Source of the DNA: Angustibacter luteus
GTDB lineage: Bacteria > Actinomycetota > Actinomycetes > Actinomycetales > Angustibacteraceae
DNA length: 64,000 nucleotides
Reading direction: 5' to 3'
Assembly (NCBI RefSeq): GCF_039541115.1
Contig: NZ_BAABFP010000004.1
Coordinates: forward strand, 422,005-486,004
In this document: positions 1 through 64,000 of the stretch, in pieces
How positions within the stretch are numbered: the first letter of the stretch is position 1
How the letters are laid out: each line of letters opens with the position of its first letter
Notes under the pieces: generated by a model
Told to the model about the DNA's origin: nothing
The model's input: only the letters and a program-made list of their open reading frames with translations
Database searches by the model: none
Translations under genes and position numbers: made by a program

Positions 1-408
1 TACAGCTAACGCCTCTTCATATTGCACCCTTGGCAATCTGATATATCACCAGTAATGTTTGCGACATCAGGGCAGCCAACATTGTGAGGGCAGCGCAGTG
101 ACGCAGAACGTCGCCCGGGTGCACCACCGGCCCTTGCTGTTCGCTTGCCACTTCGCCCTGTGGTGGCTGCTCGTCGGCTGTGAGGCGTACGGCCGGTGCT
201 CCCGCCTGGCCTTCGCGCCAACCTCAGGGCCAGCGCTGGCAGCACCAAGACCTGTTTGGTGGCGCGAGGAAACCCGTGGCCTCAACGACCTGGAACGCTA
301 CCTAAATCAGGTGTGAGCCTCGCCCAAAGTGCTGGCTCGAGGGTAGCCCTGCGATCTCCGTGCCGTCGCCTCCAGTGCGGCCGCGGCGTCCCGACTACGT
401 ATCTGCGC
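1..408. other. Gene-free left edge
   Basis: I find no reading frame here with a convincing start, ribosome site or recognisable protein; the open frames on both strands read as low-complexity arginine/proline/serine products typical of shadow frames in GC-rich DNA. The stretch ends at the stop codon of the leftward serine hydrolase gene. It contains one perfect 10-bp palindrome (39-48) described separately, so part of it may be a promoter for a gene outside the window. Confidence 0.5.
39..48. promoter_or_regulatory. TGATATATCA palindrome, site 1
   Basis: Perfect 10-bp AT-rich palindrome TGATATATCA. The same sequence occurs at 3030-3039 in front of the WS/DGAT gene, and a one-base variant at 17028-17037 in front of hpd. 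The following bases (CCAGT against ACAGT) are also similar between sites 1 and 2. No gene start inside the window is served by this copy, so its target may lie to the left. Operator function is inferred from position and repetition only. Confidence 0.4.
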
Positions 409-1548
409 TCAGGCAAAGGCCCTGGCGACGGCTGCCTCGATGTCGCGCTGCACTCCGATATCGGGTGCGAAGTAGAACAGTGACCAGCCGGCCGCCGGAC
501 AGACCCAGAATCTGCGAGTTCCGACACCGTCCCAGCCGAACGAGCCAGCGGGGAGTGCCTCGTGTGCCGCAGTTGGATCATCGAGCACCGCAACCCCTAG
601 ACCGAACCCGACTCCGCCCGCAGGTTCGCGGCCGTTCAGCCCCGTACACAGCTCGCCCACCTGATTGGTCGTCATTCGGGCAACGGTTTCCTGCTGCAGC
701 AGTCGCCTGCTCCCGTGCACACCGCCATTGCGCAGCATCTCGGCAAAGATCAGGTAGTCGTGGGCTGTGCTCCACAACCCCGCTGATGTGCTGCGGAACG
801 TGCGCCCGGCGATGACCTCGTTGTCCAACAGTGCGGCAGCCAGCGGCTGGGCGGCGGCGTGGCTGGCGCACCCGAACCCGGTCTGCCGCAGCCCCATCGG
901 TTCGAAGAGACGCTCCGCCAGGAACTCGTCGAGTTCCTGGCCGGAGGCGATCTCGACCACTCGCGACAGCACGTCGAACGATGCGCCGTTGCTGTATGCC
1001 CAGCCCTGGCCGGGTTGAAAGTCACGGACCAAGCGCGCCAGCTTGGGTGCATACCCGCGGAGTGTCTCCCCTTGAGCGGGCATGACGTACTCCGGATTCC
1101 ACATGAAGATGCTCTGCAGCCCACCGGTATACGTGAGCAGGTCCAAGAGTGTGAGCTCCCTAAGTGCGGGAACGATGTCGAAAACGGGAGCGGGGTCCGG
1201 CGGAGGTCCAAACGGCGGCCCGAACGGTGATGGCGAACCTGGTGTTAGGACTCTCACTCGCCCGGGCTCAGCGAACTCTGGCAGGTAGGCGCTCACGGCG
1301 TCCTCGAGCCGAACCCGGCCCTCGTCCACCAGGCTCAACAGGGCTACGGCCCCGAATGGCTTTGAGAGCGAAGCTAGCCACAGCAGCGTGTCGGGACGCA
1401 GGCCAGATGCTGAGTGATGGTCAACGCTGCCATGAGCGGAGTGGTGCACCAACTCGCCGTCGGCACGCACGGTGACGATCGCACCAGGGATACGACCCGA
1501 CGCGGTCGCCTCCTCGACGACGGCGGTGATCATGGCATTCTCGGGCAC
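409..1548 (-). CDS. Serine beta-lactamase-fold hydrolase / esterase
   Basis: A 379-residue protein of the class C beta-lactamase/D-alanyl-D-alanine carboxypeptidase/EstB esterase superfamily. The active-site S-x-x-K is SLSK at residues 60-63 (in WLASLSKPFG), and the second motif Y-x-N is seen as YSN in GWAYSNGASFD. The usual third K/H-x-G box is not recognisable; SFGWDGVGTRRFW occupies its place, as in esterase-type members where W-x-G replaces it. No signal peptide is visible, so it is probably cytoplasmic and more likely an esterase than a cell-wall enzyme. The start is GTG at 1548, with an in-frame ATG 15 bases downstream as an alternative. It follows the WS/DGAT gene by 17 bases and is probably co-transcribed with it, which suits action on lipid or wax esters; the substrate is unknown. 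Confidence 0.85.
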   Translation of the reverse strand: MPENAMITAVVEEATASGRIPGAIVTVRADGELVHHSAHGSVDHHSASGLRPDTLLWLASLSKPFGAVALLSLVDEGRVRLEDAVSAYLPEFAEPGRVRVLTPGSPSPFGPPFGPPPDPAPVFDIVPALRELTLLDLLTYTGGLQSIFMWNPEYVMPAQGETLRGYAPKLARLVRDFQPGQGWAYSNGASFDVLSRVVEIASGQELDEFLAERLFEPMGLRQTGFGCASHAAAQPLAAALLDNEVIAGRTFRSTSAGLWSTAHDYLIFAEMLRNGGVHGSRRLLQQETVARMTTNQVGELCTGLNGREPAGGVGFGLGVAVLDDPTAAHEALPAGSFGWDGVGTRRFWVCPAAGWSLFYFAPDIGVQRDIEAAVARAFA

Positions 1549-1565
1549 GGAAATCCCTGCCCTGA

Positions 1566-2981
1566 TTAGGCTGACTGCGAGAGATAGGCCAGCTGGGACA
1601 GCGCCTCATCGAAACCGAGCTTGAACGGTTCCAGGTCGGGCACGTGGGTCCCGTCGGCGCTCAGTCCGACGCTGAGTCGACCGGCATATGACTCGACTGC
1701 AACGTTCAGCGCCAGCTGGTTCGCGATCGGCACCATCGGGTTTAGCTCAAGCATTCTGGCGCCCAGTACGAACAGGGGCTTGCGGGGTCCCACGACGTTC
1801 GTCACGGTCAAGTTCATGAGGTGTCGCTGGTTGCGCACGCTAGGACCGACCAGCTCAAGGAGAGCGGCGGGGAGCAACTCGACCGCGTCAAGGAGGAGCG
1901 AAAACCCTCGCGGTTGATGACCGGCCTTGAGAGCAACCATCGACTTCTGGATCGCGATCAGCCGTTCCTGATCATCGGCCAACTCGACAAGCAGCGGAGC
2001 CATGATCGCGCTGAGCCGGTTGCCTCCTGACGCGTCCCGTTCATCGTCAGAACGCATCGACACGGGCACGAACACGCGCAGGTGGCTGGCATCGGGGTCA
2101 TGGCCGCCGGCACTCAGGAGCTGGCGCAGTCCAGCCGCTACGCAGGTCAACATGACGTCGTTCAAGGTGGAGCCCGGTGCCAGCGCCCGTATTGGCTTCA
2201 CGGTCTCGATGTCTGTGTGCAGCCAGTCAAATCGCCGCGACCGAGTGTTCACTGCATTGATGGGACTGGGTGCCGACAGTCCAAGCGAACCAACGGCGAA
2301 CAGACCCCGAAGGTTGCTCCACAGGCGTGACGGTGTCACAGGTGCATGCGGACCGCCGATCGCCACTTCCCACACCTTGCCCAGACGGTGACCGAAGTGT
2401 GTGGTCACCACTTGGAGGGGCCCAGGCGACGGACGTGCCGTGTGTACAGCCTGCGTCTCTGGTGCGGGCTCGTGTCCCGGCACCTGAGGCGCAGAGTCCA
2501 ACAGTGACTCGAGAACGTCAACCGTGCTCTGCCCATCGAACGGGGCGTGGTGGATCTTTTGGATCATTCCCACGTTCCCCGATTCCAACCCCTCGACGAA
2601 CCAGATCTCCCACAGCGGTCGAGACCGATCCAAGGTGCCCTCGTGGACCCGTGCGAACACCTCCTTGAGTTGCGCATCGGTCCCAGGCCTGGGCAGGGAG
2701 ATGAGTTTGACGTGCTGGGCGATGTCGAAGTCGGCGTCGTCGACCAAGATCGGGTGTGTCAGGAATCGCACGCCGCGATGAACGCGCATGGTGTACCGCG
2801 GCACCAAGTGCAACTTGGCCGCGAAAGCGTCGCGAACCTCCTGCAAGCGGAACACTCCGTGTTCATCAAACAGGGGCGGACCTTCGAAGATGCAGATGTT
2901 GCCCATGTTGATCGGCGTGGACTCGAAGTCCCAGTACAGGAAGTTGGAGTCAAGGGCCGAGAGCCGCTCGAACGAGCCCAT
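1566..2981 (-). CDS. WS/DGAT-type wax ester synthase / diacylglycerol O-acyltransferase
   Basis: A 471-residue acyltransferase of the bacterial WS/DGAT family, which transfers acyl groups from acyl-CoA to long-chain alcohols or diacylglycerol to form storage lipid. The catalytic HHxxxDG motif is intact as HHAPFDG at residues 144-150, preceded by the family SRPLWE segment (about 120-125); the C-terminal half carries the NDVM segment (TLNDVMLTC) and VPVSMR. Full length for the family. The upstream 135 bases hold a perfect TGATATATCA palindrome 49 bases before the start and a related ACATATCAGA at about 3053. It heads a two-gene unit with the serine hydrolase. Together with phaC/phaZ further right it gives this region two different carbon-storage polymer systems. 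Confidence 0.92.
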   Translation of the reverse strand: MGSFERLSALDSNFLYWDFESTPINMGNICIFEGPPLFDEHGVFRLQEVRDAFAAKLHLVPRYTMRVHRGVRFLTHPILVDDADFDIAQHVKLISLPRPGTDAQLKEVFARVHEGTLDRSRPLWEIWFVEGLESGNVGMIQKIHHAPFDGQSTVDVLESLLDSAPQVPGHEPAPETQAVHTARPSPGPLQVVTTHFGHRLGKVWEVAIGGPHAPVTPSRLWSNLRGLFAVGSLGLSAPSPINAVNTRSRRFDWLHTDIETVKPIRALAPGSTLNDVMLTCVAAGLRQLLSAGGHDPDASHLRVFVPVSMRSDDERDASGGNRLSAIMAPLLVELADDQERLIAIQKSMVALKAGHQPRGFSLLLDAVELLPAALLELVGPSVRNQRHLMNLTVTNVVGPRKPLFVLGARMLELNPMVPIANQLALNVAVESYAGRLSVGLSADGTHVPDLEPFKLGFDEALSQLAYLSQSA

Positions 2982-3029
2982 GTCTTCTTCTCCCAGGGTG
3001 AGAGCCGGCAGGCATCAGTTCGACGACTG

Positions 3030-3062
3030 TGATATATCAACAGTCTGCACCGACATATCAGA
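3030..3062. promoter_or_regulatory. TGATATATCA palindrome, site 2, with a second half-like copy
   Basis: TGATATATCA at 3030-3039 is followed 13 bases later by ACATATCAGA, giving two partly similar boxes about two helical turns apart, 49-80 bases upstream of the WS/DGAT start. The arrangement resembles tandem operator boxes at a promoter. The cognate regulator is not identified; the nearby GntR/FCD protein (3510-4247) is the natural first candidate. Confidence 0.5.
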
Positions 3063-3118
3063 CATGGCAAGACTTTGGGGACGACGCCTAGGGCCCACTC
3101 CGCGGCCCGCAGTCGCCG

Positions 3119-3364
3119 TTAAGGCGAACCCACCTCATCGTCGGCGCCACCTTCGGCCGCACTGATGGGCGCCAAGCGGAGCCGCGTCCCGCTGGGGCCG
3201 CTGAAGTGCGTGAGGATTGACCAGGCTGTCCCCGCTGGGAGAACGACATGGATGGTGCCGTTGTCCATGAACACCACCTCCGCCTTGCGCCCGTCTGGCG
3301 ATTCACACAGTTGGGCGTGCGTGCGCTTGGTCATGCGCTTGATGGTGGTGTTGCCGTGGGCCAC
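3119..3364 (-). CDS. Small hypothetical protein
   Basis: Possible 81-residue protein, with a GTG start at 3364 or an internal ATG at residue 11 (MTKRTHAQLC). The stretch RKAEVVFMDNGTIHVVLPAG has the alternating pattern of a small beta-rich domain and reads less arginine-biased than the competing frames. No strong ribosome site is visible for either start, and I recognise no family. It lies between the GntR gene and the WS/DGAT gene on the same strand. It could also be non-coding. Confidence 0.35.
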   Translation of the reverse strand: MAHGNTTIKRMTKRTHAQLCESPDGRKAEVVFMDNGTIHVVLPAGTAWSILTHFSGPSGTRLRLAPISAAEGGADDEVGSP

Positions 3365-3509
3365 CGGCCAGTGCCGACCCGCCGATTGCGTTGAGGCAGC
3401 AGGATGCCGGACCGCACCGCCCCAGCTTGTGATTCGTTCCAGCCGGTGACCGCCGTACGCGATTGACGGCTCTGGTCAAGTCTCACGACGGATCCTTCCT
3501 GGCCTCAGA

Positions 3510-4247
3510 TCAGGTGCTGCGACCGCTCATTGGGGCCACCTCGGTGGACATGACGGAGGGCCATCGGGAGAAGATCCTCAGGATGCGGTCGTGCATGGCA
3601 ACGATGTGGCGGCGCGCGTAGTCCGCAGCCATTTCGCTATCCCGATCGGTGAAGACCTGCTCCGGGAAGTTGTGAGACTCGACCTCGTCCAGTGTCTCGG
3701 GGTAGGCGGACAGCACCGTGGACCAGATGCGGTGCATGTCCCCGCTGACCCGCATGAACAGGTTGATCAAGTACTCATTCTTGGTGGCCTCTGCGAAGAG
3801 AGCGAACATCTCGTCGGTCAGATTCAGCACGCTCTCGCGCAGTTCCTGCTTCTCCTCTACGCCGTGGGCGAGCTCATCGACTTCGCGGAAACCACGACGC
3901 AACTGCTCGAGTTGGTCGTGAGTGGCGTTCTTGATGCCGCGGCGGACCAGCTCAGGTCCAACGATCGTCCAGAGATCGAAGAGATCGTCGACGGACTTTG
4001 GCGTGAGGGGGGTTACTTGGTAGCCCTTGCGGGGGAGGGTGCGCACCAGGCCTTCATGATCGAGGCGGGTGAGAGCCTCCCGCAACGGTGAGCCGCCGAA
4101 GCCTGTTTCGGCGGCCAAGGCCTTCTCTGTGAGCTTCTGGCCGGGGGCTAGTCGGCAGCTGACGATGTCTGTGCGCAGCCGCTGGTAGGCCGCTTCGCCC
4201 AACGACACACGCGCAGACTCCACGAGGGGCGTCTCCGACTTCACCAC
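3510..4247 (-). CDS. GntR family (FadR/FCD subgroup) transcriptional regulator
   Basis: A 245-residue repressor-type protein: N-terminal GntR winged helix (about residues 15-80, including AYQRLRTDIVSCRLAPGQKL and SPLREALTRLDHEGL) and a C-terminal all-helical FCD ligand domain (about 95-235). The usual FH in the first metal-ligand helix is replaced by DEMFALF, while the later HIVAMHDRIL segment keeps histidines. The start is set at GTG 4247 because AAGGAG lies six bases upstream of it; the ATG five codons earlier (4262) has no ribosome site and itself overlaps that AAGGAG. It sits between the phaC operon and the WS/DGAT gene, so control of storage-lipid or acyl-CoA genes is the simplest inference. 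FCD regulators generally sense small organic acids or acyl-CoAs. Confidence 0.88.
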   Translation of the reverse strand: MVKSETPLVESARVSLGEAAYQRLRTDIVSCRLAPGQKLTEKALAAETGFGGSPLREALTRLDHEGLVRTLPRKGYQVTPLTPKSVDDLFDLWTIVGPELVRRGIKNATHDQLEQLRRGFREVDELAHGVEEKQELRESVLNLTDEMFALFAEATKNEYLINLFMRVSGDMHRIWSTVLSAYPETLDEVESHNFPEQVFTDRDSEMAADYARRHIVAMHDRILRIFSRWPSVMSTEVAPMSGRST

Positions 4248-4459
4248 TGCGGTCTCCTTCATGGGCGGTCGTTTCAGTTGAGCCTAACGTCTCAGCATGG
4301 ACATGTGATGCATCAGCGTCAGGCTGTGGCGGCTCCAGTGCTGGCGTCTACGGAGAAGGCGTTCGAGCGGCGGCGCCATTCACGGTTGGAAGCGAGTGAC
4401 TCGGCCGCGCGGCTAGTGTGTTGGCCGCGTCCAACCCTCCGCTGGGCGCGTGCTCGCCT

Positions 4460-5245
4460 CTACCGCCCATGGAACACAGCCCGTCCGGGCCCGTTGTCGA
4501 GCAGGGAACGGACGCCGTCCTGCAAATCGTCGGTCGTCAGGAGTTGGCCTACCAATCCGGCGGTCATCTCGTCGGCTGCGTCGGCTCCGTTCCGCTGCGT
4601 AGTGAGCAAGATCGACTTGGCGGCGGAGATGGCCAAGGTGGGTCCATGTGCGAGGCGCTGGGCGAAAGCGCGTGCTTCATCGAGGAGCGTCTCCCTTGGG
4701 ACGACTCGGCTGACGACACCCCATTCCATGAGGGTGGCCGCCGGGTACTGATCGCCGGTGTAGACAAGCTCCGCTGCCCGCGCGTGTCCAGCGCGCACGG
4801 CAACCCTCTGTGTGCCGCCGGCGCCCGGTGTCAGGCCGACGGTGGATTCGACCAGCCCGAACCGCGCGGTGTCGGCGGCCCAAAGTAGATCGCAACCAAG
4901 GCTGAGTTCGAAGCCGATGGTCAGGCAGAGACCGTGAACTGCAGCCAGGGTTGGAATGGCGAGGGCTTCGAGCCGGTGGGTCAGTGCCAGGTGCCGGGCG
5001 ATGTGCCTAGTTCCAGATTCGGCGTCATGCCCGAGGAAATGGTGGACGTCGACGCCGGCGCAGAAGATGCGCCCTTCGGCGCGGAGGATTAGAGCGCGAC
5101 ACTCTCCGCTCGCCACCCAGTTCTCGATGTCCCCGAGGCGCTGTTCCAACTCGTCGACCACCGTCAGGTCGACAAGGTTGAGCGGGGGGTTGTCGATCAC
5201 GAGCTCGGCCAAGAAGTCGTCGAGGAACACCTGTACCACAGCCAT
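4460..5245 (-). CDS. Enoyl-CoA hydratase/isomerase (crotonase) with intact catalytic glutamates
   Basis: A 261-residue crotonase-fold protein. The oxyanion-hole segments are CAGVDVHHF and GLCLTIGFEL. The two catalytic glutamates of classical enoyl-CoA hydratase are conserved, one in IGFEL and one in FGLVEST followed by GLTPGAGGTQRV, so hydratase chemistry is plausible. It is the last gene of the run from 12006 down to 4460 and overlaps the phaZ stop by one base (TGATG). In that setting it could interconvert 2-enoyl-CoA and 3-hydroxyacyl-CoA, although the R-specific hydratase usually feeding PHA synthase (PhaJ, MaoC fold) is a different family. Confidence 0.9.
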   Translation of the reverse strand: MAVVQVFLDDFLAELVIDNPPLNLVDLTVVDELEQRLGDIENWVASGECRALILRAEGRIFCAGVDVHHFLGHDAESGTRHIARHLALTHRLEALAIPTLAAVHGLCLTIGFELSLGCDLLWAADTARFGLVESTVGLTPGAGGTQRVAVRAGHARAAELVYTGDQYPAATLMEWGVVSRVVPRETLLDEARAFAQRLAHGPTLAISAAKSILLTTQRNGADAADEMTAGLVGQLLTTDDLQDGVRSLLDNGPGRAVFHGR

Positions 5246-6066
5246 CAGGCCTCCTCGGCACTGAGAAAAGTCTCCATGATGGGGGCCAAGGTCGACGGGC
5301 TGTCGACAAGCATGAGGTGGCCCGCCTTCTCAATCACCTGCACCTCTGATTGGCTCAGGATTCGGTGAAGGAAGTACTGATTGGCGGTCCGCACGATCGG
5401 ATCGTCATCGCCTCCCAGCACCAGGGTCGGGTGCTTGATGCGGTGCGCGAATGGAATCACCGAGAAGGTGCCCGCGGCGATGAGTTGCCACATGTATCCG
5501 ATCCAGCCCGGTGGGTGGTCCACTCGCCGAGCCGCTTCCGCCCTGACTAGGCCAGGTTGCCTTCGGAACTCACCGCCGTAGGTCTGCGCCGCGATCTTGG
5601 CGAGGTAGGCGGAGGAGTAGTAGCGGCGGGGTGTAAGCAAGCGTGCTGCCACGCGCGGATCTGCCGGGACGCAGATAGGTCCGGGTCCAGTGCAGGCGAG
5701 TATGAGTTTGCGGACCTTGCCGGGGTGCTGGGCGGCGAACGCCTGAGCCAGGAGGCCACCCCACGAGTAGCCGACGATGTCGACCTGCTGGAGCCCGAGC
5801 CGGCTCAGGAGCAACCTGACGAAGAGCGCGCCGTGGAACATCGTCGGTGGAAACCACGGTGCCGTCGAACCGCCAGTTCCTGGAAAGTCGAACATGACGA
5901 GCTGGCGTCCCGGCAATTGGTCTGCCAGTGGAGTCCACATGTCGAGGTGGCCGCCGATTCCCATGATGAGCACCAGTGGCTCGCCCTGCCCCGTGACGCG
6001 AACGCGGACGTGGCCGAGCCCGACCCTGACCTGGCGGGTCGAGATGGCGATCTCCGTTTCAGTCAT
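5245..6066 (-). CDS. phaZ: Medium-chain-length PHA depolymerase-like alpha/beta hydrolase
   Basis: A 273-residue alpha/beta hydrolase. The nucleophile elbow is GYSWGG (Ser101), the acid lies in GGDDDPIV and the histidine in KAGHLMLV. Several blocks resemble intracellular medium-chain-length PHA depolymerases of pseudomonads as I remember them: MGIGG near the N-terminus, TPRRYY, TYGGEFRR, GYMWQL and HPTLVLGGDDDP. That enzyme hydrolyses stored polyester to 3-hydroxy acids at the granule surface. It overlaps the ligase gene by four bases (ATGA) and the next crotonase by one, so it is translated with them. The order synthase, ligase, depolymerase fits a polymer turnover cycle. A general esterase role remains possible. 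Confidence 0.8.
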   Translation of the reverse strand: MTETEIAISTRQVRVGLGHVRVRVTGQGEPLVLIMGIGGHLDMWTPLADQLPGRQLVMFDFPGTGGSTAPWFPPTMFHGALFVRLLLSRLGLQQVDIVGYSWGGLLAQAFAAQHPGKVRKLILACTGPGPICVPADPRVAARLLTPRRYYSSAYLAKIAAQTYGGEFRRQPGLVRAEAARRVDHPPGWIGYMWQLIAAGTFSVIPFAHRIKHPTLVLGGDDDPIVRTANQYFLHRILSQSEVQVIEKAGHLMLVDSPSTLAPIMETFLSAEEA

Positions 6067-7658
6067 GAGGTCTCTCTGGCACGGAGAACCTTCTTGTCGA
6101 ACTTGCCGACCGCCGTTTTGGGGACCTCATCGATGAGCTCGACTCGGTCGGGGAGCTGCCAGTTGGCGAACCCGTTGGCCAGCAAGTGCGCTCGGATGCT
6201 TGACGGCTCGACGTTCTGTCCAGGCTGCACCACGACAAAGGCGACAGGGCGCTCAACCCACTTGGGGTCCGGGACCGCGATTACGGCCGCCTCAACGATC
6301 CCGGGCATCGCCATGATCGCGGCTTCCATGTCGACCGACGAGATCCACTCTCCACCCGACTTGATCAGGTCCTTCGTGCGATCGGAAATGACGAAGTAGC
6401 CGTCTTCGGACCCAATCGCCACGTCTCCCGTGACGAACCAACCATCTGCCGTGAAGTTCTCTGACCCGTGGCCATGCAGGTAGCTGTCCGCAACCCACGG
6501 GCCTCTCACCTCCAGGCTCCCCATCGACTCGCCGTCGAAATCAACGGGTGCGCCGCCCTCGTCGCGGATGCGCACCGCGATGCCCGGTACTGGAAGCCCC
6601 GCTTGGCGACGAGCAGCGTCGGTGACGTTGTCCTCATCCCAACCCAACATGCGGTGCTGCGGCCAAGCGACGCTTGCAAGCGGGGAAGTCTCCGTCATGC
6701 CCCAGGCTTGGACGATGGGGATCCGCAAGTTGCGCAAGTAGCGTTCGATCAGTGTGCGTGGAGGTTGGCTGCCCCCGGAGATGATGTGTCGGAGGTACCT
6801 GCCGGGGTCGGATCTCTGCTCCAACTCATCGGCTACGGAGACCCAGACGGTCGGAACGGCGGCTGTGACGGTGACCTGCTCGTTTAACAGCAGTTCCACA
6901 AACGGAGAGGCCTCCAGTGGCCCGCCGAAGAAGACCAGCTTGGCTCCAACGGCCACGGCTGCGTAGGGCATTCCCCAGGCGCTGGCGTGGAACATCGGCA
7001 CCTGCGGGAGAACACAGTCGCCGGGGCCAAAGGCCATGCCGGCGGCGGAGGTCACCGCGAGGGCGTGCAAGAACACTGATCTATGACTGGAGACCACGCC
7101 CTTCGGGCGGCCGGTCGTACCGGACGTGTAGCACAGGGATGCGGCCGCACGTTCATCCAGCTCGAGCGCGGAGTAGTGGGTCGGCTCATCGGTCAGCAAC
7201 TGCTCGTATCCGAGCACGCGCGGATCCGTCGACCCGGGGTTATCCGCGAGGACGATGATGTGCCGGAGGCTTGGGACCCGCTCGGCCACGTCCAGCAGCA
7301 TCGGGAGGAACTCCAGGTCTACCAGGACTGTCGAGTCTCCGGCGTCCTGCATGACGAAGGCGAGCTCATCCGCAGACAATCGGATGTTCAGCGTGTGCAG
7401 AACGCGACCCGAACAGGGGATCGCGAAGTAGGCCTCAAGATGGCGGTAACCGTTCCACGCGAGCGTGGCCACGACGGCCCCTGAAGGCAAGCCGAGCGTG
7501 TCCAGAGCGTTCATCAACTGCTTGGCGCGTAAGGCGAAGTCGGAATACGTGTATCGATGGACGTCGGCGCTCGGCAGTCTGGTGACGATCTCGACCTGGC
7601 TGTGGTGCGTCGCTGCACCCTCGAAGAGCAGCCACGTTGTGAGAGGGAGGTCCATCAT
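6063..7658 (-). CDS. AMP-forming medium/long-chain acyl-CoA ligase (AlkK-like)
   Basis: A 531-residue adenylate-forming enzyme that converts a carboxylic acid, ATP and CoA to acyl-CoA. The P-loop-like motif YTSGTTGRPKG is at residues 177-187, followed by SSHRSVFLHA as in AlkK-type ligases; the hinge region TGDVAIGSEDGYFVISDR and the C-terminal lysine motif VGKFDKKVLR are present. Full length for the family. It starts 14 bases after phaC and overlaps phaZ by four bases. In this position it may reactivate 3-hydroxy acids released by PhaZ, an inference from order; ordinary fatty-acid activation is the alternative. Confidence 0.92.
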   Translation of the reverse strand: MMDLPLTTWLLFEGAATHHSQVEIVTRLPSADVHRYTYSDFALRAKQLMNALDTLGLPSGAVVATLAWNGYRHLEAYFAIPCSGRVLHTLNIRLSADELAFVMQDAGDSTVLVDLEFLPMLLDVAERVPSLRHIIVLADNPGSTDPRVLGYEQLLTDEPTHYSALELDERAAASLCYTSGTTGRPKGVVSSHRSVFLHALAVTSAAGMAFGPGDCVLPQVPMFHASAWGMPYAAVAVGAKLVFFGGPLEASPFVELLLNEQVTVTAAVPTVWVSVADELEQRSDPGRYLRHIISGGSQPPRTLIERYLRNLRIPIVQAWGMTETSPLASVAWPQHRMLGWDEDNVTDAARRQAGLPVPGIAVRIRDEGGAPVDFDGESMGSLEVRGPWVADSYLHGHGSENFTADGWFVTGDVAIGSEDGYFVISDRTKDLIKSGGEWISSVDMEAAIMAMPGIVEAAVIAVPDPKWVERPVAFVVVQPGQNVEPSSIRAHLLANGFANWQLPDRVELIDEVPKTAVGKFDKKVLRARETS

Positions 7659-7672
7659 GTCGAGGCTGCCTT

Positions 7673-9445
7673 CTACTCGGTGACGTACGCGCCCGGGGCG
7701 TCCGCCAGCCTTGGGTATCTGGGACTTCCCAGGGAGCGCGGGCGGCTGCGCAGAACGCCTGACCGTGCGCTACTCCATGTGCTCCAGTCCTCCCACCACG
7801 ACCCCCTGTGCTTCTCTGCGCCATTCAGCCAGTCCTCGGCATCGCCGTTGCCGGCCTCGTTGATGAAGTAGGTCGCCTTCGGGTTGCCAGGCGGGTTGAT
7901 CAGGGCCTGGATGTGGCCGCTGTTAGACAGCGCAAAGCGCACGTCTCCGCCGAACAGTCGTGTTGCTGCGAAGGCGGACTGCCAAGGAACAAGGTGGTCG
8001 GTCACAGCGGCCACGACATACAAGTCAGTGTCGACCTTGCCGAGGTCGACTGGTGTGCCGAGCACGCTGACCCGACCTGACTGCACTAACGCGTTGTTCA
8101 GCCACATGTCTAGGAACGTGGCGTGGAGGGCCGCGGGCATATTGGTGGTGTCACTGTTCCATGCGAGAACGTCGAACGCTGGCGGGTTCTGGCCGAGAAG
8201 GTAGTTGGAGACGACGTAGTTCCAGATGAGGTCGTTGGGTCGAACAAAGGCGAACATCTTGGCGAGGCTCGCCCCGCTGAGGACGCCTCGCTTGCCCGAG
8301 CGGGCTAGCGCGGCCTCGACGGTCCGCTCGCTCGCGAACATGTTCAACGTGCTGTGCACGTTGCTGTCGATCATGGTCACGCCGAGGGTTGCCGCGTTCA
8401 CCAGCGTCGGATCGATCGCCGCAACATGCGAGAGCACGGAGGACGTCGTCATGCCCCCGGCGCAGAATCCGGCGATGTTGACTGTCTCCGACTTGGAAAT
8501 GGCACTGGCCACGCGCATGGCCTCAAGACAGGCGCCGGCGTAGTCGTCGAGATCCCAACCGCGCTGCCGCGACGTCGGATTGCGCCACGAGATGCAGAAC
8601 ACCTGGAAGCCCTGGCTTACCGCGAACTCCACGAAGCTTCGACCCGGCGCAAGATCGAGGAAGTAGTAGCGGTTGATCTGCGGAGGAATCAGCACAGTCG
8701 GGATGCTGTAGACCTTGCCGGCCCTGGGCGCGTACTGCAGCAGCTCGAACATCGGTGATCGGTAGACCACGGCGCCAGGTGTGGAGGCGGTGTTCACGCC
8801 TACCTGGAAAGGCCGAGTGTCGACCTGCGAGGGCATGCCACCGTTGTGGAGGAGATCGTGAAGGAAGTGTCGGCCACCCGCGACAGCTGACCTACCGCGG
8901 GTCTCCATCAGGGTGTTGAGTGCGGTCGGGTTGGTGAGCAGGTTGTTGGTCGGGGCAGCGGCCTCGGTCACCTGCATCAGGGCGAAACGAGCCCGATCGG
9001 CCGACTTCTGGTCGAGTTCGAGCTCGTCGACGGAGCCGAGCACACAATCTCGGGTGAGCAAGTAGCTCTGGGCGACCCGTCGCCACAGCCCAGACTCCGT
9101 CCAGATCGCATCTGCGAAACGCCGGTCCTTCGGATCGGGAGCAAGCTCGGAGGTGCCACCGAGCACGCCGATCTCCCCAGTAGCCCACGAGCTCAGCGAG
9201 CCGGCCAAAACGCGCGGACGTCGTGCGAGGGCTTCCGCCCAGCGAACGCCAGCCCGGACCACCTGGCCCGCTGTTAGGCCGACAAAAGGGTTGGCGCCCT
9301 GGACAGACTCGAAGGCCTCTTCAGTGGATGCGGCCAAGTGAGGCTCTGAGTCCGCGATCACACGCACGTTCGCCCGGGGGGCACGGTCAGCCACGTTCGA
9401 ACCCCCGCCTTTCCGACGGGGCGGAGTCGTGAGCGTTCGAGGCAT
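7673..9445 (-). CDS. phaC: Poly(3-hydroxyalkanoate) synthase
   Basis: A 590-residue PHA synthase that polymerises 3-hydroxyacyl-CoA. The lipase-like box is GFCAGG with the catalytic Cys328; the other triad members are Asp483 in VTDHLVPW and His511 in SGHIQALINPPG. The length, single-subunit form and INPPGNPK segment fit class I/II enzymes; the neighbourhood (mcl-type phaZ, AlkK-like ligase) favours class II-like use of medium-chain monomers. Upstream GAAAGG precedes the ATG. No phasin, phaA, phaB, phaE or phaR is recognisable in the window. Co-directional with the SDR gene 20 bases upstream. Confidence 0.95.
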   Translation of the reverse strand: MPRTLTTPPRRKGGGSNVADRAPRANVRVIADSEPHLAASTEEAFESVQGANPFVGLTAGQVVRAGVRWAEALARRPRVLAGSLSSWATGEIGVLGGTSELAPDPKDRRFADAIWTESGLWRRVAQSYLLTRDCVLGSVDELELDQKSADRARFALMQVTEAAAPTNNLLTNPTALNTLMETRGRSAVAGGRHFLHDLLHNGGMPSQVDTRPFQVGVNTASTPGAVVYRSPMFELLQYAPRAGKVYSIPTVLIPPQINRYYFLDLAPGRSFVEFAVSQGFQVFCISWRNPTSRQRGWDLDDYAGACLEAMRVASAISKSETVNIAGFCAGGMTTSSVLSHVAAIDPTLVNAATLGVTMIDSNVHSTLNMFASERTVEAALARSGKRGVLSGASLAKMFAFVRPNDLIWNYVVSNYLLGQNPPAFDVLAWNSDTTNMPAALHATFLDMWLNNALVQSGRVSVLGTPVDLGKVDTDLYVVAAVTDHLVPWQSAFAATRLFGGDVRFALSNSGHIQALINPPGNPKATYFINEAGNGDAEDWLNGAEKHRGSWWEDWSTWSSARSGVLRSRPRSLGSPRYPRLADAPGAYVTE

Positions 9446-9465
9446 GGCGCGACGCCTTTCGCGAT

Positions 9466-10317
9466 CTAGAGAAACAGATCTGGTTGGAGGTCGTGTTCGC
9501 TGGCCCCGTCATGGGCGTAGACGGAAAGGTCCACGACTCCTGAGGAGCGAAGGACCTCTTCGTCCAGGTAGCAGTGACCGGTGCCCGCGCTTGCCGGGCG
9601 CGTCAGAAGCAGTCCGGCTGCGTCGGCCATGATTTCCGGACGACGCGACGCACGCATGCCCTCCTCGCCCGCAACGACGTTCTTGACCGCTGCAGTCGCG
9701 ATGAGCGTGGCGGGCCAGAGGCAGTTGGCGACGATGCCGTGCTCTCTGTACTGCTCCGCAACGCCGAGCGTGAGCATGGTCATCGCGTACTTGCTGACGG
9801 TGTACGGCGCGTGCCCCGCCAACCACTTTGGGTCTGGGTTCAGTGGTGGCGAGAGTGTGAGCACCCGAGCATCGCTGGAACGGAGCAGGTGCGGGATGCT
9901 CGCAGTGAGCATCGCGAACGTGCCGCGTGCGTTCACGTCGAGCATCAGGTCGTAGCGCTTGATCGGCAGGTCACCGATGCCTTGGAGCGCTATGGCTGAG
10001 GCATTGTTGACGACGATGTCGATTCCACCGAACTGCTCCACAACTGCGGCAACGGCGCCTTCAATGACCTGCTCATCGCGGACATCCCCGACGATCGGCA
10101 AGACCTGTCCGCCCACAGCCTCGATCTCGGCAGCGGCACTGTGGACCGTTCCGGGAAGGCGTGGGTCGGGATCGCTGGTCTTGGCGATGAAGGCGATGTT
10201 GGCTCCATCGCGGGCGGCGCGTAAGGCGATGGCGAGTCCGATTCCACGGCTACCACCGGACATCAGGAGTGTCCGGCCAGCGAGCGGCCCGTCAGTGGTT
10301 TGGCTGGCTTCTCTCAC
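9466..10317 (-). CDS. Short-chain dehydrogenase/reductase (HSDL2/AtuB-like)
   Basis: A 283-residue NAD(P)-dependent oxidoreductase with a Rossmann fold: cofactor motif GGSRGIG near residue 22, NNAS, and catalytic YTVSK. The segments KTSDPDPRLPGT, LTLSPPLNPDPKWL and the C-terminal LLLTRPAS resemble the HSDL2 and citronellol-dehydrogenase-like (AtuB/AtuG) group. The start is GTG 10317, one base after the crotonase stop, with GAAGGA seven bases upstream; a longer upstream reading is only the antisense of the crotonase. It probably oxidises a hydroxyacyl or alcohol intermediate of the operon's pathway; the substrate is not determinable. Confidence 0.9.
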   Translation of the reverse strand: MREASQTTDGPLAGRTLLMSGGSRGIGLAIALRAARDGANIAFIAKTSDPDPRLPGTVHSAAAEIEAVGGQVLPIVGDVRDEQVIEGAVAAVVEQFGGIDIVVNNASAIALQGIGDLPIKRYDLMLDVNARGTFAMLTASIPHLLRSSDARVLTLSPPLNPDPKWLAGHAPYTVSKYAMTMLTLGVAEQYREHGIVANCLWPATLIATAAVKNVVAGEEGMRASRRPEIMADAAGLLLTRPASAGTGHCYLDEEVLRSSGVVDLSVYAHDGASEHDLQPDLFL

Positions 10318-10318
10318 G

Positions 10319-11110
10319 TCATCGTCCTTCAAAGGTCGGATCGCGGCGCTCCATGAATGCGCGCTGTCCCTCGCGCGCGTCCTCCGAGTCGAGGCACGCC
10401 GCGACGTGACGTTCGGCGCGTTCGGCGAGAGTGCTGTTCGTGCGGGCCTTGATCGAGGTCTTCGCCGCGCGGACGGACAGCGGGGCGTTCGCAGCGATCT
10501 GGCTGGCCACTTCGAGGACGTGTGCCTCCAAGGACGCGGAATCGACGACACGGTTGATCAGGCCGATCGATTGGGCCTCCTCGGCGGTCAAGGTCCTGCC
10601 AGTGAAGAGCATGTCCGACGCATGTCCGGGTCCGACGGCATCGACGAGTGCGTGGGTCAGGGTCACCGGGTATCCGATGCCGAGGCGTGCCGCTGGGATG
10701 GCGAACCGGCCGGTAGGTGACGAGATTCGGAGATCGGCGGCAAGCGCGAGAGCCATTCCAGCCCCGATGCAGTAGCCGTGCACCATGACGATCAGTGGAG
10801 TTGTGAGCTCGCTCAAGGTCCCGAAGAGCGTGCCAACGGCCTCCTCGTTCTCCTGTCGGGAGGCTTGCTTCGTCTGGTGGGTTTCGAACTCGGAGATGTC
10901 TGCGCCGGCGGCGAACGCGTCTGTTCCGCGGCCTCGAAGCACGATGACCCGGATCGTGGGGTCGTCATCGAGTGCACGCAGAGTACTACCCAACGTCGCC
11001 ATCATCGAGGTGGAGATGGCATTGCGTCGCGTTGGGTTGTCCAGCGTGACCCAACCAATGCCGTCGCGGATTTCTGTCCCAACGATGCCTACGGATTCGG
11101 GTGGGGTCAT
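10319..11110 (-). CDS. Crotonase-fold protein lacking both hydratase glutamates
   Basis: A 263-residue member of the enoyl-CoA hydratase/isomerase superfamily. The fold markers AAGADISEF and GYCIGAGMALALAADLRI are clear, but the positions of the two catalytic glutamates read as alanine/methionine (IGAGMAL) and alanine (AIPAARLGIGYP). It is therefore unlikely to hydrate enoyl-CoA by the classical mechanism and may act as an isomerase, hydrolase, decarboxylase or C-C bond enzyme on a CoA ester. It overlaps the FAA-family gene by four bases and is followed by the SDR one base later, all in one operon. Confidence 0.9.
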   Translation of the reverse strand: MTPPESVGIVGTEIRDGIGWVTLDNPTRRNAISTSMMATLGSTLRALDDDPTIRVIVLRGRGTDAFAAGADISEFETHQTKQASRQENEEAVGTLFGTLSELTTPLIVMVHGYCIGAGMALALAADLRISSPTGRFAIPAARLGIGYPVTLTHALVDAVGPGHASDMLFTGRTLTAEEAQSIGLINRVVDSASLEAHVLEVASQIAANAPLSVRAAKTSIKARTNSTLAERAERHVAACLDSEDAREGQRAFMERRDPTFEGR

Positions 11111-12006
11111 GAGAGCGTCTCCGCCCGATAGGTGTTGCGGATCGCGCCGATTCCCTCGATGCGGACCTCGAACTGATCTCCGTCCTTGAGGAACAGCGGG
11201 GGCTGTCTCACGGCGCCGACGCCTGCCGGCGTCCCCGTCAGGATGATGTCCCCCGGCTCAAGGGTCATGAACGTGGTGATGTAGCTGATGAGTCGCGGCA
11301 GTCCAAAGATCAGGTGAGAAGTGCGGTCTTCTTGGACGGGCTCGTCGTTCAGGAGGCCTGTGATCTGCAGATCGGGCGAGTCGCCGCCGAGTGCAGCTGC
11401 TGGGACCACGACAGGCCCGAGGGGGGTGAGGCCATCCCACGCCTTCCCCGCCGTGCGCTGGGTGGTGTGAAATTGAAAGTCTCGCACCGAGCCATCGTTG
11501 GCTGCCGTGTACCCAAACACCACGTCCCGTACGGCAGCCTGGGCAACGCGCCGACACGTGCGGCCGATCACCACGGCGAGCTCGCTCTCGAAGTCGATCT
11601 GAGTTGACTCAGGGGGGAGAGCGACGTCCGCGTACGGCCCAGCGAGCGCGTTGTCCCACTTGGCAAACAGGTCTGGGTGCTCGGGTGGCGCGGGACGCCC
11701 ACCTTCGTGCACGTGCGCAAGGTAGTTCTGTCCAACGCAGATGATCTTGCGGGGGCGGCCCACGGGGCTCAGGAGCTCCTCGGGATCCATGGCAAAGCTG
11801 TCGCCACGGGTGATTCGCGCGGCGTCACCGCCTGCAGCGCCCAGGAGCTCTGGCAAGTCGGTGTACTCACGACCGTCGACCAGCGCCGGCGTTGCCTGGC
11901 CCGTGTTGGGTTCGTGGAGCACAACAAGGGACGCGGCATTGCGCATGACCCTGCCGAGTCCGGTCTGCCCACCCCATGGGTTCGTGCTCACCGTGGTACG
12001 TCCCAT
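11107..12006 (-). CDS. Fumarylacetoacetate hydrolase family protein
   Basis: A 299-residue FAH-family protein (C-C hydrolase/isomerase/decarboxylase fold). Metal-binding DFESELAVVIGR and the NDGSVRDFQ segment are present, with GVGQNYLAHV-type N-terminal and PGDIILTGTPAGVG C-terminal signatures (here CVGQNYLAHV and GDIILTGTPAGVG). The N-terminal ~80 residues form the usual extension domain. The family cleaves or decarboxylates 2-oxo/4-oxo acids from aromatic ring cleavage. It is first in the run to 4460 and is divergent from the DUF3500 gene across a 112-base promoter gap, so it may set transcription for the whole phaC operon. Confidence 0.9.
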   Translation of the reverse strand: MGRTTVSTNPWGGQTGLGRVMRNAASLVVLHEPNTGQATPALVDGREYTDLPELLGAAGGDAARITRGDSFAMDPEELLSPVGRPRKIICVGQNYLAHVHEGGRPAPPEHPDLFAKWDNALAGPYADVALPPESTQIDFESELAVVIGRTCRRVAQAAVRDVVFGYTAANDGSVRDFQFHTTQRTAGKAWDGLTPLGPVVVPAAALGGDSPDLQITGLLNDEPVQEDRTSHLIFGLPRLISYITTFMTLEPGDIILTGTPAGVGAVRQPPLFLKDGDQFEVRIEGIGAIRNTYRAETLS

Positions 12007-12118
12007 CTGCGGCCGTGAATGGCCACTCAGTGCTAGACGTGATGGTTTCGTGATGCCAGACTATGGACTTGTAACATTTCAGTCAACCGGTGCTGATGTA
12101 TGACGGAGGCTTGCGGCG
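12007..12118. promoter_or_regulatory. Divergent promoter region of FAH-phaC operon and DUF3500 gene
   Basis: An AT-richer gap than its surroundings, between two divergent starts. TGATGTATGA at 12094-12103 matches the TGATATATCA palindrome at 8 of 10 positions, and TTGTAACATTTCA lies at 12069-12081. GGAGG at 12105-12109 serves the rightward start nine bases later. I cannot assign -35/-10 boxes with confidence. Confidence 0.45.
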
Positions 12119-13369
12119 ATGAGCTCGTTCAGGGATTTCCTCTTTCCCCTCGACCACCCTCGGCTGGCCGGACTGGACGAGTTTGACGCTTACAGCTACC
12201 CCGATGCCATCCGGACCAACCCGATGGTGGACGAGGCCCTGACTGGGTGGCTCAACTTGTTTGAGACCTCCGAGTTCGGCGGCATCACAACTGACGGTTC
12301 GCTCATACCGGGGCTCTTTGGTCTCGAGGGCTCGGACGAACCTCCCAACCACGCAGCCGCCACGGCGGCTCGGGAACTCCTTGACGCTCTGCCGAGCACA
12401 CTGCGCGATCGAGTCTCGCATCCCCTGGACAGCAAGGTGTGGCGAGCCTGGATGAACCCCGAGTTCTACGTGAACAGGTTCGGCCTACGTCTCGAGGAGC
12501 TCGAACCGGCGCACATTGAGCGGGTCCTCGCACTCCTGGCGGCCAGCCTGAGCCCGGCCGGGTTCGAGAAGACCCGGTTGCTTATGAAGGTCAACCAGTT
12601 CCTTGGCGAACTGGTGCATCTACCGAAGCTTCTCAACGAGTTCAGCTACAACATCAACCTGTTCGGGGACCCGGCAAGCGGCCAGCCGTGGGGGTGGAAT
12701 CTGTACGGCCACCACGTCTGCCTCAACACGTTGTTCATCGCTGACCGGCAGGTCTTCACGCCGGTCTTCTTTGGAGCCGAACCAGTGGAGATGGACGAAG
12801 GGGAAGCCGCGGGCACGGTGCTCTTCACCGATCAGGAGCGGCTCGGGCTTGAGCTCATCCAGGCGCTGTCACCGGAGCAGGCGGAGGCGGCGATCCTGTA
12901 CCACCAGAAGCGGGACCCGACAATGCCGGCCGACCGGAGGCACCCCGGCGACGAACTGCATCTTGGCGGAGCGTTCCAGGACAACCGAGTCATCCCCTAC
13001 GAGGGTGTCGCGGGTTCTCGACTGGATGCATCCCAGCGGGCGCGAATCTTGGAGCTCGTCGAAGTCTTCCTGGATTACCAGCCTGAAGGTCCACGACGGG
13101 CACGGGTCGCCGATGCTCGCCGTCACCTGGATGACACCTGGTTCTGCTGGATCGGTGGGACTCGCCTTGGCGATGCCTTCTACTACCGGATCCAAAGCCC
13201 CGTGATCCTAATTGAGTTCGACCACCATGCTGGCATCTTCTTGGCCAACACGGAACCAGAGCGATTCCACGTACACACGCTCGTGCGCACCCCCAATGGC
13301 AACGACTACGGCGTCGACCTGGTCCGTCAGGCCACCGGGGACCCACAGCGCCTGAATGGTCCGGCCTGA
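12119..13369 (+). CDS. DUF3500 family protein
   Basis: A 416-residue protein that I recognise as DUF3500 from the WGWNLYGHHVCLNTLF block, the LFTDQERLGLELIQALSPEQ block, a WFCWIGG-type segment (TWFCWIGGTRLGDAFYYRI) and the C-terminal HVHTLVRTPNGNDYGVDL. Family function is not established to my knowledge. The conserved histidine-rich GHH, FDHHAG and HVHT stretches could bind a metal, which is inference. No signal peptide or membrane segment. Its stop overlaps the next start by one base (TGATG), so it is translated with the SnoaL-like protein. Confidence 0.85.
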   Translation: MSSFRDFLFPLDHPRLAGLDEFDAYSYPDAIRTNPMVDEALTGWLNLFETSEFGGITTDGSLIPGLFGLEGSDEPPNHAAATAARELLDALPSTLRDRVSHPLDSKVWRAWMNPEFYVNRFGLRLEELEPAHIERVLALLAASLSPAGFEKTRLLMKVNQFLGELVHLPKLLNEFSYNINLFGDPASGQPWGWNLYGHHVCLNTLFIADRQVFTPVFFGAEPVEMDEGEAAGTVLFTDQERLGLELIQALSPEQAEAAILYHQKRDPTMPADRRHPGDELHLGGAFQDNRVIPYEGVAGSRLDASQRARILELVEVFLDYQPEGPRRARVADARRHLDDTWFCWIGGTRLGDAFYYRIQSPVILIEFDHHAGIFLANTEPERFHVHTLVRTPNGNDYGVDLVRQATGDPQRLNGPA

Positions 13370-13782
13370 TGGCTGGCCCAGACAACGATGCTGAGCGCGC
13401 TTGCGAGCGCCTCATCATCCAGTTTGCCCACTATCTCGATCATCGCCGCTTCACCGAGGTGGCCGCTTTGTTCGCGGAAGACGGGGTCTGGCTACGGCAT
13501 GGCGAGCAACTCGTTGGGCCCCAGGCAATCCGGTCGCTGTTGGAACAGCGATCCGCAACGCAGGTTGAGCGGCATGTGATGACGACGGTGTTGGTTGAGC
13601 AGGCATCACCGACCGAGTGCACGGCTGTCAGCTACGTGCTCATCTTTAGGGCGCATGGTCCGGATCCCCACGGTCAGCTGCCCAAGGTGGGGGAGTTCCA
13701 CGACCGGTTCAGCCTGACTCCGCACGGATGGAGGTTCGCCTTTCGGACCTCCCTGCCCGCGTTTGCCGGCGACTCGCAGTAG
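13369..13782 (+). CDS. SnoaL-like / NTF2-fold protein
   Basis: A 137-residue small alpha+beta barrel protein of the SnoaL/NTF2-like group: N-terminal helices ACERLIIQFAHYLDHRRFTEVAALF, then EDGVWLRHGEQLVGPQAIRSLL and a beta-rich C-terminus ending PKVGEFHDRFSLTPHGWRF. Such proteins act as small isomerases, dehydratases or hydroxylase subunits. It is coupled to the DUF3500 gene by a one-base overlap. The His in the DRF/YLDH positions could be catalytic, but substrate and reaction are unknown. Confidence 0.8.
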   Translation: MAGPDNDAERACERLIIQFAHYLDHRRFTEVAALFAEDGVWLRHGEQLVGPQAIRSLLEQRSATQVERHVMTTVLVEQASPTECTAVSYVLIFRAHGPDPHGQLPKVGEFHDRFSLTPHGWRFAFRTSLPAFAGDSQ

Positions 13783-13971
13783 CAGCCCCGGCCGAACCGA
13801 CCGCGCCGCCTTCGGGTGGAGTTGCTACACCATGAGGGCCTGACAGGGTCGGGAGACTTGGCAGCCAGTGGCGGGACGGCCGCCGCGACCCCTTGGTGAC
13901 CGGACATCACCGCTGCCTTGGAAACTGCCCATGACGGGCACCACATCCGGCCTCAAGTCCTGCGTCCAGGC

Positions 13972-14643
13972 TCACCCGGCGGTCTGCCCCGTTGCGGTTG
14001 AGGCCACGGTGAGCTTTGGCTGGGTCTTGTCGAGCACCTCCCTGAGGTCAACGCCTGGCGCCAGCTCGACGAGTTTGAGCCCGCTGCCCTCGGATTCGGG
14101 GACGACATCGATCACGCACAACTCAGTGATGATCCGCTGCACGACCCTACGGCCGGTGTAGGGAAGGGTGCACTCGTCGACAATCTTGTAGGAGCCGTCT
14201 CTGGCAACGTGCTCCATGAGCACAATTACGCGCTTGGCGCCATGGACCAGGTCCATGGCGCCGCCCATCCCCTTGACCATCTTTCCGGGGATCATCCAGT
14301 TCGCAATGTCGCCGTGCGCGGACACCTGCATAGCGCCGAGGATGGCCACGTCGATCTTTCCTCCGCGGATCATCCCGAACGACGTCGCGGAGTCGAAGAA
14401 CGAGGCTCCGTCTTGGATGGTGACGGTTTCCTTGCCTGCGTTGATCAGGTCCGCGGACTCCTCACCTTCGTACGGGTAGGCCCCGAACCCGAGAATTCCG
14501 TTCTCTGATTGAAGCACCAGGTGCACCGAGTCATCGACATAGTTAGGCACCAGTGTGGGAAGCCCGATGCCGAGGTTGACGTACGACCCGTCGGCGAGTT
14601 CTGCCGCCGCCCGCGTTGCCATTTCCTGACGTGTCCAAGTCAC
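13972..14643 (-). CDS. scoB: 3-oxoacid CoA-transferase subunit B
   Basis: A 223-residue beta subunit of a class I CoA-transferase that moves CoA between a dicarboxylate such as succinyl-CoA and a 3-oxo acid. The catalytic glutamate is Glu47 in the QSENG motif followed by [22 protein letters not shown] and [15 protein letters not shown] are family blocks. The start is GTG 14643; its first two bases are also part of the TGA stop of the 50-residue frame upstream (GTGA overlap). Its partner subunit is encoded at 14793-15575. The acceptor 3-oxo acid is not determinable. Confidence 0.93.
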
Positions 14644-14792
14644 TGTTCACCGGCCCTCTGGTCGATTCGGATGTGGTCGGCAGAGATGTGCATGGACACT
14701 TGTCCATCGTGCGTGAACTTCGCCGGCCCATCGACGGGGCACCGGCGATCAAGGCGCTTCGCCCGTGCCAGGAACGATGCGTTGGCGATCAT
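14640..14792 (-). CDS. 50-residue coupled small ORF between scoA and scoB
   Basis: An ATG directly following the TAG of the scoA subunit (TAGATG) opens a 50-codon frame whose TGA overlaps the GTG of scoB (GTGA). Both junctions are those expected of a translated, coupled cistron. The product begins [20 protein letters not shown] and continues through [20 protein letters not shown] to [10 protein letters not shown]; it is basic, has one cysteine and four histidines and no membrane segment. I do not recognise a family. The two subunit genes of this transferase family are normally adjacent or fused, so an insert of this size is unusual. It could be a small partner protein or a remnant of a longer gene. 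Confidence 0.55.
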
Positions 14793-15575
14793 CTACGGCG
14801 CCCCGGGGGCGGCCCGGACCGTTCGCTTCTCGATTCGCTGGTCGGCGGCCTGCTCAACTGACATCGGTACGACGCGGTGCACGTAGGCGCCGGGTGTGTG
14901 AACGTGATTGGGGTCGAGGACGCCGGGCTCGACAAGCTCTTCGACCTCGGCGATCGTGATGCGTCCGCACATCGCGGCAAGCGGGTTGAAGTTGCGCGCC
15001 GAGTCCTTGTAGATGAGGTTTCCGTGCCGATCACCCTTGTGGGCTCGCACCAGCCCGTAGTCGGCGACGATCGCTCGTTCCAGGACGAACTCCTGTTCGC
15101 CGTCAGTTGTCTCGAAGAACTGCGTCTGCTTTCGAGGGCTTGATCGAACAACATTGCCTGTCGCGTCGTATCGCCAGGGCAAGCCACCCTCAGCCACCTG
15201 GGTACCGACGCCGGTAGCAGTGAAGAACGCGGGGATGCCCGAGCCGCCGGCGCGCATCCGTTCCGCCAGCGTTCCTTGCGGAGTCAGCTCGACCTCCAAC
15301 TCGCCGGCCAGGTACTGGCGAGCAAACTCCTTGTTCTCACCAACATACGAGGCCACCATCCGCCGTAGACGACCTGACTCCAGCAACAGCCCGAGACCCC
15401 AACCGTCCACCCCGGCGTTGTTGCTGACCGCCTCCAGGTCTTTGGTGCCGGCTTCCAGGAGAGCCTGGATGAGGACTGAAGGGATTCCGCACAAGCCAAA
15501 ACCCCCAACCGCAATGGTTGCCCCGTCCAGCACGTCGGCAACCGCTTCCGCGGCCGACGTCACCACCTTGTCCAT
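14793..15575 (-). CDS. scoA: 3-oxoacid CoA-transferase subunit A
   Basis: A 260-residue alpha subunit of the same CoA-transferase. The CoA-binding glycine-rich motif GGFGLCGIP is at residues 24-32; further family blocks are VSNNAGVDGWGL, GGSGIPAFFTATGVGT, KGDRHGNLIYKDSARNFNP and the C-terminal PGVLDPNHVHTPGAYVHRV. Full length. Followed with no gap by the 50-residue frame. Upstream it is separated from hpd by 225 bases, so it may have its own promoter. Confidence 0.93.
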   Translation of the reverse strand: MDKVVTSAAEAVADVLDGATIAVGGFGLCGIPSVLIQALLEAGTKDLEAVSNNAGVDGWGLGLLLESGRLRRMVASYVGENKEFARQYLAGELEVELTPQGTLAERMRAGGSGIPAFFTATGVGTQVAEGGLPWRYDATGNVVRSSPRKQTQFFETTDGEQEFVLERAIVADYGLVRAHKGDRHGNLIYKDSARNFNPLAAMCGRITIAEVEELVEPGVLDPNHVHTPGAYVHRVVPMSVEQAADQRIEKRTVRAAPGAP

Positions 15576-15800
15576 CTGTCAGTCCACCTATCTGTCGAAC
15601 TAGGCCAGGGCCGACTCCTTGGAGGCGGCCTCTCTGCCATGCCGTCGTCGGGCCACCTCACCGCTGAGCTGGTCCAGCCGCACCGTCCCTCAGGAACGGC
15701 GAGGTTGAGGGGGTGGAGGTAACCGCCGGATCAGCCCGCTCCGGCCAAAACGTCTGCCCCGACGCGCCGTTGGCCCCGGCCGCCCGACTTCCCAGCGGAC

Positions 15801-17141
<1,341 letters not shown>

Positions 17142-17189
17142 TCACTCAAAGAAGTGCTTGACATACAACAAGCCCAGGCAGGGGTAGGC

Positions 17190-18308
17190 GTGAAGATCAT
17201 CGACATCTCGATACTGCGTCATCAGCAACCCTTCCCCGCGGCCGTAGGCCCCGAACACGTCACCCTGGACTTGCTGACCATCGCAACGGACGAGGGCATC
17301 CAGGGGCACACCTTCGCGGGAGGCCCGGGCGAGGACATCGCCTCGGTACTTCTCGATGTCGTGCGGCCCATGCTCATCGGGCTGGATCCCCTCGACATCG
17401 GCCGTGTCTGGGCCATGACCGGAAGGCGAGGTCTACCCGCAACGGTGCGCGGCGCGGTGGACGTTGCCCTCTGGGACATTGCCGGGAAGGCCGCGGGTCT
17501 TCCCGTCCATCGCCTGATCGGCACCGTCCGGGATCACGCGCCGGCGTATATCGCCACATGGGTGCACCGAGACATACCCACATACGTGGACGAGGCGCTG
17601 GCCTACCGTGAGATGGGCTTCACCGCTCACAAACTGCATCCGCTCACTCAGCTCCGGCATTTCGATGGCAAGCAGGTGCCCGTCACGGACGACATCGACC
17701 TATGTGCACAGGTCCGAGCGGCCGTCGGGGACCGACATGTCCTGGCCCTGGACGCAGCGTGGGCCTACGACTACCCGGAGGCCGTCCAGGTCGGCCTGGC
17801 AATCGAAGAGCTCGGATATGCCTGGTACGAGGATCCGCTCGCAGCGGACGATCTGTACGGCTACATCCGCCTCAAGCAACAACTGTCGATCCCACTAATG
17901 GCGACCGAGGTGACTCAAGGAGGATTGACGGCGCTCGCGCCATGGGTCGTGGAGCGTGCTACCGACTTCCTGCGGGGGGACGTCGTACTCAAGGGTGGGA
18001 TCACTGGCATGGTGAAGATCGCGCACCTCGCGGAGGCGTTCCATCTTCCATGCGAGATCCACGACGCCTACAACAGCCTCAACAACCTCGCCGGGCTCAA
18101 CGTCATGATGGCGATCGCAAACTGCCAATGGTTCGAGATTCTCGCGCCCCATGCCCCGGGCTCATATGACATCGATGCACTGAGCTATGGGCTTGTTGAG
18201 CCCATCACGATCGACCCGACTGGCAACGTCCATGCACCAACTCGCCCCGGTCTGGGAATCGACATCGATTGGGAGCTGCTGCGGGCCAGTGGGGAGTTAC
18301 TCGGCTAA
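17190..18308 (+). CDS. Mandelate racemase / muconate lactonizing enzyme family protein
   Basis: A 372-residue enolase-superfamily enzyme. Predicted Mg ligands are Asp188 (LALDAAW), Glu214 (YEDPL) and Glu240 (ATEV); the lysine of the KxK-type base is Lys148 in AHKLH, with a histidine in place of the second lysine; His291 in EIHDAY is a candidate second base. The family abstracts a proton alpha to a carboxylate (dehydration, racemisation or cycloisomerisation of acid sugars, mandelate or muconate). The GTG start at 17190 has AGGGG upstream; codons further upstream in frame lack a ribosome site. It is divergent from hpd. The substrate is unknown; an acid-sugar dehydratase is as likely as an aromatic-acid role. 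Confidence 0.88.
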   Translation: MKIIDISILRHQQPFPAAVGPEHVTLDLLTIATDEGIQGHTFAGGPGEDIASVLLDVVRPMLIGLDPLDIGRVWAMTGRRGLPATVRGAVDVALWDIAGKAAGLPVHRLIGTVRDHAPAYIATWVHRDIPTYVDEALAYREMGFTAHKLHPLTQLRHFDGKQVPVTDDIDLCAQVRAAVGDRHVLALDAAWAYDYPEAVQVGLAIEELGYAWYEDPLAADDLYGYIRLKQQLSIPLMATEVTQGGLTALAPWVVERATDFLRGDVVLKGGITGMVKIAHLAEAFHLPCEIHDAYNSLNNLAGLNVMMAIANCQWFEILAPHAPGSYDIDALSYGLVEPITIDPTGNVHAPTRPGLGIDIDWELLRASGELLG

Positions 18309-18309
18309 G

Positions 18310-18326
18310 CAGCCCCAGGAGGGCTG
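18310..18326. terminator. Stem-loop after enolase-superfamily gene
   Basis: CAGCCC-CAGGA-GGGCTG: six-base-pair GC stem with a five-base loop, two bases after the TAA stop and between two convergent genes. No U-run follows in either direction, as is common for actinobacterial hairpins, so termination is inferred. Confidence 0.45.
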
Positions 18327-18351
18327 GCCATGCCCCGTGCATCGCGCCGAG

Positions 18352-19170
18352 TCAGCGGTTGAGGAACTCCTCAACGAGAGCGACGAACTCCGCGACATTG
18401 ATGTTCTGGAGGTCGTGCATTCCCCCAGCGACGAACCTGAAGTCGGCGTGCGGCAGGTACGTCGCGAACGCTTCGCGCTGACTCGGCCTCAGGATCTCGT
18501 CCTGATCTCCCAGGAGCGCCAATACCGGGAGGCGCAGATCAGTGAGCGATTTCAAGGCGTCCTCCGGCAGAAACTCCGGCGCCACCCAGGCGATCATCTT
18601 GAACCTGTTGGCCATTTGGTTGGCAATGAACTCGTCCGTCGCCCACGGCTTCTTAGGGTTGACCGGAGGCTGGGGGTACTGAGGAGCGCCTTCGGACTGA
18701 AACGGCGCCTGCACGGGCGCGTCGGGCTCGGGGCGCGGCGGCGGCGGCACAATGACGTCTTGCTCTCGCGCTGGCGCCATCCCGCCCTCGAGGATGATGC
18801 CCTTCACCCGCTCTGGGTGTGCCGCGGCGGCATACACGGCGTTCACTCCACCCATGGATGACCCAAGGATGTAGTACCGGTCCTGGACCAGTTGGTTGGC
18901 AGCCTCAGCGAGAAGTTGCGCGGTCTCAGCCATCGGCATCGGACGGTTCAGGTCGTCCTTGCCGCCCCAGCCAGGTGGGTTGATCTCGATCACCCTGTAC
19001 CTCTCGGCAAGAATGTCTTTCGAGGGAGACATCTCGAGGCCAGCCGAGCCAGGAAACGACACCAGAGTCTCAGTGGGCGCATCAGGTCGCGCCTCCGCGT
19101 AGTCCAGGACGAACTCGCCGGCCTTGACGGTGCCATAGGTGAATGGCGCTCCGGGTTGCTGCACGACCAT
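18352..19170 (-). CDS. Alpha/beta hydrolase with proline-rich lid insertion
   Basis: A 272-residue alpha/beta hydrolase. Nucleophile elbow GSSMGG with Ser105; acid in LLGDQDEIL; histidine in GGMHDLQN. An unusual proline-rich insertion (about residues 141-176, starting VPPPPRPEPD) occupies the cap position between strand 6 and the cap helices. The oxyanion region is SFPGSAG rather than HG. AAGGGG precedes the start. It is convergent with the enolase-superfamily gene. The family includes ester, C-C and haloalkane hydrolases; no specific substrate is indicated. Confidence 0.87.
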   Translation of the reverse strand: MVVQQPGAPFTYGTVKAGEFVLDYAEARPDAPTETLVSFPGSAGLEMSPSKDILAERYRVIEINPPGWGGKDDLNRPMPMAETAQLLAEAANQLVQDRYYILGSSMGGVNAVYAAAAHPERVKGIILEGGMAPAREQDVIVPPPPRPEPDAPVQAPFQSEGAPQYPQPPVNPKKPWATDEFIANQMANRFKMIAWVAPEFLPEDALKSLTDLRLPVLALLGDQDEILRPSQREAFATYLPHADFRFVAGGMHDLQNINVAEFVALVEEFLNR

Positions 19171-19437
19171 GGGTCGCCCCTTCTGTTCGCTGCCCGGTCA
19201 CCGGTCACAGCTGACGATTCATGAGTGTGCCCACCATCCGGCAGGCACAACCGAGGCATGACGTCCGCTCGATACACACCACCTGACCAGCAATGGCGGG
19301 CGACAATTCAGCGGCCTGTAAAACATCTCACAGGGGGTGTGGCATGTCTAGTGACGAGAGAGAGGTTTCAGAAGGCGCGGGGAGGCCTGCGCGTCGCTGC
19401 GGGTGGGCGGCTCCCACCGCTGTGTCTTCGTGCGATG

Positions 19438-19452
19438 AGGCCCGAAGGGCCT
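19438..19452 (-). terminator. Stem-loop at the thioesterase stop codon
   Basis: AGGCCC-GAA-GGGCCT forms a perfect six-base-pair stem with a three-base loop, overlapping the last base of the leftward thioesterase stop. No U-run follows. Probably a transcription end for the thioesterase gene. Confidence 0.45.
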
Positions 19453-19928
19453 TAGCCCTGGGGTCGTCGACGAAGGGCAACCGGCTCATCTCGGTACCTC
19501 TCCATCACGGCGCGGAGGGCGTCGGTGATGGCCCAGGCGCAGTCCAGGGACTGATCCCAAAGGACGAGCGATGTCTCAGCCACGAGGGCGGGCTCGTGCC
19601 CCGGCGCAACTCGCATCTCCGAACTGACGCTGAACGAGGTTCGCCCGACGTGACTGACCCACAAACGCACGAGGAACGGTTGGTACGCGGCGTAGCGCAT
19701 CTCGGCGTGATAGTCGACGCGTTGGGCGCCCACGAGTTCGGACACGGTGATCGGGAGTCCGCCCAGTAGCCCAGGATGGGAGTCGCCTGTTCCCGGGAGC
19801 ATGGCGTAGCGGAAGAACAACACGCGCGCCTCGTCCACCACCCGGATAGCTTCGACGTTGTCAACGTGGCCGCCAAGGTTGACGTCCCGCAACCGCGCCT
19901 GAATCTCGCAATCAAAGACCGCGGCCAT
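19452..19928 (-). CDS. Hotdog-fold acyl-CoA thioesterase
   Basis: A 158-residue hotdog protein. The N-terminal block RLRDVNLGGHVDNVEAIRVVDEAR matches the DxxxxGHxxN-type signature of 4-hydroxybenzoyl-CoA/acyl-ACP thioesterases, followed by strands VGAQRVDYHAEMRY and LWVSHVGRTSFSVSSEM. It should hydrolyse a CoA or carrier-bound thioester. The ATG at 19928 is chosen because GGAG lies six bases upstream; another ATG four codons earlier has no such site. It stands alone between two intergenic gaps, the left one ending in a stem-loop. Confidence 0.85.
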   Translation of the reverse strand: MAAVFDCEIQARLRDVNLGGHVDNVEAIRVVDEARVLFFRYAMLPGTGDSHPGLLGGLPITVSELVGAQRVDYHAEMRYAAYQPFLVRLWVSHVGRTSFSVSSEMRVAPGHEPALVAETSLVLWDQSLDCAWAITDALRAVMERYRDEPVALRRRPQG

Positions 19929-20200
19929 GGCGATCTCCATCGCGGGTGACGGCCTCGCTGCCGCGGCAAGAATCGTGACAGCTCAAGGAAGACGGCATCC
20001 AAGTTCCTTAGGTCAGGCGGTCACCCGTTGCCGTCCGAAGCCGGCCGTGCGATCTCGCTGTTGACACTCCCGGCCCGGATCGTGGGCACCAGGGGCAGCC
20101 GGCGGTCCCCATCGTTGACCAGCTGATATCGGCTGGGTAGTTTGTGAAACATTACGGATCTCCTCTGGGAGGTTCAAGCCCAACCGACGGGGAACGCCGC

Positions 20201-21235
20201 ATGCCGCTCTCTTCCCATCGGGCCGCCAGTCGGCGGCCGGTCCCTGAGCACGCGCGCAGCGCCATGGCCCGGTCAGCCGTGATTGATCGCCCCGGCGTCG
20301 CCCCTCGCATCAACGACGCCACAGCCCCGCTGCGCCACCGAGGAACGACCCTGGTGCGCGTGCTTGCGGCCGCGTTGAACCCGTTGGACATCAGTATTGC
20401 CGCTGGGCTCGTGCCAACGGCGCGGCATGAGAAGCCATACGTGCCGGGCATCGAGGCTGTGGGGGAGGTGGTCGAATCAGACGTCTTCGAACCTGGTCAG
20501 ATCGTTTACGGAGAGTGCCATCCGAGCCCCACTCGCCCGGGATGTTTCGCCACTCACGTCGTCCTCGAGGACCAAGCGCTACTCAGGTTGCCCGAGAAGC
20601 TCGACCCTGTCGCGGCTGTGGCCGTGGGGAACTCCGGCGTGGCCGCCTTCCTCCCACTCATCGGGGTCGCGGCTCTGCAACCCAACGAAGCGGTGCTCAT
20701 ACTCGGTGCCACCGGAACCGTGGGCAGACTTGCCGTGCAGGTTGCTCGAGAGCACGACGCCGGCTACATCGTGGCGGTGGGCCGTAATGAAGAAGCCTTG
20801 GCGCGCGTTCGCGAACTCGGTGCGGATGCTGCGATTCCACTCAGGTCCGGAGAGGCCCAAGGCGAACTTGTGCGGCGACTGCAACGCGCCGGTCCTGCGG
20901 CGGACGTCATTCTTGATGGCCTCGGCGGCGACCCGCTGAACGCAGCGATGCATGCCTGCGCGCCGCTGGCCCGAATCGTCAACATCGGCAACTCCGCCGG
21001 CGAGCAGGTGAACTTTGCAGCGACCCTGCTGCGCAGCCGGCAGTTGACTATCAAGGGTTTCGCCAGCTTCCTCACACCGCTAGCAGTCAAGCGTCCAGCG
21101 CTTGAGTGGATGTGGAGCGGCCTTCTGGACGGAAACATCCACGTCGACACGCGAGCGCGACCACTCGAAGAGCTGCCCGTTGCGTGGACCGAGAGACCTT
21201 CAGTAGCGCAGCCAAAGACGGTCATCGTGCCCTAG
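20201..21235 (+). CDS. Zinc-independent MDR (quinone-oxidoreductase-like) reductase
   Basis: A 344-residue medium-chain dehydrogenase/reductase. The NAD(P) motif is LILGATGTVGRLAVQVA; the N-terminal GroES-like domain shows LNPLDISIAAGLVP and VPGIEAVGEVV, and there is no structural or catalytic zinc-ligand cluster, as in quinone oxidoreductases. ATG 20201 has GGGGAA six bases upstream; by family alignment the protein proper starts at ATG 20264 (MARSAVIDRPG), so the first 21 residues may be an extension or a mis-set start. It probably reduces an alkene or quinone next to a carbonyl. It precedes the dienelactone hydrolase gene by 150 bases that contain an operator-like site. Confidence 0.85.
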   Translation: MPLSSHRAASRRPVPEHARSAMARSAVIDRPGVAPRINDATAPLRHRGTTLVRVLAAALNPLDISIAAGLVPTARHEKPYVPGIEAVGEVVESDVFEPGQIVYGECHPSPTRPGCFATHVVLEDQALLRLPEKLDPVAAVAVGNSGVAAFLPLIGVAALQPNEAVLILGATGTVGRLAVQVAREHDAGYIVAVGRNEEALARVRELGADAAIPLRSGEAQGELVRRLQRAGPAADVILDGLGGDPLNAAMHACAPLARIVNIGNSAGEQVNFAATLLRSRQLTIKGFASFLTPLAVKRPALEWMWSGLLDGNIHVDTRARPLEELPVAWTERPSVAQPKTVIVP

Positions 21236-21284
21236 GCCGTGAGGCAGATGTGCCCAAAGCTAGCGGCACGGGCGGGCCACATGG

Positions 21285-21299
21285 TGGACCACTGGACCG
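21285..21299. promoter_or_regulatory. GGACCAnTGGwCC operator, site 1
   Basis: TGGACCACTGGACCG lies 87-101 bases upstream of the dienelactone hydrolase start. It matches the box repeated at 24634, 29187, 30269, 30485 and 38059. Its position supports ATG 21386 as the true start of the downstream gene, since the longer frame would place it inside coding sequence. Confidence 0.5.
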
Positions 21300-21385
21300 C
21301 AGCGTGGCACGGGGTGCAGACTGTCGACCTCTCGGCTGTCGTCATGTTCAAGGGGATCCCCCCAGGAGTAGGAGCGCAGGCAGAG

Positions 21386-22123
21386 ATGAGACCGCAGTTG
21401 CAGACTGTCGACTATGTTTCTGGCAGTGGTGATCGGCTAAGGGGCTACGCCGGGTCGAGCGATCTACCCGCGGCAATGGCCGTCGTTCTCTTCCCTGACG
21501 TGATGGGGATCCGAGAACACATTCACGCCCAAGCGGCGCGCGTTCTCGCGGCCGGGTTCGACGTGTTCATCGCCGACATGTATGGGGGAGGCCGTGCGTT
21601 CACCGCGGCGGATGAGGCATTCGCGTCACGGGATGCCTTGCTGAGCGAACCGCAGCTCCTGCAGGATCGGGCCGCAGCCGCGGTCTCGACGCTTTCCTCG
21701 ATCGGTCGGGACCCGGCGATGATCGCCGCGGCGGGATACTGCTTCGGAGGACAGGTGGCGCTAGAGCTGGCTCGGTCCGGCGCGCCACTCAAGGCAGCCG
21801 TCAGCTTTCACGGCGAGCTCCTGCCGCTCGGCTCCGCTCTGAGTTCGCCGAGCATCAGCGTACTCAGCTACTCCGGAGGGGCTGACCCCTTCATCCCCCC
21901 CGAAATGGTCAGCACGTTCAGGAGTGAAGCCGAAGCGGCGGGCTGTCCGTGGCAGATCGTCGTTGACGGCGGAGTCGGGCACGCGTTCACCGATCCGGGG
22001 GCTAACGCCATGGGCATCCCCGGCGTGGCGTACGACCGTCGGGCCGACCACCTGTCCTTCGCCCTAATGCGCGAGCTGCTCGCCGACCTGGTCGCGCAAG
22101 AAGCGCCCGGGCGAGCCGACTGA
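21386..22123 (+). CDS. Dienelactone hydrolase family protein
   Basis: A 245-residue alpha/beta hydrolase of the dienelactone hydrolase group, with Cys119 as nucleophile in GYCFGG, Asp in GGADPFIP and His in GVGHAF. Classical members open dienelactones made from halo- or hydroxy-aromatics to maleylacetate. Length is typical when started at ATG 21386. It is followed 19 bases later by the M24 protein gene, so the two are probably co-transcribed under the upstream operator-like box. Confidence 0.9.
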   Translation: MRPQLQTVDYVSGSGDRLRGYAGSSDLPAAMAVVLFPDVMGIREHIHAQAARVLAAGFDVFIADMYGGGRAFTAADEAFASRDALLSEPQLLQDRAAAAVSTLSSIGRDPAMIAAAGYCFGGQVALELARSGAPLKAAVSFHGELLPLGSALSSPSISVLSYSGGADPFIPPEMVSTFRSEAEAAGCPWQIVVDGGVGHAFTDPGANAMGIPGVAYDRRADHLSFALMRELLADLVAQEAPGRAD

Positions 22124-22142
22124 GCTGTGCTGAGGAGCAATA

Positions 22143-23396
22143 GTGAACCCTGAGAACTCTCTGCTCATCAGCCCGGACTCGCGGACGGGCCGGGTCGGGG
22201 TACCCGCCGGCTCGACACAGGACCCCGTCCTCGTACGCGCCCCACGAGACGAGATGGACCGGCGGTGGGCGCTCGTGCGCGCGCACCTCACCGCCCAGGG
22301 TCTGGATGCAGTCATCTGTCTGGGTTCTGACGACAGTCTGTCCGGGAGCATCCGGTGGCTGTGCGACTTCGGTGCGCCTGCCTACATGAAGGTGGCGTTG
22401 TTCTTCGGTGAAACCCCAATGACGGTCATCGAGCACGGCGCTATCTCAGGGATTCGCGAAGTGTCTCCTGCCGACGCCAACACGCCGGGCGTGGGTCGCG
22501 TCAGGGCTGTGTCCGCGTTCAAATCGGTCAGACAAACGCTGGAGTACGAAGCGCGCGCCGTGGTCGAGGAGTTCAGCGCGCGGGGCATTGAGAACGTGGG
22601 GCTGGTGAGGCCCGGGAGCATGCCGTCCGCGTTCATCGATCGACTCAAGCAAGACCTACCGCAGGTGTCGTGGTCGGACGAGACCGCCGCCTTCGACAGC
22701 ATGATGGCGATCAAGAGCCCGGTCGAGCTCGACAGTCTGCGCGAAGCATGTCGCGTGCAAGACCAAGCCTTCGAGCGCTTGCTGGGGCAGGTTCGTCCCG
22801 GCGTTCGTGAGGTCGAACTCATGGCCTCGGTCGAGCGTGAGCTTCGGTTGCGGGGAGCACTGGACGGAACGTTGGGATGCGGGTCCGCTCCTGCAGGGCA
22901 GCCGACCGGAATGCGCTCATGGCGCGCACAGAACCGGGAGTTGCAGAAGGGGGACACATTCACCGTATTGATCGAGCTCTCCAACGCCGGCGGCTACTAC
23001 GCCGAGCTGGCCCGTCAGGTGGTGCTCGGACGGGCCAGTCACGAACAACGGCGCGCCTTCGAGGTCGTCCGCGAGGCGCAAGCGGAGACGGCGGCTAGCC
23101 TCTACGCCGGTGCGAGCTGCAGCGCGCTGGCGGGGGCGCACGACGCGTTCATGGAAGCGCGTGGTTACGAACGGGAAACGCGCCTATTGGGGCACGGACA
23201 GGGCTATGACATGGTCGAGGCTCCGCTGCTGCGAGCCGACGAAACGATGGCCCTGAGGGCGGACATGTTCGTGTCCGTGCACCCCTCCGTCGTCACCCCA
23301 TCCATGTTTGTGTTCTTGTGCGACAACTACGTTGTGCAGCCCGCCGGGCCAGCCGTTCGCCTTCACGACACGCCTCAGGAACTCTTCGAGGTGTGA
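22143..23396 (+). CDS. M24 (creatinase/prolidase-like) protein with altered metal ligands
   Basis: A 417-residue pita-bread-fold protein: N-terminal creatinase-like domain (about 30-175) and C-terminal M24 domain (about 185-410). Where metal-dependent members have two aspartates, this protein has glutamates (VLIELSNAGGYYAELAR); the histidine is kept in GHGQGYD, but the later glutamate positions read as His (SVHPSV) and Asp (LCDNYVV). It may therefore be a metal-free C-N hydrolase like creatinase, or bind a different metal. GGAG precedes the GTG start. It is co-transcribed with the dienelactone hydrolase, suggesting hydrolysis of an amide or amidine intermediate; the substrate is not known. 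Confidence 0.85.
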   Translation: MNPENSLLISPDSRTGRVGVPAGSTQDPVLVRAPRDEMDRRWALVRAHLTAQGLDAVICLGSDDSLSGSIRWLCDFGAPAYMKVALFFGETPMTVIEHGAISGIREVSPADANTPGVGRVRAVSAFKSVRQTLEYEARAVVEEFSARGIENVGLVRPGSMPSAFIDRLKQDLPQVSWSDETAAFDSMMAIKSPVELDSLREACRVQDQAFERLLGQVRPGVREVELMASVERELRLRGALDGTLGCGSAPAGQPTGMRSWRAQNRELQKGDTFTVLIELSNAGGYYAELARQVVLGRASHEQRRAFEVVREAQAETAASLYAGASCSALAGAHDAFMEARGYERETRLLGHGQGYDMVEAPLLRADETMALRADMFVSVHPSVVTPSMFVFLCDNYVVQPAGPAVRLHDTPQELFEV

Positions 23397-23534
23397 CGTT
23401 GCATGGCGAGGCTGCCTCTCGATCCTCCGGCCGCACCTCGGAAACTTGGCTCGACCTTCGCTGCCGTCGCTCTGACCCGCTGAGTTCGGATCCAGTCCGA
23501 CCTCAACGCTGAGAATGTGGAGGGGCTCGACCGA

Positions 23535-24509
23535 TCAGCTGGTGGCGTCAGCCACCAGCCTCGCCGCCTCCTCTGGCTCAATTCCACCAACTCCCAGGCC
23601 CGCGACAACCTGTCCGTCACGGGTCAGGGGAACTCCGCCCCCGACGTACAACTCCCGATGGGGGTGCAGAGTCGCCAAAGCGAATGCCTGCCCCCCATAC
23701 AGATCCGCAAGGCGATGGCTGGGCATGCCATGCCTAGCTGCGGCCCGGGAGACTGCCCCGGCAACGTGCGTTGCAGCAGCGACGGCTCCGTCCATGTGGT
23801 CCTGCTGGATCGGATCACCCCCCCGGTCCACCACGACTGTCGCCACCTCGAGGCCACGCGACGCCGCCAAGGTGAGGACGTGATCGCAAACTTCTTTGGC
23901 CCAGAGCAACTCGGGCTGATGCGAGGCAGTCGGTGCCGGCTTCATGCCGAGGCTGTCCTCCGCGGGCACCACGAGATCCCCGAAACGGTCCTTCCAGAGG
24001 ATGGTGTCGTCCCCATGTTGGCCGACATAGGGACCGCCGAGCGCGTAGGAGATGATGAGATCCTCAGGATTTGCCGGACTCCCCTCAGCGCTGACCAACT
24101 CGGGCGCAACGCCCGCGGGCAGGAACGGACTGACCGTGGCGCCCGAGGCCGCGATGCCGCCGAGGATCTCGCCAGACTCCGTGAGGATTTGCATCCCGCC
24201 GCCGCCGGGAAAGACGGACTCTGGAGAGACCTGCATAAAGCCCCAAGCCATGATGGCTGGAGCTGCCGCGATCCTGTCCTTGTGGACACCGCTTGCGAGT
24301 TGTTGTGTCCCCGAGATCCAGGCCTTGGAAACCGCACGCCCCATCCCGCCCGGCCCACCGAAGTCGAGCCGTGAGGCGCTTATGAGGGTCCCACTCGCTC
24401 CGACAACCGCGATGCTCCCGCGAACCCCAAGCTGCTCCGCCTTGTCGACGGCTCGAGAGACCATGGCGCGGGCATCGTCCAAGCGGACATCGCGTGGGTG
24501 AGGAGTCAT
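23535..24509 (-). CDS. Double GlcG/HbpS-like (DUF336) protein
   Basis: A 324-residue protein with two tandem GlcG/HbpS-type domains: residues about 8-160 (ARAMVSRAVDKAEQLG to VFPGGGGMQILTESGEILGG) and about 195-320 (HVLTLAASRGLEVATVVVDR to LYVGGGVPLTRDGQVVAGLG). Single-domain members bind heme or cobalamin or are encoded beside catabolic oxidoreductases such as glycolate oxidase; a fused pair is less common. AAGGG lies eight bases before the ATG. No signal peptide. Three GGACC-type boxes lie upstream, placing it with the monooxygenase/transport regulon. Confidence 0.85.
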   Translation of the reverse strand: MTPHPRDVRLDDARAMVSRAVDKAEQLGVRGSIAVVGASGTLISASRLDFGGPGGMGRAVSKAWISGTQQLASGVHKDRIAAAPAIMAWGFMQVSPESVFPGGGGMQILTESGEILGGIAASGATVSPFLPAGVAPELVSAEGSPANPEDLIISYALGGPYVGQHGDDTILWKDRFGDLVVPAEDSLGMKPAPTASHQPELLWAKEVCDHVLTLAASRGLEVATVVVDRGGDPIQQDHMDGAVAAATHVAGAVSRAAARHGMPSHRLADLYGGQAFALATLHPHRELYVGGGVPLTRDGQVVAGLGVGGIEPEEAARLVADATS

Positions 24510-24621
24510 GTCAGAACCCTTCTCGAGGTTGGGGTGCGCTGGAACGATGTGCGCTTGGAGGCGAGCATCTCGACTACCAGGCGGGAGCCTTCGCGCCTCG
24601 ATGTCGCAGTTCTGAACGTGC

Positions 24622-24660
24622 GGACCGGTCTACGGACCACTGGTCCCCCAAGTGGACCAA
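24622..24660. promoter_or_regulatory. GGACCAnTGGwCC operator cluster, site 2
   Basis: The perfect palindrome GGACCACTGGTCC at 24634-24646 is flanked by half-like copies GGACCGGTC (24622-24630) and GTGGACCAA (24652-24660), about 110-150 bases upstream of the GlcG/HbpS gene and 95 bases beyond the end of the tetR gene. It is the most symmetrical copy of the repeated box. Confidence 0.65.
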
Positions 24661-24752
24661 TTCGCACGTACTCTAGCCCCCGACGACTCAGCAAGCCAGA
24701 GCTGCCGGTTGGCCTGCGCACCAGCGGTTCGGCTCCGTAGCTCGCCGCTCGG

Positions 24753-25394
24753 TCAGGAGTCCAGCACGAGCCGCTCCGCCGCTCGTGTCACCGCCTGCGC
24801 GCGGGCTTTGGCAAGGCCGAGCATGCGCAGCTGCGCTATCGCGAGCAGCGTGCCGACATGGCGGGGCTCAGATCCGGAGAGGACCTCGCGGGCACCCACC
24901 CCAAACATGGACCCCCAGACCTGGACGAACATCGGAACGTCGTCAGGCTCAATGTCGAACGCTCCAGCCGTGATCCCTGTCCTCAGGTCGGCACCGAGCT
25001 GAGTCGCGGTCTGCCGAAGCACATCGCTGCGCTGCTCAAAGTATTCGGCCATGACGGCCCCGATCGATGGGTTGGTGGCGACGCGACGCATGACCCAGAA
25101 CGCGCCGACGGCAATTCGCCTGGGAATCTCGAGCGCTTCCTGGAAGGCCGTCAGTTCGCTCGTCATGTCTGAGATAACCAGCGCTCCCACGGCTTCGGCG
25201 ATGTCCCGCTTGTCTGCGAAGTAGTGGTAAAAGGTGCCGTTGGAGACGCCCGCGTGCTTGGTGATGTCAACGATGGACGCGTTCGCGAGGCCTTCCTCGG
25301 CGAAGACCTCCACGGCTGCCCGGATCAGCTGATCGCGTCTGTCTACCGGCGCCAGTCGGGTTCTTGCCGCTTTTGGCGTGGCATGCGACGGCAT
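24753..25394 (-). CDS. TetR family transcriptional regulator
   Basis: A 213-residue repressor: N-terminal TetR helix-turn-helix (about residues 18-65, RDQLIRAAVEVFAEEGLANA then VSNGTFYHYFADKRDIAEAV) and a helical ligand domain. The ATG at 25394 is chosen as the family-normal start (MPSHATPKAA); the longer frame covers the divergent gene. It faces the flavoprotein monooxygenase at 25591 across 196 bases that hold a perfect inverted repeat beside a TTGACA box, the usual arrangement for a repressor controlling its neighbour and itself. Confidence 0.9.
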   Translation of the reverse strand: MPSHATPKAARTRLAPVDRRDQLIRAAVEVFAEEGLANASIVDITKHAGVSNGTFYHYFADKRDIAEAVGALVISDMTSELTAFQEALEIPRRIAVGAFWVMRRVATNPSIGAVMAEYFEQRSDVLRQTATQLGADLRTGITAGAFDIEPDDVPMFVQVWGSMFGVGAREVLSGSEPRHVGTLLAIAQLRMLGLAKARAQAVTRAAERLVLDS

Positions 25395-25483
25395 CGAACA
25401 ACCTCTCAGGCAGCAACTCCGATGGACAACCGTACTGCCGAGTCGCATAGGCGACGGGAGACGGCCGGCCACTTTCCACGCTA

Positions 25484-25508
25484 TTGACAGGGCTCTCAAT
25501 AGTGAGAG
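25484..25508 (+). promoter_or_regulatory. TTGACA box and inverted repeat, candidate TetR operator
   Basis: TTGACA at 25484-25489 is followed at 25493-25508 by CTCTCA-ATAG-TGAGAG, a perfect 6+6 inverted repeat that would lie between -35 and -10 of a rightward promoter for the monooxygenase gene at 25591. The -10 element is not obvious. A repressor bound here would block that promoter. Confidence 0.6.
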
Positions 25509-25590
25509 TACCCTCAAGTCGACGACAGCAAACTGGCGCGGCTCCGCCTCCACAGGTACCTCCGTCGCCGTGCAGGTTCGGAGTAGAGGC

Positions 25591-27267
25591 ATGGTCGACG
25601 AAGCAGTGTCCGATATTGCTCCTGTAACCGTCGCGGGGGGTGGAGTCGTTGGACTCACTCTCGCGCTGATGCTTGCGCGACGAGGGGTACATACGGTGGT
25701 CCTTGAGAGGGACCTCGTCCCATTGCCGCTGCCACGCGCACACGCGGTGAATCCGAGAACGCTCGAGATCCTTCGAGAGATCGACATCCTGCCTCAGGAC
25801 GTCGCAGCAGTTGCCGCGCCCCGAGAACTGACTGCAGAGGTTCGGTTCGTCACAACCATGACTGGCCACTGCTTTGGGGTTCTGCCCTACGAGCGTCAAG
25901 ATCCCGACGTGCTAGCGCTCACGCCGACGCCACTACTCAACGTGCCCCAGCCGGAGCTGGAGCGTCTCCTATTGGCTCGCGTACAAGCCGACGATCGAGT
26001 TGACCTCAGACGAGGGCACACGTGGGTGTCGGCTGTGCAACGGGACGGCGAGGTTACGTCGACAGTCCGCGCCGGCGAGGAGGCGTATGAGCTGACCTCG
26101 GAATACCTCGTCGCTGCTGATGGAGCGGGCAGCCAGGTGCGCGAGAGCCTCGGAATCAGCATGACAGGCGTGGAGGAAGTCGCCGCTGCCGTAACGATGA
26201 CGTTCAAGGCAGACCTCACACCAATCGTCGCCTCCCGGCCCGGTGTCTTGCATTGGGTGTTCGAGCCACAGCCGCACGGCACTTTCATCTCGTACCAACC
26301 GGACAGCCTCTGGGCCTACATCATCACGATGCCGCCCGGTCACGTGGACATGACCCAGTACACGCGGGAGCGCGCGCTCGACCACATCCGGGCCGGGCTC
26401 GGTCCTGGTGCCACCGATGTCGCGATCGAGTTGGTTGCCGTTATCCCGTGGACCATGCGAGCACAGGTTGCCGACAGGTACCGGCAGAGCCGCGTCCTAC
26501 TTGCGGGGGATGCAGCCCATCGCTTCCCGCCCACTGGGGGGCTGGGTCTGAACACCGGACTCCAGGATGCTCACAACCTTTCGTGGAAACTCGCGGCCGT
26601 GATCGCCGGCTGGTCCCCCGAGCCTGTGCTCGACACCTACGAAACAGAGCGTCGTCGTATTGCCGTGCAGAACGCTGATCAGAGTCTGCAGAACGCCAGG
26701 GCATTGGCCGTGCTGTCGATCATCGACGAGGCCTGTGGGCTTGGATCCGGGACGGATGCATTCAAGAATTGGCTGGCGGATGGCGCAAACGCCTCCGCGG
26801 TTGCTCAGGCCATCGCTGAGCAGCGAGGACACTTCGACAGCCTTGCTCTGCAGCTGGGATTCTCGTATGACCCGGACGACGAGCCGCCCGCAGATGTGTC
26901 GACCTACGTGCCGAGCGCGCGTGCCGGTCGACGACTGCCGCATGGATGGCTGAATTGGGGAGATGAGCGGGTTTCCACACTGGACGTCCTGGACCCCGAA
27001 GCGTTCACCGTGCTTTGGCTGGCTGACGATCCCAGCCCAATCGACGCTGGACCCGTTCCGGTCACTGTGGTTCACCTCAGCCCAGGTCGCCCGGACGTCC
27101 AAGGTTGGGTGCGGGCCGCGGGGCTGACCAAAGTGGACGCCGTCCTAGTACGGCCCGATGGTCACATCCTGGAGACCTTCCCCAGCGGCTTTGATACCGG
27201 GCAACTGGTGGCGGTGATCCGGGACCTCCTCAACGGCGGAAGGCCTCTGGCTAGCACGCAATCATGA
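25591..27267 (+). CDS. FAD-dependent aromatic monooxygenase (MhpA/PheA-like)
   Basis: A 558-residue group A flavoprotein hydroxylase. FAD-binding GGGVVGLTLALMLARRG near the N-terminus, the DG motif AADGAGSQVRESL and the GD motif AGDAAHRFPPTGGLGLNTG are all present; a thioredoxin-like C-terminal domain (about 450-555) completes the usual length. Such enzymes hydroxylate phenolic acids using NAD(P)H and oxygen. The ATG at 25591 has GGAG seven bases upstream and follows the promoter; the open frame extends further left only into tetR. Expression is probably under the divergent TetR protein. Confidence 0.92.
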   Translation: MVDEAVSDIAPVTVAGGGVVGLTLALMLARRGVHTVVLERDLVPLPLPRAHAVNPRTLEILREIDILPQDVAAVAAPRELTAEVRFVTTMTGHCFGVLPYERQDPDVLALTPTPLLNVPQPELERLLLARVQADDRVDLRRGHTWVSAVQRDGEVTSTVRAGEEAYELTSEYLVAADGAGSQVRESLGISMTGVEEVAAAVTMTFKADLTPIVASRPGVLHWVFEPQPHGTFISYQPDSLWAYIITMPPGHVDMTQYTRERALDHIRAGLGPGATDVAIELVAVIPWTMRAQVADRYRQSRVLLAGDAAHRFPPTGGLGLNTGLQDAHNLSWKLAAVIAGWSPEPVLDTYETERRRIAVQNADQSLQNARALAVLSIIDEACGLGSGTDAFKNWLADGANASAVAQAIAEQRGHFDSLALQLGFSYDPDDEPPADVSTYVPSARAGRRLPHGWLNWGDERVSTLDVLDPEAFTVLWLADDPSPIDAGPVPVTVVHLSPGRPDVQGWVRAAGLTKVDAVLVRPDGHILETFPSGFDTGQLVAVIRDLLNGGRPLASTQS

Positions 27268-27270
27268 CCT

Positions 27271-27286
27271 GTGGACCGCCGTCCAC
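27271..27286. terminator. Stem-loop after monooxygenase gene
   Basis: GTGGAC-CGCC-GTCCAC forms a six-base-pair stem with a four-base loop three bases after the TGA stop. It lies in the 252-base gap between two convergent monooxygenase genes, in which I see no gene. No U-run follows. Confidence 0.4.
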
Positions 27287-27519
27287 CATCACGCAGACCG
27301 ACCCGGCGGCCTTCTCGCCGCAGCAGCTTTCGGCGCCGCGATCTGGTCCTTGCGCCGACGGGGTAGGTGCCCCGGCGCGGATCGCTTTGGCCGAAACGGG
27401 GTCAACAAATCGGCTGCGATCGGAGCCGCCGCGGACATGGCGCACGTCCGGTGCCAGGTCCGCGACGGCCCGCTCAACTCAGTGCCGGAGCCGGCGAGCG
27501 CCTCTGCAGTACAACGGTT

Positions 27520-29085
27520 TCAGCTAGTCAAGGACAACTGTGAAAGCAAGTCCTCGACCAGGGCCTTGGTTTCATCCGGACCTGCGGCGACGCCGAAGAG
27601 GAAGAAGTCGGGTCGGGCAAGAAGTGCGGTGACCTCGTTCGCCGCGAAGAACTCTGAGTAGGTGCCGTCAAGGTCTTGCAGGTCATCCGGTCCCTCCCCG
27701 AGGACCAGGACGTGCACGCCCAGCCTTTCGAGCACCTCCACCTGCGCGTCAGACAAGGCCGTGTGCAGCGGCGACGAGCTGATCAGCTGGAACCCAGAAC
27801 CGATGAGGCTATCCAGCAGTCCTTCCTGGCCGGCGAGCCGGACGCGTCCTTGCGGGCTCAGTGCACCAGTCGGCCCGGCTGCGAGTTCATCGCCGGACTT
27901 GTGCAGGATTCCTTGCATGAGTCCCGGCACGGGCGGTTCAGGGCTTGGCGAGGACCGAAGGAAGGCGTCCCGCTCAGCCACCTTGACGGGATCGTTCTCA
28001 ATTGCTCGCTCCCAGGCGATGACGGAGCCATGAATGAGTGGGAGGACGTGGGACAGTCTCTCCGGCTCATAGCTGTCAAGGAGAGCCTCGGTGGCCCGTC
28101 CGGTCAAAATGAGATCCAGCTTCCACGCGAGGTTGCTCGCATCGCGCATGGCCGAGCAGGAACCCTGACCGATCCCAGGCGTCATGGTGTGTGCGGCGTC
28201 ACCGCCGATGAAGACCCTGCCCTTGCGGAACGTCTTGGCGTACTGAGAGCGGAACTTGTAGACGACGCGACGGGTGATGCTCACCTGCTCACGGTTGATG
28301 CCGAGCTTACGCTCGAGGAACTCGTAGGCCTTCTCATGCTCGAGCAAGTCGTCGTTCGTGGCTGTCGGGTCCATGACCCGCACGTCGGTCCGGCATCTGT
28401 TCGCACCATTGGGGCCCCAGAACCACGGACCGTTCGGGTCGAGATGCACGGTTGTCGTCGGCGGCTGCAACTCGGGGTCGACGATGTCGAAGTCGGTCAG
28501 AACCCACCGATCCTCGTGGTTCTGCACCACTTCGATGGGGATGCCGAGGGACTCGCGCACGAAGCTGGAGGCGCCGTCCATGCCGATGACATAGGTTGCC
28601 GAGATCGCGACAGCTGCTCCTTCGTTGGTGACGCCGGCCCGCTTCGAGGGAGCTGCCGTGATGCGAATCTCGTCCCCAGTGTCGTCGAGGCCGGTGACCT
28701 CGTAGCCCCAGTGAATGGTCACGGTGGGGCACTCGCGGATGCGAGCCTCCATCGCCTTCTCGATATTGGGCTGGTGAAGGCTCAGGCGGTACGGATGTCC
28801 GCATAGCTTGAAACCCCAGTCCGCCGTCGTTGCGATCTCGCCATTGGCGCCGTAGAAGATCGCACCTGGTTGGGGAATCGACCCCTCGAGCGCCTCGTCG
28901 GGATTTGCCGTGTGCTGCATGAGGCGGGCCGTTTCACCGTCCAGAGTGCTCATCCGCGGAAGGCCGTATGGAACAGCGGACTTTTCGAAGACGACAACCC
29001 TGTGCCCCGCCTGCCCGAGTAGTGAGGCGAGCGCCTCACCGCCGGGGCCGAAGCCCACGATTGCCACGTCAGCGTCGACGCTCAT
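27520..29085 (-). CDS. FAD-dependent monooxygenase (MhpA-like), second copy
   Basis: A 521-residue flavoprotein hydroxylase, distinct from the one at 25591. FAD motif VGFGPGGEALASLLGQAG, DG motif GMDGASSFVRESL and GD motif GGDAAHTMTPGIGQG are intact; the C-terminal 100 residues again resemble a degenerate thioredoxin-like domain. GGGAG lies six bases upstream of ATG 29085; the 17 codons before it in frame lack a ribosome site. An operator-like box and partial repeat lie about 100-130 bases upstream. The usual reaction is ring hydroxylation of a phenolic acid before ring cleavage; the substrate is unproven. Confidence 0.92.
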   Translation of the reverse strand: MSVDADVAIVGFGPGGEALASLLGQAGHRVVVFEKSAVPYGLPRMSTLDGETARLMQHTANPDEALEGSIPQPGAIFYGANGEIATTADWGFKLCGHPYRLSLHQPNIEKAMEARIRECPTVTIHWGYEVTGLDDTGDEIRITAAPSKRAGVTNEGAAVAISATYVIGMDGASSFVRESLGIPIEVVQNHEDRWVLTDFDIVDPELQPPTTTVHLDPNGPWFWGPNGANRCRTDVRVMDPTATNDDLLEHEKAYEFLERKLGINREQVSITRRVVYKFRSQYAKTFRKGRVFIGGDAAHTMTPGIGQGSCSAMRDASNLAWKLDLILTGRATEALLDSYEPERLSHVLPLIHGSVIAWERAIENDPVKVAERDAFLRSSPSPEPPVPGLMQGILHKSGDELAAGPTGALSPQGRVRLAGQEGLLDSLIGSGFQLISSSPLHTALSDAQVEVLERLGVHVLVLGEGPDDLQDLDGTYSEFFAANEVTALLARPDFFLFGVAAGPDETKALVEDLLSQLSLTS

Positions 29086-29459
29086 CTGTACTCCCACGAT
29101 GTCGTTTTCGAGGTGAAGGGTGATGTCTCCGTGCAATCTTTTGACCGAGCTTGCGGTGGAGCATAGCCTCTAATTGGCCCGCAGAGTAGACCAATGGTCC
29201 GCATGATGGACCGGGCATCGTTGAGGGGGAGGATGAGGCGGTGGCGACGTCAACCGGGATCATCTGTACGTATCGCACCCCGGAATCGACGCCGCCAGAA
29301 CCGCCTTCGGCTCCGGTTCGCCCGTCGCTACGGTGGTCGACGCGGCCCGGGGGTGCGGTGCGGGACTTGGCAGCGGTGGCCCGACCAGCCTGCTACCCCC
29401 GGGACCAGGCGTCGAGAGCTAGTGGCTCATCGACAGACCCAGTTGGGCCCGTCGGGCAG
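29086..29459. other. Gap between monooxygenase and iclR genes
   Basis: About 370 bases with no convincing gene. It holds the promoter side of the leftward monooxygenase, including a 31-base segment (29185-29215) nearly repeated at 30483-30513. The right part is GC-rich with no recognised motif; an open frame from 29241 gives a proline/serine-rich product without family features. Confidence 0.5.
29185..29215. promoter_or_regulatory. GGACCAnTGGwCC operator, site 3
   Basis: Core GACCAATGGTC at 29189-29199 is a near-perfect palindrome, followed by a half-box TGGACCGG at 29207-29214. Over 31 bases it matches site 5 (30483-30513) at 26 positions in the same orientation. It is about 100 bases upstream of the monooxygenase start at 29085. 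Confidence 0.65.
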
Positions 29460-30227
29460 CTACAGGCCGACCCTCGGTAGCGAGGCTGCAATCGCGTCCG
29501 CCGTCGCCCTGACCTTCTCGCCGTAGGCCGTGCGCAACCGAGCGGGCATACGCGACGCCGGCGCGGAAATGGACAACGAGGCCGCCGGCCTTGGCCCTGG
29601 CGGGTGAATGGCTGCGGCCACGGACACCACGCCGTCCATGAGCTCTTCGTCGCTCACGGCGTACCCTCTCGCGCGCACTCGCTCGAGCTCCTTCCGGAGC
29701 GTGTCCGGCTTGGTAATGCTGCGCGAAGTCGTTGGACTCAGGCTGTGACTGAGGTACCGCTCGACATCCTCGGCCGGGAGGCTTGCTAGGAACGCCTTTC
29801 CGTTCGAGCTCGCGTGCAGGGGGGCCTGAGAACCGAGCGGGGAGAAGGCCCGGAGGGCGTGCCGACTGTCGATGCGCTCGATGAGCACCACCTGTTCGCC
29901 ATCGAGCACCATCAGGTGAATGGTCTCGCCCACGTCAGCGGCGAGGGCGTTCATGTGTGGCAGGGCGGCCTGGCGCAGGCCGCCGCGTTCGCCGACTGTG
30001 CTGCCCACGATAAACGCGCGAGTGCCGACGACCCAGCGTCCGGCGCTGTCGCTCTCGATCCAACCCGCGTCGGCGAGGGTCGCCAGGGCTCGCTGGACGG
30101 TGCTTTTCGGAAGGCGTACCTGACGGGTCAGCTCGCTGAGACCGATCGGCTGCAACTGCGACAGCGCCTCCAGGACGTCGAGCGCGACCCGCACGCTTCG
30201 GTTGCCCCTGTTGTTGTCCTCGGTCAT
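29460..30227 (-). CDS. IclR family transcriptional regulator
   Basis: A 255-residue regulator: N-terminal winged helix (about residues 8-65, with GLSELTRQVRLPKSTVQRAL) and C-terminal IclR effector domain (about 80-245, with HLMVLDGEQVVLIERIDS and the NGKAFLASLP segment). IclR proteins often activate or repress aromatic-acid and glyoxylate-bypass genes after binding a small acid. It is divergent from the transport operon, and its promoter side carries TGGACTAGTCCA. It is the best candidate to bind the repeated GGACCAnTGGwCC boxes in 21-38 kb, and the presence of malate synthase G downstream fits the IclR habit of controlling glyoxylate metabolism. Confidence 0.9.
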   Translation of the reverse strand: MTEDNNRGNRSVRVALDVLEALSQLQPIGLSELTRQVRLPKSTVQRALATLADAGWIESDSAGRWVVGTRAFIVGSTVGERGGLRQAALPHMNALAADVGETIHLMVLDGEQVVLIERIDSRHALRAFSPLGSQAPLHASSNGKAFLASLPAEDVERYLSHSLSPTTSRSITKPDTLRKELERVRARGYAVSDEELMDGVVSVAAAIHPPGPRPAASLSISAPASRMPARLRTAYGEKVRATADAIAASLPRVGL

Positions 30228-30268
30228 CGCCCCTCATTCTCCGTGCCTTCGGTGATCCAAGCACTCCA

Positions 30269-30280
30269 TGGACTAGTCCA
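30269..30280. promoter_or_regulatory. GGACCAnTGGwCC-like operator, site 4 (autoregulatory)
   Basis: The perfect 12-bp palindrome TGGACTAGTCCA lies 42-53 bases upstream of the iclR start. It shares the TGGAC/GTCCA arms with the other boxes but has TA at the centre, so it is a diverged copy. Position suggests autoregulation. Confidence 0.5.
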
Positions 30281-30482
30281 CGGTTCAAACGCTCGCACAG
30301 CCGCACAAGTGGTCGGCCCTCCCGGGGCCGGAGTATGGCACCACCCGTACCGAGTCGCCGTGACTGGGCCGCTGGCGGAGCTGTGCCGAGCGCGGAGCGG
30401 GCTCTTCCTTAACATCCCCGCAACGAGTGAAGAAACCGTTGACATCCATGAAATCTGGGCCTACCTTTGCGCTGGTCCGCAC

Positions 30483-30513
30483 AGTAGACCATTGGTCCGC
30501 TGGACGGACCAGG
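30483..30513. promoter_or_regulatory. GGACCAnTGGwCC operator, site 5
   Basis: Core GACCATTGGTC at 30487-30497 followed by TGGACGGACCA at 30501-30511, about 95-120 bases upstream of livG. This is the closest relative of site 3 (26 of 31 bases). The rest of the 377-base iclR-livG gap shows no gene. Confidence 0.65.
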
Positions 30514-30604
30514 CGAAGGGAATTCAGCCGATGGGCGACTGCTTGCTGGACGGCTCGCGACCGCCACGTCACCGGCGCCCTGATGCCGCTGCGAAGGGCG
30601 GCGC

Positions 30605-31372
30605 GTGATGGCACTGCTCGAGGTTCAGGATCTTCGCGTGACCTACGGCGGAGTCGTAGCGGTCGACGGGGTGAGCTTCTCGGTCGAGCCAGGATCGATC
30701 GTTGGTCTCATTGGCCCCAACGGTGCGGGCAAGACATCCCTGATCGACGCCCTGACCGGCTACCACCGTCCGTCCGCGGGTCGCGTGGTCTTCGCTGGCG
30801 ACGATGTCACAAGCGTGAAGGCGGACAGACGCTCCCGCCTCGGATTGGCCCGAACCTTCCAGTCCGTCGAACTGTTCGATGACCTCACCGTTGAGGAGAA
30901 CCTGCTCGTGGCCGCGGAGCAGGTCGGTCTGCTTCAGCCGTTGAGGGACATGTTTCTGCCGCATCGGCCGCGAGGCGCCGAGGCCGTCGGTTGGGCGACG
31001 TCCCTGCTCAACCTCAATTCGCTGTCCGGGCGCATGCCGACCGATCTGTCCCACGGCCAGCGGAAGCTGGTCAGCGTTGGCCGGGCCCTCGCGCAGCGCC
31101 CGCGCTTGGTGCTTCTTGACGAGCCGGCAGCTGGACTCGATTCCCGCGAAAGCTTGGAGCTCGGCCAGGAGCTTCGGAACCTGCCAGACAACGACGTCAG
31201 TGTTCTCCTCGTCGACCACGACATGGGCCTGGTTCTCGGTGTCTGCGACCACGTCCTCGTCCTGGACTTCGGCCGAATCATCGCAGCCGGCAGCCCTGAC
31301 GAGATCCGAGCGAACGCGACAGTGATCGAGGCCTACCTCGGCAGCGGCGGGTCGGAGGAATCCCATGGCTAG
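30605..31372 (+). CDS. livG: Branched-chain amide-type ABC transporter ATP-binding protein LivG
   Basis: A 255-residue ABC ATPase of the HAAT importer family. Walker A GPNGAGKT, Q-loop in LARTFQSVEL, signature LSHGQRK, Walker B LVLLDEPAAGLD and H-loop DHD are intact. GTG 30605 is followed directly by an ATG; AAGGG upstream could serve either. It starts the five-gene importer/malate-synthase run and overlaps livF by eight bases. These importers carry branched-chain amino acids, amides, urea or aromatic acids; the neighbours favour an organic acid. Confidence 0.93.
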   Translation: MMALLEVQDLRVTYGGVVAVDGVSFSVEPGSIVGLIGPNGAGKTSLIDALTGYHRPSAGRVVFAGDDVTSVKADRRSRLGLARTFQSVELFDDLTVEENLLVAAEQVGLLQPLRDMFLPHRPRGAEAVGWATSLLNLNSLSGRMPTDLSHGQRKLVSVGRALAQRPRLVLLDEPAAGLDSRESLELGQELRNLPDNDVSVLLVDHDMGLVLGVCDHVLVLDFGRIIAAGSPDEIRANATVIEAYLGSGGSEESHG

Positions 31373-32183
31373 GTCAAGGGCCGTCGCCTCGGACGGACCT
31401 GAGGTGGCCAAGCAGCCGGTGCTCTCTCTGGCCGGGCTTTCTGCGGGCTACTTCGGTACGCCGGTGGTCCGGGACCTTGCGCTAACGGTCCAGCGCGGCG
31501 AGGTGATCGCGCTGTTGGGGGCCAACGGTGCCGGCAAGACCACCACCGTGAACACGATCGGAGGATTGCTGAAGCCGATCAGCGGCGAGGTCAGACTCAA
31601 CGGAGCCAGCGTCGGCGGGACGCCGGCGCATCTCTTGGCACGCAAGGGCGTCGCACTCGTTCCGGAGAACCGCGCGTTGTTCCCCGGATTGACCACACGT
31701 GAACACCTGCGACTTGCCAAGTCCGCGGACGGCTTGTCGCAACAGGACCTGCTTGAACTGCTGCCCGAGCTTACGAAGTGCCTGGATCGGCGCGTCGGGC
31801 TCCTCTCAGGCGGCGAGCAACAAATGCTGGCTATGGGTCGCGCACTCATGGCTCGCCCAACACTCCTGATCATCGACGAAATGAGCATGGGGCTGGCTCC
31901 GGTCATCGTCGAACGACTACTTCCCGTGCTCAGGCGCGCAGCAGAGGACCTGGACACGGCTGTCCTTCTCGTCGAGCAGCACGTATCCCTGGCACTCCAG
32001 GTCGCCGATCGTGCATATGTGCTCAGTCACGGTCGACTTGTGTTGAGCGGCCATGCGGCCTCACTGCGCGAAGACCGAGAACTCCTTCGCAAGAGCTACA
32101 TGGGCGAGCTCGACGCCAGCGATATCCCGCACTCCGAGCAGGTCAATGGACACCCACCTGACATCCCCACGGATCAGAACTGA
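31365..32183 (+). CDS. livF: Branched-chain amide-type ABC transporter ATP-binding protein LivF
   Basis: A 272-residue second ABC ATPase. Walker A GANGAGKTT, signature LSGGEQQ, Walker B LLIIDEMSMGL (with Glu before Met rather than the usual EP) and H-loop EQH are present. About 20 residues precede the normal family start (VLSLAGLSAGY), and about 20 extra polar residues end the protein. Overlap with livG by eight bases indicates coupled translation. Confidence 0.93.
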   Translation: MARSRAVASDGPEVAKQPVLSLAGLSAGYFGTPVVRDLALTVQRGEVIALLGANGAGKTTTVNTIGGLLKPISGEVRLNGASVGGTPAHLLARKGVALVPENRALFPGLTTREHLRLAKSADGLSQQDLLELLPELTKCLDRRVGLLSGGEQQMLAMGRALMARPTLLIIDEMSMGLAPVIVERLLPVLRRAAEDLDTAVLLVEQHVSLALQVADRAYVLSHGRLVLSGHAASLREDRELLRKSYMGELDASDIPHSEQVNGHPPDIPTDQN

Positions 32184-32269
32184 CGCCACGTCGAAAGACC
32201 TGGCGGCTTCAACCAGAGGTACACGTTCACGCACGTCAGTCGCACATCGCACCCCCGAAAGGAACAGCA

Positions 32270-33514
32270 ATGAAGCGGAAGGTCCTCGTCACATACGGGG
32301 TGGCCGTGGCTGCCGTGGCGCTGCTCACGGCATGTAGCAACTCGAGCCCCTCGTCATCGTCATCGGCCACCCCGTCTGGATCCGCCGCTGCAGGCGCCGA
32401 TCCCTTCGCCACGCCGAACAAGGCGACCAAGAGCCCGATCGTTGTCGGGTTGGTGAACCTAGAGGCCGGACCCATCACTGCTCCTGGGTACCGGACGGCG
32501 GCGGAGGCCGCGGCCTCCTACGTGAATGACTACCTGGGCGGCGTGGGTGGACACCCGATCAAGATCGAGTCCTGCGTCACCGACGGTCAGCCAGCCACTT
32601 CACAGCGCTGCGCCAATCAGCTCCTGGACAAGAAGCCCGTCTTCATTCTCGGTGGAGCTGACGTAGGAGGCGCCGGCGCGTACCCCGCGTGGACGCGAGC
32701 GAACCTGGCCGTCGTTGGAGCCGTCCCGCTCACACCTGTGGAGCAGACGTACAAGAACGGCGTGATCTTCTCCGCCATCTCGGGCCCAGACAACGCGGCG
32801 GCCGTGTCGTACGCGTCGCAGAAGGGCGGCAAGAGCGCCTCCGTGGTCTACACGTCTGACGCGGCCGGGACCCACAGCGGTGAGCTGTTCCAGCAGTTCT
32901 TCAAGAACACCGGCTACACGACGGTCAAGGCGGTGCCTGTGGCGCCGACCGCAGCAGACCTCAGTGCGCAGGCCGCGCAGGTGGTCACGGCCAAGTCGGA
33001 CACGGTGGCAGTGAACACTCCCGTGGGCTGCGGCAGCATGTTGAAGACCCTTGATCAGCTTGGCTTCAAGGGCACGAAGGTTGTGATTGACCCCTGCGCC
33101 GATCCGAAGGTGATCGCTGCAGCGGGCGCAGGTGCTGAGGGGATGATCTGGGGCGGTCCCTTCGACCCGCCTGGGGCATCCGCTGACTCCACGCTGATGG
33201 CAGCGGTTATCAAGAAGTACCAGCCCGCCACGGCACCAATCACGGCGAGCTACATGGGCTTCCAGGCCGTCATGAACGCCCAGAAGTACTTGTCGCCGAT
33301 CTCCGACAAGTTGACGACCGAGTCCATCGTCGGCGCCTTCCAGGCCGGCAGCAACAACGCCAACTTCGCAGCGCACCCGTTCACGTGCGACGGCAAGCAG
33401 ATCCCCGGCGCACCGTCGATCTGCAACGGCTACCAGCACATCTTCCAGTACTCGAAGGGCGCCACCACAACGGTCGGTGACTGGGTGAACCCCGCACCTG
33501 CCATGGGTGGCTGA
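32270..33514 (+). CDS. ABC transporter substrate-binding lipoprotein (Leu/Ile/Val-binding type)
   Basis: A 414-residue periplasmic-binding-protein-fold lipoprotein. Signal peptide residues 1-21 end in a lipobox LLTAC with Cys22, followed by a serine-rich linker. The type I binding fold shows PIVVGLVNLEAGP, GHPIKIESCVTDGQ and NTPVGCGSML; four or more cysteines in the mature part may form disulfides. It captures the imported acid or amide outside the membrane. A 15-bp stem-loop directly after the gene probably keeps its mRNA more abundant than that of the permease. Confidence 0.92.
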   Translation: MKRKVLVTYGVAVAAVALLTACSNSSPSSSSSATPSGSAAAGADPFATPNKATKSPIVVGLVNLEAGPITAPGYRTAAEAAASYVNDYLGGVGGHPIKIESCVTDGQPATSQRCANQLLDKKPVFILGGADVGGAGAYPAWTRANLAVVGAVPLTPVEQTYKNGVIFSAISGPDNAAAVSYASQKGGKSASVVYTSDAAGTHSGELFQQFFKNTGYTTVKAVPVAPTAADLSAQAAQVVTAKSDTVAVNTPVGCGSMLKTLDQLGFKGTKVVIDPCADPKVIAAAGAGAEGMIWGGPFDPPGASADSTLMAAVIKKYQPATAPITASYMGFQAVMNAQKYLSPISDKLTTESIVGAFQAGSNNANFAAHPFTCDGKQIPGAPSICNGYQHIFQYSKGATTTVGDWVNPAPAMGG

Positions 33515-33525
33515 CCGAGAACACA

Positions 33526-33565
33526 GGGTTCGCCCGCTCGGCGCTGCTGTCGAGCGGGCGAACCC
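33526..33565 (+). terminator. Large perfect stem-loop between binding protein and permease genes
   Basis: Arms GGGTTCGCCCGCTCG and CGAGCGGGCGAACCC pair perfectly over 15 bp around a ten-base loop (33541-33550). It starts 12 bases after the binding-protein stop and ends 33 bases before the permease start. There is no U-run. As the same operon continues, partial termination or protection of the upstream mRNA from 3' decay is likelier than a full stop; this pattern is known for binding-protein genes. Confidence 0.75.
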
Positions 33566-33598
33566 GACCATCCATCCTTCTCGACGACACGAGGCGAC

Positions 33599-35629
33599 AT
33601 GACCGAAACCATGCTCTTCTTGGTACTCGGGTTCGGCGCGGGTGCGATCTACGGCATTCTTGCCCTGGGCCTCGTGCTGAAGTATCGGGCCGCGGGTGTC
33701 GTTGACTTTGCGCATGGCGCAGTCGCGATGATGTGCGCCTTCCAATTCGTGTCCCTGCGCGACGACGGCGACTTCACGTTTCCCTGGCCCGTGCTCCCGC
33801 ACACACTGCACATCTCTGACACCGGGGTACCGCTCCCGACCAGCATCGCGTGGACGCTGATCTTCTCGGCTCTGCTCGGGGCCTTGCTCTACTACGTGGT
33901 CTACAGGCCATTGCAGCGGTCGACGCCGCTCACCAAGGTCTGCGCCTCGGTCGGCGTGATGCTGTACCTGCAGGCCACGGCCGTCCTCAACTACGGCACC
34001 TCCGGTCGATCCACGGCTCCCGTCCTGCCCAGCAGCACGATCACTATCGCTGGGGTGCCGATCCCGACCGACAGGTTGTGGCTCAGTGCCCTTGTCGTCC
34101 TACTCGCTCTCGTGCTCGCCTACGTGTACCGCCGAACGCTATTCGGGCTGCGCACCAGAGCTGGAGCCGAGAGCGATGTTGGCTCCGCGGTCATGGGCCT
34201 GTCGTCCACTCGCATCGCGATGCAGAACTGGATTCTCGCGACGGTCCTCGCTGGCGTCTCAGGCATTCTCCTGTCGCCCATCTCGAACCTGGACCCGACT
34301 TCGTACACGCTCTTCATCGTTCCCGCGCTGTGTGTCGCGCTCCTGGCAGGATTCCGCTCGTTCATCGGCACCGCACTTGCCGGACTAGCCCTCGGCATGG
34401 CCCAGTCCCAGATCGTGCACATTCTCTCGTCGCACCAGAACCTGCCCCAGCAAGGAATCTCAGAAGGTATCCCGTTCCTTGTCATCCTCGTCATCATGAC
34501 CTGGCGCGGTCGAAGCCTCATCCCTCGTGGCGAGCTAGCCGACCCCGACTATCCGAAGGTTGGTCGGCCCAGCGCTCCCTTCAAGACCGCGCTGCTGACC
34601 CTGATTGCCGGCTCAGTCGTCCTGATGCTGCTGCACGGCTCACTCAAGGCCGCCTTCATGACCTCGATCATCTGGACCTGTCTGGCACTCTCGCTTGTAG
34701 TCCTGACTGGATTTGTCGGACAGGTTTCATTGGCGCAGTTGAGCTTCGCAGGATTCTCCGGCTTCATCGTGGCACGCGTCTCCGCAGACCTGGGCATCAA
34801 CTTCCCCTTGTCGCTGCTTATCGCCTCGGTCGCCGCGGTACCGCTGGGTCTGCTCATCGGACTGCCGGCCCTGCGCGTCCGCGGCGTCAACTTGGCCATC
34901 GTGACGCTCGCCGCTGGATCCGCGCTCGACGTCCTCCTGTTCAACAACGCGAAGTTCAGCGGAGGGGACAGCGGTTTGACCGTCCCGACCCCGACGTTCA
35001 TGGGCTTCAACTTGGGGATTGCCTCAGGACCTGACTACCCGCGAACCATCTTTGGTGTTCTCATCCTCGCGATCGTCATCGGCGTCGGCGTCGTGGTCGC
35101 GCGGCTGCGCAACTCATCCACTGGGCGCATGCTCTTGGCCGTACGTTCGAACGAGCGCGCAGCCGCGGCGTCGGGCATCAATGTTCCCCGAGCCAAGCTG
35201 TTGGCGTTCGGCATCTCGAGCTTCATCGCGGGCCTTGGTGGCGTGCTCCTGGCGTATCAGCAAGGCAGCGTGTCCGCGTCCTCGTTCGGGGTATTCCAGT
35301 CCCTTGGCCTGCTCGCCATCGCGTACGTCGCCGGCATAGGTCGAATTTCTGGCGCCGTCGTAGCGGGCCTGCTCCTGTCGGGTGCGGGACTCATGGTCAG
35401 CGCCTTCGACAAGTACCTCGGGCTCGGGATCTACCAGGCGGTCATCGCTGGCATCGCGCTCACGTTGACCGCTATCCAGAACCCGAACGGAATCGCAACG
35501 CCGATCCCGAGCGGGAAGAGCCCAGCGAACGCACTGGAGCGTTGGGGCCACTGGCTCGTCGGCCGTGGGGGTCACACGGCTGTGGCCGGAGAGAGTCAAC
35601 CGGTGACCTCCCGTCAGGACGCAGCATGA
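33599..35629 (+). CDS. Fused LivH-LivM ABC permease
   Basis: A 676-residue membrane protein joining two HAAT permease subunits: LivH-like part about residues 1-305 (GFGAGAIYGILALGLVLKYR, then VDFAHGAVAM) and LivM-like part about 325-640 (TGFVGQVSLAQLSFAGFSGF, then GLPALRVRGVNLAIVTLA and RSNERAAAASGINVPRAKLL). Each half shows about eight hydrophobic segments and the EAA-like coupling region. The two subunits are separate proteins in enterobacteria; the fusion is known in actinobacteria. Forms the channel fed by the lipoprotein and driven by LivG/LivF. Confidence 0.92.
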   Translation: MTETMLFLVLGFGAGAIYGILALGLVLKYRAAGVVDFAHGAVAMMCAFQFVSLRDDGDFTFPWPVLPHTLHISDTGVPLPTSIAWTLIFSALLGALLYYVVYRPLQRSTPLTKVCASVGVMLYLQATAVLNYGTSGRSTAPVLPSSTITIAGVPIPTDRLWLSALVVLLALVLAYVYRRTLFGLRTRAGAESDVGSAVMGLSSTRIAMQNWILATVLAGVSGILLSPISNLDPTSYTLFIVPALCVALLAGFRSFIGTALAGLALGMAQSQIVHILSSHQNLPQQGISEGIPFLVILVIMTWRGRSLIPRGELADPDYPKVGRPSAPFKTALLTLIAGSVVLMLLHGSLKAAFMTSIIWTCLALSLVVLTGFVGQVSLAQLSFAGFSGFIVARVSADLGINFPLSLLIASVAAVPLGLLIGLPALRVRGVNLAIVTLAAGSALDVLLFNNAKFSGGDSGLTVPTPTFMGFNLGIASGPDYPRTIFGVLILAIVIGVGVVVARLRNSSTGRMLLAVRSNERAAAASGINVPRAKLLAFGISSFIAGLGGVLLAYQQGSVSASSFGVFQSLGLLAIAYVAGIGRISGAVVAGLLLSGAGLMVSAFDKYLGLGIYQAVIAGIALTLTAIQNPNGIATPIPSGKSPANALERWGHWLVGRGGHTAVAGESQPVTSRQDAA

Positions 35630-35719
35630 CGGTCGCAGGCCGGCCGCGCGTTTGTGGTCCGGTTGACGTCATTTGGCCCGCAGGGTCGTGTCTTGACCCG
35701 GTCGACCCCTGGACCTCCC

Positions 35720-37900
35720 GTGATCACAAGGGTCGCTGAGGGCGAGCTGCGGGTCGCCCGCGAACTGCACGATTTCGTGCGCCTGGAAGCGCTCCCCGGA
35801 ACAGGGTTGGACGAGAGAGGCTTCTGGTCGGGCGCCGCCGAGATGGTCGGTGATCTCCGGCCAGGTTTGAACGCCCTCCTGCAAGAGCGCGTGGCGATAC
35901 AAGCTGCCCTCGACGTGTACAACAGTGATCAGAATCTTCCAAAGCAAGGTGGGGGCTACGAGGCATTCCTTCGTTCGATCGAGTACGTCGTCCCCGAGCC
36001 AGAGGACTTCGAGATCACGACAACTCGCGTCGATCAGGAAATATCAAGTCAGCCGGGACCTCAGCTCGTGGTGCCGCTGCTCAATGCCAGGTTCGCAACG
36101 AACGCGGCGAACGCGCGGTGGGGCTCGCTTTACGACGCGCTCTATGGGACCGATGCGGTTCCCGAGTCTGGTCGGTTAGCGCGCAGCCGGGGGTACAACC
36201 CGGCACGCGGGGACGAGGTCATCGGCCGAGGCAGGCGCTTCTTGGACGAGATCTTCCCGCTGACCGTTGGCTCGCATCGAAGCGCAACGTCGTATGAGGT
36301 TGGTGCTGCCGGCCTGGTGGTCCACCAAGGTGAAGAAGTCACCGTCCTCCAACGCCCCGAAGCCTTCATCGGATACATCGGCCCTCGGGAAGGCCCCTCC
36401 AGTGTCGTGCTCGTGCATCACGGGCTACACGTCATCCTCGAGTTCGACCGCGGCCACCAGATCGGTGCGAGAGACGCAGCCGGCATCTGCGACATCGTCG
36501 TCGAAGCTGCCGTCACAGCGATCATGGATCTTGAGGACTCTGTGGCTGCCGTCGACGCATCGGACAAGGTCCGCGGGTACCGAAACTGGCTTGGACTGAT
36601 GCAGGGGACACTGACGGCCGAGGTGGTCAAGAAGGATGCGTCCTTCACACGCCGGCTGCACGCGGATCGCGTGTTCAGGACGACCAGCGGCGGCGTAACC
36701 ACCCTCAAGGGCACTGCGCTGCTGATGGTGCGGCACGTCGGGCATCACATGACGACCGACTCAATCCTGGACTCTCAGGGGAACGAAGTACCCGAAGGAA
36801 TCGTGGATGCCCTCATCACCGCGGTCTGCGGTTTGCACGATCTCCGCGGTCCGCGGGCCGGTAGCAACTCACGGGTCGGCTCGATCTATGTGGTCAAGCC
36901 AAAGATGCACGGACCGAAGGAGGTTGCCTTCGCGTGTGAGCTCCTCCGTCGCACCGAGCAGCTCCTAGGTCTGGAGGCGTGCACGATCAAGATCGGCATC
37001 ATGGACGAGGAGCGCCGCACCTCCGCCAACCTCAAGGCATGCATCCATGCCGCCAGCGATCGCGTGGCATTCATCAATACGGGTTTCCTCGACCGGACTG
37101 GCGACGAGATTCACTCCTCGTTGTTGGCCGGACCAATGGTTCGCAAGGCTGCCATGAAGCGTCAGCCATGGATGCGCGAGTACGAGACGCAGAACGTGTC
37201 GATCGGACTGTCCTGCGGATTCCGGGGACGCGCTCAGATCGGCAAGGGCATGTGGCCGGCGCCCGACAACATGGCCGAGATGCTTGAGCAGAAGGTCTCG
37301 CATCCCTTGTCGGGCGCCAGCTGCGCCTGGGTTCCCTCACCAACAGCTGCCACTCTGCATGCCCTCCACTACCACGCCGTGGATGTCCTGACGCATCAGG
37401 CGGAGCTCGCCCGGCCATCTCGCCATCGAAACCTGGCGCAACTGCTGACAGTCCCCCTGGGGAACCCAGACCAATGGACATCCGAGCAGCGAAGCGCGGA
37501 GATCGATAACAACATTCAGGGCATCCTTGGGTACGCAGTTCGGTGGGTCAACGACGGAGTGGGCTGCTCTAAAGTGCCCGACATCGATGGCACCCCCCTC
37601 ATGGAGGACAGGGCGACCTGTCGGATCAGCTCGCAGATCGTCGCGAACTGGCTGCAGCACGGCGTTGTTGACACCGAGCAAGTTGAGGACTCGCTGCGTC
37701 GCATGGCTCTCGTCGTTGACGCCCAAAACGCAGACCAGCCTGCATATCAACCGATGGCCCCGTCATACGACGGAAGCGCTTTCCTCGCCGCCCGCGAACT
37801 TGTCATGTCGGCAGCAGAGCAGCCGTGTGGGTACACCGAACTGGTACTGCGCCGCTGGCGGCGCATTCAGAAGCGTGCCATCCCCGCGAAGCCACCCTGA
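35720..37900 (+). CDS. glcB: Malate synthase G
   Basis: A 726-residue monomeric malate synthase, which condenses glyoxylate and acetyl-CoA to malate. Signatures are VLVHHGLH-to-ITDLEDS-type block (IMDLEDSVAAVDASDK), RAGSNSRVGSIYVVKPKMHG, KIGIMDEERRTSANLKACI and FINTGFLDRTGDEIHSS. The GTG at 35720 starts VITRVAEGELRVAREL, which fits the family N-terminus; an earlier in-frame GTG (35654) would add 22 unrelated residues. It lies 90 bases after the permease in the same direction. Its presence implies that the imported compound yields glyoxylate or C2 units. Confidence 0.95.
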   Translation: MITRVAEGELRVARELHDFVRLEALPGTGLDERGFWSGAAEMVGDLRPGLNALLQERVAIQAALDVYNSDQNLPKQGGGYEAFLRSIEYVVPEPEDFEITTTRVDQEISSQPGPQLVVPLLNARFATNAANARWGSLYDALYGTDAVPESGRLARSRGYNPARGDEVIGRGRRFLDEIFPLTVGSHRSATSYEVGAAGLVVHQGEEVTVLQRPEAFIGYIGPREGPSSVVLVHHGLHVILEFDRGHQIGARDAAGICDIVVEAAVTAIMDLEDSVAAVDASDKVRGYRNWLGLMQGTLTAEVVKKDASFTRRLHADRVFRTTSGGVTTLKGTALLMVRHVGHHMTTDSILDSQGNEVPEGIVDALITAVCGLHDLRGPRAGSNSRVGSIYVVKPKMHGPKEVAFACELLRRTEQLLGLEACTIKIGIMDEERRTSANLKACIHAASDRVAFINTGFLDRTGDEIHSSLLAGPMVRKAAMKRQPWMREYETQNVSIGLSCGFRGRAQIGKGMWPAPDNMAEMLEQKVSHPLSGASCAWVPSPTAATLHALHYHAVDVLTHQAELARPSRHRNLAQLLTVPLGNPDQWTSEQRSAEIDNNIQGILGYAVRWVNDGVGCSKVPDIDGTPLMEDRATCRISSQIVANWLQHGVVDTEQVEDSLRRMALVVDAQNADQPAYQPMAPSYDGSAFLAARELVMSAAEQPCGYTELVLRRWRRIQKRAIPAKPP

Positions 37901-38058
37901 CCGCCAACGCCCCAGGACCGGAGCCACGTTTGCCTCGGCCCGAACTCGTTGACCTCAGTCCGAGGGCCCTAGGGAGGGTCCGAGGACAAGTCGGTTTCAG
38001 GAACAGTGGGAGACCGCCCCCGACGCATTTGCGTCGGCTCAGACCTGGCCCGCCATGC

Positions 38059-38072
38059 GGACCAGTGGACCG
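38059..38072. promoter_or_regulatory. GGACCAnTGGwCC operator, site 6
   Basis: GGACCAGTGGACCG lies 71-84 bases upstream of the CoA-transferase start, in the 242-base gap after malate synthase. It places the CoA-transferase/dehydrogenase pair in the same putative regulon as livG and the monooxygenase. Confidence 0.55.
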
Positions 38073-38142
38073 TATAGCGGTTCGCATGACATGCTGGTGC
38101 CTCCGCCAGTCATCGCGTGAGCCTTGACCCGTCTGGAGAATC

Positions 38143-39381
38143 GTGTCCGAACTACCACTGAGTGGAGTACGCGTCGTCGATCTGACACGTGCTCTGGCTG
38201 GCCCGTTCTGCACCTCACTGCTCGGCGACTTCGGTGCTGACGTCGTGAAGGTCGAGGGACTGCCGCTCGGCGACGCCACACGACACTGGCCGCCGTTCAA
38301 TGGAGCGCGAAGCCTCTACTTCCTGAGCACGAACCGCAACAAGCGGTCGATTGCGCTCGACCTGCGCACGCCGGAAGCCAAGTCGATCTTGTCTGACCTT
38401 GTCGCCGACGCCGACGTCCTCGTGGAGAACTTTCGCCCCGGTGTGCTGACCAAGCTTGGCTTGGACCCAGCACGGCTGCGGCAAGAGCGACCGGACCTCG
38501 TGATCTCTAGCATCAGTGGATTCGGCGAGGTCGGCCCGATGAGTCAGGACGTCGGACTCGATCAGGTGGCCCAGGGCATGGCCGGGCTGATGTCGGTTAC
38601 TGGTGCAGGAGACCAGACACCGATGAGAGTCGGCATTCCGGTGGTCGACCTCGCAGCCGGCATGCTCTCCGCCTTCGGGGTCGCCGCCAGCCTGGCTGGA
38701 CGGGCGCACAATGGGCGCGCCAGCCGGGTGAACGCCTCGCTCCTTGAGAGCGCGATCTCGATGATGACGTTCCAAGCGCAGCGCTACCTCTCGCTTGGCG
38801 AAGTCCCCGATCCGCAGGGCAACGACCATCCATTGATCTCGCCGTACGGCACCTTCCAGGCATCCGACGGCAGCCTGAACGTCGCCGTTGGGTCCCAAGC
38901 CCAATGGGTGTCGCTCTGTGACGTGCTCGGGTCTCCGGAGCTCGCCTCGCGCCCCGAATACGCCGAGCCCGCGCAGCGCACACACAATCGCCGTGCGCTG
39001 TCAGATGAGCTCAACGCCCTCTTTATGACCCGGCCCGCCGATGACTGGATGGCGGCCCTGCGGCAAGTCGGGGTGCCATGCGGACCGGTGTACGCGATGG
39101 ACGAGGTCTTCGCGGATGCCCAAGTGCAAGCCCTCGGGATGGTTCGAACCGTCGGAGAAGGCCCGGAAGCCGATGTGCTCCTTCGAGGTCCCCTCTGGGT
39201 CGATGAGCAGGCCAGTGGAATCACCCGACGACCACCACTATTGGGTGAGCACAGCCGCGAGGTCCTTCACGAGCTCGGCTACGTCGACGACCTGGTGGAC
39301 AACCTCGTGCGCCGCGGTGTCGTTGGAACGGCCGACCGGGACATCGCCGCTGCGCAGTCCACTGCGGAGGCCAGATCGTGA
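38143..39381 (+). CDS. Class III (CaiB/BaiF) CoA-transferase
   Basis: A 412-residue family III CoA-transferase, which moves CoA from a donor thioester to a carboxylic acid. The predicted catalytic aspartate is Asp140 in GLDQVAQGMAGLMSVTG; N-terminal SGVRVVDLTRALAGP and GADVVKVE, ENFRPG and C-terminal RRPPLLGEHSREVLHELGY are family blocks. Full length. The GTG start has GGAG five bases upstream. It overlaps the dehydrogenase by four bases (GTGA), suggesting activation of the substrate followed directly by alpha,beta-desaturation. Confidence 0.93.
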   Translation: MSELPLSGVRVVDLTRALAGPFCTSLLGDFGADVVKVEGLPLGDATRHWPPFNGARSLYFLSTNRNKRSIALDLRTPEAKSILSDLVADADVLVENFRPGVLTKLGLDPARLRQERPDLVISSISGFGEVGPMSQDVGLDQVAQGMAGLMSVTGAGDQTPMRVGIPVVDLAAGMLSAFGVAASLAGRAHNGRASRVNASLLESAISMMTFQAQRYLSLGEVPDPQGNDHPLISPYGTFQASDGSLNVAVGSQAQWVSLCDVLGSPELASRPEYAEPAQRTHNRRALSDELNALFMTRPADDWMAALRQVGVPCGPVYAMDEVFADAQVQALGMVRTVGEGPEADVLLRGPLWVDEQASGITRRPPLLGEHSREVLHELGYVDDLVDNLVRRGVVGTADRDIAAAQSTAEARS

Positions 39382-41177
39382 GCGATGAGGCCGGTTCGCT
39401 GATCCTGTCCGAACCGGACCTACATTTCATGCTGTACGACTGGCTCGATGTCGAGAAGCTCACTGAGCATGAGCGATTTGCCGAACACTCGCGCGAGGTC
39501 TTCGATGCTGTGCTCGACCTGGCCGCCGATCTCGCGACGCTGAACTTCGCCCCGCACAATCGCCTCAGCGACCTAAATGAGCCGACCTTCGACGGTGCAC
39601 ACGTAGCCGTCATACCTGAGGTCGCGCAGGCGCTACAGGCCTACGGCAGGTCGGGTCTGCTCGGCAGCGCCATGGACGAAGCAGTCGGTGGCGGACAGCT
39701 GCCGCAAGTCGTCGGTCGTGCATGCTTCACGTGGCTGCAGGCGGCCAACTCGGCCACGGCTGCATATCCACTACTCACCATGGGCAACGCCAACCTCCTG
39801 GCCACCTTCGGCACGCCACAGCAGATCGAACAATTCGTTCGCCCGATGGTCGAGGGCCGGTTCTTCGGCACGATGTGCTTGTCGGAGTCGCAGGCAGGCT
39901 CATCGCTCGGCGACGTGACCACCCGCGCAGTGCCGCAGCCGGACGGCACTTTTCGACTCTTCGGCGACAAGATGTGGATCAGTGGCGGCGACCACGAGAT
40001 GAGCGAGAACATCCTGCACCTCGTGCTGGCGCGGGTCGAAGGAGCGCCCGCCGGCGTTCGGGGACTGAGTCTGTTTCTGGTGCCGCGCATACTCCTGGGC
40101 GAGGACGGCAGCCCGGGGCAACGCAATGACGTGATCGCCACCGGGCTGAATCACAAGATGGGCTACCGAGGCACCGTCAACGCCGTGCTGGCCTTCGGCA
40201 GCGGAAGCCACCTCCCCGACGGTGAGCCCGGAGCGATCGGTCAGCTGGTCGGAGAGCTCGGACACGGCCTCGATCACATGTTCCACATGATGAACGAGGC
40301 CCGGGTTGCAGTGGGCGCCAGCGCCGTCGGACTGGGGTACACGAGCTACCTGCACGCCCTTGCCTACGCGCGGGCTCGTTCGCAGGGGAGACTTCCTGGT
40401 CACAAGGATCCACGAACGCCTCAGGTCGCCCTCATCGTCCACCCGGACGTTCGTCGGATGTTGCTCGCCAGCAAGTCGTACGTCGAGGGCGGACTCGCCC
40501 TGGTTCTGTACGCCGCCAAGCTTCTCGACCTGAAAGCAATCGCCGACGACGAAGAAGAGGCTGCGCGCCTCGACCTCCTGTTGGGTGTGCTCACCCCGAT
40601 CGTTAAGGCCTGGCCCTCACAGTGGTGCCGCAAGGCCAATGATCTCTCCATCCAGATACATGGCGGCGCCGGCTACACGCGGGACTTCCCGGTCGAACAG
40701 TTCTATCGAGATGCTCGGTTGAACCCGATCCATGAAGGCACCGACGGCATACAGGCGCTGGACCTACTCGTGCGAAAGCTGGCGACGCCTACGCTGACTG
40801 AGCTCGAGGTGCTGCGAGCATCCTGTCAAGCAACGATAGATAAGACTCCCGAGGAGCTTTCCGCCTTCGCGGGGCAGCTAGGCGGAGCTGTCGACCTTCT
40901 CGTTGGAGTGACACAGCGGTTGCGCGACGCTGGCGACCCACTGTTGCTCGCTGCTCAGGCCACTGCGTTCGCCGATGCGGCCGGACACATTGTGGTTGCC
41001 TGGATGTGGCTCGAGCAGATGATCGCTGCCCAACGTGGTGCCAACCGAATCCATGAGGGCAAGCGGCTGGCCGGTCGGTACTTCTTCGCCTACGAGCTCC
41101 CCATGGCAGTTCGCACACTCGACCTCGTCGACGATCACGACCGCATCGTCGTGGATCTGGATGACAACTTCCTGTGA
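39378..41177 (+). CDS. Long acyl-CoA dehydrogenase with C-terminal extension (DmdC-like)
   Basis: A 599-residue FAD acyl-CoA dehydrogenase, longer than the usual ~380-400 residues. Core blocks are MCLSESQAGSSLGDVTTRA (FAD site), GDKMWISGGDHE, LNHKMGYRGT, IQIHGGAGYTRDFPVEQFYR and the active-site region IHEGTDGIQALDL; a further ~125-residue helical C-terminal domain follows. This architecture is shared with 3-methylmercaptopropionyl-CoA dehydrogenase (DmdC) and related long enzymes. It starts within the CoA-transferase stop (GTGA). The real substrate is unknown; DmdC activity is only one possibility. Confidence 0.92.
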   Translation: MSDEAGSLILSEPDLHFMLYDWLDVEKLTEHERFAEHSREVFDAVLDLAADLATLNFAPHNRLSDLNEPTFDGAHVAVIPEVAQALQAYGRSGLLGSAMDEAVGGGQLPQVVGRACFTWLQAANSATAAYPLLTMGNANLLATFGTPQQIEQFVRPMVEGRFFGTMCLSESQAGSSLGDVTTRAVPQPDGTFRLFGDKMWISGGDHEMSENILHLVLARVEGAPAGVRGLSLFLVPRILLGEDGSPGQRNDVIATGLNHKMGYRGTVNAVLAFGSGSHLPDGEPGAIGQLVGELGHGLDHMFHMMNEARVAVGASAVGLGYTSYLHALAYARARSQGRLPGHKDPRTPQVALIVHPDVRRMLLASKSYVEGGLALVLYAAKLLDLKAIADDEEEAARLDLLLGVLTPIVKAWPSQWCRKANDLSIQIHGGAGYTRDFPVEQFYRDARLNPIHEGTDGIQALDLLVRKLATPTLTELEVLRASCQATIDKTPEELSAFAGQLGGAVDLLVGVTQRLRDAGDPLLLAAQATAFADAAGHIVVAWMWLEQMIAAQRGANRIHEGKRLAGRYFFAYELPMAVRTLDLVDDHDRIVVDLDDNFL

Positions 41178-41235
41178 ATGTCGGCCTCCCCGGACAATGG
41201 GTAGGTCATGAGGTCGAGTCGACCTCCAGATCCAG

Positions 41236-41358
41236 CTAGCAATACTCGCTCGCGTCCCAGACGCTGTCGGCGTAGTGCTCCATCGTGAACATCGCGGCAC
41301 GAAGAAGCCGAACCTCAGAGCGGTCGAAGGTCAGGCTTCCGTCGTCGCTCCGTCGCAT
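41236..41358 (-). CDS. Small 40-residue hypothetical protein
   Basis: A short frame (ATG at 41358, TAG at 41236) whose product begins MRRSDDGSLTFDRSEVRLLR and ends AAMFTMEHYADSVWDASEYC. The acidic/amphipathic composition with SEVRLLRAAM and two Trp/Tyr-rich turns is unlike shadow-frame translations nearby. The ribosome site is weak. It occupies part of the 355-base gap after the dehydrogenase gene; the remainder of the gap has one copy of the CGGCAGATCCGGGC repeat and no other gene. Family unknown. Confidence 0.4.
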   Translation of the reverse strand: MRRSDDGSLTFDRSEVRLLRAAMFTMEHYADSVWDASEYC

Positions 41359-41427
41359 CGCTGGACCCTACGACTGTGATCGTCGAGAAGCAATCAGTTG
41401 CCGCTCATAGGCAAGACCGCGCACGGT

Positions 41428-41446
41428 CGGCGGCAGATCCGGGCGG
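41428..41446 (+). repeat. Dispersed GCGGCAGATCCGGGC repeat, copy a
   Basis: CGGCGGCAGATCCGGGCGG, a single copy of the element that is tandemly repeated at 42189-42318, here upstream of the small membrane protein gene. Confidence 0.55.
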
Positions 41447-41532
41447 CTTGGGAGCAGGTCCAAGGTCAGCAGACGAGTGGCGTTTTGCGCAGAACGACGG
41501 CGCTGCGTCACGGGCCCGGCTAGCGTCGCCGC

Positions 41533-41838
41533 ATGCTCCTGCGCCGCCGCCCTGCCCTCCTGCTGTTCGTGTCGCTTGTGGTGCTGTTGTTCGGCGTGTG
41601 GCTACTGCTGGCTGAAAGCCCGCTTCTGAGGCCCTGGGAGCACCTGTCGGACGCGGATCTAGAGAGCTACCGCAAGGTCCTGCCCGAGACGTGTGGATTG
41701 GTCTGCACTCTTGACTCGACGGATAGGCAGACGTTGATGGGCGCTGCGCTCACGGCGCTTGGCGTTGTCGGGCTCGGCTTCTCTGGCTGGGCCGCAGTGT
41801 CGAAGCGGCGCCACATCACTACCCCAAAGGCGTCCTAG
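41533..41838 (+). CDS. Small two-helix membrane protein
   Basis: A 101-residue protein with two hydrophobic segments (about 8-27, LLLFVSLVVLLFGVWLLLAE, and about 68-87, ALTALGVVGLGFSGWAAV) flanking a 40-residue extracytoplasmic loop with two cysteines (ETCGLVCTLD) that could form a disulfide. Basic residues precede the first helix and follow the second, so both ends are probably inside. No family recognised and no co-directional partner closer than 25 bases. Confidence 0.65.
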   Translation: MLLRRRPALLLFVSLVVLLFGVWLLLAESPLLRPWEHLSDADLESYRKVLPETCGLVCTLDSTDRQTLMGAALTALGVVGLGFSGWAAVSKRRHITTPKAS

Positions 41839-41842
41839 GAGC

Positions 41843-41861
41843 CGCCCTCACCGCGGCAGAT
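41843..41861 (+). repeat. Dispersed GCGGCAGAT repeat, copy b
   Basis: CGCCCTCACCGCGGCAGAT matches the junction of two units of the tandem array at 42189-42318. It lies in the 25-base gap between the membrane protein gene and the MafI-like gene. Confidence 0.55.
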
Positions 41862-41863
41862 GA

Positions 41864-42163
41864 GTGCGTTTCATGTGGCACGATTTCGCCGTGGACCGCG
41901 CCTGCTACGAGGAGATCGCCGGCATCCTGCACGGACTTCTGATCCGGCTGGATGACCGACTGCCTGGCAAGGACATCACGCTGATCGCGGAGTTCATCGA
42001 CGCGAACGAACTGGGTTTGGCCTTGGAGCAGTTGGCCGACGTACTGAGCGAGGACGAGAAGCCGCTCTCGCCAGAGGAGCGGGCCAACATACTTGCTCTC
42101 GTCGATCGCATGCAGATGGATGATCGAGTCCCTCACGCCTTGACCTTCTGTCCGGCGAGGTAG
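41864..42163 (+). CDS. MafI-like immunity-type protein
   Basis: A 99-residue helical acidic protein. The central block ITLIAEFIDANELGLALEQL, followed by ADVLSEDEKPLSPEERANIL and a C-terminal MDDRVP segment, resembles MafI-type immunity proteins that neutralise secreted toxins. No toxin gene is recognisable next to it, so it would be an orphan. GTG 41864 or ATG 41873 could start it; neither has a clear ribosome site, because the upstream sequence is a copy of the dispersed repeat. Confidence 0.6.
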   Translation: MRFMWHDFAVDRACYEEIAGILHGLLIRLDDRLPGKDITLIAEFIDANELGLALEQLADVLSEDEKPLSPEERANILALVDRMQMDDRVPHALTFCPAR

Positions 42164-42188
42164 CGCCCAAGGCGCGCCCGTGCACGCT

Positions 42189-42318
42189 CCGCGGCAGATC
42201 CGGGCGAGCGGTCGCCCTCACCGCGGCAGATCCGGGCGAGCGGTCGCCCTCACCGCGGCAGATCCGGGCGAGCGGTCGCCCTCACCGCGGCAGATCCGGG
42301 CGAGCGTAGGCGCCCTCA
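42189..42318 (+). repeat. Four tandem 32-bp repeats
   Basis: Three identical abutting 32-bp units (42189-42220, 42221-42252, 42253-42284), each beginning CCGCGGCAGATCCGGGCGAG and ending GTCGCCCTCA, and a fourth diverged unit from 42285. Another partial copy (CGCCCTCAACGCGGCAGG) follows at 42311. Related single copies occur at 41428, 41843, 42995 and 43670, always between genes. There are no unique spacers. Confidence 0.85.
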
Positions 42319-42378
42319 ACGCGGCAGGAGCGGATGGCTACAGCCGCTGGTGCGGGGGGGGCGTCGGGTGACCCTCGC

Positions 42379-42849
42379 TCAGCGTTGCTTGCCCTCGCGG
42401 AACAGGCTCACGGCCTTCTGTATTCGCCGGGCACGGGTCTCCGGCGTCTTCGCGGAGTTGATGTTGTCTATGTGATAGCGCTGGATGCTGTTCGACAGTC
42501 CATCGAAGAACGTCTGCGCTTCCTGATCGGCGGCCAGGGCGGCGGCGAAATCCTCCGGCACAATCACTTCGCGAGGCGCCGTGGCCACGGCGAGCGTCAC
42601 GGTGACGGGATGTCCTGGTTCGAGGCCCGTTGCCTGCCTGACCGACGCGTTCACGCCGATCAAGTACGTCCCGCCCATGACAGCCACTGTGCTGCGGTAG
42701 CCGAAGCCGTCAAGATCCACATGCACCGCAGGGCGGCGTCCCGCGCCGAGTCGCTGGATCACATCGTCGGGGACGACGATGCCGGCCTTGCCCCCAGAGC
42801 CGGCGATCGTGGTTCGGAATGCAACAGCTTCGGCGGCACCTTCAGTCAT
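42379..42849 (-). CDS. DUF1905/YdeI-type protein
   Basis: A 156-residue protein with an N-terminal DUF1905 barrel (about residues 8-90, VVPDDVIQRLGAGRRPAVHVDLDG) and a C-terminal YdeI/OmpD-associated helical tail (about 95-156, VPEDFAAALAADQEAQTFFDGLSNS then AKTPETRARRIQKAV). Related proteins are linked to resistance to bacteriocins or antimicrobial peptides, though the mechanism is not settled. AAGGAG lies five bases before the ATG. It stands alone between two repeat-containing gaps. Confidence 0.85.
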   Translation of the reverse strand: MTEGAAEAVAFRTTIAGSGGKAGIVVPDDVIQRLGAGRRPAVHVDLDGFGYRSTVAVMGGTYLIGVNASVRQATGLEPGHPVTVTLAVATAPREVIVPEDFAAALAADQEAQTFFDGLSNSIQRYHIDNINSAKTPETRARRIQKAVSLFREGKQR

Positions 42850-42994
42850 GTGTACTCCTTATGAACGGCCCGCCTCCGGGCTTCGAACAGTCGGTAGACC
42901 GCCGTCCACGCCCGCACTCATCGCTGTGCAGAGGAGGCTAACTCCCGATAGCCGCCACCGGCGGCCGCGAGCGATAAGCGCTCGTCGGCGTAGC

Positions 42995-43019
42995 CGCCCT
43001 CAACGCGGCATGTCGGGCG
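42995..43019 (+). repeat. Dispersed repeat, copy d
   Basis: CGCCCTCAACGCGGCATG followed by TCGGGCG, a diverged copy of the 42189 repeat in the gap between the YdeI and DUF6000 genes. Confidence 0.5.
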
Positions 43020-43032
43020 TCGAAATCGGCGG

Positions 43033-43611
43033 TCAGTGACCCAGTGAGGCGAGCAGGCTCATGGTGAGGTTGACCTGGTCTTCGAGCTCAAGACGACCCT
43101 GGGACCAGGATTCCCACGGCCCGTCTGCGCTGAGGAAGCGGTCGGAGTGACTGGCGCCGGTTCTGCGGTCGACGCTGACAAGGGCGGCCATTGCCCACCA
43201 CTGGTCGTAGCGCGCCTCGACGTCAGGGAGCCAGCGATCCAAGTAGGCAGTGAGCTGCTCTGTGGCCAGGGTGGTTCCAATGCTCGCCAGTGCGATGCAG
43301 TAACCCTGGCCTGAGTACACAAGCTGGCTCTCGATCAGTAGCTCACCGACTAAGGGCACGAAGTGCTCGCGTCTGGAGGCGGCGACGAGGTACGCCGCCG
43401 TCAGCCGACTTCGCCATTCGGAGGAAAGCAGAACTCCGACCGCGTCGTCGTTGATCTCGCCCGCGTCATTAAGCAGCGCATACACGAACCGAAGGCGCTC
43501 CTGCTCGGGCTTCGCCAGGTAGTTTCCATGAAGCAGTTCCAGGTATCGCCGGTCGGGCATCACGAATCGCTCGAAGAGTCCCGTCAACTCGGGGTCGTCG
43601 TCGTAGGGCAT
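43033..43611 (-). CDS. DUF6000-like protein
   Basis: A 192-residue protein from ATG 43611 (MPYDDDPELTGLFERFV); a longer GTG/ATG start up to 43656 is possible. The blocks FVMPDRRYLELLHGNYL, SSEWRSRLTAAYLVAASRRE and LTAYLDRWLPDVEARYDQWW match what I recall of DUF6000. It has HEAT-like helical repeats and tryptophan-rich loops. Function is unknown; relatives often lie among polymorphic toxin/immunity genes, which agrees with the MafI-like neighbour. Confidence 0.65.
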   Translation of the reverse strand: MPYDDDPELTGLFERFVMPDRRYLELLHGNYLAKPEQERLRFVYALLNDAGEINDDAVGVLLSSEWRSRLTAAYLVAASRREHFVPLVGELLIESQLVYSGQGYCIALASIGTTLATEQLTAYLDRWLPDVEARYDQWWAMAALVSVDRRTGASHSDRFLSADGPWESWSQGRLELEDQVNLTMSLLASLGH

Positions 43612-43669
43612 GGGGATCTCGCGCTCGTCTGGCACTTCGTCAGCATGCCGGTCCAAGGTGGGTCACGCA

Positions 43670-43691
43670 CTCATCTCGGCAGATCCGGTCG
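43670..43691 (+). repeat. Dispersed repeat, copy e
   Basis: CTCATCTCGGCAGATCCGGT with adjoining CG is a diverged copy of the 42189 repeat, in the 273-base gap before the relaxase end. No gene is convincing in the rest of that gap. Confidence 0.4.
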
Positions 43692-43884
43692 TGCCTTGGC
43701 GCATCCAACTTTGACGAAGAGTCCGCGGCGACTGTCTGGCGGTGGCACGCCTCGGCGCCGTCAGCCGGGCCAGGACGGTGGACGGGCCGGCGCAAGGAAC
43801 TGCCTCACGCAGGGGTGAATTCGCGCGGCTGCGAAGTCGGGTGCCCTCCTACTGTGTGGACCTCGCCGAAGACGAGTTCAGCTC

Positions 43885-45138
43885 TCAGCGCCGGCCTACC
43901 GGTGCGGACTCGGAGAGCCTTGAGCTTGGGACCCATCCTGGTTGGTACGCCGAGGACGGGGACGCGCCGAGGTGAGCACGGAGTGCCGCAGTAGCCGCGC
44001 GGGCCGCATGCCCCTGAGCCGTCCGTCCCTGGGCGGCGCGCAGCCGTGCGACTGCGACGACCAGGTCCACCAGGCGCTCGAGCGAACGTGCCTCCGGCGG
44101 CATCCCGTGATTGTTCGCCCGGAGTGCCTTGGCCGCGGATCTGAGCAGTCTTTGATGGTCCATCAGTCCAGGGGGCCGATTGAAGGGTTCTCGACGTGCG
44201 CGCTCAAACGTCGCAGCCGCCTCGGTCAGCGGACCCCCTCGTCGTCCTTCCTGCCTGCGGGCCGCCAGTTGCAGTAGATCCGCTGTATCCGAAGCGAGGC
44301 TGGCGGGCTCAGCCGCCCAGACGCTGCTGAGCTTGGTCCAGGACAAGTCAGTGGCAAGCTTGCTGCCGCCGTACCAGACCGGATGGCCCGCGGCGGTGCG
44401 ATGTCCGGGCAAGGCGACTGAGTACCCGGTGATTTGCCCCTGAGTGTTCTGACTGCGCCGCGGCCGGACGAGCAGCCCCGCCCCGCTGAGTCGCTGAAGA
44501 AAGTCCTCAGGGTCGGCCGCGGCCGCCGCGGCGACGCGGACCTCACGCAGGAGCTGCATGCGTGCTGGCACGGACTCGCCTTGGCGGGCGGTCTTCTCCG
44601 TCTCAGCCCGGGTGGGGCGCTTGTCGGCTGTGCGGTCCCGCGGCGGTGTGACGAGGAGGCCGTACTCGCGTTCAGCCCGTCGGCAGGCCTCACCGAGACG
44701 GTAATAGTCGTTGGACGTCGACACTCGGCGTCCGTCCTGCCTGGCCAGCGTGACGACGACATGGATGTGGTCGTCGGCGTGCCGCACGGCGACCCATCGG
44801 CAACCGGAGTCCTCCTCGTCGCGCCGGGCAAAACCCGTGCGATGTACGACGTCGCGCGCCACGGCGGCCCATTCGTCGTCGGTCAACCGACGGTCGGACG
44901 GCGCGGTGCGCAGTGAGCAGTGCCAGACGGGCTGCTCGGGTAGCCGTGACCCGGTGCGGAGAGGCTGCTCGAGTAGCCCGGTGAGGGGACCGAATTGGCC
45001 GTGGGGTTCGAGTCGCCTTGTCCGGCCGTCCCATGCGGCGACCAGGTGAGGGTCCGTGTGCTCGTTCGCCCGTCCCGGCCCGTAGAGGTAGCGCAGCAGT
45101 CCTCCCGCATGCGCTCCACGGACTACCTTGCCGATCAT
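43885..45138 (-). CDS. Relaxase / mobilization nuclease
   Basis: A 417-residue protein with an N-terminal relaxase domain: GLLRYLYGPGRANEH with the candidate nicking tyrosine, WHCSLRTAPSDRRLTDDEW, and the metal-binding HUH-type motif in RHADDHIHVVVTLARQDG. The C-terminal half is helical and arginine-rich. It nicks one strand at oriT for plasmid or island transfer. It is the distal member of the mobile module with mobC and DUF2637; the gap upstream of it (45139-45408) holds two palindromes that could be the transfer origin. Confidence 0.88.
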   Translation of the reverse strand: MIGKVVRGAHAGGLLRYLYGPGRANEHTDPHLVAAWDGRTRRLEPHGQFGPLTGLLEQPLRTGSRLPEQPVWHCSLRTAPSDRRLTDDEWAAVARDVVHRTGFARRDEEDSGCRWVAVRHADDHIHVVVTLARQDGRRVSTSNDYYRLGEACRRAEREYGLLVTPPRDRTADKRPTRAETEKTARQGESVPARMQLLREVRVAAAAAADPEDFLQRLSGAGLLVRPRRSQNTQGQITGYSVALPGHRTAAGHPVWYGGSKLATDLSWTKLSSVWAAEPASLASDTADLLQLAARRQEGRRGGPLTEAAATFERARREPFNRPPGLMDHQRLLRSAAKALRANNHGMPPEARSLERLVDLVVAVARLRAAQGRTAQGHAARAATAALRAHLGASPSSAYQPGWVPSSRLSESAPVGRR

Positions 45139-45408
45139 CTGGACATGGTGCCATCTACTTCAGCAGATGCGCGCCACGCGGCTGTCAGCTGAGCGTATTC
45201 AGTTGGGCCAAGTTCAGACTGGCTGGCAGAAGCGTTGTCTGCCACATGTGGCTATCGGGGCTAAGTGCTGGTCACCCTTGGTGCGGATGGTCAGGCAGGG
45301 CGGTTGATTCGACCGCGCCCGGTCGCCACTCTCAGCCTGCATCTGGGTACCAGATGCATATCTTGCTCCGCTCTAGTGGCCGGCTTACCATCCCAGGCAG
45401 TCGCCTTG
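45139..45408. other. Palindrome-rich gap, candidate oriT
   Basis: The 270-base gap next to the relaxase start contains the perfect 12-bp palindrome GCCACATGTGGC (45241-45252) and the inverted repeat GCATCTG-GGTAC-CAGATGC (45339-45357). Transfer origins usually lie beside the relaxase gene and contain inverted repeats near the nick. No gene is seen here. The assignment rests on position and symmetry. Confidence 0.4.
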
Positions 45409-45624
45409 TCACCGGTCGCCGAGGAGGTCCAGCGGAGGGACGTCGAGCTGCTCGGCGAGCGACTCGAGGGTCTGGAGGGTGAGGTTTCGTTCGCCCCGCT
45501 CGAGTCCACCCAGGTAGGTGCGGTGCACGCCCAGCTGATCTGCGAACGCCTCCTGGCTCAGTCCGGTGTCCTCCCGGATCTGGCGGAGGTTCCGTCCAAC
45601 TAGCTTCTGAAGGTCGCCGCGCAC
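45409..45624 (-). CDS. XRE-family helix-turn-helix repressor
   Basis: A 71-residue protein consisting almost entirely of one Cro/C1-type helix-turn-helix: GRNLRQIREDTGLSQEAFAD, then QLGVHRTYLGGLERGERNLT and LESLAEQLDVPPLDLL. The GTG start at 45624 faces the hypothetical gene at 45700 across a 75-base gap with a 34-bp near-perfect inverted repeat, its likely operator. It probably controls maintenance or transfer genes of the mobile module. Confidence 0.9.
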   Translation of the reverse strand: MRGDLQKLVGRNLRQIREDTGLSQEAFADQLGVHRTYLGGLERGERNLTLQTLESLAEQLDVPPLDLLGDR

Positions 45625-45643
45625 GTCGTTGAGCCTGTGATGC

Positions 45644-45677
45644 TGCTACTTTTAAGTCTACAGACTGATAAGTAGCA
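45644..45677. promoter_or_regulatory. 34-bp inverted repeat at XRE divergent promoter
   Basis: Arms TGCTACTTTTAAGTCT and AGACTGATAAGTAGCA match at 14 of 16 positions around a two-base centre (AC). It lies 20 bases upstream of the XRE start and 23 bases upstream of the rightward GTG at 45700, so one bound dimer pair could control both. The AT-rich composition stands out from the surroundings. Confidence 0.75.
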
Positions 45678-45699
45678 CCGATGGCCTTGGAGGTTCGCG

Positions 45700-46011
45700 G
45701 TGGAACGCTCGCCAAGTCCCAGTGGCCTTGCCCTCGTGGGCAGCTCTCTGGCCGCCGCAGGTCCGAGGATCTGTCTGGCCTCCATCGACGACTACCGGCA
45801 GGGGCGATTGACGGGGGAGTGGGTCAGTCTCCGGAGGGACGCTGCGCTGGTACGTGCGGTCGTCCGATCAGTACTCGACCGCACTGTCACATCGGTGAGC
45901 CTTGGGGTGGGCGTGTTCGACGTCGAGGGTGCGTCCTTGAACGACGCCGCGGTCCGCGAGCTGCTCAGTCCTGTTCTCGGTATCGAAGGTCGACGGCGGC
46001 TAAACGCCTGA
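45700..46011 (+). CDS. Hypothetical protein divergent from XRE
   Basis: A 103-residue protein of unknown family with GTG start and GGAGG six bases upstream, which makes a real gene likely. Sequence: short hydrophobic LALVGSSLAAAGPRICLAS, DDYRQGRLTGEWVSLRRDAA, then LVRAVVRSVLDRTVTSVSLG. No membrane segment is certain. Its position across the repressor operator suggests a co-regulated plasmid/island function. Confidence 0.65.
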   Translation: MERSPSPSGLALVGSSLAAAGPRICLASIDDYRQGRLTGEWVSLRRDAALVRAVVRSVLDRTVTSVSLGVGVFDVEGASLNDAAVRELLSPVLGIEGRRRLNA

Positions 46012-46035
46012 CCGCCGGTCCACCCACTCCGGCGG

Positions 46036-46815
46036 TCAGGCTGCGGCGTCCAGCGCCTGGGCTTTGATTCGCTGCGCGGTTCGTACTGAGACCTGATGAC
46101 CGTGTTCGTTCAGCTGGGCGGCCAGTTCCGCTGCGGTCATGTCTGGCCAGGTCCGCAGAACTCGCTCGGCGACCTGCGCGCGGCCAGGGCGCTCGGCGGG
46201 CGGCTCGAGCCGACGAGCCCTGTCCGCTCGAGGTGTCTGCGCCGGTTGGCGGCGACTCGGCCTGGCGGGTGTCGTGGTCACCGACATGGGGGTCGCCTGG
46301 CCTTCGGCCAGGATGGCGGCGCGCCAGGTACGCCACGTCGCGCGGGGTGCGAGCAGCCAGACGATGGCGCGGCGTGGACGTCGTCGCTGTCCGGCCAGTG
46401 CCTGTCGGCGGGCGCTGGCGATGACGGACTCGAAGCAGATCACGAACATGGCCGGCGGGACGGCGTGCAGCAGCCGTCCAGGTGCACCGGCGCTGGCGGC
46501 CCCGTTCGCGGCCACGGACGCCACGGACAAGGCGATAACCAGCACTCGCAGGGTCAGCGCTGTCTTGCCAACCCTGGCCGCGCTGAGGACTTTGAGGCTG
46601 AGCACCACGATGCCCAGGTCGAAGGACAGGGGGACGGCGGGCGCCAGCCACGGCGCGAAGCCGCCGTCGGTGGCGGCCAGCAGACGCAGGGTGTCGTAGG
46701 AGGTGACGAACCCGATGGCCACGAGCACGGACACACCGACAGCGATGGCAGCGTCCATGACCGTGTCCAGGGTTGGCCGCCCGGTGTTGGCGGTGCCAGT
46801 GGCTGTCGCGGTCAC
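46036..46815 (-). CDS. DUF2637 membrane protein
   Basis: A 259-residue protein with four hydrophobic segments in the first 130 residues (AAIAVGVSVLVAIGFVTSYD, then PWLAPAVPLSFDLGIVVLSL, TLRVLVIALSVASVAANGAA and LLHAVPPAMFVICFESVIAS), typical of DUF2637 proteins found on actinobacterial conjugative elements. The C-terminus (about 185-259) contains an AELAAQLNEHGHQVSVRTAQ helix-turn-helix-like segment, so it may link membrane and DNA. GTG 46815 overlaps the mobC stop by four bases. Confidence 0.85.
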   Translation of the reverse strand: MTATATGTANTGRPTLDTVMDAAIAVGVSVLVAIGFVTSYDTLRLLAATDGGFAPWLAPAVPLSFDLGIVVLSLKVLSAARVGKTALTLRVLVIALSVASVAANGAASAGAPGRLLHAVPPAMFVICFESVIASARRQALAGQRRRPRRAIVWLLAPRATWRTWRAAILAEGQATPMSVTTTPARPSRRQPAQTPRADRARRLEPPAERPGRAQVAERVLRTWPDMTAAELAAQLNEHGHQVSVRTAQRIKAQALDAAA

Positions 46816-47309
46816 GACGCCGCCTGTCCGGCTGGCTGTCCGGCTGGTTGTCCGGCGGTGGGGCCGTGTCTGGCTGTCCGTTGGCTGCGCCGGGTCTGGC
46901 GGGCGACGTCGGTAACCGCGGCCGCTGCCTGATCGAGCCGGTCGACGGTCCGGTCGGTCATGGCCAGTGCCCAGTCCAGCCAGTCGGGTGCCTCGCCGGT
47001 GGCGTTGATGGCCCGGGTGGCTTGGTTGATGTTCACCCCGACCCGGCGGACCTGGCCGCGGGCGTCCATCAGTTCCAGCAGGGCGACCCGCCACGGCGCG
47101 GTCGACGGCGTCTCAGTTCCGCGGGCCGCAGCGAGGGCGGCCTCGGCCGCGTACCCAGTCGGCGTCAGCCCCGCTTCGCGGGCAGCCTGGACGACGGCGG
47201 CGTACTCGTCGTCGCTGTAGCGGAGCTTGACCTGCCGCGGCCGGCCGGGCGTGAGGTGATCGCGGTCGCGACCGGGTGCTCGTCGACGTCCGGGCTGCGA
47301 CTCGCTCAC
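46812..47309 (-). CDS. mobC: MobC-like mobilization accessory protein
   Basis: A 165-residue basic protein. The ribbon-helix-helix-like N-terminus (VKLRYSDDEYAAVVQAAREA) and the GVNINQATRAINATGE block are signatures of MobC relaxosome proteins, which bind oriT and assist the relaxase. A tail repeats PAGQ. It overlaps both neighbours by four bases (GTGA), forming one translated block with the upstream winged-helix gene and DUF2637. Confidence 0.85.
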   Translation of the reverse strand: MSESQPGRRRAPGRDRDHLTPGRPRQVKLRYSDDEYAAVVQAAREAGLTPTGYAAEAALAAARGTETPSTAPWRVALLELMDARGQVRRVGVNINQATRAINATGEAPDWLDWALAMTDRTVDRLDQAAAAVTDVARQTRRSQRTARHGPTAGQPAGQPAGQAAS

Positions 47310-48397
47310 GGGTCCACCTGCTCGCTGTCTCGATCGAGGATCTGGACGGCGCGGCGAACGACGGTGGCGCGGGTGACTGGCATCTGCTCGGTCCCGAGCT
47401 CTGCTCGGGCCTGAGCCTGCAGGGCGACGCGTCGTCCGCCGATGTCGGCCAGCCTCGCCTCGGCGGCCGCCAGCGACTGGGCGTCGTCCGCACTGGCGAC
47501 ATCGCTAGGGACGGCGTCCCACCAGGGGCCGGCCTCCGCGACCCGGACGGGGGAGCGGCTCACCTTGTCGGCGGCCACGGCGAGCAGCGCGGCGACGACG
47601 TCGCAGGCTGGCCAGCCGCGGTTGACCACAGCCATCCGGATCGCCACGGCCAGGCACTGCGGCGCCCATCGCCCCCCGGGCTGTCCGAGGGCGCGCCGGG
47701 CCGCGATGCAGCGCTGGGACAGCTCGTCCAGGCCAGCCGACCCGTCGATCCCGCACTCTCGCAGCAAGTCATCGTTGGCCACCTCCACCGCCGTGCCCCG
47801 CCCCGCCCCGACGGGCGCGGGATCGCGAACTGGTGGCGGTGGTTCTTTGCTCTGGGTAGAGATCTCTCGGTCGGGCCGCACTTGTGCGGCCAGTCCCACC
47901 GCAGAAGTGCGGCCAGGGGTGGCCGCAGATTTGCGGCTACCCGAAATCACCGAACGACGTGCTGGCTGACCCGCCGGCGGAGTGGCCGCAGAACTGCGGC
48001 CACCCCCACCGGCCGGCATCGCCGGGACCGGAGGCGCCGAGGTGCGCACGTGGTAGCGGTTGGACAGGAACTGGCGACCCGCGCGGCGGTGCTCGACTCG
48101 CACCATGCCGGCCTCGACCAGGTGCCGCATCGCCCGATCCACGGCGTCGACGGACCGGCGCATTCGTCGGGCCAGCGTCGGCCTAGCCGGCATGCGGTGC
48201 CCGGACCCGTTGCCATAGCGCAGCAGCAGCGTGTAGAGCCGGAAGGCGCCGTCCGGGATGTCGGCGTCGATCACCCACTCCGGCACGATCGCGAACCGCT
48301 GTTCCTCGACCAGCAGCGACCCCTCGTCGCCGACATCGGAACCGGGCGGATCGTGATCCGAGGCGGTATCCAGCTGGTCAGGTGGGTCTGAGGGCAT
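47306..48397 (-). CDS. Winged-helix replication-initiator-like protein
   Basis: A 363-residue protein. Residues about 35-115 (RFAIVPEWVIDADIPDGAFR, then LLLRYGNGSGHRMPARPTLA and RSVDAVDRAMRHLVEAGMVR) form a helix-turn-helix module like those of plasmid replication or partition proteins. A low-complexity linker (about 125-200) is encoded by DNA carrying three palindromic repeats. The ATG at 48397 has GGGAG upstream; longer frames lack it. It is the first gene of the mob block and nearest to the tRNA attachment site. Replication function is inferred from context. Confidence 0.7.
   Translation of the reverse strand: MPSDPPDQLDTASDHDPPGSDVGDEGSLLVEEQRFAIVPEWVIDADIPDGAFRLYTLLLRYGNGSGHRMPARPTLARRMRRSVDAVDRAMRHLVEAGMVRVEHRRAGRQFLSNRYHVRTSAPPVPAMPAGGGGRSSAATPPAGQPARRSVISGSRKSAATPGRTSAVGLAAQVRPDREISTQSKEPPPPVRDPAPVGAGRGTAVEVANDDLLRECGIDGSAGLDELSQRCIAARRALGQPGGRWAPQCLAVAIRMAVVNRGWPACDVVAALLAVAADKVSRSPVRVAEAGPWWDAVPSDVASADDAQSLAAAEARLADIGGRRVALQAQARAELGTEQMPVTRATVVRRAVQILDRDSEQVDP
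47895..48003. repeat. Three iteron-like palindromes inside the rep-like gene
   Basis: A 22-bp palindrome with arms GTGGCCGCAG and CTGCGGCCAC around AA lies at 47982-48003; related copies are at 47919-47940 (GTGGCCGCAGATTTGCGGC, then TAC) and about 47895-47916 (core CCGCAGAAGTGCGGCCA). Start spacings are 24 and 63 bases, both multiples of three, so the encoded linker also repeats an Ala-Ala-Thr/Ser pattern. They could bind the encoded protein. Confidence 0.6.
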
Positions 48398-48595
48398 GAC
48401 GAGATCTCCCATCGGCGCATGGGCTCTGAACGAGCTGGGAAAGGGGCTACGCGCTAACCGCGCGCTAGGAAATGCACGGGACGTGCACGCTCGAGACATC
48501 CCCGGCCGGACGAACCGACACCACCGCACGGGACGAAACCGCAGGTCAGCGACCTGTGGCGGCTTTCCCGGTTCCAGCCGGACAACCGCCAGGCC

Positions 48596-48639
48596 GACTA
48601 CGGATCAGAAGGTTAGGGGTTCGAATCCCTTCGGGCGCG
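48596..48639 (+). other. tRNA-Arg(ACG) 3' fragment: att site
   Basis: The sequence from GACTACGGATC through the T-arm GGGGTTCGAATCCC to the acceptor strand CGGGCGC and discriminator G is the 3' portion of a tRNA-Arg with anticodon ACG. The preceding bases do not contain the matching 5' half (no GCGCCCG acceptor strand or D-arm), so this is not an intact gene. A 3' tRNA segment starting in the anticodon arm is the typical duplication left by tyrosine-recombinase integration. Its natural downstream terminator is retained, which marks this as the chromosome-distal end of an element lying to the left. Confidence 0.85.
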
Positions 48640-48672
48640 CACCGTCTTGAGACAGCGGTACTACTACGGATC

Positions 48673-48710
48673 AGGCCCCTGACCTGCGGAAACGCGGTTG
48701 GGGGCCTTGT
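48673..48710 (+). terminator. Rho-independent-like terminator behind tRNA fragment
   Basis: Left arm AGGCCCCTGACCTGCG, GAAA tetraloop and right arm CGCGGTTGGGGGCCT pair with small bulges, followed by TTGTT. The position 34 bases after the tRNA 3' end is normal for a tRNA terminator. Confidence 0.75.
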
Positions 48711-48833
48711 TCGTGCCGCCTTTTGCGGGTCCGCTTGCCCCCGCAGCCCGGTCACCCGTCGGTTGTCTGGAGGAACGAGCCCGAGTTGACGGAGGGGCCT
48801 CCCTCGAGATCGGGCTGGGCTATCTGCCAGGGA

Positions 48834-49493
48834 TCAGTGGTCCGGCGCGGCGGCCTGCTCGGGCATCGCCGACCGCGGTGATGGGCCGAGGACGAAGACA
48901 AGGGCGAGCAGCACCGTGAGCACAATGGTCAACCAGGACGCGACCAGAGCCAACGCGGTGGCCACCGCGTAGCCGATCAGTCCGGACAGGTATCTGATGT
49001 CGACGTCGCGGACGAACGCTGCCGACACGCCTGGGACCATCAAGCCACGCCGGCTCACCCGGCGCCAGATCAGGTTGAACGCCACGGCACTGAGCGTCAG
49101 CGTCGCGCCGTAGAGCAGCGAAGCGGTCTGGCCGTCGTCCCCGCTGGTGTGCTCGGCGATCAGGCCGGTCGGCAACGGCAGGAAGGCGACAGAAGCCAGC
49201 AGCAGCAGGTTGAGCAGCAGGAGCATCTGGTCGACGCGGGCGACCAGCCGGAACAGCGCGTGGTGGTTGGCCCAGATGATGCCGATCTGCAGGAAGGTGG
49301 CGGCGTAGGCGGCCATCTGCGGGAGCGCCTCGTGCAATGCGTGCGTCAGGGACTCACCATCGGTGGGGTCCACCCGGACGTCCAGAATGAGCAGCGTGAT
49401 CGCGATGGCCAGGACGCCGTCGCTGAACGCCTCCAGTCGCCCAGCGTCACCGCGCAGCGCGTTGCCGCTCCACCAGCGACTCTGCAAGCTCAT
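48834..49493 (-). CDS. TMEM175-family potassium channel-like protein
   Basis: A 219-residue membrane protein with six hydrophobic segments. The first carries the diagnostic RLEAFSDGVLAIAITLLIL (FSDGVxAI) of the DUF1211/TMEM175 channel family; the remaining segments include MAAYAATFLQIGIIWANHHA and MLLLLNLLLLASVAFLPLP. Bacterial members form K+ channels. ATG 49493 is chosen since it gives the family N-terminus (MSLQSRWWSGNALR); the open frame extends far upstream only as antisense of the glucoamylase promoter side. It is divergent from the glucoamylase gene. Confidence 0.88.
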   Translation of the reverse strand: MSLQSRWWSGNALRGDAGRLEAFSDGVLAIAITLLILDVRVDPTDGESLTHALHEALPQMAAYAATFLQIGIIWANHHALFRLVARVDQMLLLLNLLLLASVAFLPLPTGLIAEHTSGDDGQTASLLYGATLTLSAVAFNLIWRRVSRRGLMVPGVSAAFVRDVDIRYLSGLIGYAVATALALVASWLTIVLTVLLALVFVLGPSPRSAMPEQAAAPDH

Positions 49494-49722
49494 GCCCCGG
49501 TCAAGCGCGAGTAGGCGCCACCGATTCCCGCTGCCCGCCGCCGCGAGTTCCACGGTGCGAAGTCTCCGGGCGCTGATCGAGCGCGCTCTGGGACCGCCGA
49601 GCCCCAGAAACAGAAGTGGCTGGAGCCGCGCGGACTCGTCGAGGTCGGAGCGTGCCTCCGGTTGCCGTGTCGACGGGTTGGGTGGACGGTGGACGGCGTC
49701 GTCCCAGCGTGGAGGCAGTCGC

Positions 49723-51960
49723 ATGCGTCGTTCGGTCGTCCCATCCCAGGGCTCACGTCGACCCGCCGTCGCGCTCGCCGCGGTCGCCGCCGCGGCCGTC
49801 ACGCTCTCGACTCTGCTCGCGCCCGGTGCCAGCGGTGCAACGGGCGTGGCTGGCACGTCGGCCGACGGTGCGGCGCCGGGCGGCCCTGGTGTGCAGGAGG
49901 GTTTCCTGCCCGCGGACAAGAGTGGGTTCGGCACGTCGGCAACGCGAGCGAGCCGGGTCTGGTTCACCCAGCAGCGCTCCGGCGGGCTGGGCGAGATCTT
50001 CTACCCGGACCTGAGCACTCCCGCGGCCCGCAGCCTCGATCTGCTCGTGCAGGATCAGCCGGGTCACGTCGTCCGGGCCTCGGATGCGTCCACGGTGAGC
50101 ACCAAGCGTGTGGCATCTGGTGGGCTGTCGTTCACCCAGACGTACGCCGCGCGCTCGGGGCGGTGGCAGCTGCGGACCACGACCGTGACCGACCCGTCGC
50201 GGGCGTCCGTCGTCCTCGAGGTCACCGTCAGCAGTGCCGACGGTGCTGCGCACCCGGTTTGGGCCGTGTACGACCCGGCACTCTCCAACAGCAGGAACGA
50301 CGACGCGGGCAGTACCCGTGGCAGGACGCTGGTCGCGAGCGACGCGACCGCGGCCAGCGCGCTAGCCGCCGCGCCGGCCATGACAGCGACGTCCAACGGG
50401 TACCGCGGCACCAGCGACGGCGAGTCCGACCTGTTGGCCGACGGCCGGCTGGACGGCCGGTACGCGACGGCCGCGCCTGGCAACCTCGTGCAGACGGGAC
50501 AGCTCGCGGTCGACGGCCGCAGTCACCGCTCCGCCACGCTGGCGATCTCGTTCGCCCCCACCGAGGACGGCGCGGTCGCGGGCGCGCAGGCCACCCTGCG
50601 CAAGGGCTTCAGCCAGGTGTCGGCGTCCTACGCGCGCGGATGGCGCAGCTACCAGGACGGCCTGCGTCGAGCGCCGTCCGCGCTGACGGCGTCCGAGCGC
50701 CGGCTCTACCAGACGTCCGTCCTGGTCCTGGCGGCCAGTGAGGACAAGACCTACCGCGGTGCCTACGTGGCGTCGCCGTCGGCACCGTGGGCCTTCGGAG
50801 CGGACGAGCCGAGCGGTCCCTACCACCTGGTGTGGTCCCGCGACCTCTACCAGATCGCCACCGCGCTGATCGCTGCCGGCGATCGGGCCGGCGCCGGCCG
50901 TGCCCTGACGTACCTGTTCGACCGTCAGCAGAAGCCGGACGGGTCGTTCCCGCAGAACTCGACCGTGGCCGGTGTCCCGTTCTGGGGCGGGCTGCAGCTG
51001 GATGAGGTGGCGCTCCCGGTCGTGCTGGCCGACCAGCTGGGACGGCGCGACGCCGCCACCTGGACCCATGTGCGGTCTGCCATGGAGTTCCTGCTCTCGT
51101 TCTCTGCTGACGGGTACGCGGCGCCGTACACGCCGGCCGAGCGGTGGGAGAACCAGTCAGGCTTCTCGCCGAACACCATCGCGGCTGAGATCGCCGGCCT
51201 GGTCTGCGCGGCACGGATCGCGCGGGCGAACGGTGCCACCACGGACGCCCGTCGCTACCTCGCGACCGCCGACGACTGGCAGCGCCGCCTCAAGGCCTGG
51301 ACGCTCACCACCAACGGTCCCTACTCCGACAAGCCATACTTCCTGCGCCTGACCAAGGACGGACACCCGGACCTGGGCACGACGTACACGATCGGTGACA
51401 GTGGCCCCGCCGACGTCGACCAGCGGCGGGTCGTCGACCCGAGCTTCCTGGACCTGGTGCGCCTCGGGGTCCTGCCGGCGCAGGACCGCGACGTACGCAA
51501 CACGCTGCGGGTGGTGGACGAGCAGCTCGGCGTCCGCACGGCTCGCGGGCTGTACTGGCACCGCGCCTCCTTCGACGGCTATGGCGAGCAGGCTGACGGG
51601 AGCCCGTGGGAGATCGGCCTGCCGGACGGCTCGCTTCTCAACCACGGACGGGCCTGGCCGCTGCTGAACGGCGAACGGGGCGAGTACCTCATCGCTGGTG
51701 GGCACGACTCCGCCGCTCGCGAGCAGCTGGCAGCGATGGCGCGAACCGCCGGGTCGGCGCAGATGCTCCCCGAGCAGGTCTGGGATGACTACCCGCCGTC
51801 CGGTCAGCCCGGCTTCACCCCCGGCACCGCGACGACGTCCGCCACCCCGCTCGCCTGGACGCACGCCCAGTTCGTACGGCTGGCACAGAACCTCGCGGCC
51901 AGCCGGGTCGTCGAGCAGCCATCCGCGGTGAGACACCGATACGGCGGCACTGCCGGCTGA
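49723..51960 (+). CDS. Secreted GH15 glucoamylase / glucodextranase-type enzyme
   Basis: A 745-residue exo-acting glucosidase releasing glucose from alpha-glucans. A signal peptide covers about residues 1-38 (arginines, then VALAAVAAAAVTLSTLLAPG). An N-terminal beta-sandwich domain (about 55-320) is followed by the (alpha/alpha)6 barrel: WAFGADEP, YHLVWSRDLYQIATALIAAG, the catalytic-acid region RWENQSGFSPNTIAAEIAGL and the catalytic-base region MLPEQVWDDY. GGAGG lies seven bases before ATG 49723. A twin-arginine route is possible but the motif is not canonical. It stands alone. Confidence 0.93.
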   Translation: MRRSVVPSQGSRRPAVALAAVAAAAVTLSTLLAPGASGATGVAGTSADGAAPGGPGVQEGFLPADKSGFGTSATRASRVWFTQQRSGGLGEIFYPDLSTPAARSLDLLVQDQPGHVVRASDASTVSTKRVASGGLSFTQTYAARSGRWQLRTTTVTDPSRASVVLEVTVSSADGAAHPVWAVYDPALSNSRNDDAGSTRGRTLVASDATAASALAAAPAMTATSNGYRGTSDGESDLLADGRLDGRYATAAPGNLVQTGQLAVDGRSHRSATLAISFAPTEDGAVAGAQATLRKGFSQVSASYARGWRSYQDGLRRAPSALTASERRLYQTSVLVLAASEDKTYRGAYVASPSAPWAFGADEPSGPYHLVWSRDLYQIATALIAAGDRAGAGRALTYLFDRQQKPDGSFPQNSTVAGVPFWGGLQLDEVALPVVLADQLGRRDAATWTHVRSAMEFLLSFSADGYAAPYTPAERWENQSGFSPNTIAAEIAGLVCAARIARANGATTDARRYLATADDWQRRLKAWTLTTNGPYSDKPYFLRLTKDGHPDLGTTYTIGDSGPADVDQRRVVDPSFLDLVRLGVLPAQDRDVRNTLRVVDEQLGVRTARGLYWHRASFDGYGEQADGSPWEIGLPDGSLLNHGRAWPLLNGERGEYLIAGGHDSAAREQLAAMARTAGSAQMLPEQVWDDYPPSGQPGFTPGTATTSATPLAWTHAQFVRLAQNLAASRVVEQPSAVRHRYGGTAG

Positions 51961-52192
51961 ACCCGCTCGCGTAACGAGCAGGTCGAGTCCGCGGCGAAGG
52001 CGCACGGCTCGAGCCTGCTGGCGCACGGCCTCCGCGCAATCGCTGCGTAGCTGGCTGGACTAGCCGCAGGTCAACTCCTGCCGAGAGAGGCCATACCCCG
52101 GCACTGCCAGGGTGCCTGCCGCTGCCGATGTGAGCGCGGCGCCGAGAGTGATGTCCGCAATGAACTCAACCGGCGTCGTCCCGGCCGCGCGA

Positions 52193-53191
52193 TCATTGAC
52201 GGCGGTCAGCCTCAGTCGTGTGACATGAGCTGGAACCTGTGGCCTTGTCCCGGTACATGGCGGCGTCCGCCAGGCGCCATGCGTCGTCCAACGAACCGTC
52301 GGCAGGGCGCGTGGCGACCCCGATGGCGGCTGGGATGCCTGCGGCAGCGAGGGCCTCGCGCAGGTGGGCAGCAGTCTTGCGCCCGCCGGCGCCGTCTGTC
52401 TCCACGGTCAGGACGGCGAACTCGTCCCCACCGAGCCTCGCCACCAGGTCAGCGTCCCGGGTGGTCCTGCTCAGGACCTGCGCGCACGTGCGGAGCAGTT
52501 CGTCACCGGCGGCGTGACCGCGGTCGTCGTTGACCGCCTTGAGCCCGTTGATGTCCAGGACGAGAACGCAGGCTGGGTGGCCGTATCGCAGACAGCGGGC
52601 CTCCTCGGCAGCCACTACCTGGTTCCAACCACGCCGGTTCGCCAGGCCGGTGAGTTCGTCACGGGTGGCGTCGAGCTCAGCCCGTTCGGCTCGACGGGTC
52701 AGCTGCTCGCGACCCAGCTCAAGGTCGAGCACGGTGGCCAGCAGCCGGCCCGCCAGCTGGATCGCGGGCTTGGCTGCCAGCAGGGCGTCGGACTGGGGCT
52801 CGGGGTCGAACCCGCACAGGCTCCCGAACACTGTCCCGTCGCCAAGGCGCAGTGGCACCCCGGCGTAGGCCTCGATATCCATGGACTGCCGGTTGGCGGC
52901 TCGGGCGTACGCACGGACGTCGGCTACCCGAGGGGCGACAGTGGGACCCTCTCCGGCCACCATCTGGGTGCACAACGATCCCGACCAGCTGAGCACCGTT
53001 CCTTCGGTGACGGTTGAGCCCGCCGGCGCCTCCGCCTGCAGCACGATCTGGTCCTCCCCGGCGGCTCGGGTGACCAGCCAAAGCCGCAGGCCGACCTGGC
53101 TGCGAAGACCGTCGAGGACGGCTCGGGCGGCCTCAGCGAAGCCATCGAACGGCCCCCCACCGTCGTCCGGTTCTGGTTCGCGGAACGCCAT
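52193..53191 (-). CDS. GAF-GGDEF diguanylate cyclase
   Basis: A 332-residue cytoplasmic signalling enzyme: GAF-like sensor (about residues 15-160) and GGDEF domain (about 170-325). The active-site GGDEF is intact at 254-258, and the inhibitory RxxD site is present as RDAD at 245-248, exactly five residues before it, so both cyclic-di-GMP synthesis and product inhibition are expected. No EAL domain or membrane segment. The GAF ligand is unknown. It stands alone. Confidence 0.93.
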   Translation of the reverse strand: MAFREPEPDDGGGPFDGFAEAARAVLDGLRSQVGLRLWLVTRAAGEDQIVLQAEAPAGSTVTEGTVLSWSGSLCTQMVAGEGPTVAPRVADVRAYARAANRQSMDIEAYAGVPLRLGDGTVFGSLCGFDPEPQSDALLAAKPAIQLAGRLLATVLDLELGREQLTRRAERAELDATRDELTGLANRRGWNQVVAAEEARCLRYGHPACVLVLDINGLKAVNDDRGHAAGDELLRTCAQVLSRTTRDADLVARLGGDEFAVLTVETDGAGGRKTAAHLREALAAAGIPAAIGVATRPADGSLDDAWRLADAAMYRDKATGSSSCHTTEADRRQ

Positions 53192-53325
53192 CTAAGCCCC
53201 CTGGCAGCCAGCGCATCACCGCGCACAGCCCACGGTACGGACCAACCCGCTGAGGCGACGGGCGGATCGCAGAAATGCAGCGCAACCCCCACCAGACCTG
53301 ACGAGTGCAGCCGCCAGGAAGGGGA

Positions 53326-53595
53326 CTAGCGGCGCCCTCCTAGGAACGTGTCAATCACGGTGGACTGCGCACTGATGATGGAGGCGATCTCTTCGTGGAT
53401 GGCCGTGACCTGCTCGACCGCGGTGTTGATGGTGCCGATCGCGTCTACGGCGCTTTTCGTGCCCGATTGGACCTCGGCGAGGCGCTCGGCGACCTCCTCG
53501 GCCGAGCGGGCGCTGGCCTGGGCGAGCTGCTTGACCTCGGTCGCCACGACCGCGAAGCCCTTACCGGCGTCGCCGGCCCGGGAGGCGACGGTGCG
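53326..53595 (-). pseudogene. Methyl-accepting chemotaxis protein, C-terminal remnant
   Basis: Only the last ~90 residues of a chemoreceptor signalling domain remain: RAGDAGKGFAVVATEVKQLA, then ASARSAEEVAERL, a helical coiled-coil segment and a short tail ending FLGGRR. The conserved hairpin upstream of RAGDAGKG, the membrane segments and the sensor domain are all missing; the sequence switches at about 53590 into an oppositely oriented DUF3349 gene. The remnant has no start codon of its own. Confidence 0.8.
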
Positions 53596-54204
53596 GTCCG
53601 TCGGGCCATCGCCTGGCTGCGCGCCGGTTACCCCGAAGGCGTTCCCCAGCAGGACTACGTCGCCGTCCTCGGCGTCCTGCGACGCACCCTGACCGACACC
53701 GAGCTCGAGCAGGTCGTGCAGGACCTCGTCGACGACGCTGCCAACGGGCAGGCCCTGGTCAACCGGGCCGTCATCGAGGCCCGCATCGCCGACGTCCTGA
53801 AGGGACCGATCCTGGACGGCGACGTGCTCCGTGTCTCGGCGCGCCTCGCGGCTGCCGGCTGGCCGCTCGCGGCACTTCACGGCCCAGGGCCGCAGGAGCA
53901 CGAGCCGACCACCCGGACCACCCTGGTCACGCGCGTGGTCGACTGGCTGCGCACCGGGTACCCCAAGGGCCTGCCGGAGCGGGACTACATCGCACTGCTG
54001 GCCCTGCTGCGACGCCGGCTCACCGACGGGGAGGTCATCCACGTCGGCCAGCAGCTGATCCGTGACGGGGTGCTGCCCCCCGACCGGGCGGACATCGGCA
54101 CCGCGATCGTGGGGATCACGGCCGAGCTGCCGGCCGACGAGGACGTGGAACGCGTCCGGCAGTACCTGACCGGCCACGGATGGCCGACTGACCTCAGCCT
54201 CTGA
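53596..54204 (+). pseudogene. Double DUF3349 protein, 5'-truncated
   Basis: About 202 residues with two DUF3349 domains: AIAWLRAGYPEGVPQQDYVA at the truncated end and VVDWLRTGYPKGLPERDYIA further on, each followed by an LRRxLTD helix. The frame stays open leftward only because it reads the antisense of the chemoreceptor remnant; there is no ATG, GTG or ribosome site near the domain start, so the native start appears lost at the junction. It could be translated from an upstream codon as a chimera. Family function is not established; it is best known from mycobacteria. Confidence 0.6.
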
Positions 54205-54327
54205 ACCCCCATCGGCTGCGGGCCGCCGCGTCGGCACCCAAGCCCGTCAGTGCCGGTCAGGTGCACTCCGTCGGCGTCAGCGGTCCAGAGCGGCTGGGGC
54301 GACGCTGCCCCGACCTAGACTGACGAG

Positions 54328-55107
54328 GTGGACTGGGCCTTGGGGAACTTCGAGAAGTCGGCGGGTGAGATCAGGCCGGCGTCCGAGCAGGTCGTCGACG
54401 CGCTCGCGCCCGCGCGGGGGGACGTCGTCCTCGACCTGGGCTGCGGCACCGGCAACGCGGCGCTGATCGCGGCGGCGCGGGGCGCGGTGGTGACCGGGGT
54501 CGACCCGGCCGAACGCCTGCTGGACATCGCCCGGGCGGACGCCGCAGCCGCCGGACTCGACATCACCTTCGCTGCTGGCGACGCCGCCACGATCCCGCTG
54601 CCGGACGACTCGGTCGACGCCGTCATCTCCGTGTTCGCAGTGATCTTCGCGCCGGACGCCGCCGCGGCCGCCGCCGAGATGGCGCGCGTGCTGCGGCCCG
54701 GCGGCACGCTCGTGCTGTCCGCCTGGCGACGCGAGGGGGCGCTCGCCGCTCAGGCCGACCTCCGCCTCGGGCTCCTCGATCGCGCCGGCGGCCCAGCCCC
54801 CGCCGGTCCGCTCTTCGCCTGGCACGACGAGCACGCGCTGACCGAGCTGTTGTCGCCGTACGGGTTCGCGGTCACGACCACTGAGCACACGCTCGCCTTC
54901 ACGGCGGCGTCGCCGGCCGCGTTCGCCGACCACGAGCTCGTCGACCACCCGATGTGGGTCGAGTCGCGCGAGCTGCTGGAGCGGGCGGGCCTGTGGGAGC
55001 AGGCTCGGCGCGACCTCACCCGAGCGTTCGACGAGCTCAACGAGGACCCGGCGGCCTTCCGCATCACTGGGCGCTACGTGGTGGCGACGGCAGCCCGACG
55101 CGGCTGA
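54328..55107 (+). CDS. Class I SAM-dependent methyltransferase
   Basis: A 259-residue methyltransferase. Motif I VLDLGCGTGNAAL, the acidic loop VTGVDPAE, motif II AGDAATIPLPDDSVDAVIS and motif III LRPGGTLVLSAW are clear, as in the UbiE/methyltransferase-11 type. The GTG start at 54328 (VDWALGNFEK) is preceded by a weak GAGG-like site. The substrate is unknown. It ends eight bases before the convergent end of the hpa operon. Confidence 0.88.
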   Translation: MDWALGNFEKSAGEIRPASEQVVDALAPARGDVVLDLGCGTGNAALIAAARGAVVTGVDPAERLLDIARADAAAAGLDITFAAGDAATIPLPDDSVDAVISVFAVIFAPDAAAAAAEMARVLRPGGTLVLSAWRREGALAAQADLRLGLLDRAGGPAPAGPLFAWHDEHALTELLSPYGFAVTTTEHTLAFTAASPAAFADHELVDHPMWVESRELLERAGLWEQARRDLTRAFDELNEDPAAFRITGRYVVATAARRG

Positions 55108-55114
55108 GCGGCGC

Positions 55115-55957
55115 TCAGCGCGGCTTGCGGACGCCGCGGAGCGGCCAGTCGCCACCCTGGGCCGTCGACAGCACCTCCTCGGACTCCGTGGGTTGCGCAC
55201 CGACGTCGTCCCGGATGGGTACCGGACCCGAGACGATGTGGTTCGTGAGCTTGCCGAGCCCCTCCACCTCGACCTCGACCACATCACCGGGGTAGACCGT
55301 GCGCGAGTTCGCGGGCGTCCCGGACAGGAGCACGTCACCGGGGTTCAGGGTGATGGTGCGGGCGATGTCGGCGACGAGGTAGTGCATGTCCCACTCCATC
55401 TCGTCCGTGGACGCCTGCTGCTTCACCTCACCGTTGACGGTCAGCCGGATGGTCTTGCCCCGGAAGTCCCAGTCGTCGACCAGCCCAGGACCCAACGGGC
55501 ACAACGTGTCCGAGCCCTTGACCCGGAGCATCGAGCCGGCGTCGGTGTCCCGGAAGTCGTGCAGCCCGTAGTCGTTCGCGATGGTGTAGCCGGCGATGTA
55601 GTCACCGGCCGCGTCGGGGCTGATGTTCCGGCACGTCCGGCCGATGACGATGGCGATCTCCCCCTCGTAATTGAGCCAGTTGCAGCGCTCGGGTCGCACC
55701 ACCGCCCCTCGGTGGGCGTTCAGGGCCGACGTCGGCTTCTGGAAGAAGGTCGGACTGGCCGGCAGGGCGGTGCCGAACTCCTCCACCCGGCTGGTGTAGT
55801 TCAGGTGCACGGCAATGATCTTGGAGGGCACGACGGGTGGCAGGTGCACGGCCGTCTCCACGTCGACGGTCCGGCCGTCGCCGGCGACGAGCAACTCACC
55901 GTCACGGACGACGTCCACGACCGCGCCGTCCAGCAGGATCCTGCGGTACTCGGTCAT
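55115..55957 (-). CDS. FAH-family isomerase/decarboxylase of the homoprotocatechuate pathway
   Basis: A 280-residue fumarylacetoacetase-family protein. AVHLNYTSRVEEFG, NYEGEIAIVIGRTCRNI, NDYGLHDFRDTDAGS and LNPGDVLLSGTPANS mark the family and metal site. Placed after hpaE and hpaD, it most likely performs the decarboxylation/isomerisation of 5-oxopent-3-ene-1,2,5-tricarboxylate (HpaG role). ATG 55957 overlaps the hpaD stop by four bases; a longer frame is antisense-like. The FAH gene at 11107 is a different paralogue. Confidence 0.88.
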   Translation of the reverse strand: MTEYRRILLDGAVVDVVRDGELLVAGDGRTVDVETAVHLPPVVPSKIIAVHLNYTSRVEEFGTALPASPTFFQKPTSALNAHRGAVVRPERCNWLNYEGEIAIVIGRTCRNISPDAAGDYIAGYTIANDYGLHDFRDTDAGSMLRVKGSDTLCPLGPGLVDDWDFRGKTIRLTVNGEVKQQASTDEMEWDMHYLVADIARTITLNPGDVLLSGTPANSRTVYPGDVVEVEVEGLGKLTNHIVSGPVPIRDDVGAQPTESEEVLSTAQGGDWPLRGVRKPR

Positions 55958-56910
55958 GAGCCGGCCACCCCCGCGTCGTGCATCGAGGGTTGCTCGGCGG
56001 TCAGCGGCTCGAGGTGCGTGCGTCGCGGCCGCGGGAAGCCATCGGCCGGCCGGTCGAACCACAGGTGCGCCTGACCGGTTCCGACTGAGTTCTCGTACTC
56101 GCCGTACTGGCGCCCGGTCGCGGTGCAGTCTCCCTCCCCGAGCGCGCCGATCATCATGAGGTAGTGCCCGAACCGGGCCTCCGGCCGGAACCGGTAGAAC
56201 TGGGCCATCGTCTCCAGCACCCTCGCGTGGTCGCCGTTCTTGAACCAGTCGATCCGCTCGGCGTCCGCGGCCGCCGCCTCCGGGGTGAAGATGTGCTCGA
56301 TCCCTGCGGCCTCGTGCTGACGCAGCTGGCGCAGCGGCCAGAACGTGTGGCTCAACGCGCCGGAGGCGATCAGCAGCACCTTGCGGTCGCTCTCGGCGAT
56401 CGCGTCGCCGAGCGCCCGCCCGAGGCGCAGGTTGTCCTCGCCCTCGGCCGTCTGGCAGACGCCGATGGAGATCCACTTCTTGTCCGGCAGCCCGTCGCCC
56501 AGGAACTCCCAGACGTTCGTGGTGGCGTAGAAGATCGGCAGGTGGTCGTCCTCGATGGCCGTGATCCAGGTGCCGTGCCGGTCCGCCTTGCTGGCGATCA
56601 GGTGCGCGAGCTCGGGGTCGCCCTGGAAGTCGTAGGGTCGCTGGGACATCCCGCGCGGCAGCTCCTCCGAGGTGAACAGCCCGTGCCGCCGGGACTGCGC
56701 CGTGACCACGAACTCCACCGTCGTGGCCCAGTGCGAGTCCAGGACGACGACGGTGTCGTAGTCGAGGGTGTCGAAGACCTCGCGGCGCAGCTGGTGCAGG
56801 CCGGACACCAAGGTGCTGTCCTGCCCGTGGTTCAGCTCTCGCCGTACCTCCTCGGGCAGCACGATCGTCGGGACGTGCGCGATCAGTCCGGCCCCCACTA
56901 CCTCGCCCAT
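55954..56910 (-). CDS. hpaD: 3,4-dihydroxyphenylacetate 2,3-dioxygenase
   Basis: A 318-residue class III (LigB-type) extradiol dioxygenase that opens the ring of homoprotocatechuate between C2 and C3. Candidate iron-ligand regions are AHVPTIVLP (His12) and DSHWATT, with catalytic histidines in DDHLPIFY and SGALSHTFW. GGGAG precedes the ATG. The stop of hpaE overlaps its start by one base (TGATG), and the next gene overlaps by four, so the three are translated together. Homoprotocatechuate specificity is inferred from hpaE and the FAH gene. Confidence 0.88.
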   Translation of the reverse strand: MGEVVGAGLIAHVPTIVLPEEVRRELNHGQDSTLVSGLHQLRREVFDTLDYDTVVVLDSHWATTVEFVVTAQSRRHGLFTSEELPRGMSQRPYDFQGDPELAHLIASKADRHGTWITAIEDDHLPIFYATTNVWEFLGDGLPDKKWISIGVCQTAEGEDNLRLGRALGDAIAESDRKVLLIASGALSHTFWPLRQLRQHEAAGIEHIFTPEAAAADAERIDWFKNGDHARVLETMAQFYRFRPEARFGHYLMMIGALGEGDCTATGRQYGEYENSVGTGQAHLWFDRPADGFPRPRRTHLEPLTAEQPSMHDAGVAGS

Positions 56911-58403
56911 CAGCGAGCTCCCTTCCCTGCGTTCCAGCCGTGCGGCGCGAAGACCGTGTTCTTCACGTCCGTGTAGAAGTCGAACGACCAGGTGCCGCCC
57001 TCTCGGCCGATCCCTGACTTCCCGTTCCCGCCGAAGGGTGCGCCGAGGTCCCGGACGAAGAAGCAGTTCACCCAGACCGTGCCGGCGTTGAGCCTGCTGC
57101 TCACCCGCTCGGCCCGCTCGGGGTCACCCGTCACGAGGGTCGCGGCCAGGCCGAAGCGCGTCGAGTTGGCCATCTCGACGGCCTGGTCCTCCGTGGTGAA
57201 GGACTGGACGGTCAGCACCGGCCCGAAGACCTCCTCCGTGAGGATCTCGCTGCCGGGCTCGGCATCGACCAGGATCGTCGGGCGGTAGTACAGGTGCCCG
57301 AGGTCGTCGTTGGGCCCGCCACCGAGCACGGCCTTGGCGCCGGCGCCCTTGGCGCGCTGGACGAATCCGTCCACCCGCTCCAGGTGCGCCCGGCTGATCA
57401 GGCAGGACATGTCGGTGTCCTCGTGACGTGGGTCGCCCTGCACGATGGCTCGGGCCCGCTCGACCACGGCGTCGAGGAAGGTGTCCCGGATCGAGTCCTC
57501 GACCAGGATCCGGAACGCGCCGAGGCAGACCTGCCCGGAGTTGTCGAACTGCTCGACGGCCAGGCTCACTGCCAGGTCGAAGTCGCTGTCCGCGAACACC
57601 ACCAGCGGCGACTTCCCGCCCAGCTCGAACGACAGCGGCACGATGTTCGGCGCCGCGGCGGTCGCGATCGTCCCGGCGGTCGGTACGGACCCGGTGAACG
57701 AGAGCCGGTTGATGCCTGGGTGGGCGGTCAGCGGAGCGCCGGCCTCGGCACCCGTGCCCTGGACGACGTTGAACACCCCCGCCGGCAGGCCGGCCTCCGC
57801 GGTGATGTCCGCGAGCAGGGACGCGGTGAGCGGGGCCCACTCCGGCGGCTTGGCGACGACCGTGTTGCCGGCGGCCAGGGCCGGCCCGATGCGCCACGTG
57901 GCCAGCATCAGCGGGGCGTTCCACGGTGTGATGATCGCGGCGACTCCGGCCGGGTCGTAGCTGACCCGCTCGCGGTGCCCGCGGATCTCGCCGTCCGGGT
58001 GGTCCAGGTTCTCCACCCAGTCGGCGAAGAACCGGAAGTTCATCCCGACCCGGGGCATGACGCCCCGGCGGTGCGAGCGCAACAGCGAACCGTTGTCGCG
58101 GGTCTCGACCCGGGCGAGCTCCTCGGCCCGGGCGTCGATCCCGTCGGCGACCCGGCGCAGGATCGTGGCGCGCTCGGCCGCCGGCAGCGCGGCCCAGCTG
58201 GGGAAGGCCGCCCGGGCGGCAGCAACAGCGGCGTCCACCTCCGCGGCCCCGCCGGCCGAGATCTCGGCGATCGGCTGCTCGTCGATCGGCGAGACGTCCG
58301 TGAAGGTCGTCGCGGAGGCGACCCGCTCGCCGTTGATCCAGTGCCGGGTGTCGACGTCGACTCCCTCGACCGTCGCGAGCGACGGGGTCGTCGAGGCGCT
58401 CAC
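56910..58403 (-). CDS. hpaE: 5-carboxymethyl-2-hydroxymuconate semialdehyde dehydrogenase
   Basis: A 497-residue NAD-dependent aldehyde dehydrogenase. Asn162 (TPWNAP), Glu260 (SFELGGKSP) and Cys293 (SGQVCLG) form the active site; the FGGNGKSGIGREGGTWSFDF C-terminal block is typical of the HpaE/XylG group. It oxidises the semialdehyde made by HpaD. The GTG start overlaps the decarboxylase-like gene by four bases. Confidence 0.9.
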   Translation of the reverse strand: MSASTTPSLATVEGVDVDTRHWINGERVASATTFTDVSPIDEQPIAEISAGGAAEVDAAVAAARAAFPSWAALPAAERATILRRVADGIDARAEELARVETRDNGSLLRSHRRGVMPRVGMNFRFFADWVENLDHPDGEIRGHRERVSYDPAGVAAIITPWNAPLMLATWRIGPALAAGNTVVAKPPEWAPLTASLLADITAEAGLPAGVFNVVQGTGAEAGAPLTAHPGINRLSFTGSVPTAGTIATAAAPNIVPLSFELGGKSPLVVFADSDFDLAVSLAVEQFDNSGQVCLGAFRILVEDSIRDTFLDAVVERARAIVQGDPRHEDTDMSCLISRAHLERVDGFVQRAKGAGAKAVLGGGPNDDLGHLYYRPTILVDAEPGSEILTEEVFGPVLTVQSFTTEDQAVEMANSTRFGLAATLVTGDPERAERVSSRLNAGTVWVNCFFVRDLGAPFGGNGKSGIGREGGTWSFDFYTDVKNTVFAPHGWNAGKGAR

Positions 58404-59212
58404 CGGTCGACCCCGTCGGTCAACGTGGCGAGGCTGCGGCCGCCGTTCCAGACGACGCCGACCTGGCGGTAGTAGCCGCCGATGATCTCCTCCACCGGCA
58501 GCCGGTCGAGTTCCTCGGTCGGTGAGTCGAACAGTCGCAGCTCGGCGTCACCGCTCCAGGCCTGACCGCCCTCGAAGTCGCTGGCGCCCGACTCGATGAG
58601 CTCGGCGAACGCGTCCGGGGCGCCGGCGGCGATGCCCGGGTACACCCGGTGATGCGCCATGGGGTGGCCGTTGACGAAGCCCGCGGTCGGGCTCTCCTCG
58701 CGCAGGGTGAGCACGGCCTCGGCCAGGCGCCGGTCGCCGGCCGCCAGCGTGGCGCCGAAGACCCCGCCGGGCGCGATCTGCGGGGCGGCGTGCCCGAACA
58801 CGTGGGGCCGGGTCTGCCAGATCGAGCCGAGCTTCTTCGGGTAGCCCTGGTGCAAGCCTCGACCGATCGCGAAGTCCTTGTCCACCCAGATGTAGACGCA
58901 GCGGGAGTAGGTCTGCCCGCGGAACGTGCAGCGCACGACGACGAAGGCTTCCTTGTACTGCGAGCGCACCGGGTCGAGCAGCTCCTCGCGCGAGCTGGAG
59001 CAGGACTGCCAGTCCGCCCAGATGATGGCGACCGCACCCGGATCGTCCTCGGCGAGGGTGAGCGGCGCGGGCAGCAGCTCGGCGACCCGGGCCGGGTCGG
59101 TCCGGTACTCGACGGTCAGCAGGTCGCCGGAGTAGGACCACGGCGGGGCCGGGATGAGCGACGACCTCCCGGTCGCGCTGCGGGGGTAGAAGAACCCCTG
59201 GACGTCGTTCAT
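58400..59212 (-). CDS. Acetoacetate decarboxylase family protein
   Basis: A 270-residue protein of the acetoacetate decarboxylase superfamily. The Schiff-base lysine region is GYPKKLG (Lys126 or Lys127), with the supporting REELLDPVRSQYKE and VYIWVDKDFAIGRG blocks. Superfamily members include decarboxylases and aldolase/dehydratases, so true acetoacetate decarboxylation is not certain. It is first in the hpa operon and could act on a ring-cleavage keto acid. Divergent from the glutamine-synthetase-like gene across 146 bases. Confidence 0.87.
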   Translation of the reverse strand: MNDVQGFFYPRSATGRSSLIPAPPWSYSGDLLTVEYRTDPARVAELLPAPLTLAEDDPGAVAIIWADWQSCSSSREELLDPVRSQYKEAFVVVRCTFRGQTYSRCVYIWVDKDFAIGRGLHQGYPKKLGSIWQTRPHVFGHAAPQIAPGGVFGATLAAGDRRLAEAVLTLREESPTAGFVNGHPMAHHRVYPGIAAGAPDAFAELIESGASDFEGGQAWSGDAELRLFDSPTEELDRLPVEEIIGGYYRQVGVVWNGGRSLATLTDGVDR

Positions 59213-59358
59213 CGGTGCTCGCTCCCGTCGTTCGTTTGGATCCGTACGATACAGCGGATGGGTCGGCCTGACAACGCGCTCGGACGTGGCCGTCGGAGCC
59301 TTGCCAACCGCCGACTCCTCGACTACCGTTCGGACCCAAATGATCTGGGAGGTACCTG

Positions 59359-60711
59359 GTGGGGCACTTCGACACGTCCGGTCTGGAAGAGGCCGCTGCG
59401 GGGCTGGTCCAGGACGGCATCGACGTCGTCCGGGTGGCCTACTCGGACCTGATGGGCACCGACCGCGGCCGGGACATCCTGACCAACCGGTTCGCCCGCA
59501 CGACGCACGACGGGGTCGCCTTCTGCCGGTCGATCTACGGCACGTCCCCGATGGGCGACGTGATCGACATCGAGGGCGGCCTGGCCGCTGGGCTGCCGGA
59601 CGTGGTGGCCTTCCCGGACGTGTCGACCCTGCAGAAGGTGCCCTGGGAACCCGGTGTCGCGCACTGCATCGCCGACGTGTTCAATCCCGACGGGACGCCC
59701 GCGGAGGAGGACCCGCGGACCGTGCTGAAGCGGGTCATCCGCCAGTTCGCCGAGCTCGGCATGGTTCCCACGGTCGGGCCGGAGCTCGAGTTCTACCTGC
59801 TGGAGAAGGACGACACCGTGCCCAGTGGCTGGCGTCGCTACGGCGAGGCGACCGGCAACGTGTACGTCGCCGGCCTGCGGGGGGATCCCGAGAACACGTT
59901 GCTGCGCAGCCTGCGCCACCTGTCGGCGTACGGGCTCGAGGTGGTGGCGGCGAACCACGAGTTCTCCAGCGGCCAGTTCGAGATCAACCTCTGGCACTCC
60001 GAGGCGCTGGACGCCGCCGACCGCGCCTTCCGGTTCAAGGCCGCGGTCAAGGAGCTCGCCCGCCGCGAGGACAAGCTCGCGACCTTCATGGCCAAGCCGT
60101 TCAACGACGAGGGTGGTTCCGGCTTCCACCTGCACTTCTCCACCTGGTCCGACGACGGCCAGCCGCTGTTCCACGACCCCGACGCGCCGGACGGGCTGTC
60201 CCAGGTGGCCCGCGGCGCCATCGCCGGCGTGATCAAGCACGCCCCGGCACTTGCCGCGCTGGCCAACCCGACCATCAACTCCTACAAGCGGTTCGGGCCG
60301 GACACCCTCGCCCCGTGGTTGATCGACTGGGGCCTGGACAACCGCAGCGCGATGGTGCGGATCCCACCCGAGCGCGGTGGTGCGACCCGGCTCGAGCTGC
60401 GCCTGGGCGACGCCAGCGCCAACCCCTACCTGGCCGTCGCGGGACTGCTCGCGGCCGCCTACCTCGGGATCAAGGAGGGCCTGGAGCCGCCGGCCGCCCT
60501 GGAGGGCTACGGCTACGACCCGGCGAAGGCGGACCTGCTGCCCGGCGACCTCGGCACCGCGCTCGACGCGCTGGAGGCGGACACCGAGCTCGTCGAGGCG
60601 CTCGGTGGCCAGTTCGTGCGCACCTTCGCGGCGTACAAGCGCAACGAGCTGGAGCGCTTCTCCCGCTGGGTCACCGACTGGGAGTTCCGCGAGTACGCCT
60701 ACCACCTGTGA
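59359..60711 (+). CDS. Glutamine synthetase-like (gamma-glutamyl amide) ligase
   Basis: A 450-residue class I glutamine-synthetase-fold enzyme. ATP/metal motifs GPELEFYLLEK, NHEFSSGQFEIN, KPFNDEGGSGFHLHFS and NRSAMVRIP are present; the adenylylation loop motif (NLY) of GlnA is not. Such GlnA3/PuuA-like enzymes ligate glutamate to amines (polyamines, monoamines, aniline-type) as a first catabolic step. GGGAGG lies six bases before the GTG start. It is divergent from an aromatic ring-cleavage operon and 40 bases upstream of a P450, so an aromatic or cyclic amine substrate is a reasonable inference. Confidence 0.88.
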   Translation: MGHFDTSGLEEAAAGLVQDGIDVVRVAYSDLMGTDRGRDILTNRFARTTHDGVAFCRSIYGTSPMGDVIDIEGGLAAGLPDVVAFPDVSTLQKVPWEPGVAHCIADVFNPDGTPAEEDPRTVLKRVIRQFAELGMVPTVGPELEFYLLEKDDTVPSGWRRYGEATGNVYVAGLRGDPENTLLRSLRHLSAYGLEVVAANHEFSSGQFEINLWHSEALDAADRAFRFKAAVKELARREDKLATFMAKPFNDEGGSGFHLHFSTWSDDGQPLFHDPDAPDGLSQVARGAIAGVIKHAPALAALANPTINSYKRFGPDTLAPWLIDWGLDNRSAMVRIPPERGGATRLELRLGDASANPYLAVAGLLAAAYLGIKEGLEPPAALEGYGYDPAKADLLPGDLGTALDALEADTELVEALGGQFVRTFAAYKRNELERFSRWVTDWEFREYAYHL

Positions 60712-60751
60712 ACCGTTGACCGCACCACCTCTCGAGATGAGGAGCACGACC

Positions 60752-62029
60752 GTGACCGAGCCAACGCCCGTCCCGCTCGAGGACGTCGACCTGGCGGACC
60801 TGGACCGGTTCGCCCGCAACGAGGGCTGGGGACAGTTCGACACCCTGCGGCGCGAGGCCCCGGTGTTCTGGAACGCCGAGGCGGCCCCGAGCTCCGGGTT
60901 CTGGGCGGTGACGCGGCACGAGGACATCTGCGCCGTCGACCGCGACCCGGAGACCTTCACGTCGACGAAGTTCACGAACCTCGAAGAGGTGGACGACGAC
61001 CTGCAGGACCTGCGGCGCTCGATCCTGGAGACCGACGGCCTGCGGCACCGAGCGTTGCGGAAGCTGATCCAGCGCGAGTTCAGCCAGGGCAACCTGCTGC
61101 GCAACTACGAGGAGTTCCTGCGCGGGCTCACCAAGGCCACCGTCGACGCGGCGCTGCCCAAGGGGGAGTTCGACTTCGTCAAGGAGATCAGCGCCGACTT
61201 CCCGATCCAGGTCCTGGTGCGGTTGCTCGACGTCCCGGTGGCGGACACCGGCAAGCTGATCGACTGGGGCAACCAGATGATCGGCAACACCGACCCGGAC
61301 TACGCCGAGCACCTGCTCGCCGACCCGGAGAGCGAGCAGTACAAGCACCTGCCGTTCCGGTCGCCGGCGGCGCTCGAGGTGTTCGAGTACGGGCGCGCAC
61401 TGGCCCGCGAGCGCAAGGGCGGTGACGGCACCGACCTGATCAGCATGCTCGTGAACCGGGTGCCGGAGGACGGCGAGCCGTTGTCCGCCACCGACTTCGA
61501 CAACTACTTCCTGCTCCTGGTCGTGGCCGGCAACGAGACGACCCGGCACACGATCAGCCAGGCCATGCTGGCGCTCATCGAGCACCCGGACCAGCTCGCC
61601 CTGCTCCAGGAGCGACCCGAGCTGATCCCCGGCGCGGTCGAGGAGTTCCTGCGCTGGGCCTCGCCGGTCTACCACTTCCGGCGTACGGCGACCCGCGACG
61701 TGGAGCTCGGTGGCGCGCAGATCAAGGAGGGCGACAAGGTCGTCATGTGGTTCGCCTCCGGCAACCGCGACGAGAGCGTCTTCGACGAGCCGTACCGGTT
61801 CGACGTGACCCGTCAGGACATCGACCACGTCACGTTCGGCAAGGGCAGCCCGCACGTCTGCCTCGGGAACAGCCTGGCGCGCATGGAGATCCGGCTCATG
61901 TTCACCGAGCTGATCCCGCGGCTCGCGAGCATCGAGCTCACCGGCGACGTCCGCCGGGTGCGCAGCAACTTCGTCAACGGGATCAAGACCCTTCCGGTCC
62001 GCGTCACCACCCGCCAACCTCCCCCGTGA
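60752..62029 (+). CDS. Cytochrome P450
   Basis: A 425-residue soluble bacterial P450. I-helix AGNETT (residues 259-264), ExxR as Glu298-Arg301 and the heme loop FGKGSPHVCLG with Cys370 are intact. GAGGAG lies eight bases before GTG 60752; the open frame further upstream overlaps the ligase gene. It is co-directional with the glutamine-synthetase-like gene 40 bases away. No ferredoxin is encoded nearby. Its stop codon is the TGA inside the first copy of the downstream 21-bp repeat. Confidence 0.93.
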   Translation: MTEPTPVPLEDVDLADLDRFARNEGWGQFDTLRREAPVFWNAEAAPSSGFWAVTRHEDICAVDRDPETFTSTKFTNLEEVDDDLQDLRRSILETDGLRHRALRKLIQREFSQGNLLRNYEEFLRGLTKATVDAALPKGEFDFVKEISADFPIQVLVRLLDVPVADTGKLIDWGNQMIGNTDPDYAEHLLADPESEQYKHLPFRSPAALEVFEYGRALARERKGGDGTDLISMLVNRVPEDGEPLSATDFDNYFLLLVVAGNETTRHTISQAMLALIEHPDQLALLQERPELIPGAVEEFLRWASPVYHFRRTATRDVELGGAQIKEGDKVVMWFASGNRDESVFDEPYRFDVTRQDIDHVTFGKGSPHVCLGNSLARMEIRLMFTELIPRLASIELTGDVRRVRSNFVNGIKTLPVRVTTRQPPP

Positions 62030-62141
62030 TCATGCACGTTCGCCCCACCCCCCGCGGTGATCATGCACGTTCGCCCCGCCACCCTGGCGGTGATCATGCA
62101 CGTTCGCCCCACCACCCCGCCGTGATCATGCACGTTCGCCC
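62026..62141 (+). repeat. Four direct copies of GTGATCATGCACGTTCGCC repeat
   Basis: Copies begin at 62026, 62057, 62090 and 62122, each about 21 bp (GTGATCATGCACGTTCGCC plus CC), separated by C-rich spacers of about 10-12 bp. The P450 stop codon is the TGA of the first copy. The array points the same way as the P450 gene and ends five bases before the convergent endonuclease-like gene. The mirror array is at 63112-63200. Confidence 0.9.
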
Positions 62142-62145
62142 GCGC

Positions 62146-63060
62146 TCACCAGCGCCGACGTCCGATCTGCGGCTCGAGGCCCAGCAACTGGCCCACGGCG
62201 TGCTCCAGCGCGAGCGACGGACCCCACACGTGGCCCCGGTGGAAGCCGACGACCTCCCAGCCGAACCCGGCCCGCAGGTGGTCGCGGCGGCGAGCGTCGG
62301 CCAGCTGCTCTGCCGGTGACCCGTGGTGCTCGTCCCCGTCGTACTCGACGCCCCGCCTGGCGTCCTCGAAGCCGAGGTCCAAGCGATAGAGCACGTGGTT
62401 CCGGGCGTTCCGGATGGGGATCTGCGCCGTCGGTCGCGGGAAGCCGGCGTCGTGCAGTCGCAGTCGCAGCCACGACTCCCCGAAGGACTCCGTGAGCGGT
62501 TCGACCAGGCCGAGCAGCTCACGACCCTGGGCGACGCCGCGGTGGCCGGCGAACCGTTCGATCTCGCTCAGCGCTCGTGGCGCGTCGACGAGCCCGCGGC
62601 TCGCCAGTCCGTCGAGAGCCGCCAGCGCCATGGGCCGCGGGAGCAGCCGGGCCAGGTCCAGGGTGGTTCGCAAGGTCGACGTCCGAAGTAGTCCGTGCGA
62701 CTCGACGACGTCGCCAGAACCCATCGGAGCGGTGTAGCACCGGATGCCCGGCCGCCGGACCGGCGTGCGCCCGGCCGGCAGGACGCACTCGATGGTCGGC
62801 AGGCTGCGTTCTGAGCCGGGAAGGCGCAGGTCGCCGATGCCGCCGAGCCAGGCGACGGTGCCGCGGCAGAGCACAGCGTCGGCGGGCAGGAGGAGCGCGG
62901 CCGCCTGGGCTCGCAGCGCCAGGGTGTCGGCGGCAGCGACGTCGACGTAGACCCCCCGAAGCATCTCGCGGGCGCGACCGGCCGCGACCAGTCGGTACGC
63001 CCGCCGTCCGGTGAGGTCCCGGGCAGCGCGTGCGGTGAAGGGTCGGCCGTCATTGAGCAT
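62146..63060 (-). CDS. AbiEi-N/DUF559-like endonuclease-fold protein
   Basis: A 304-residue protein: N-terminal winged-helix/AbiEi-like part (about residues 5-60, FTARAARDLTGRRAYRLVAA), a middle helical part, and a C-terminal very-short-patch/DUF559-type nuclease fold (about 205-285) with LDLGFEDARRGVEYDGDEHH and RRDHLRAGFGWEVVGFHRG, giving candidate acidic residues of a PD-(D/E)xK site. Such genes are numerous and solitary in actinobacteria, with no proven role. It is enclosed by two opposed repeat arrays. Confidence 0.8.
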   Translation of the reverse strand: MLNDGRPFTARAARDLTGRRAYRLVAAGRAREMLRGVYVDVAAADTLALRAQAAALLLPADAVLCRGTVAWLGGIGDLRLPGSERSLPTIECVLPAGRTPVRRPGIRCYTAPMGSGDVVESHGLLRTSTLRTTLDLARLLPRPMALAALDGLASRGLVDAPRALSEIERFAGHRGVAQGRELLGLVEPLTESFGESWLRLRLHDAGFPRPTAQIPIRNARNHVLYRLDLGFEDARRGVEYDGDEHHGSPAEQLADARRRDHLRAGFGWEVVGFHRGHVWGPSLALEHAVGQLLGLEPQIGRRRW

Positions 63061-63111
63061 CCGGACAGGATGGGACGTCGGAGCGTCCAGGCGCTGTGGT
63101 CATCCACAGGC

Positions 63112-63200
63112 GGGGCGAACGTGCATGATCACGGCGGGGGGGGCGGGGCGAACGTGCATGATCACGGCGGGGGGGGGGTGGGGCGAACGTGCATGATCAC
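63112..63200 (-). repeat. Three inverted copies of the GTGATCATGCACGTTCGCC repeat
   Basis: Reverse-complement copies at 63112-63132, 63145-63165 and 63180-63200 with G-rich spacers of 12-14 bp. The stop codon of the leftward Rieske-like gene (63197-63199) lies in the last copy, just as the P450 stop lies in the first copy of the other array. Spacer G-tracts of seven to nine bases are prone to length change. Confidence 0.9.
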
Positions 63201-64000
63201 CGGGGGGTTTCGTCGGCGACCATCTGGCGCACGATCTTGCGCACCTGCAGCGCGGCAGCGTCGGCGCTGACGCTCACCGTGGGTCGCGGTCCGTCCCTGT
63301 CGAGCACGGCCTGCATGGTCTCCAGGATCGCCTGCACGCGCCGGTAGTACTGCTCGAACATCGGCCGCAGGGTCTGCTCCGCGTCCGGTTGGAGCGCGAA
63401 GTCCCGGCTGACCCGCCACAGGTGGCGCGTGTGGGTGGCGTCGATCGGCGTGAGGGCGTGGGTGAACCGGAAGGTGCAGGCGGGACCACCGCCGTCCTCG
63501 CCGGCCTCCCACCCGTCCACCCAGAGACCCGGAGTGACGAACTGCCCGAGCTCCCGCTGCCGGAACAGCGTGCCCGCCGGACGTCCCACCAGCTCGCTGT
63601 GCCAGGCGGTGAGCTCGGCCGGCGGGTAGTCGCGGGAGAACGACACACTCGTCTCGCTGACCTCGACGTCGAGCCGGGGCGGCGCTGAACGCAGGACCGG
63701 CGGGGCGAAGTCGGGGTCGACCACCGTGATGTGGCTGATGTCGGCGAAGTTCTCCTGCAGCAGGTCGATGGCCGCGTGGGTCTCCCACTGCGAGCCGAAG
63801 CTCGCCCAGGCCGGGTCGGCAAGCCACGGCACGGACGGCGCGGTGCGCAGTGAGGCTCGCGCCGGGTCGCCGAGCCACGCCCAGACGAAGGTGCCGTCGT
63901 CGTGCACCGGGAACGCCCGTACCCGCGCGCCGACCGGGATGCGGTCCTGGGTGGGCACTCGCACGCACGCCCCGGACGCGTCGTACGCGAAGCCCGTGTA
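63197..64000 (-). CDS. Rieske oxygenase-like protein (partial, cut by window edge)
   Basis: About 267 residues visible; the N-terminus lies beyond 64000. The first residues, YTGFAYDASGACVRVPTQ, align with the second half of a Rieske domain, where the YHG histidine ligand would be expected but threonine is found. The catalytic-domain iron motif reads ENFADISHITVVD: the first histidine is present and the second (five residues later) is aspartate. PVHDDGTFVWAWLGDPA and FRFTHALTPIDATHTRHLW are typical of VanA-like oxygenase subunits. It may be an inactive or differently liganded relative. Confidence 0.75.
   Translation of the reverse strand, partial: YTGFAYDASGACVRVPTQDRIPVGARVRAFPVHDDGTFVWAWLGDPARASLRTAPSVPWLADPAWASFGSQWETHAAIDLLQENFADISHITVVDPDFAPPVLRSAPPRLDVEVSETSVSFSRDYPPAELTAWHSELVGRPAGTLFRQRELGQFVTPGLWVDGWEAGEDGGGPACTFRFTHALTPIDATHTRHLWRVSRDFALQPDAEQTLRPMFEQYYRRVQAILETMQAVLDRDGPRPTVSVSADAAALQVRKIVRQMVADETPR

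Follow-up and report, generated by a model that had tools for sequence, protein, structure and literature searches.

What is a malate synthase doing between a nutrient importer and a pair of acyl-CoA enzymes, and what does such a set of genes break down? The question is raised by a window of 64,000 nucleotides of the Angustibacter luteus genome (contig NZ_BAABFP010000004.1), in which a LIV-type importer (30608-35629), a malate synthase G (MSG; 35720-37900) and a CoA-transferase/acyl-CoA dehydrogenase pair (38143-41177) follow one another head to tail. Gene and family calls bear out the first-pass annotation in placing MSG directly 3' of a complete importer and 5' of the pair, and its coordinates, 35720-41177, are correct, the MSG start being a GTG at 35720. 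The importer comprises a LivG-like ATPase (30608-31372, + strand), a LivF-like ATPase (31365-32183, +), a single substrate-binding lipoprotein (32270-33514, +; PF13458, lipobox LLTAC), whose matches to solved HAAT proteins are weak (best E 2.4e-11), and a fused LivH-LivM permease (33599-35629, +). The MSG gene (+ strand) encodes a protein assigned to the malate synthase G family on its score against NF002825 (1085 bits, cut-off 565; TIGR01345 gives 975.6, just below 989.15), its PF20658 insertion domain and the alignment of solved MSGs over 714 residues; its motifs RHVGH, MDEERRT, LDRTGDE and MEDRAT, which we take to be the surroundings of the active site, align with a solved enzyme without gaps. 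The CoA-transferase (38143-39381, +; PF02515, 405 bits) is classed as class III (CaiB/BaiF) on that domain and on the Asp of VVDLAAG, conserved with respect to solved relatives, and its gene overlaps by four bases that of a long acyl-CoA dehydrogenase (39378-41177, +; PF00441 and a PF12806 tail), in which the Glu of IHEGTDGIQ corresponds to an alignment position occupied by Ala in chain 8pu5. Scans for promoters, terminators and Rfam families returned nothing above chance.

The matching operator boxes that had been claimed for this locus are genuine, and the regulon is broader than the earlier description had it, as the palindrome GGACCANTGGTCC (allowing at most one mismatch) is found 5' of four transcription units: those of a two-domain HbpS-like protein (23535-24509, - strand; PF03928, GlcG/DUF336, two stretches by Pfam), of an MhpA-like FAD monooxygenase (FADmo2; 27520-29136, -; NF004829 at 387.7 bits, cut-off 390), hereafter the flavin hydroxylase, of the importer and MSG, and of the CoA-transferase pair. 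The first box, GGACCACTGGTCC (24634-24646), is a perfect palindrome 125 nt upstream of the HbpS-like gene, with an extra half-site GTGGACCA downstream; AGACCAATGGTCC (29188-29200), followed by half-site ATGGACCG, lies 52 nt 5' of the TTG taken as the start of the hydroxylase gene; AGACCATTGGTCC (30486-30498), followed by half-site ACGGACCA, precedes the importer and MSG; and GGACCAGTGGACC (38059-38071) precedes the CoA-transferase/dehydrogenase pair. At this stringency the window holds seven copies, these four being the intergenic ones, and the genome 25; four boxes in the intergenic DNA of the 20-42 kb segment (2862 bases of such DNA) compare with a mean of 0.013 and a maximum of 1 in 300 shuffles. 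It is because of this position and the genome-wide clustering that the boxes were judged real, and not because of the window search with up to two mismatches, which on its own is at chance level (7 against 4.35 expected, reached by 14 of 100 shuffles). An ambiguous copy, GGACCACTGGACC (21286-21298), was not counted: a dienelactone-hydrolase-like gene has its inferred ATG (21386) some 94 nt further on, but the copy can also be read as codons DHWT of a longer frame. Copies at 37130 (within MSG) and 48831 were put down to chance, and copies outside the window were rejected as regulon members, all eight inspected, out of 18, falling inside predicted genes. Box arrangement and spacing match the IclR group 2 operator as given in the part of PMC8222616 drawn upon here (TGRAACA-N1-2-TGTTYCA, often with a third box), one base per half-site deviating and a third half-site accompanying three of the four boxes.

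The likely owner of the boxes, and the protein that would bind them, is an IclR-family regulator encoded mid-locus (29460-30227, -; PF01614 and PF09339). Its best NCBIfam model is BhcR (197 bits, below the cut-off of 350), which prompted us to consider glyoxylate as the direct inducer, an idea disfavoured by mapping of the effector pocket: at the five positions whose residues contact glyoxylate oxygens in IclR, AllR and BhcR (160, 161, 212, 239 and 241, E. coli numbering; PMC11323563 Table 1), the regulator has Ser, Asn, Ser, Ser and Ser versus Gly, Ala, Asp, Ser and Ser. As three of the five contacts are changed, glyoxylate is probably not the inducer, and the regulator does not appear to belong to the glyoxylate-sensing group.

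The reading that we prefer, with a probability of about one half, is that of a locally regulated, substrate-induced catabolic module, residing on a mobilizable island integrated at a tRNA-Arg gene and bringing its own glyoxylate sink. The IclR-family protein would read the boxes before the four transcription units; in the presence of the acid, the importer, flavin hydroxylase, CoA-transferase, dehydrogenase and MSG would be made; the CoA-transferase would activate the acid or one of its breakdown products, the dehydrogenase would start beta-oxidation, and MSG would join glyoxylate, which may derive mainly from the substrate, to acetyl-CoA, whereby carbon would reach the TCA cycle in the form of malate. 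That the enzymes act in this order is our inference. The substrate is probably an aromatic or ring-derived acid, given that relatives of the hydroxylase adjoin ring-cleavage genes and that IclR regulons are, in the portion of PMC8222616 used, mostly aromatic. Of the earlier suggestion that the set implies a substrate yielding glyoxylate or acetyl-CoA, the part that stands is that of a single regulated catabolic set whose MSG implies both glyoxylate and acetyl-CoA.

On the side of this module reading are the four clustered intergenic boxes, whose form fits IclR group 2 apart from one base per half-site and which in three cases have a third half-site, the island features, and the company that MSG keeps elsewhere, where it adjoins direct glyoxylate sources (glycolate oxidase type; allantoin/ureidoglycolate) and where HbpS-like/heme-binding/DUF336 genes lie within approximately 3 kb of it at 6 of the 11 other MSG loci read. 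On the opposite side, no obvious glyoxylate-releasing enzyme, hydratase, thiolase or ring-cleaving dioxygenase is found under a box, the IclR pocket is as described, relatives of the dehydrogenase occur in ordinary beta-oxidation surroundings (thiolase, SDR and MaoC neighbours), and no box (at most one mismatch) is present between genes at the 21 other loci scanned.

MSG is the sole malate synthase of the genome (the only PF01274 match), and isocitrate lyase was not found in the genome search; therefore, MSG does not serve the classical glyoxylate bypass. Crotonyl-CoA carboxylase/reductase (Ccr) is present (601.8 bits, cut-off 378.55) next to thiolase, methylmalonyl-CoA epimerase and MeaB genes, and from Ccr above its cut-off together with the missing isocitrate lyase the host is predicted to use the ethylmalonyl-CoA pathway. 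It could thus be argued that the substrate gives acetyl-CoA only (via the CoA-transferase, the dehydrogenase and beta-oxidation encoded elsewhere), that the lyase step of the ethylmalonyl-CoA pathway makes the glyoxylate, and that MSG is merely the induced last step to malate; the Ccr surroundings, the lack of isocitrate lyase and a CoA ester lyase-like gene adjoining an acyl-CoA dehydrogenase gene on contig 7 agree with this. However, none of the nine other Ccr-bearing relatives has a match at E<=1e-80 in a search confined to the G type of malate synthase, so the ethylmalonyl-CoA pathway seems to work without MSG in this order and MSG appears to track the module and not the ethylmalonyl-CoA core. 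We consider this explanation unlikely.

Quite improbable, in turn, is an imported methylsuccinate-, mesaconate- or alkylsuccinate-like dicarboxylate, which the CoA-transferase would activate and the dehydrogenase convert to mesaconyl-CoA, with a hydratase and a lyase encoded elsewhere releasing glyoxylate and propionyl-CoA and MSG taking up the glyoxylate. What suggests it is a close plasmid relative of the IclR protein (41% over 238 residues) in Rhodococcus rhodochrous GD02, whose gene lies back to back with genes for a lyase, a PrpD-like protein, a CaiB-type CoA-transferase, a MaoC protein and an acyl-CoA dehydrogenase, along with matches of the window CoA-transferase to succinate-glutarate and mesaconate CoA-transferase models, far below the cut-offs. 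Nevertheless, two further IclR relatives score about equally and have unrelated gene surroundings, the dehydrogenase is of the long PF12806 type and matches the methylsuccinyl-CoA dehydrogenase 8ciw weakly (50 bits), and the flavin hydroxylase would be left unexplained.

The whole gene set is cargo of an element of approximately 50 kb with 64% GC (versus ~72%), flanked by 126-bp direct repeats (98.4% identical, E 1.6e-60), of which the left one (C4:420504-420629, just outside the window) lies at the 3' end of tRNA-Arg(acg) and the right, attR-like one is at 48596-48720. With its integrase, relaxase, tRNA repeats and compositional step, it is an integrative mobilizable element, and it is a mosaic. 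A mosaic island might have acquired MSG as a mere passenger, landed 3' of an importer for an unrelated substrate during assembly and having no metabolic link to it, and the adjacency of importer and MSG is indeed seen at none of the 11 other MSG loci; yet MSG and the HbpS-like gene, usual partners, share the box despite a distance of 11 kb, and we hold such an accident to be very unlikely.

The dehydrogenase had also been proposed to be of DmdC type. In a tree whose rows were chosen by likeness to the window enzyme, with a single DmdC reference, it falls in a clade of 80 rows (48-64% identity) apart from the group of 6ijc, which we take to be DmdC (its PDB name reads only "acyl-CoA dehydrogenase family protein") and which groups with 8png and 8pns, being 48-50% identical to these two. 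The window enzyme is 33% identical to 6ijc and 33-35% over the three, and a position outside the DmdC clade was an outcome that the first-pass annotation had itself named as counting against its proposal. The part of the review consulted (PMC5395565) portrays DmdC as broad and of fatty-acid type, so that a place in its clade would in any case not indicate dimethylsulfoniopropionate (DMSP). Catabolism of DMSP or methylmercaptopropionate via a DmdC-type dehydrogenase, although the enzyme shares the long acyl-CoA dehydrogenase superfamily and 285 bits with 6ijc, is therefore scarcely credible and was discarded, considering the clade and the 33% identity, the CoA-transferase standing where a DmdB ligase would be expected, the neighbouring M24 protein matching Xaa-Pro dipeptidases and having 20 PDB matches of which none bears the name DMSP lyase, and MSG having no role in the established DMSP route as covered in that part of PMC5395565.

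Individually, the genes are ordinary; their combination has no counterpart in the samples searched. With three or four candidates scored per genome (three for the hydroxylase), so that misses are possible, a search of 396 genomes of the phylum found the binding lipoprotein in its own genome and in one more, at 31% identity. The CoA-transferase likewise has one counterpart outside its own genome among the 396, at 49% and adjoining an importer and an enoyl-CoA hydratase, and among 394 genomes of the class the flavin hydroxylase (E<=1e-105) is confined to its own. Dehydrogenase homologues occur in 3 of 59 relatives and at 80 loci of a genome-contig collection; no MSG homologue lies near them at these 80 loci or at two relatives' loci (L072 and L084 by a cruder scan), and CoA-transferase homologues (31-34%) are present at two (L024 and L069), adjacent at neither. 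Plasmid records contain related parts, never the full set, and nothing on the combination was found in the literature searched, which is no proof of its absence from print.

Among known systems, glycolate operons (glcD/glcE/glcF, a glcG-like gene and glcB, i.e., MSG, with GlcC or IclR-type regulators; for example on plasmids of Pseudomonas frederiksbergensis and Mycolicibacterium arabiense) share MSG, its HbpS/GlcG-like partner and one local regulator with the regulon described here, which, however, lacks glycolate oxidase and has a LIV-type importer, flavin hydroxylase, CoA-transferase and acyl-CoA dehydrogenase. From the PF12806 dehydrogenases 8png, 8pns and 6ijc the window enzyme differs in forming its own clade, whereas domain make-up and catalytic Glu are common to it, these three and FadE5. 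Elements of the clc type are tRNA-integrated mobilizable or conjugative islands with catabolic cargo; the present island resembles them in tRNA 3'-end repeats, tyrosine integrase, relaxase and catabolic cargo, and differs in tRNA, host and cargo, and in that the parts read showed genes for mobilization only. The aromatic regulons of PcaU, PobR and HmgR, as far as the part of PMC8222616 used describes them, are alike in having an IclR protein, a palindrome with a third half-site, and importer and hydroxylase targets, and unlike in the half-site (TGGACCA here, not TGRAACA), in MSG being a target here and in no ring-cleaving enzyme standing under the box.

A bolder and distinctly tentative version of the preferred module reading, which we would not expect to hold in full, is that the island disseminates an undescribed route, dependent on a hydroxylase and on CoA, that cuts glyoxylate from an imported acid, with MSG and the GlcG-like partner under the same operator, such that an ethylmalonyl-CoA host devoid of the glyoxylate bypass gains a complete induced sink together with the very pathway needing it. 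If the module reading is true, a catabolic island can arrive with the step that ties it to central metabolism, and a regulon defined by four boxes and a single regulator would offer a direct route to the substrate through the acid releasing the IclR protein. Furthermore, because nine other Ccr-bearing relatives seem to be without MSG, the system would offer a test of whether actinomycetes need a malate synthase after the ethylmalonyl-CoA pathway.

The genes in question form a head-to-tail series on the forward strand, which starts with two importer ATPases (30608-32183), continues through a binding lipoprotein (32270-33514), a fused LivH-LivM permease (33599-35629), malate synthase G (MSG; 35720-37900) and a class III CoA-transferase (38143-39381), and closes with a 599-residue acyl-CoA dehydrogenase (39378-41177); an IclR-family regulator (29460-30227) is encoded upstream of the importer on the reverse strand, as is an MhpA-like flavin monooxygenase (27520-29136). 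Profile matches agreed with the coordinates and gene calls of the series in the first-pass annotation, whose observation that this gene set stands under matching operator-like boxes was confirmed and extended. A 17-bp inverted repeat between the binding-protein and permease genes (33526-33565; one mismatch, 6-base loop) is perhaps an mRNA-stabilising hairpin that raises binding protein output.

At no more than one mismatch, the window has seven copies of the palindrome GGACCANTGGTCC, out of 25 in the whole 4.16-Mb genome. Four of the seven are intergenic, preceding a two-domain HbpS-like gene (24634, a perfect palindrome), the flavin monooxygenase (29188), the importer-MSG operon (30486) and the CoA-transferase/dehydrogenase pair (38059). 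These four were observed in 2862 intergenic bases against a shuffle mean of 0.013 (maximum 1; 300 dinucleotide shuffles), and the Poisson probability of six copies in 16.8 kb, a count taking in an ambiguous copy at 21286 and one inside MSG, is near 2e-10 given the density outside the window; with up to two mismatches, the motif was not above chance in a window-only count. Elsewhere in the genome, all eight of the copies fetched (of 18) are intragenic, such copies often encoding Asp-His-Trp, and 21 other loci, including those of IclR relatives, contain no intergenic copy at up to one mismatch. All but one of the four boxes are followed, some ten bases downstream, by a third half-site, an arrangement matching the IclR group 2 and three-box sites described in PMC8222616, from which the window boxes differ by one base per half-site. 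Judging by the position and form of the boxes, the adjoining IclR protein would be their binder. When its pocket is mapped onto E. coli IclR (residues numbered as in Table 1 of PMC11323563), Ser239 and Ser241 are retained, Gly160, Ala161 and Asp212 are replaced by Ser, Asn and Ser, and the hydrophobic patch reads Ala, Ala, Ala, Val; given these changes, glyoxylate sensing seems unlikely, and something bulkier, such as a pathway acid, is the more likely ligand.

The whole gene set, boxes included, is the cargo of an island of about 50 kb at tRNA-Arg(acg), reaching from position 420504 of the contig (C4), to the left of the window, to window position 48720. The island is bounded by a 126-bp direct repeat whose two copies are 98.4% identical. 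The left copy (C4:420504-420629) lies at the 3' end of the tRNA gene, outside the window, and is adjoined by a tyrosine integrase (PF00589; a frame of 425 codons); near the right copy (48596-48720) are genes for a relaxase, a NikA-like mobilization protein and a DUF2637 protein. G+C is 63-66% per 4-kb step over 1-44 kb (about 64%, against about 72% for the genome), approaching the genome value in the terminal 4 kb, where the mobilization genes are; 12 of 13 other stretches of the genome have 70-74%, and the thirteenth 68.6%. Directly downstream of the cluster, the island contains a tandem array of a 32-bp unit (42189-42327; 4.3 copies, 96% matches). At 3.4-17.1 kb it also carries 4-hydroxyphenylpyruvate-dioxygenase-like, CoA-transferase A/B-like, fumarylacetoacetate-hydrolase-like, enoyl-CoA hydratase and PhaC-like genes (several named by eye), probably an aromatic acid degradation cluster, and a second FAD monooxygenase (25588-27267) adjoins a TetR-type regulator, its relatives (34%) occurring with VOC dioxygenase, fumarylacetoacetate hydrolase and quinone oxidoreductase genes. 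Off the island, LigB-type dioxygenase, aldehyde dehydrogenase and FAA hydrolase genes (55115-58403), together with an HpcH/HpaI aldolase gene at about C4:497 kb, look like a homoprotocatechuate pathway.

The HbpS-like gene and MSG share an operator despite lying 11 kb apart, which favours a role for the regulon in handling glyoxylate. Among 11 other MSG loci (three genomes and eight plasmid records), six have a gene for an HbpS-like, heme-binding or DUF336 protein no more than about 3 kb from MSG, three have a glycolate-oxidase-type gene nearby (in two of these the role is deduced from an annotation as FAD-linked or FAD-binding protein), and one has purine-to-ureidoglycolate genes; in none of the 11 does a LIV importer, class III CoA-transferase or long dehydrogenase adjoin MSG. 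The main rival holds that acetyl-CoA is the only yield of the substrate and that the glyoxylate is made by the ethylmalonyl-CoA pathway. The window MSG is the one malate synthase of the genome, no isocitrate lyase was found there by a search positive in eight of 14 control genomes, and a single crotonyl-CoA carboxylase/reductase (Ccr; C2:271944-273134, on another contig) scores far above the cut-off and is adjoined by thiolase, methylmalonyl-CoA epimerase and MeaB genes. Across 59 genomes (this one and its relatives), Ccr occurs in ten (nine of the 58 others) and MSG, the one malate synthase form that the comparison covers, in four, both together only here, and neither MSG nor the dehydrogenase nor the flavin monooxygenase has a match in the Ccr-bearing sibling species; MSG thus goes with the cluster and not with the ethylmalonyl-CoA pathway.

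Of the first-pass interpretation, a substrate releasing glyoxylate or acetyl-CoA found partial support, and the DmdC/DMSP reading was rejected: in an 83-row tree (rows picked by likeness to the window enzyme, midpoint root, a single DmdC reference), the dehydrogenase falls within an 80-row clade, with the solved enzymes 6ijc, 8png and 8pns on the opposite side at full support. It is 33% identical to 6ijc, which we take to be the Roseovarius DmdC (the PDB name does not state this), and 64% to its nearest relative. The glutamate of its IHEGTDGIQ motif, presumably catalytic, is kept, the same position being Ala in chain 8pu5. Relatives adjoin thiolase, SDR and MaoC genes in Rhodococcus opacus and thiolase (named by eye from sequence) in Betaproteobacteria. 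DmdC enzymes are themselves described as broad in PMC5395565, butyryl-, valeryl- and caproyl-CoA having Km values below that of methylmercaptopropionate-CoA.

The gene contexts of relatives suggest a kind of substrate, an aromatic or ring-derived acid, and single out no one compound. CoA-transferase relatives (45-51%) neighbour amidase and enoyl-CoA hydratase genes, a xanthine dehydrogenase/PucR cluster, or an importer with enoyl-CoA hydratase; two loci of flavin monooxygenase relatives (38-39%) have an intradiol dioxygenase nearby, one with maleylacetate reductase and the other with dienelactone hydrolase and importer genes. One IclR relative, from Rhodococcus rhodochrous, is placed back to back with genes for a lyase, a CoA-transferase, a MaoC protein and a dehydrogenase, unlike two equally similar relatives. 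Such an acid would be taken up through the importer and hydroxylated by the flavin enzyme; the CoA-transferase would then activate a carboxylate and the dehydrogenase oxidise the CoA product, subsequent steps falling to enzymes encoded outside the boxed units (enoyl-CoA hydratase genes lie on the same island at 4.4-11.1 kb). Glyoxylate would be freed en route, and MSG would condense it with acetyl-CoA. The system is best read as a mobile catabolic regulon that brings its own malate synthase.
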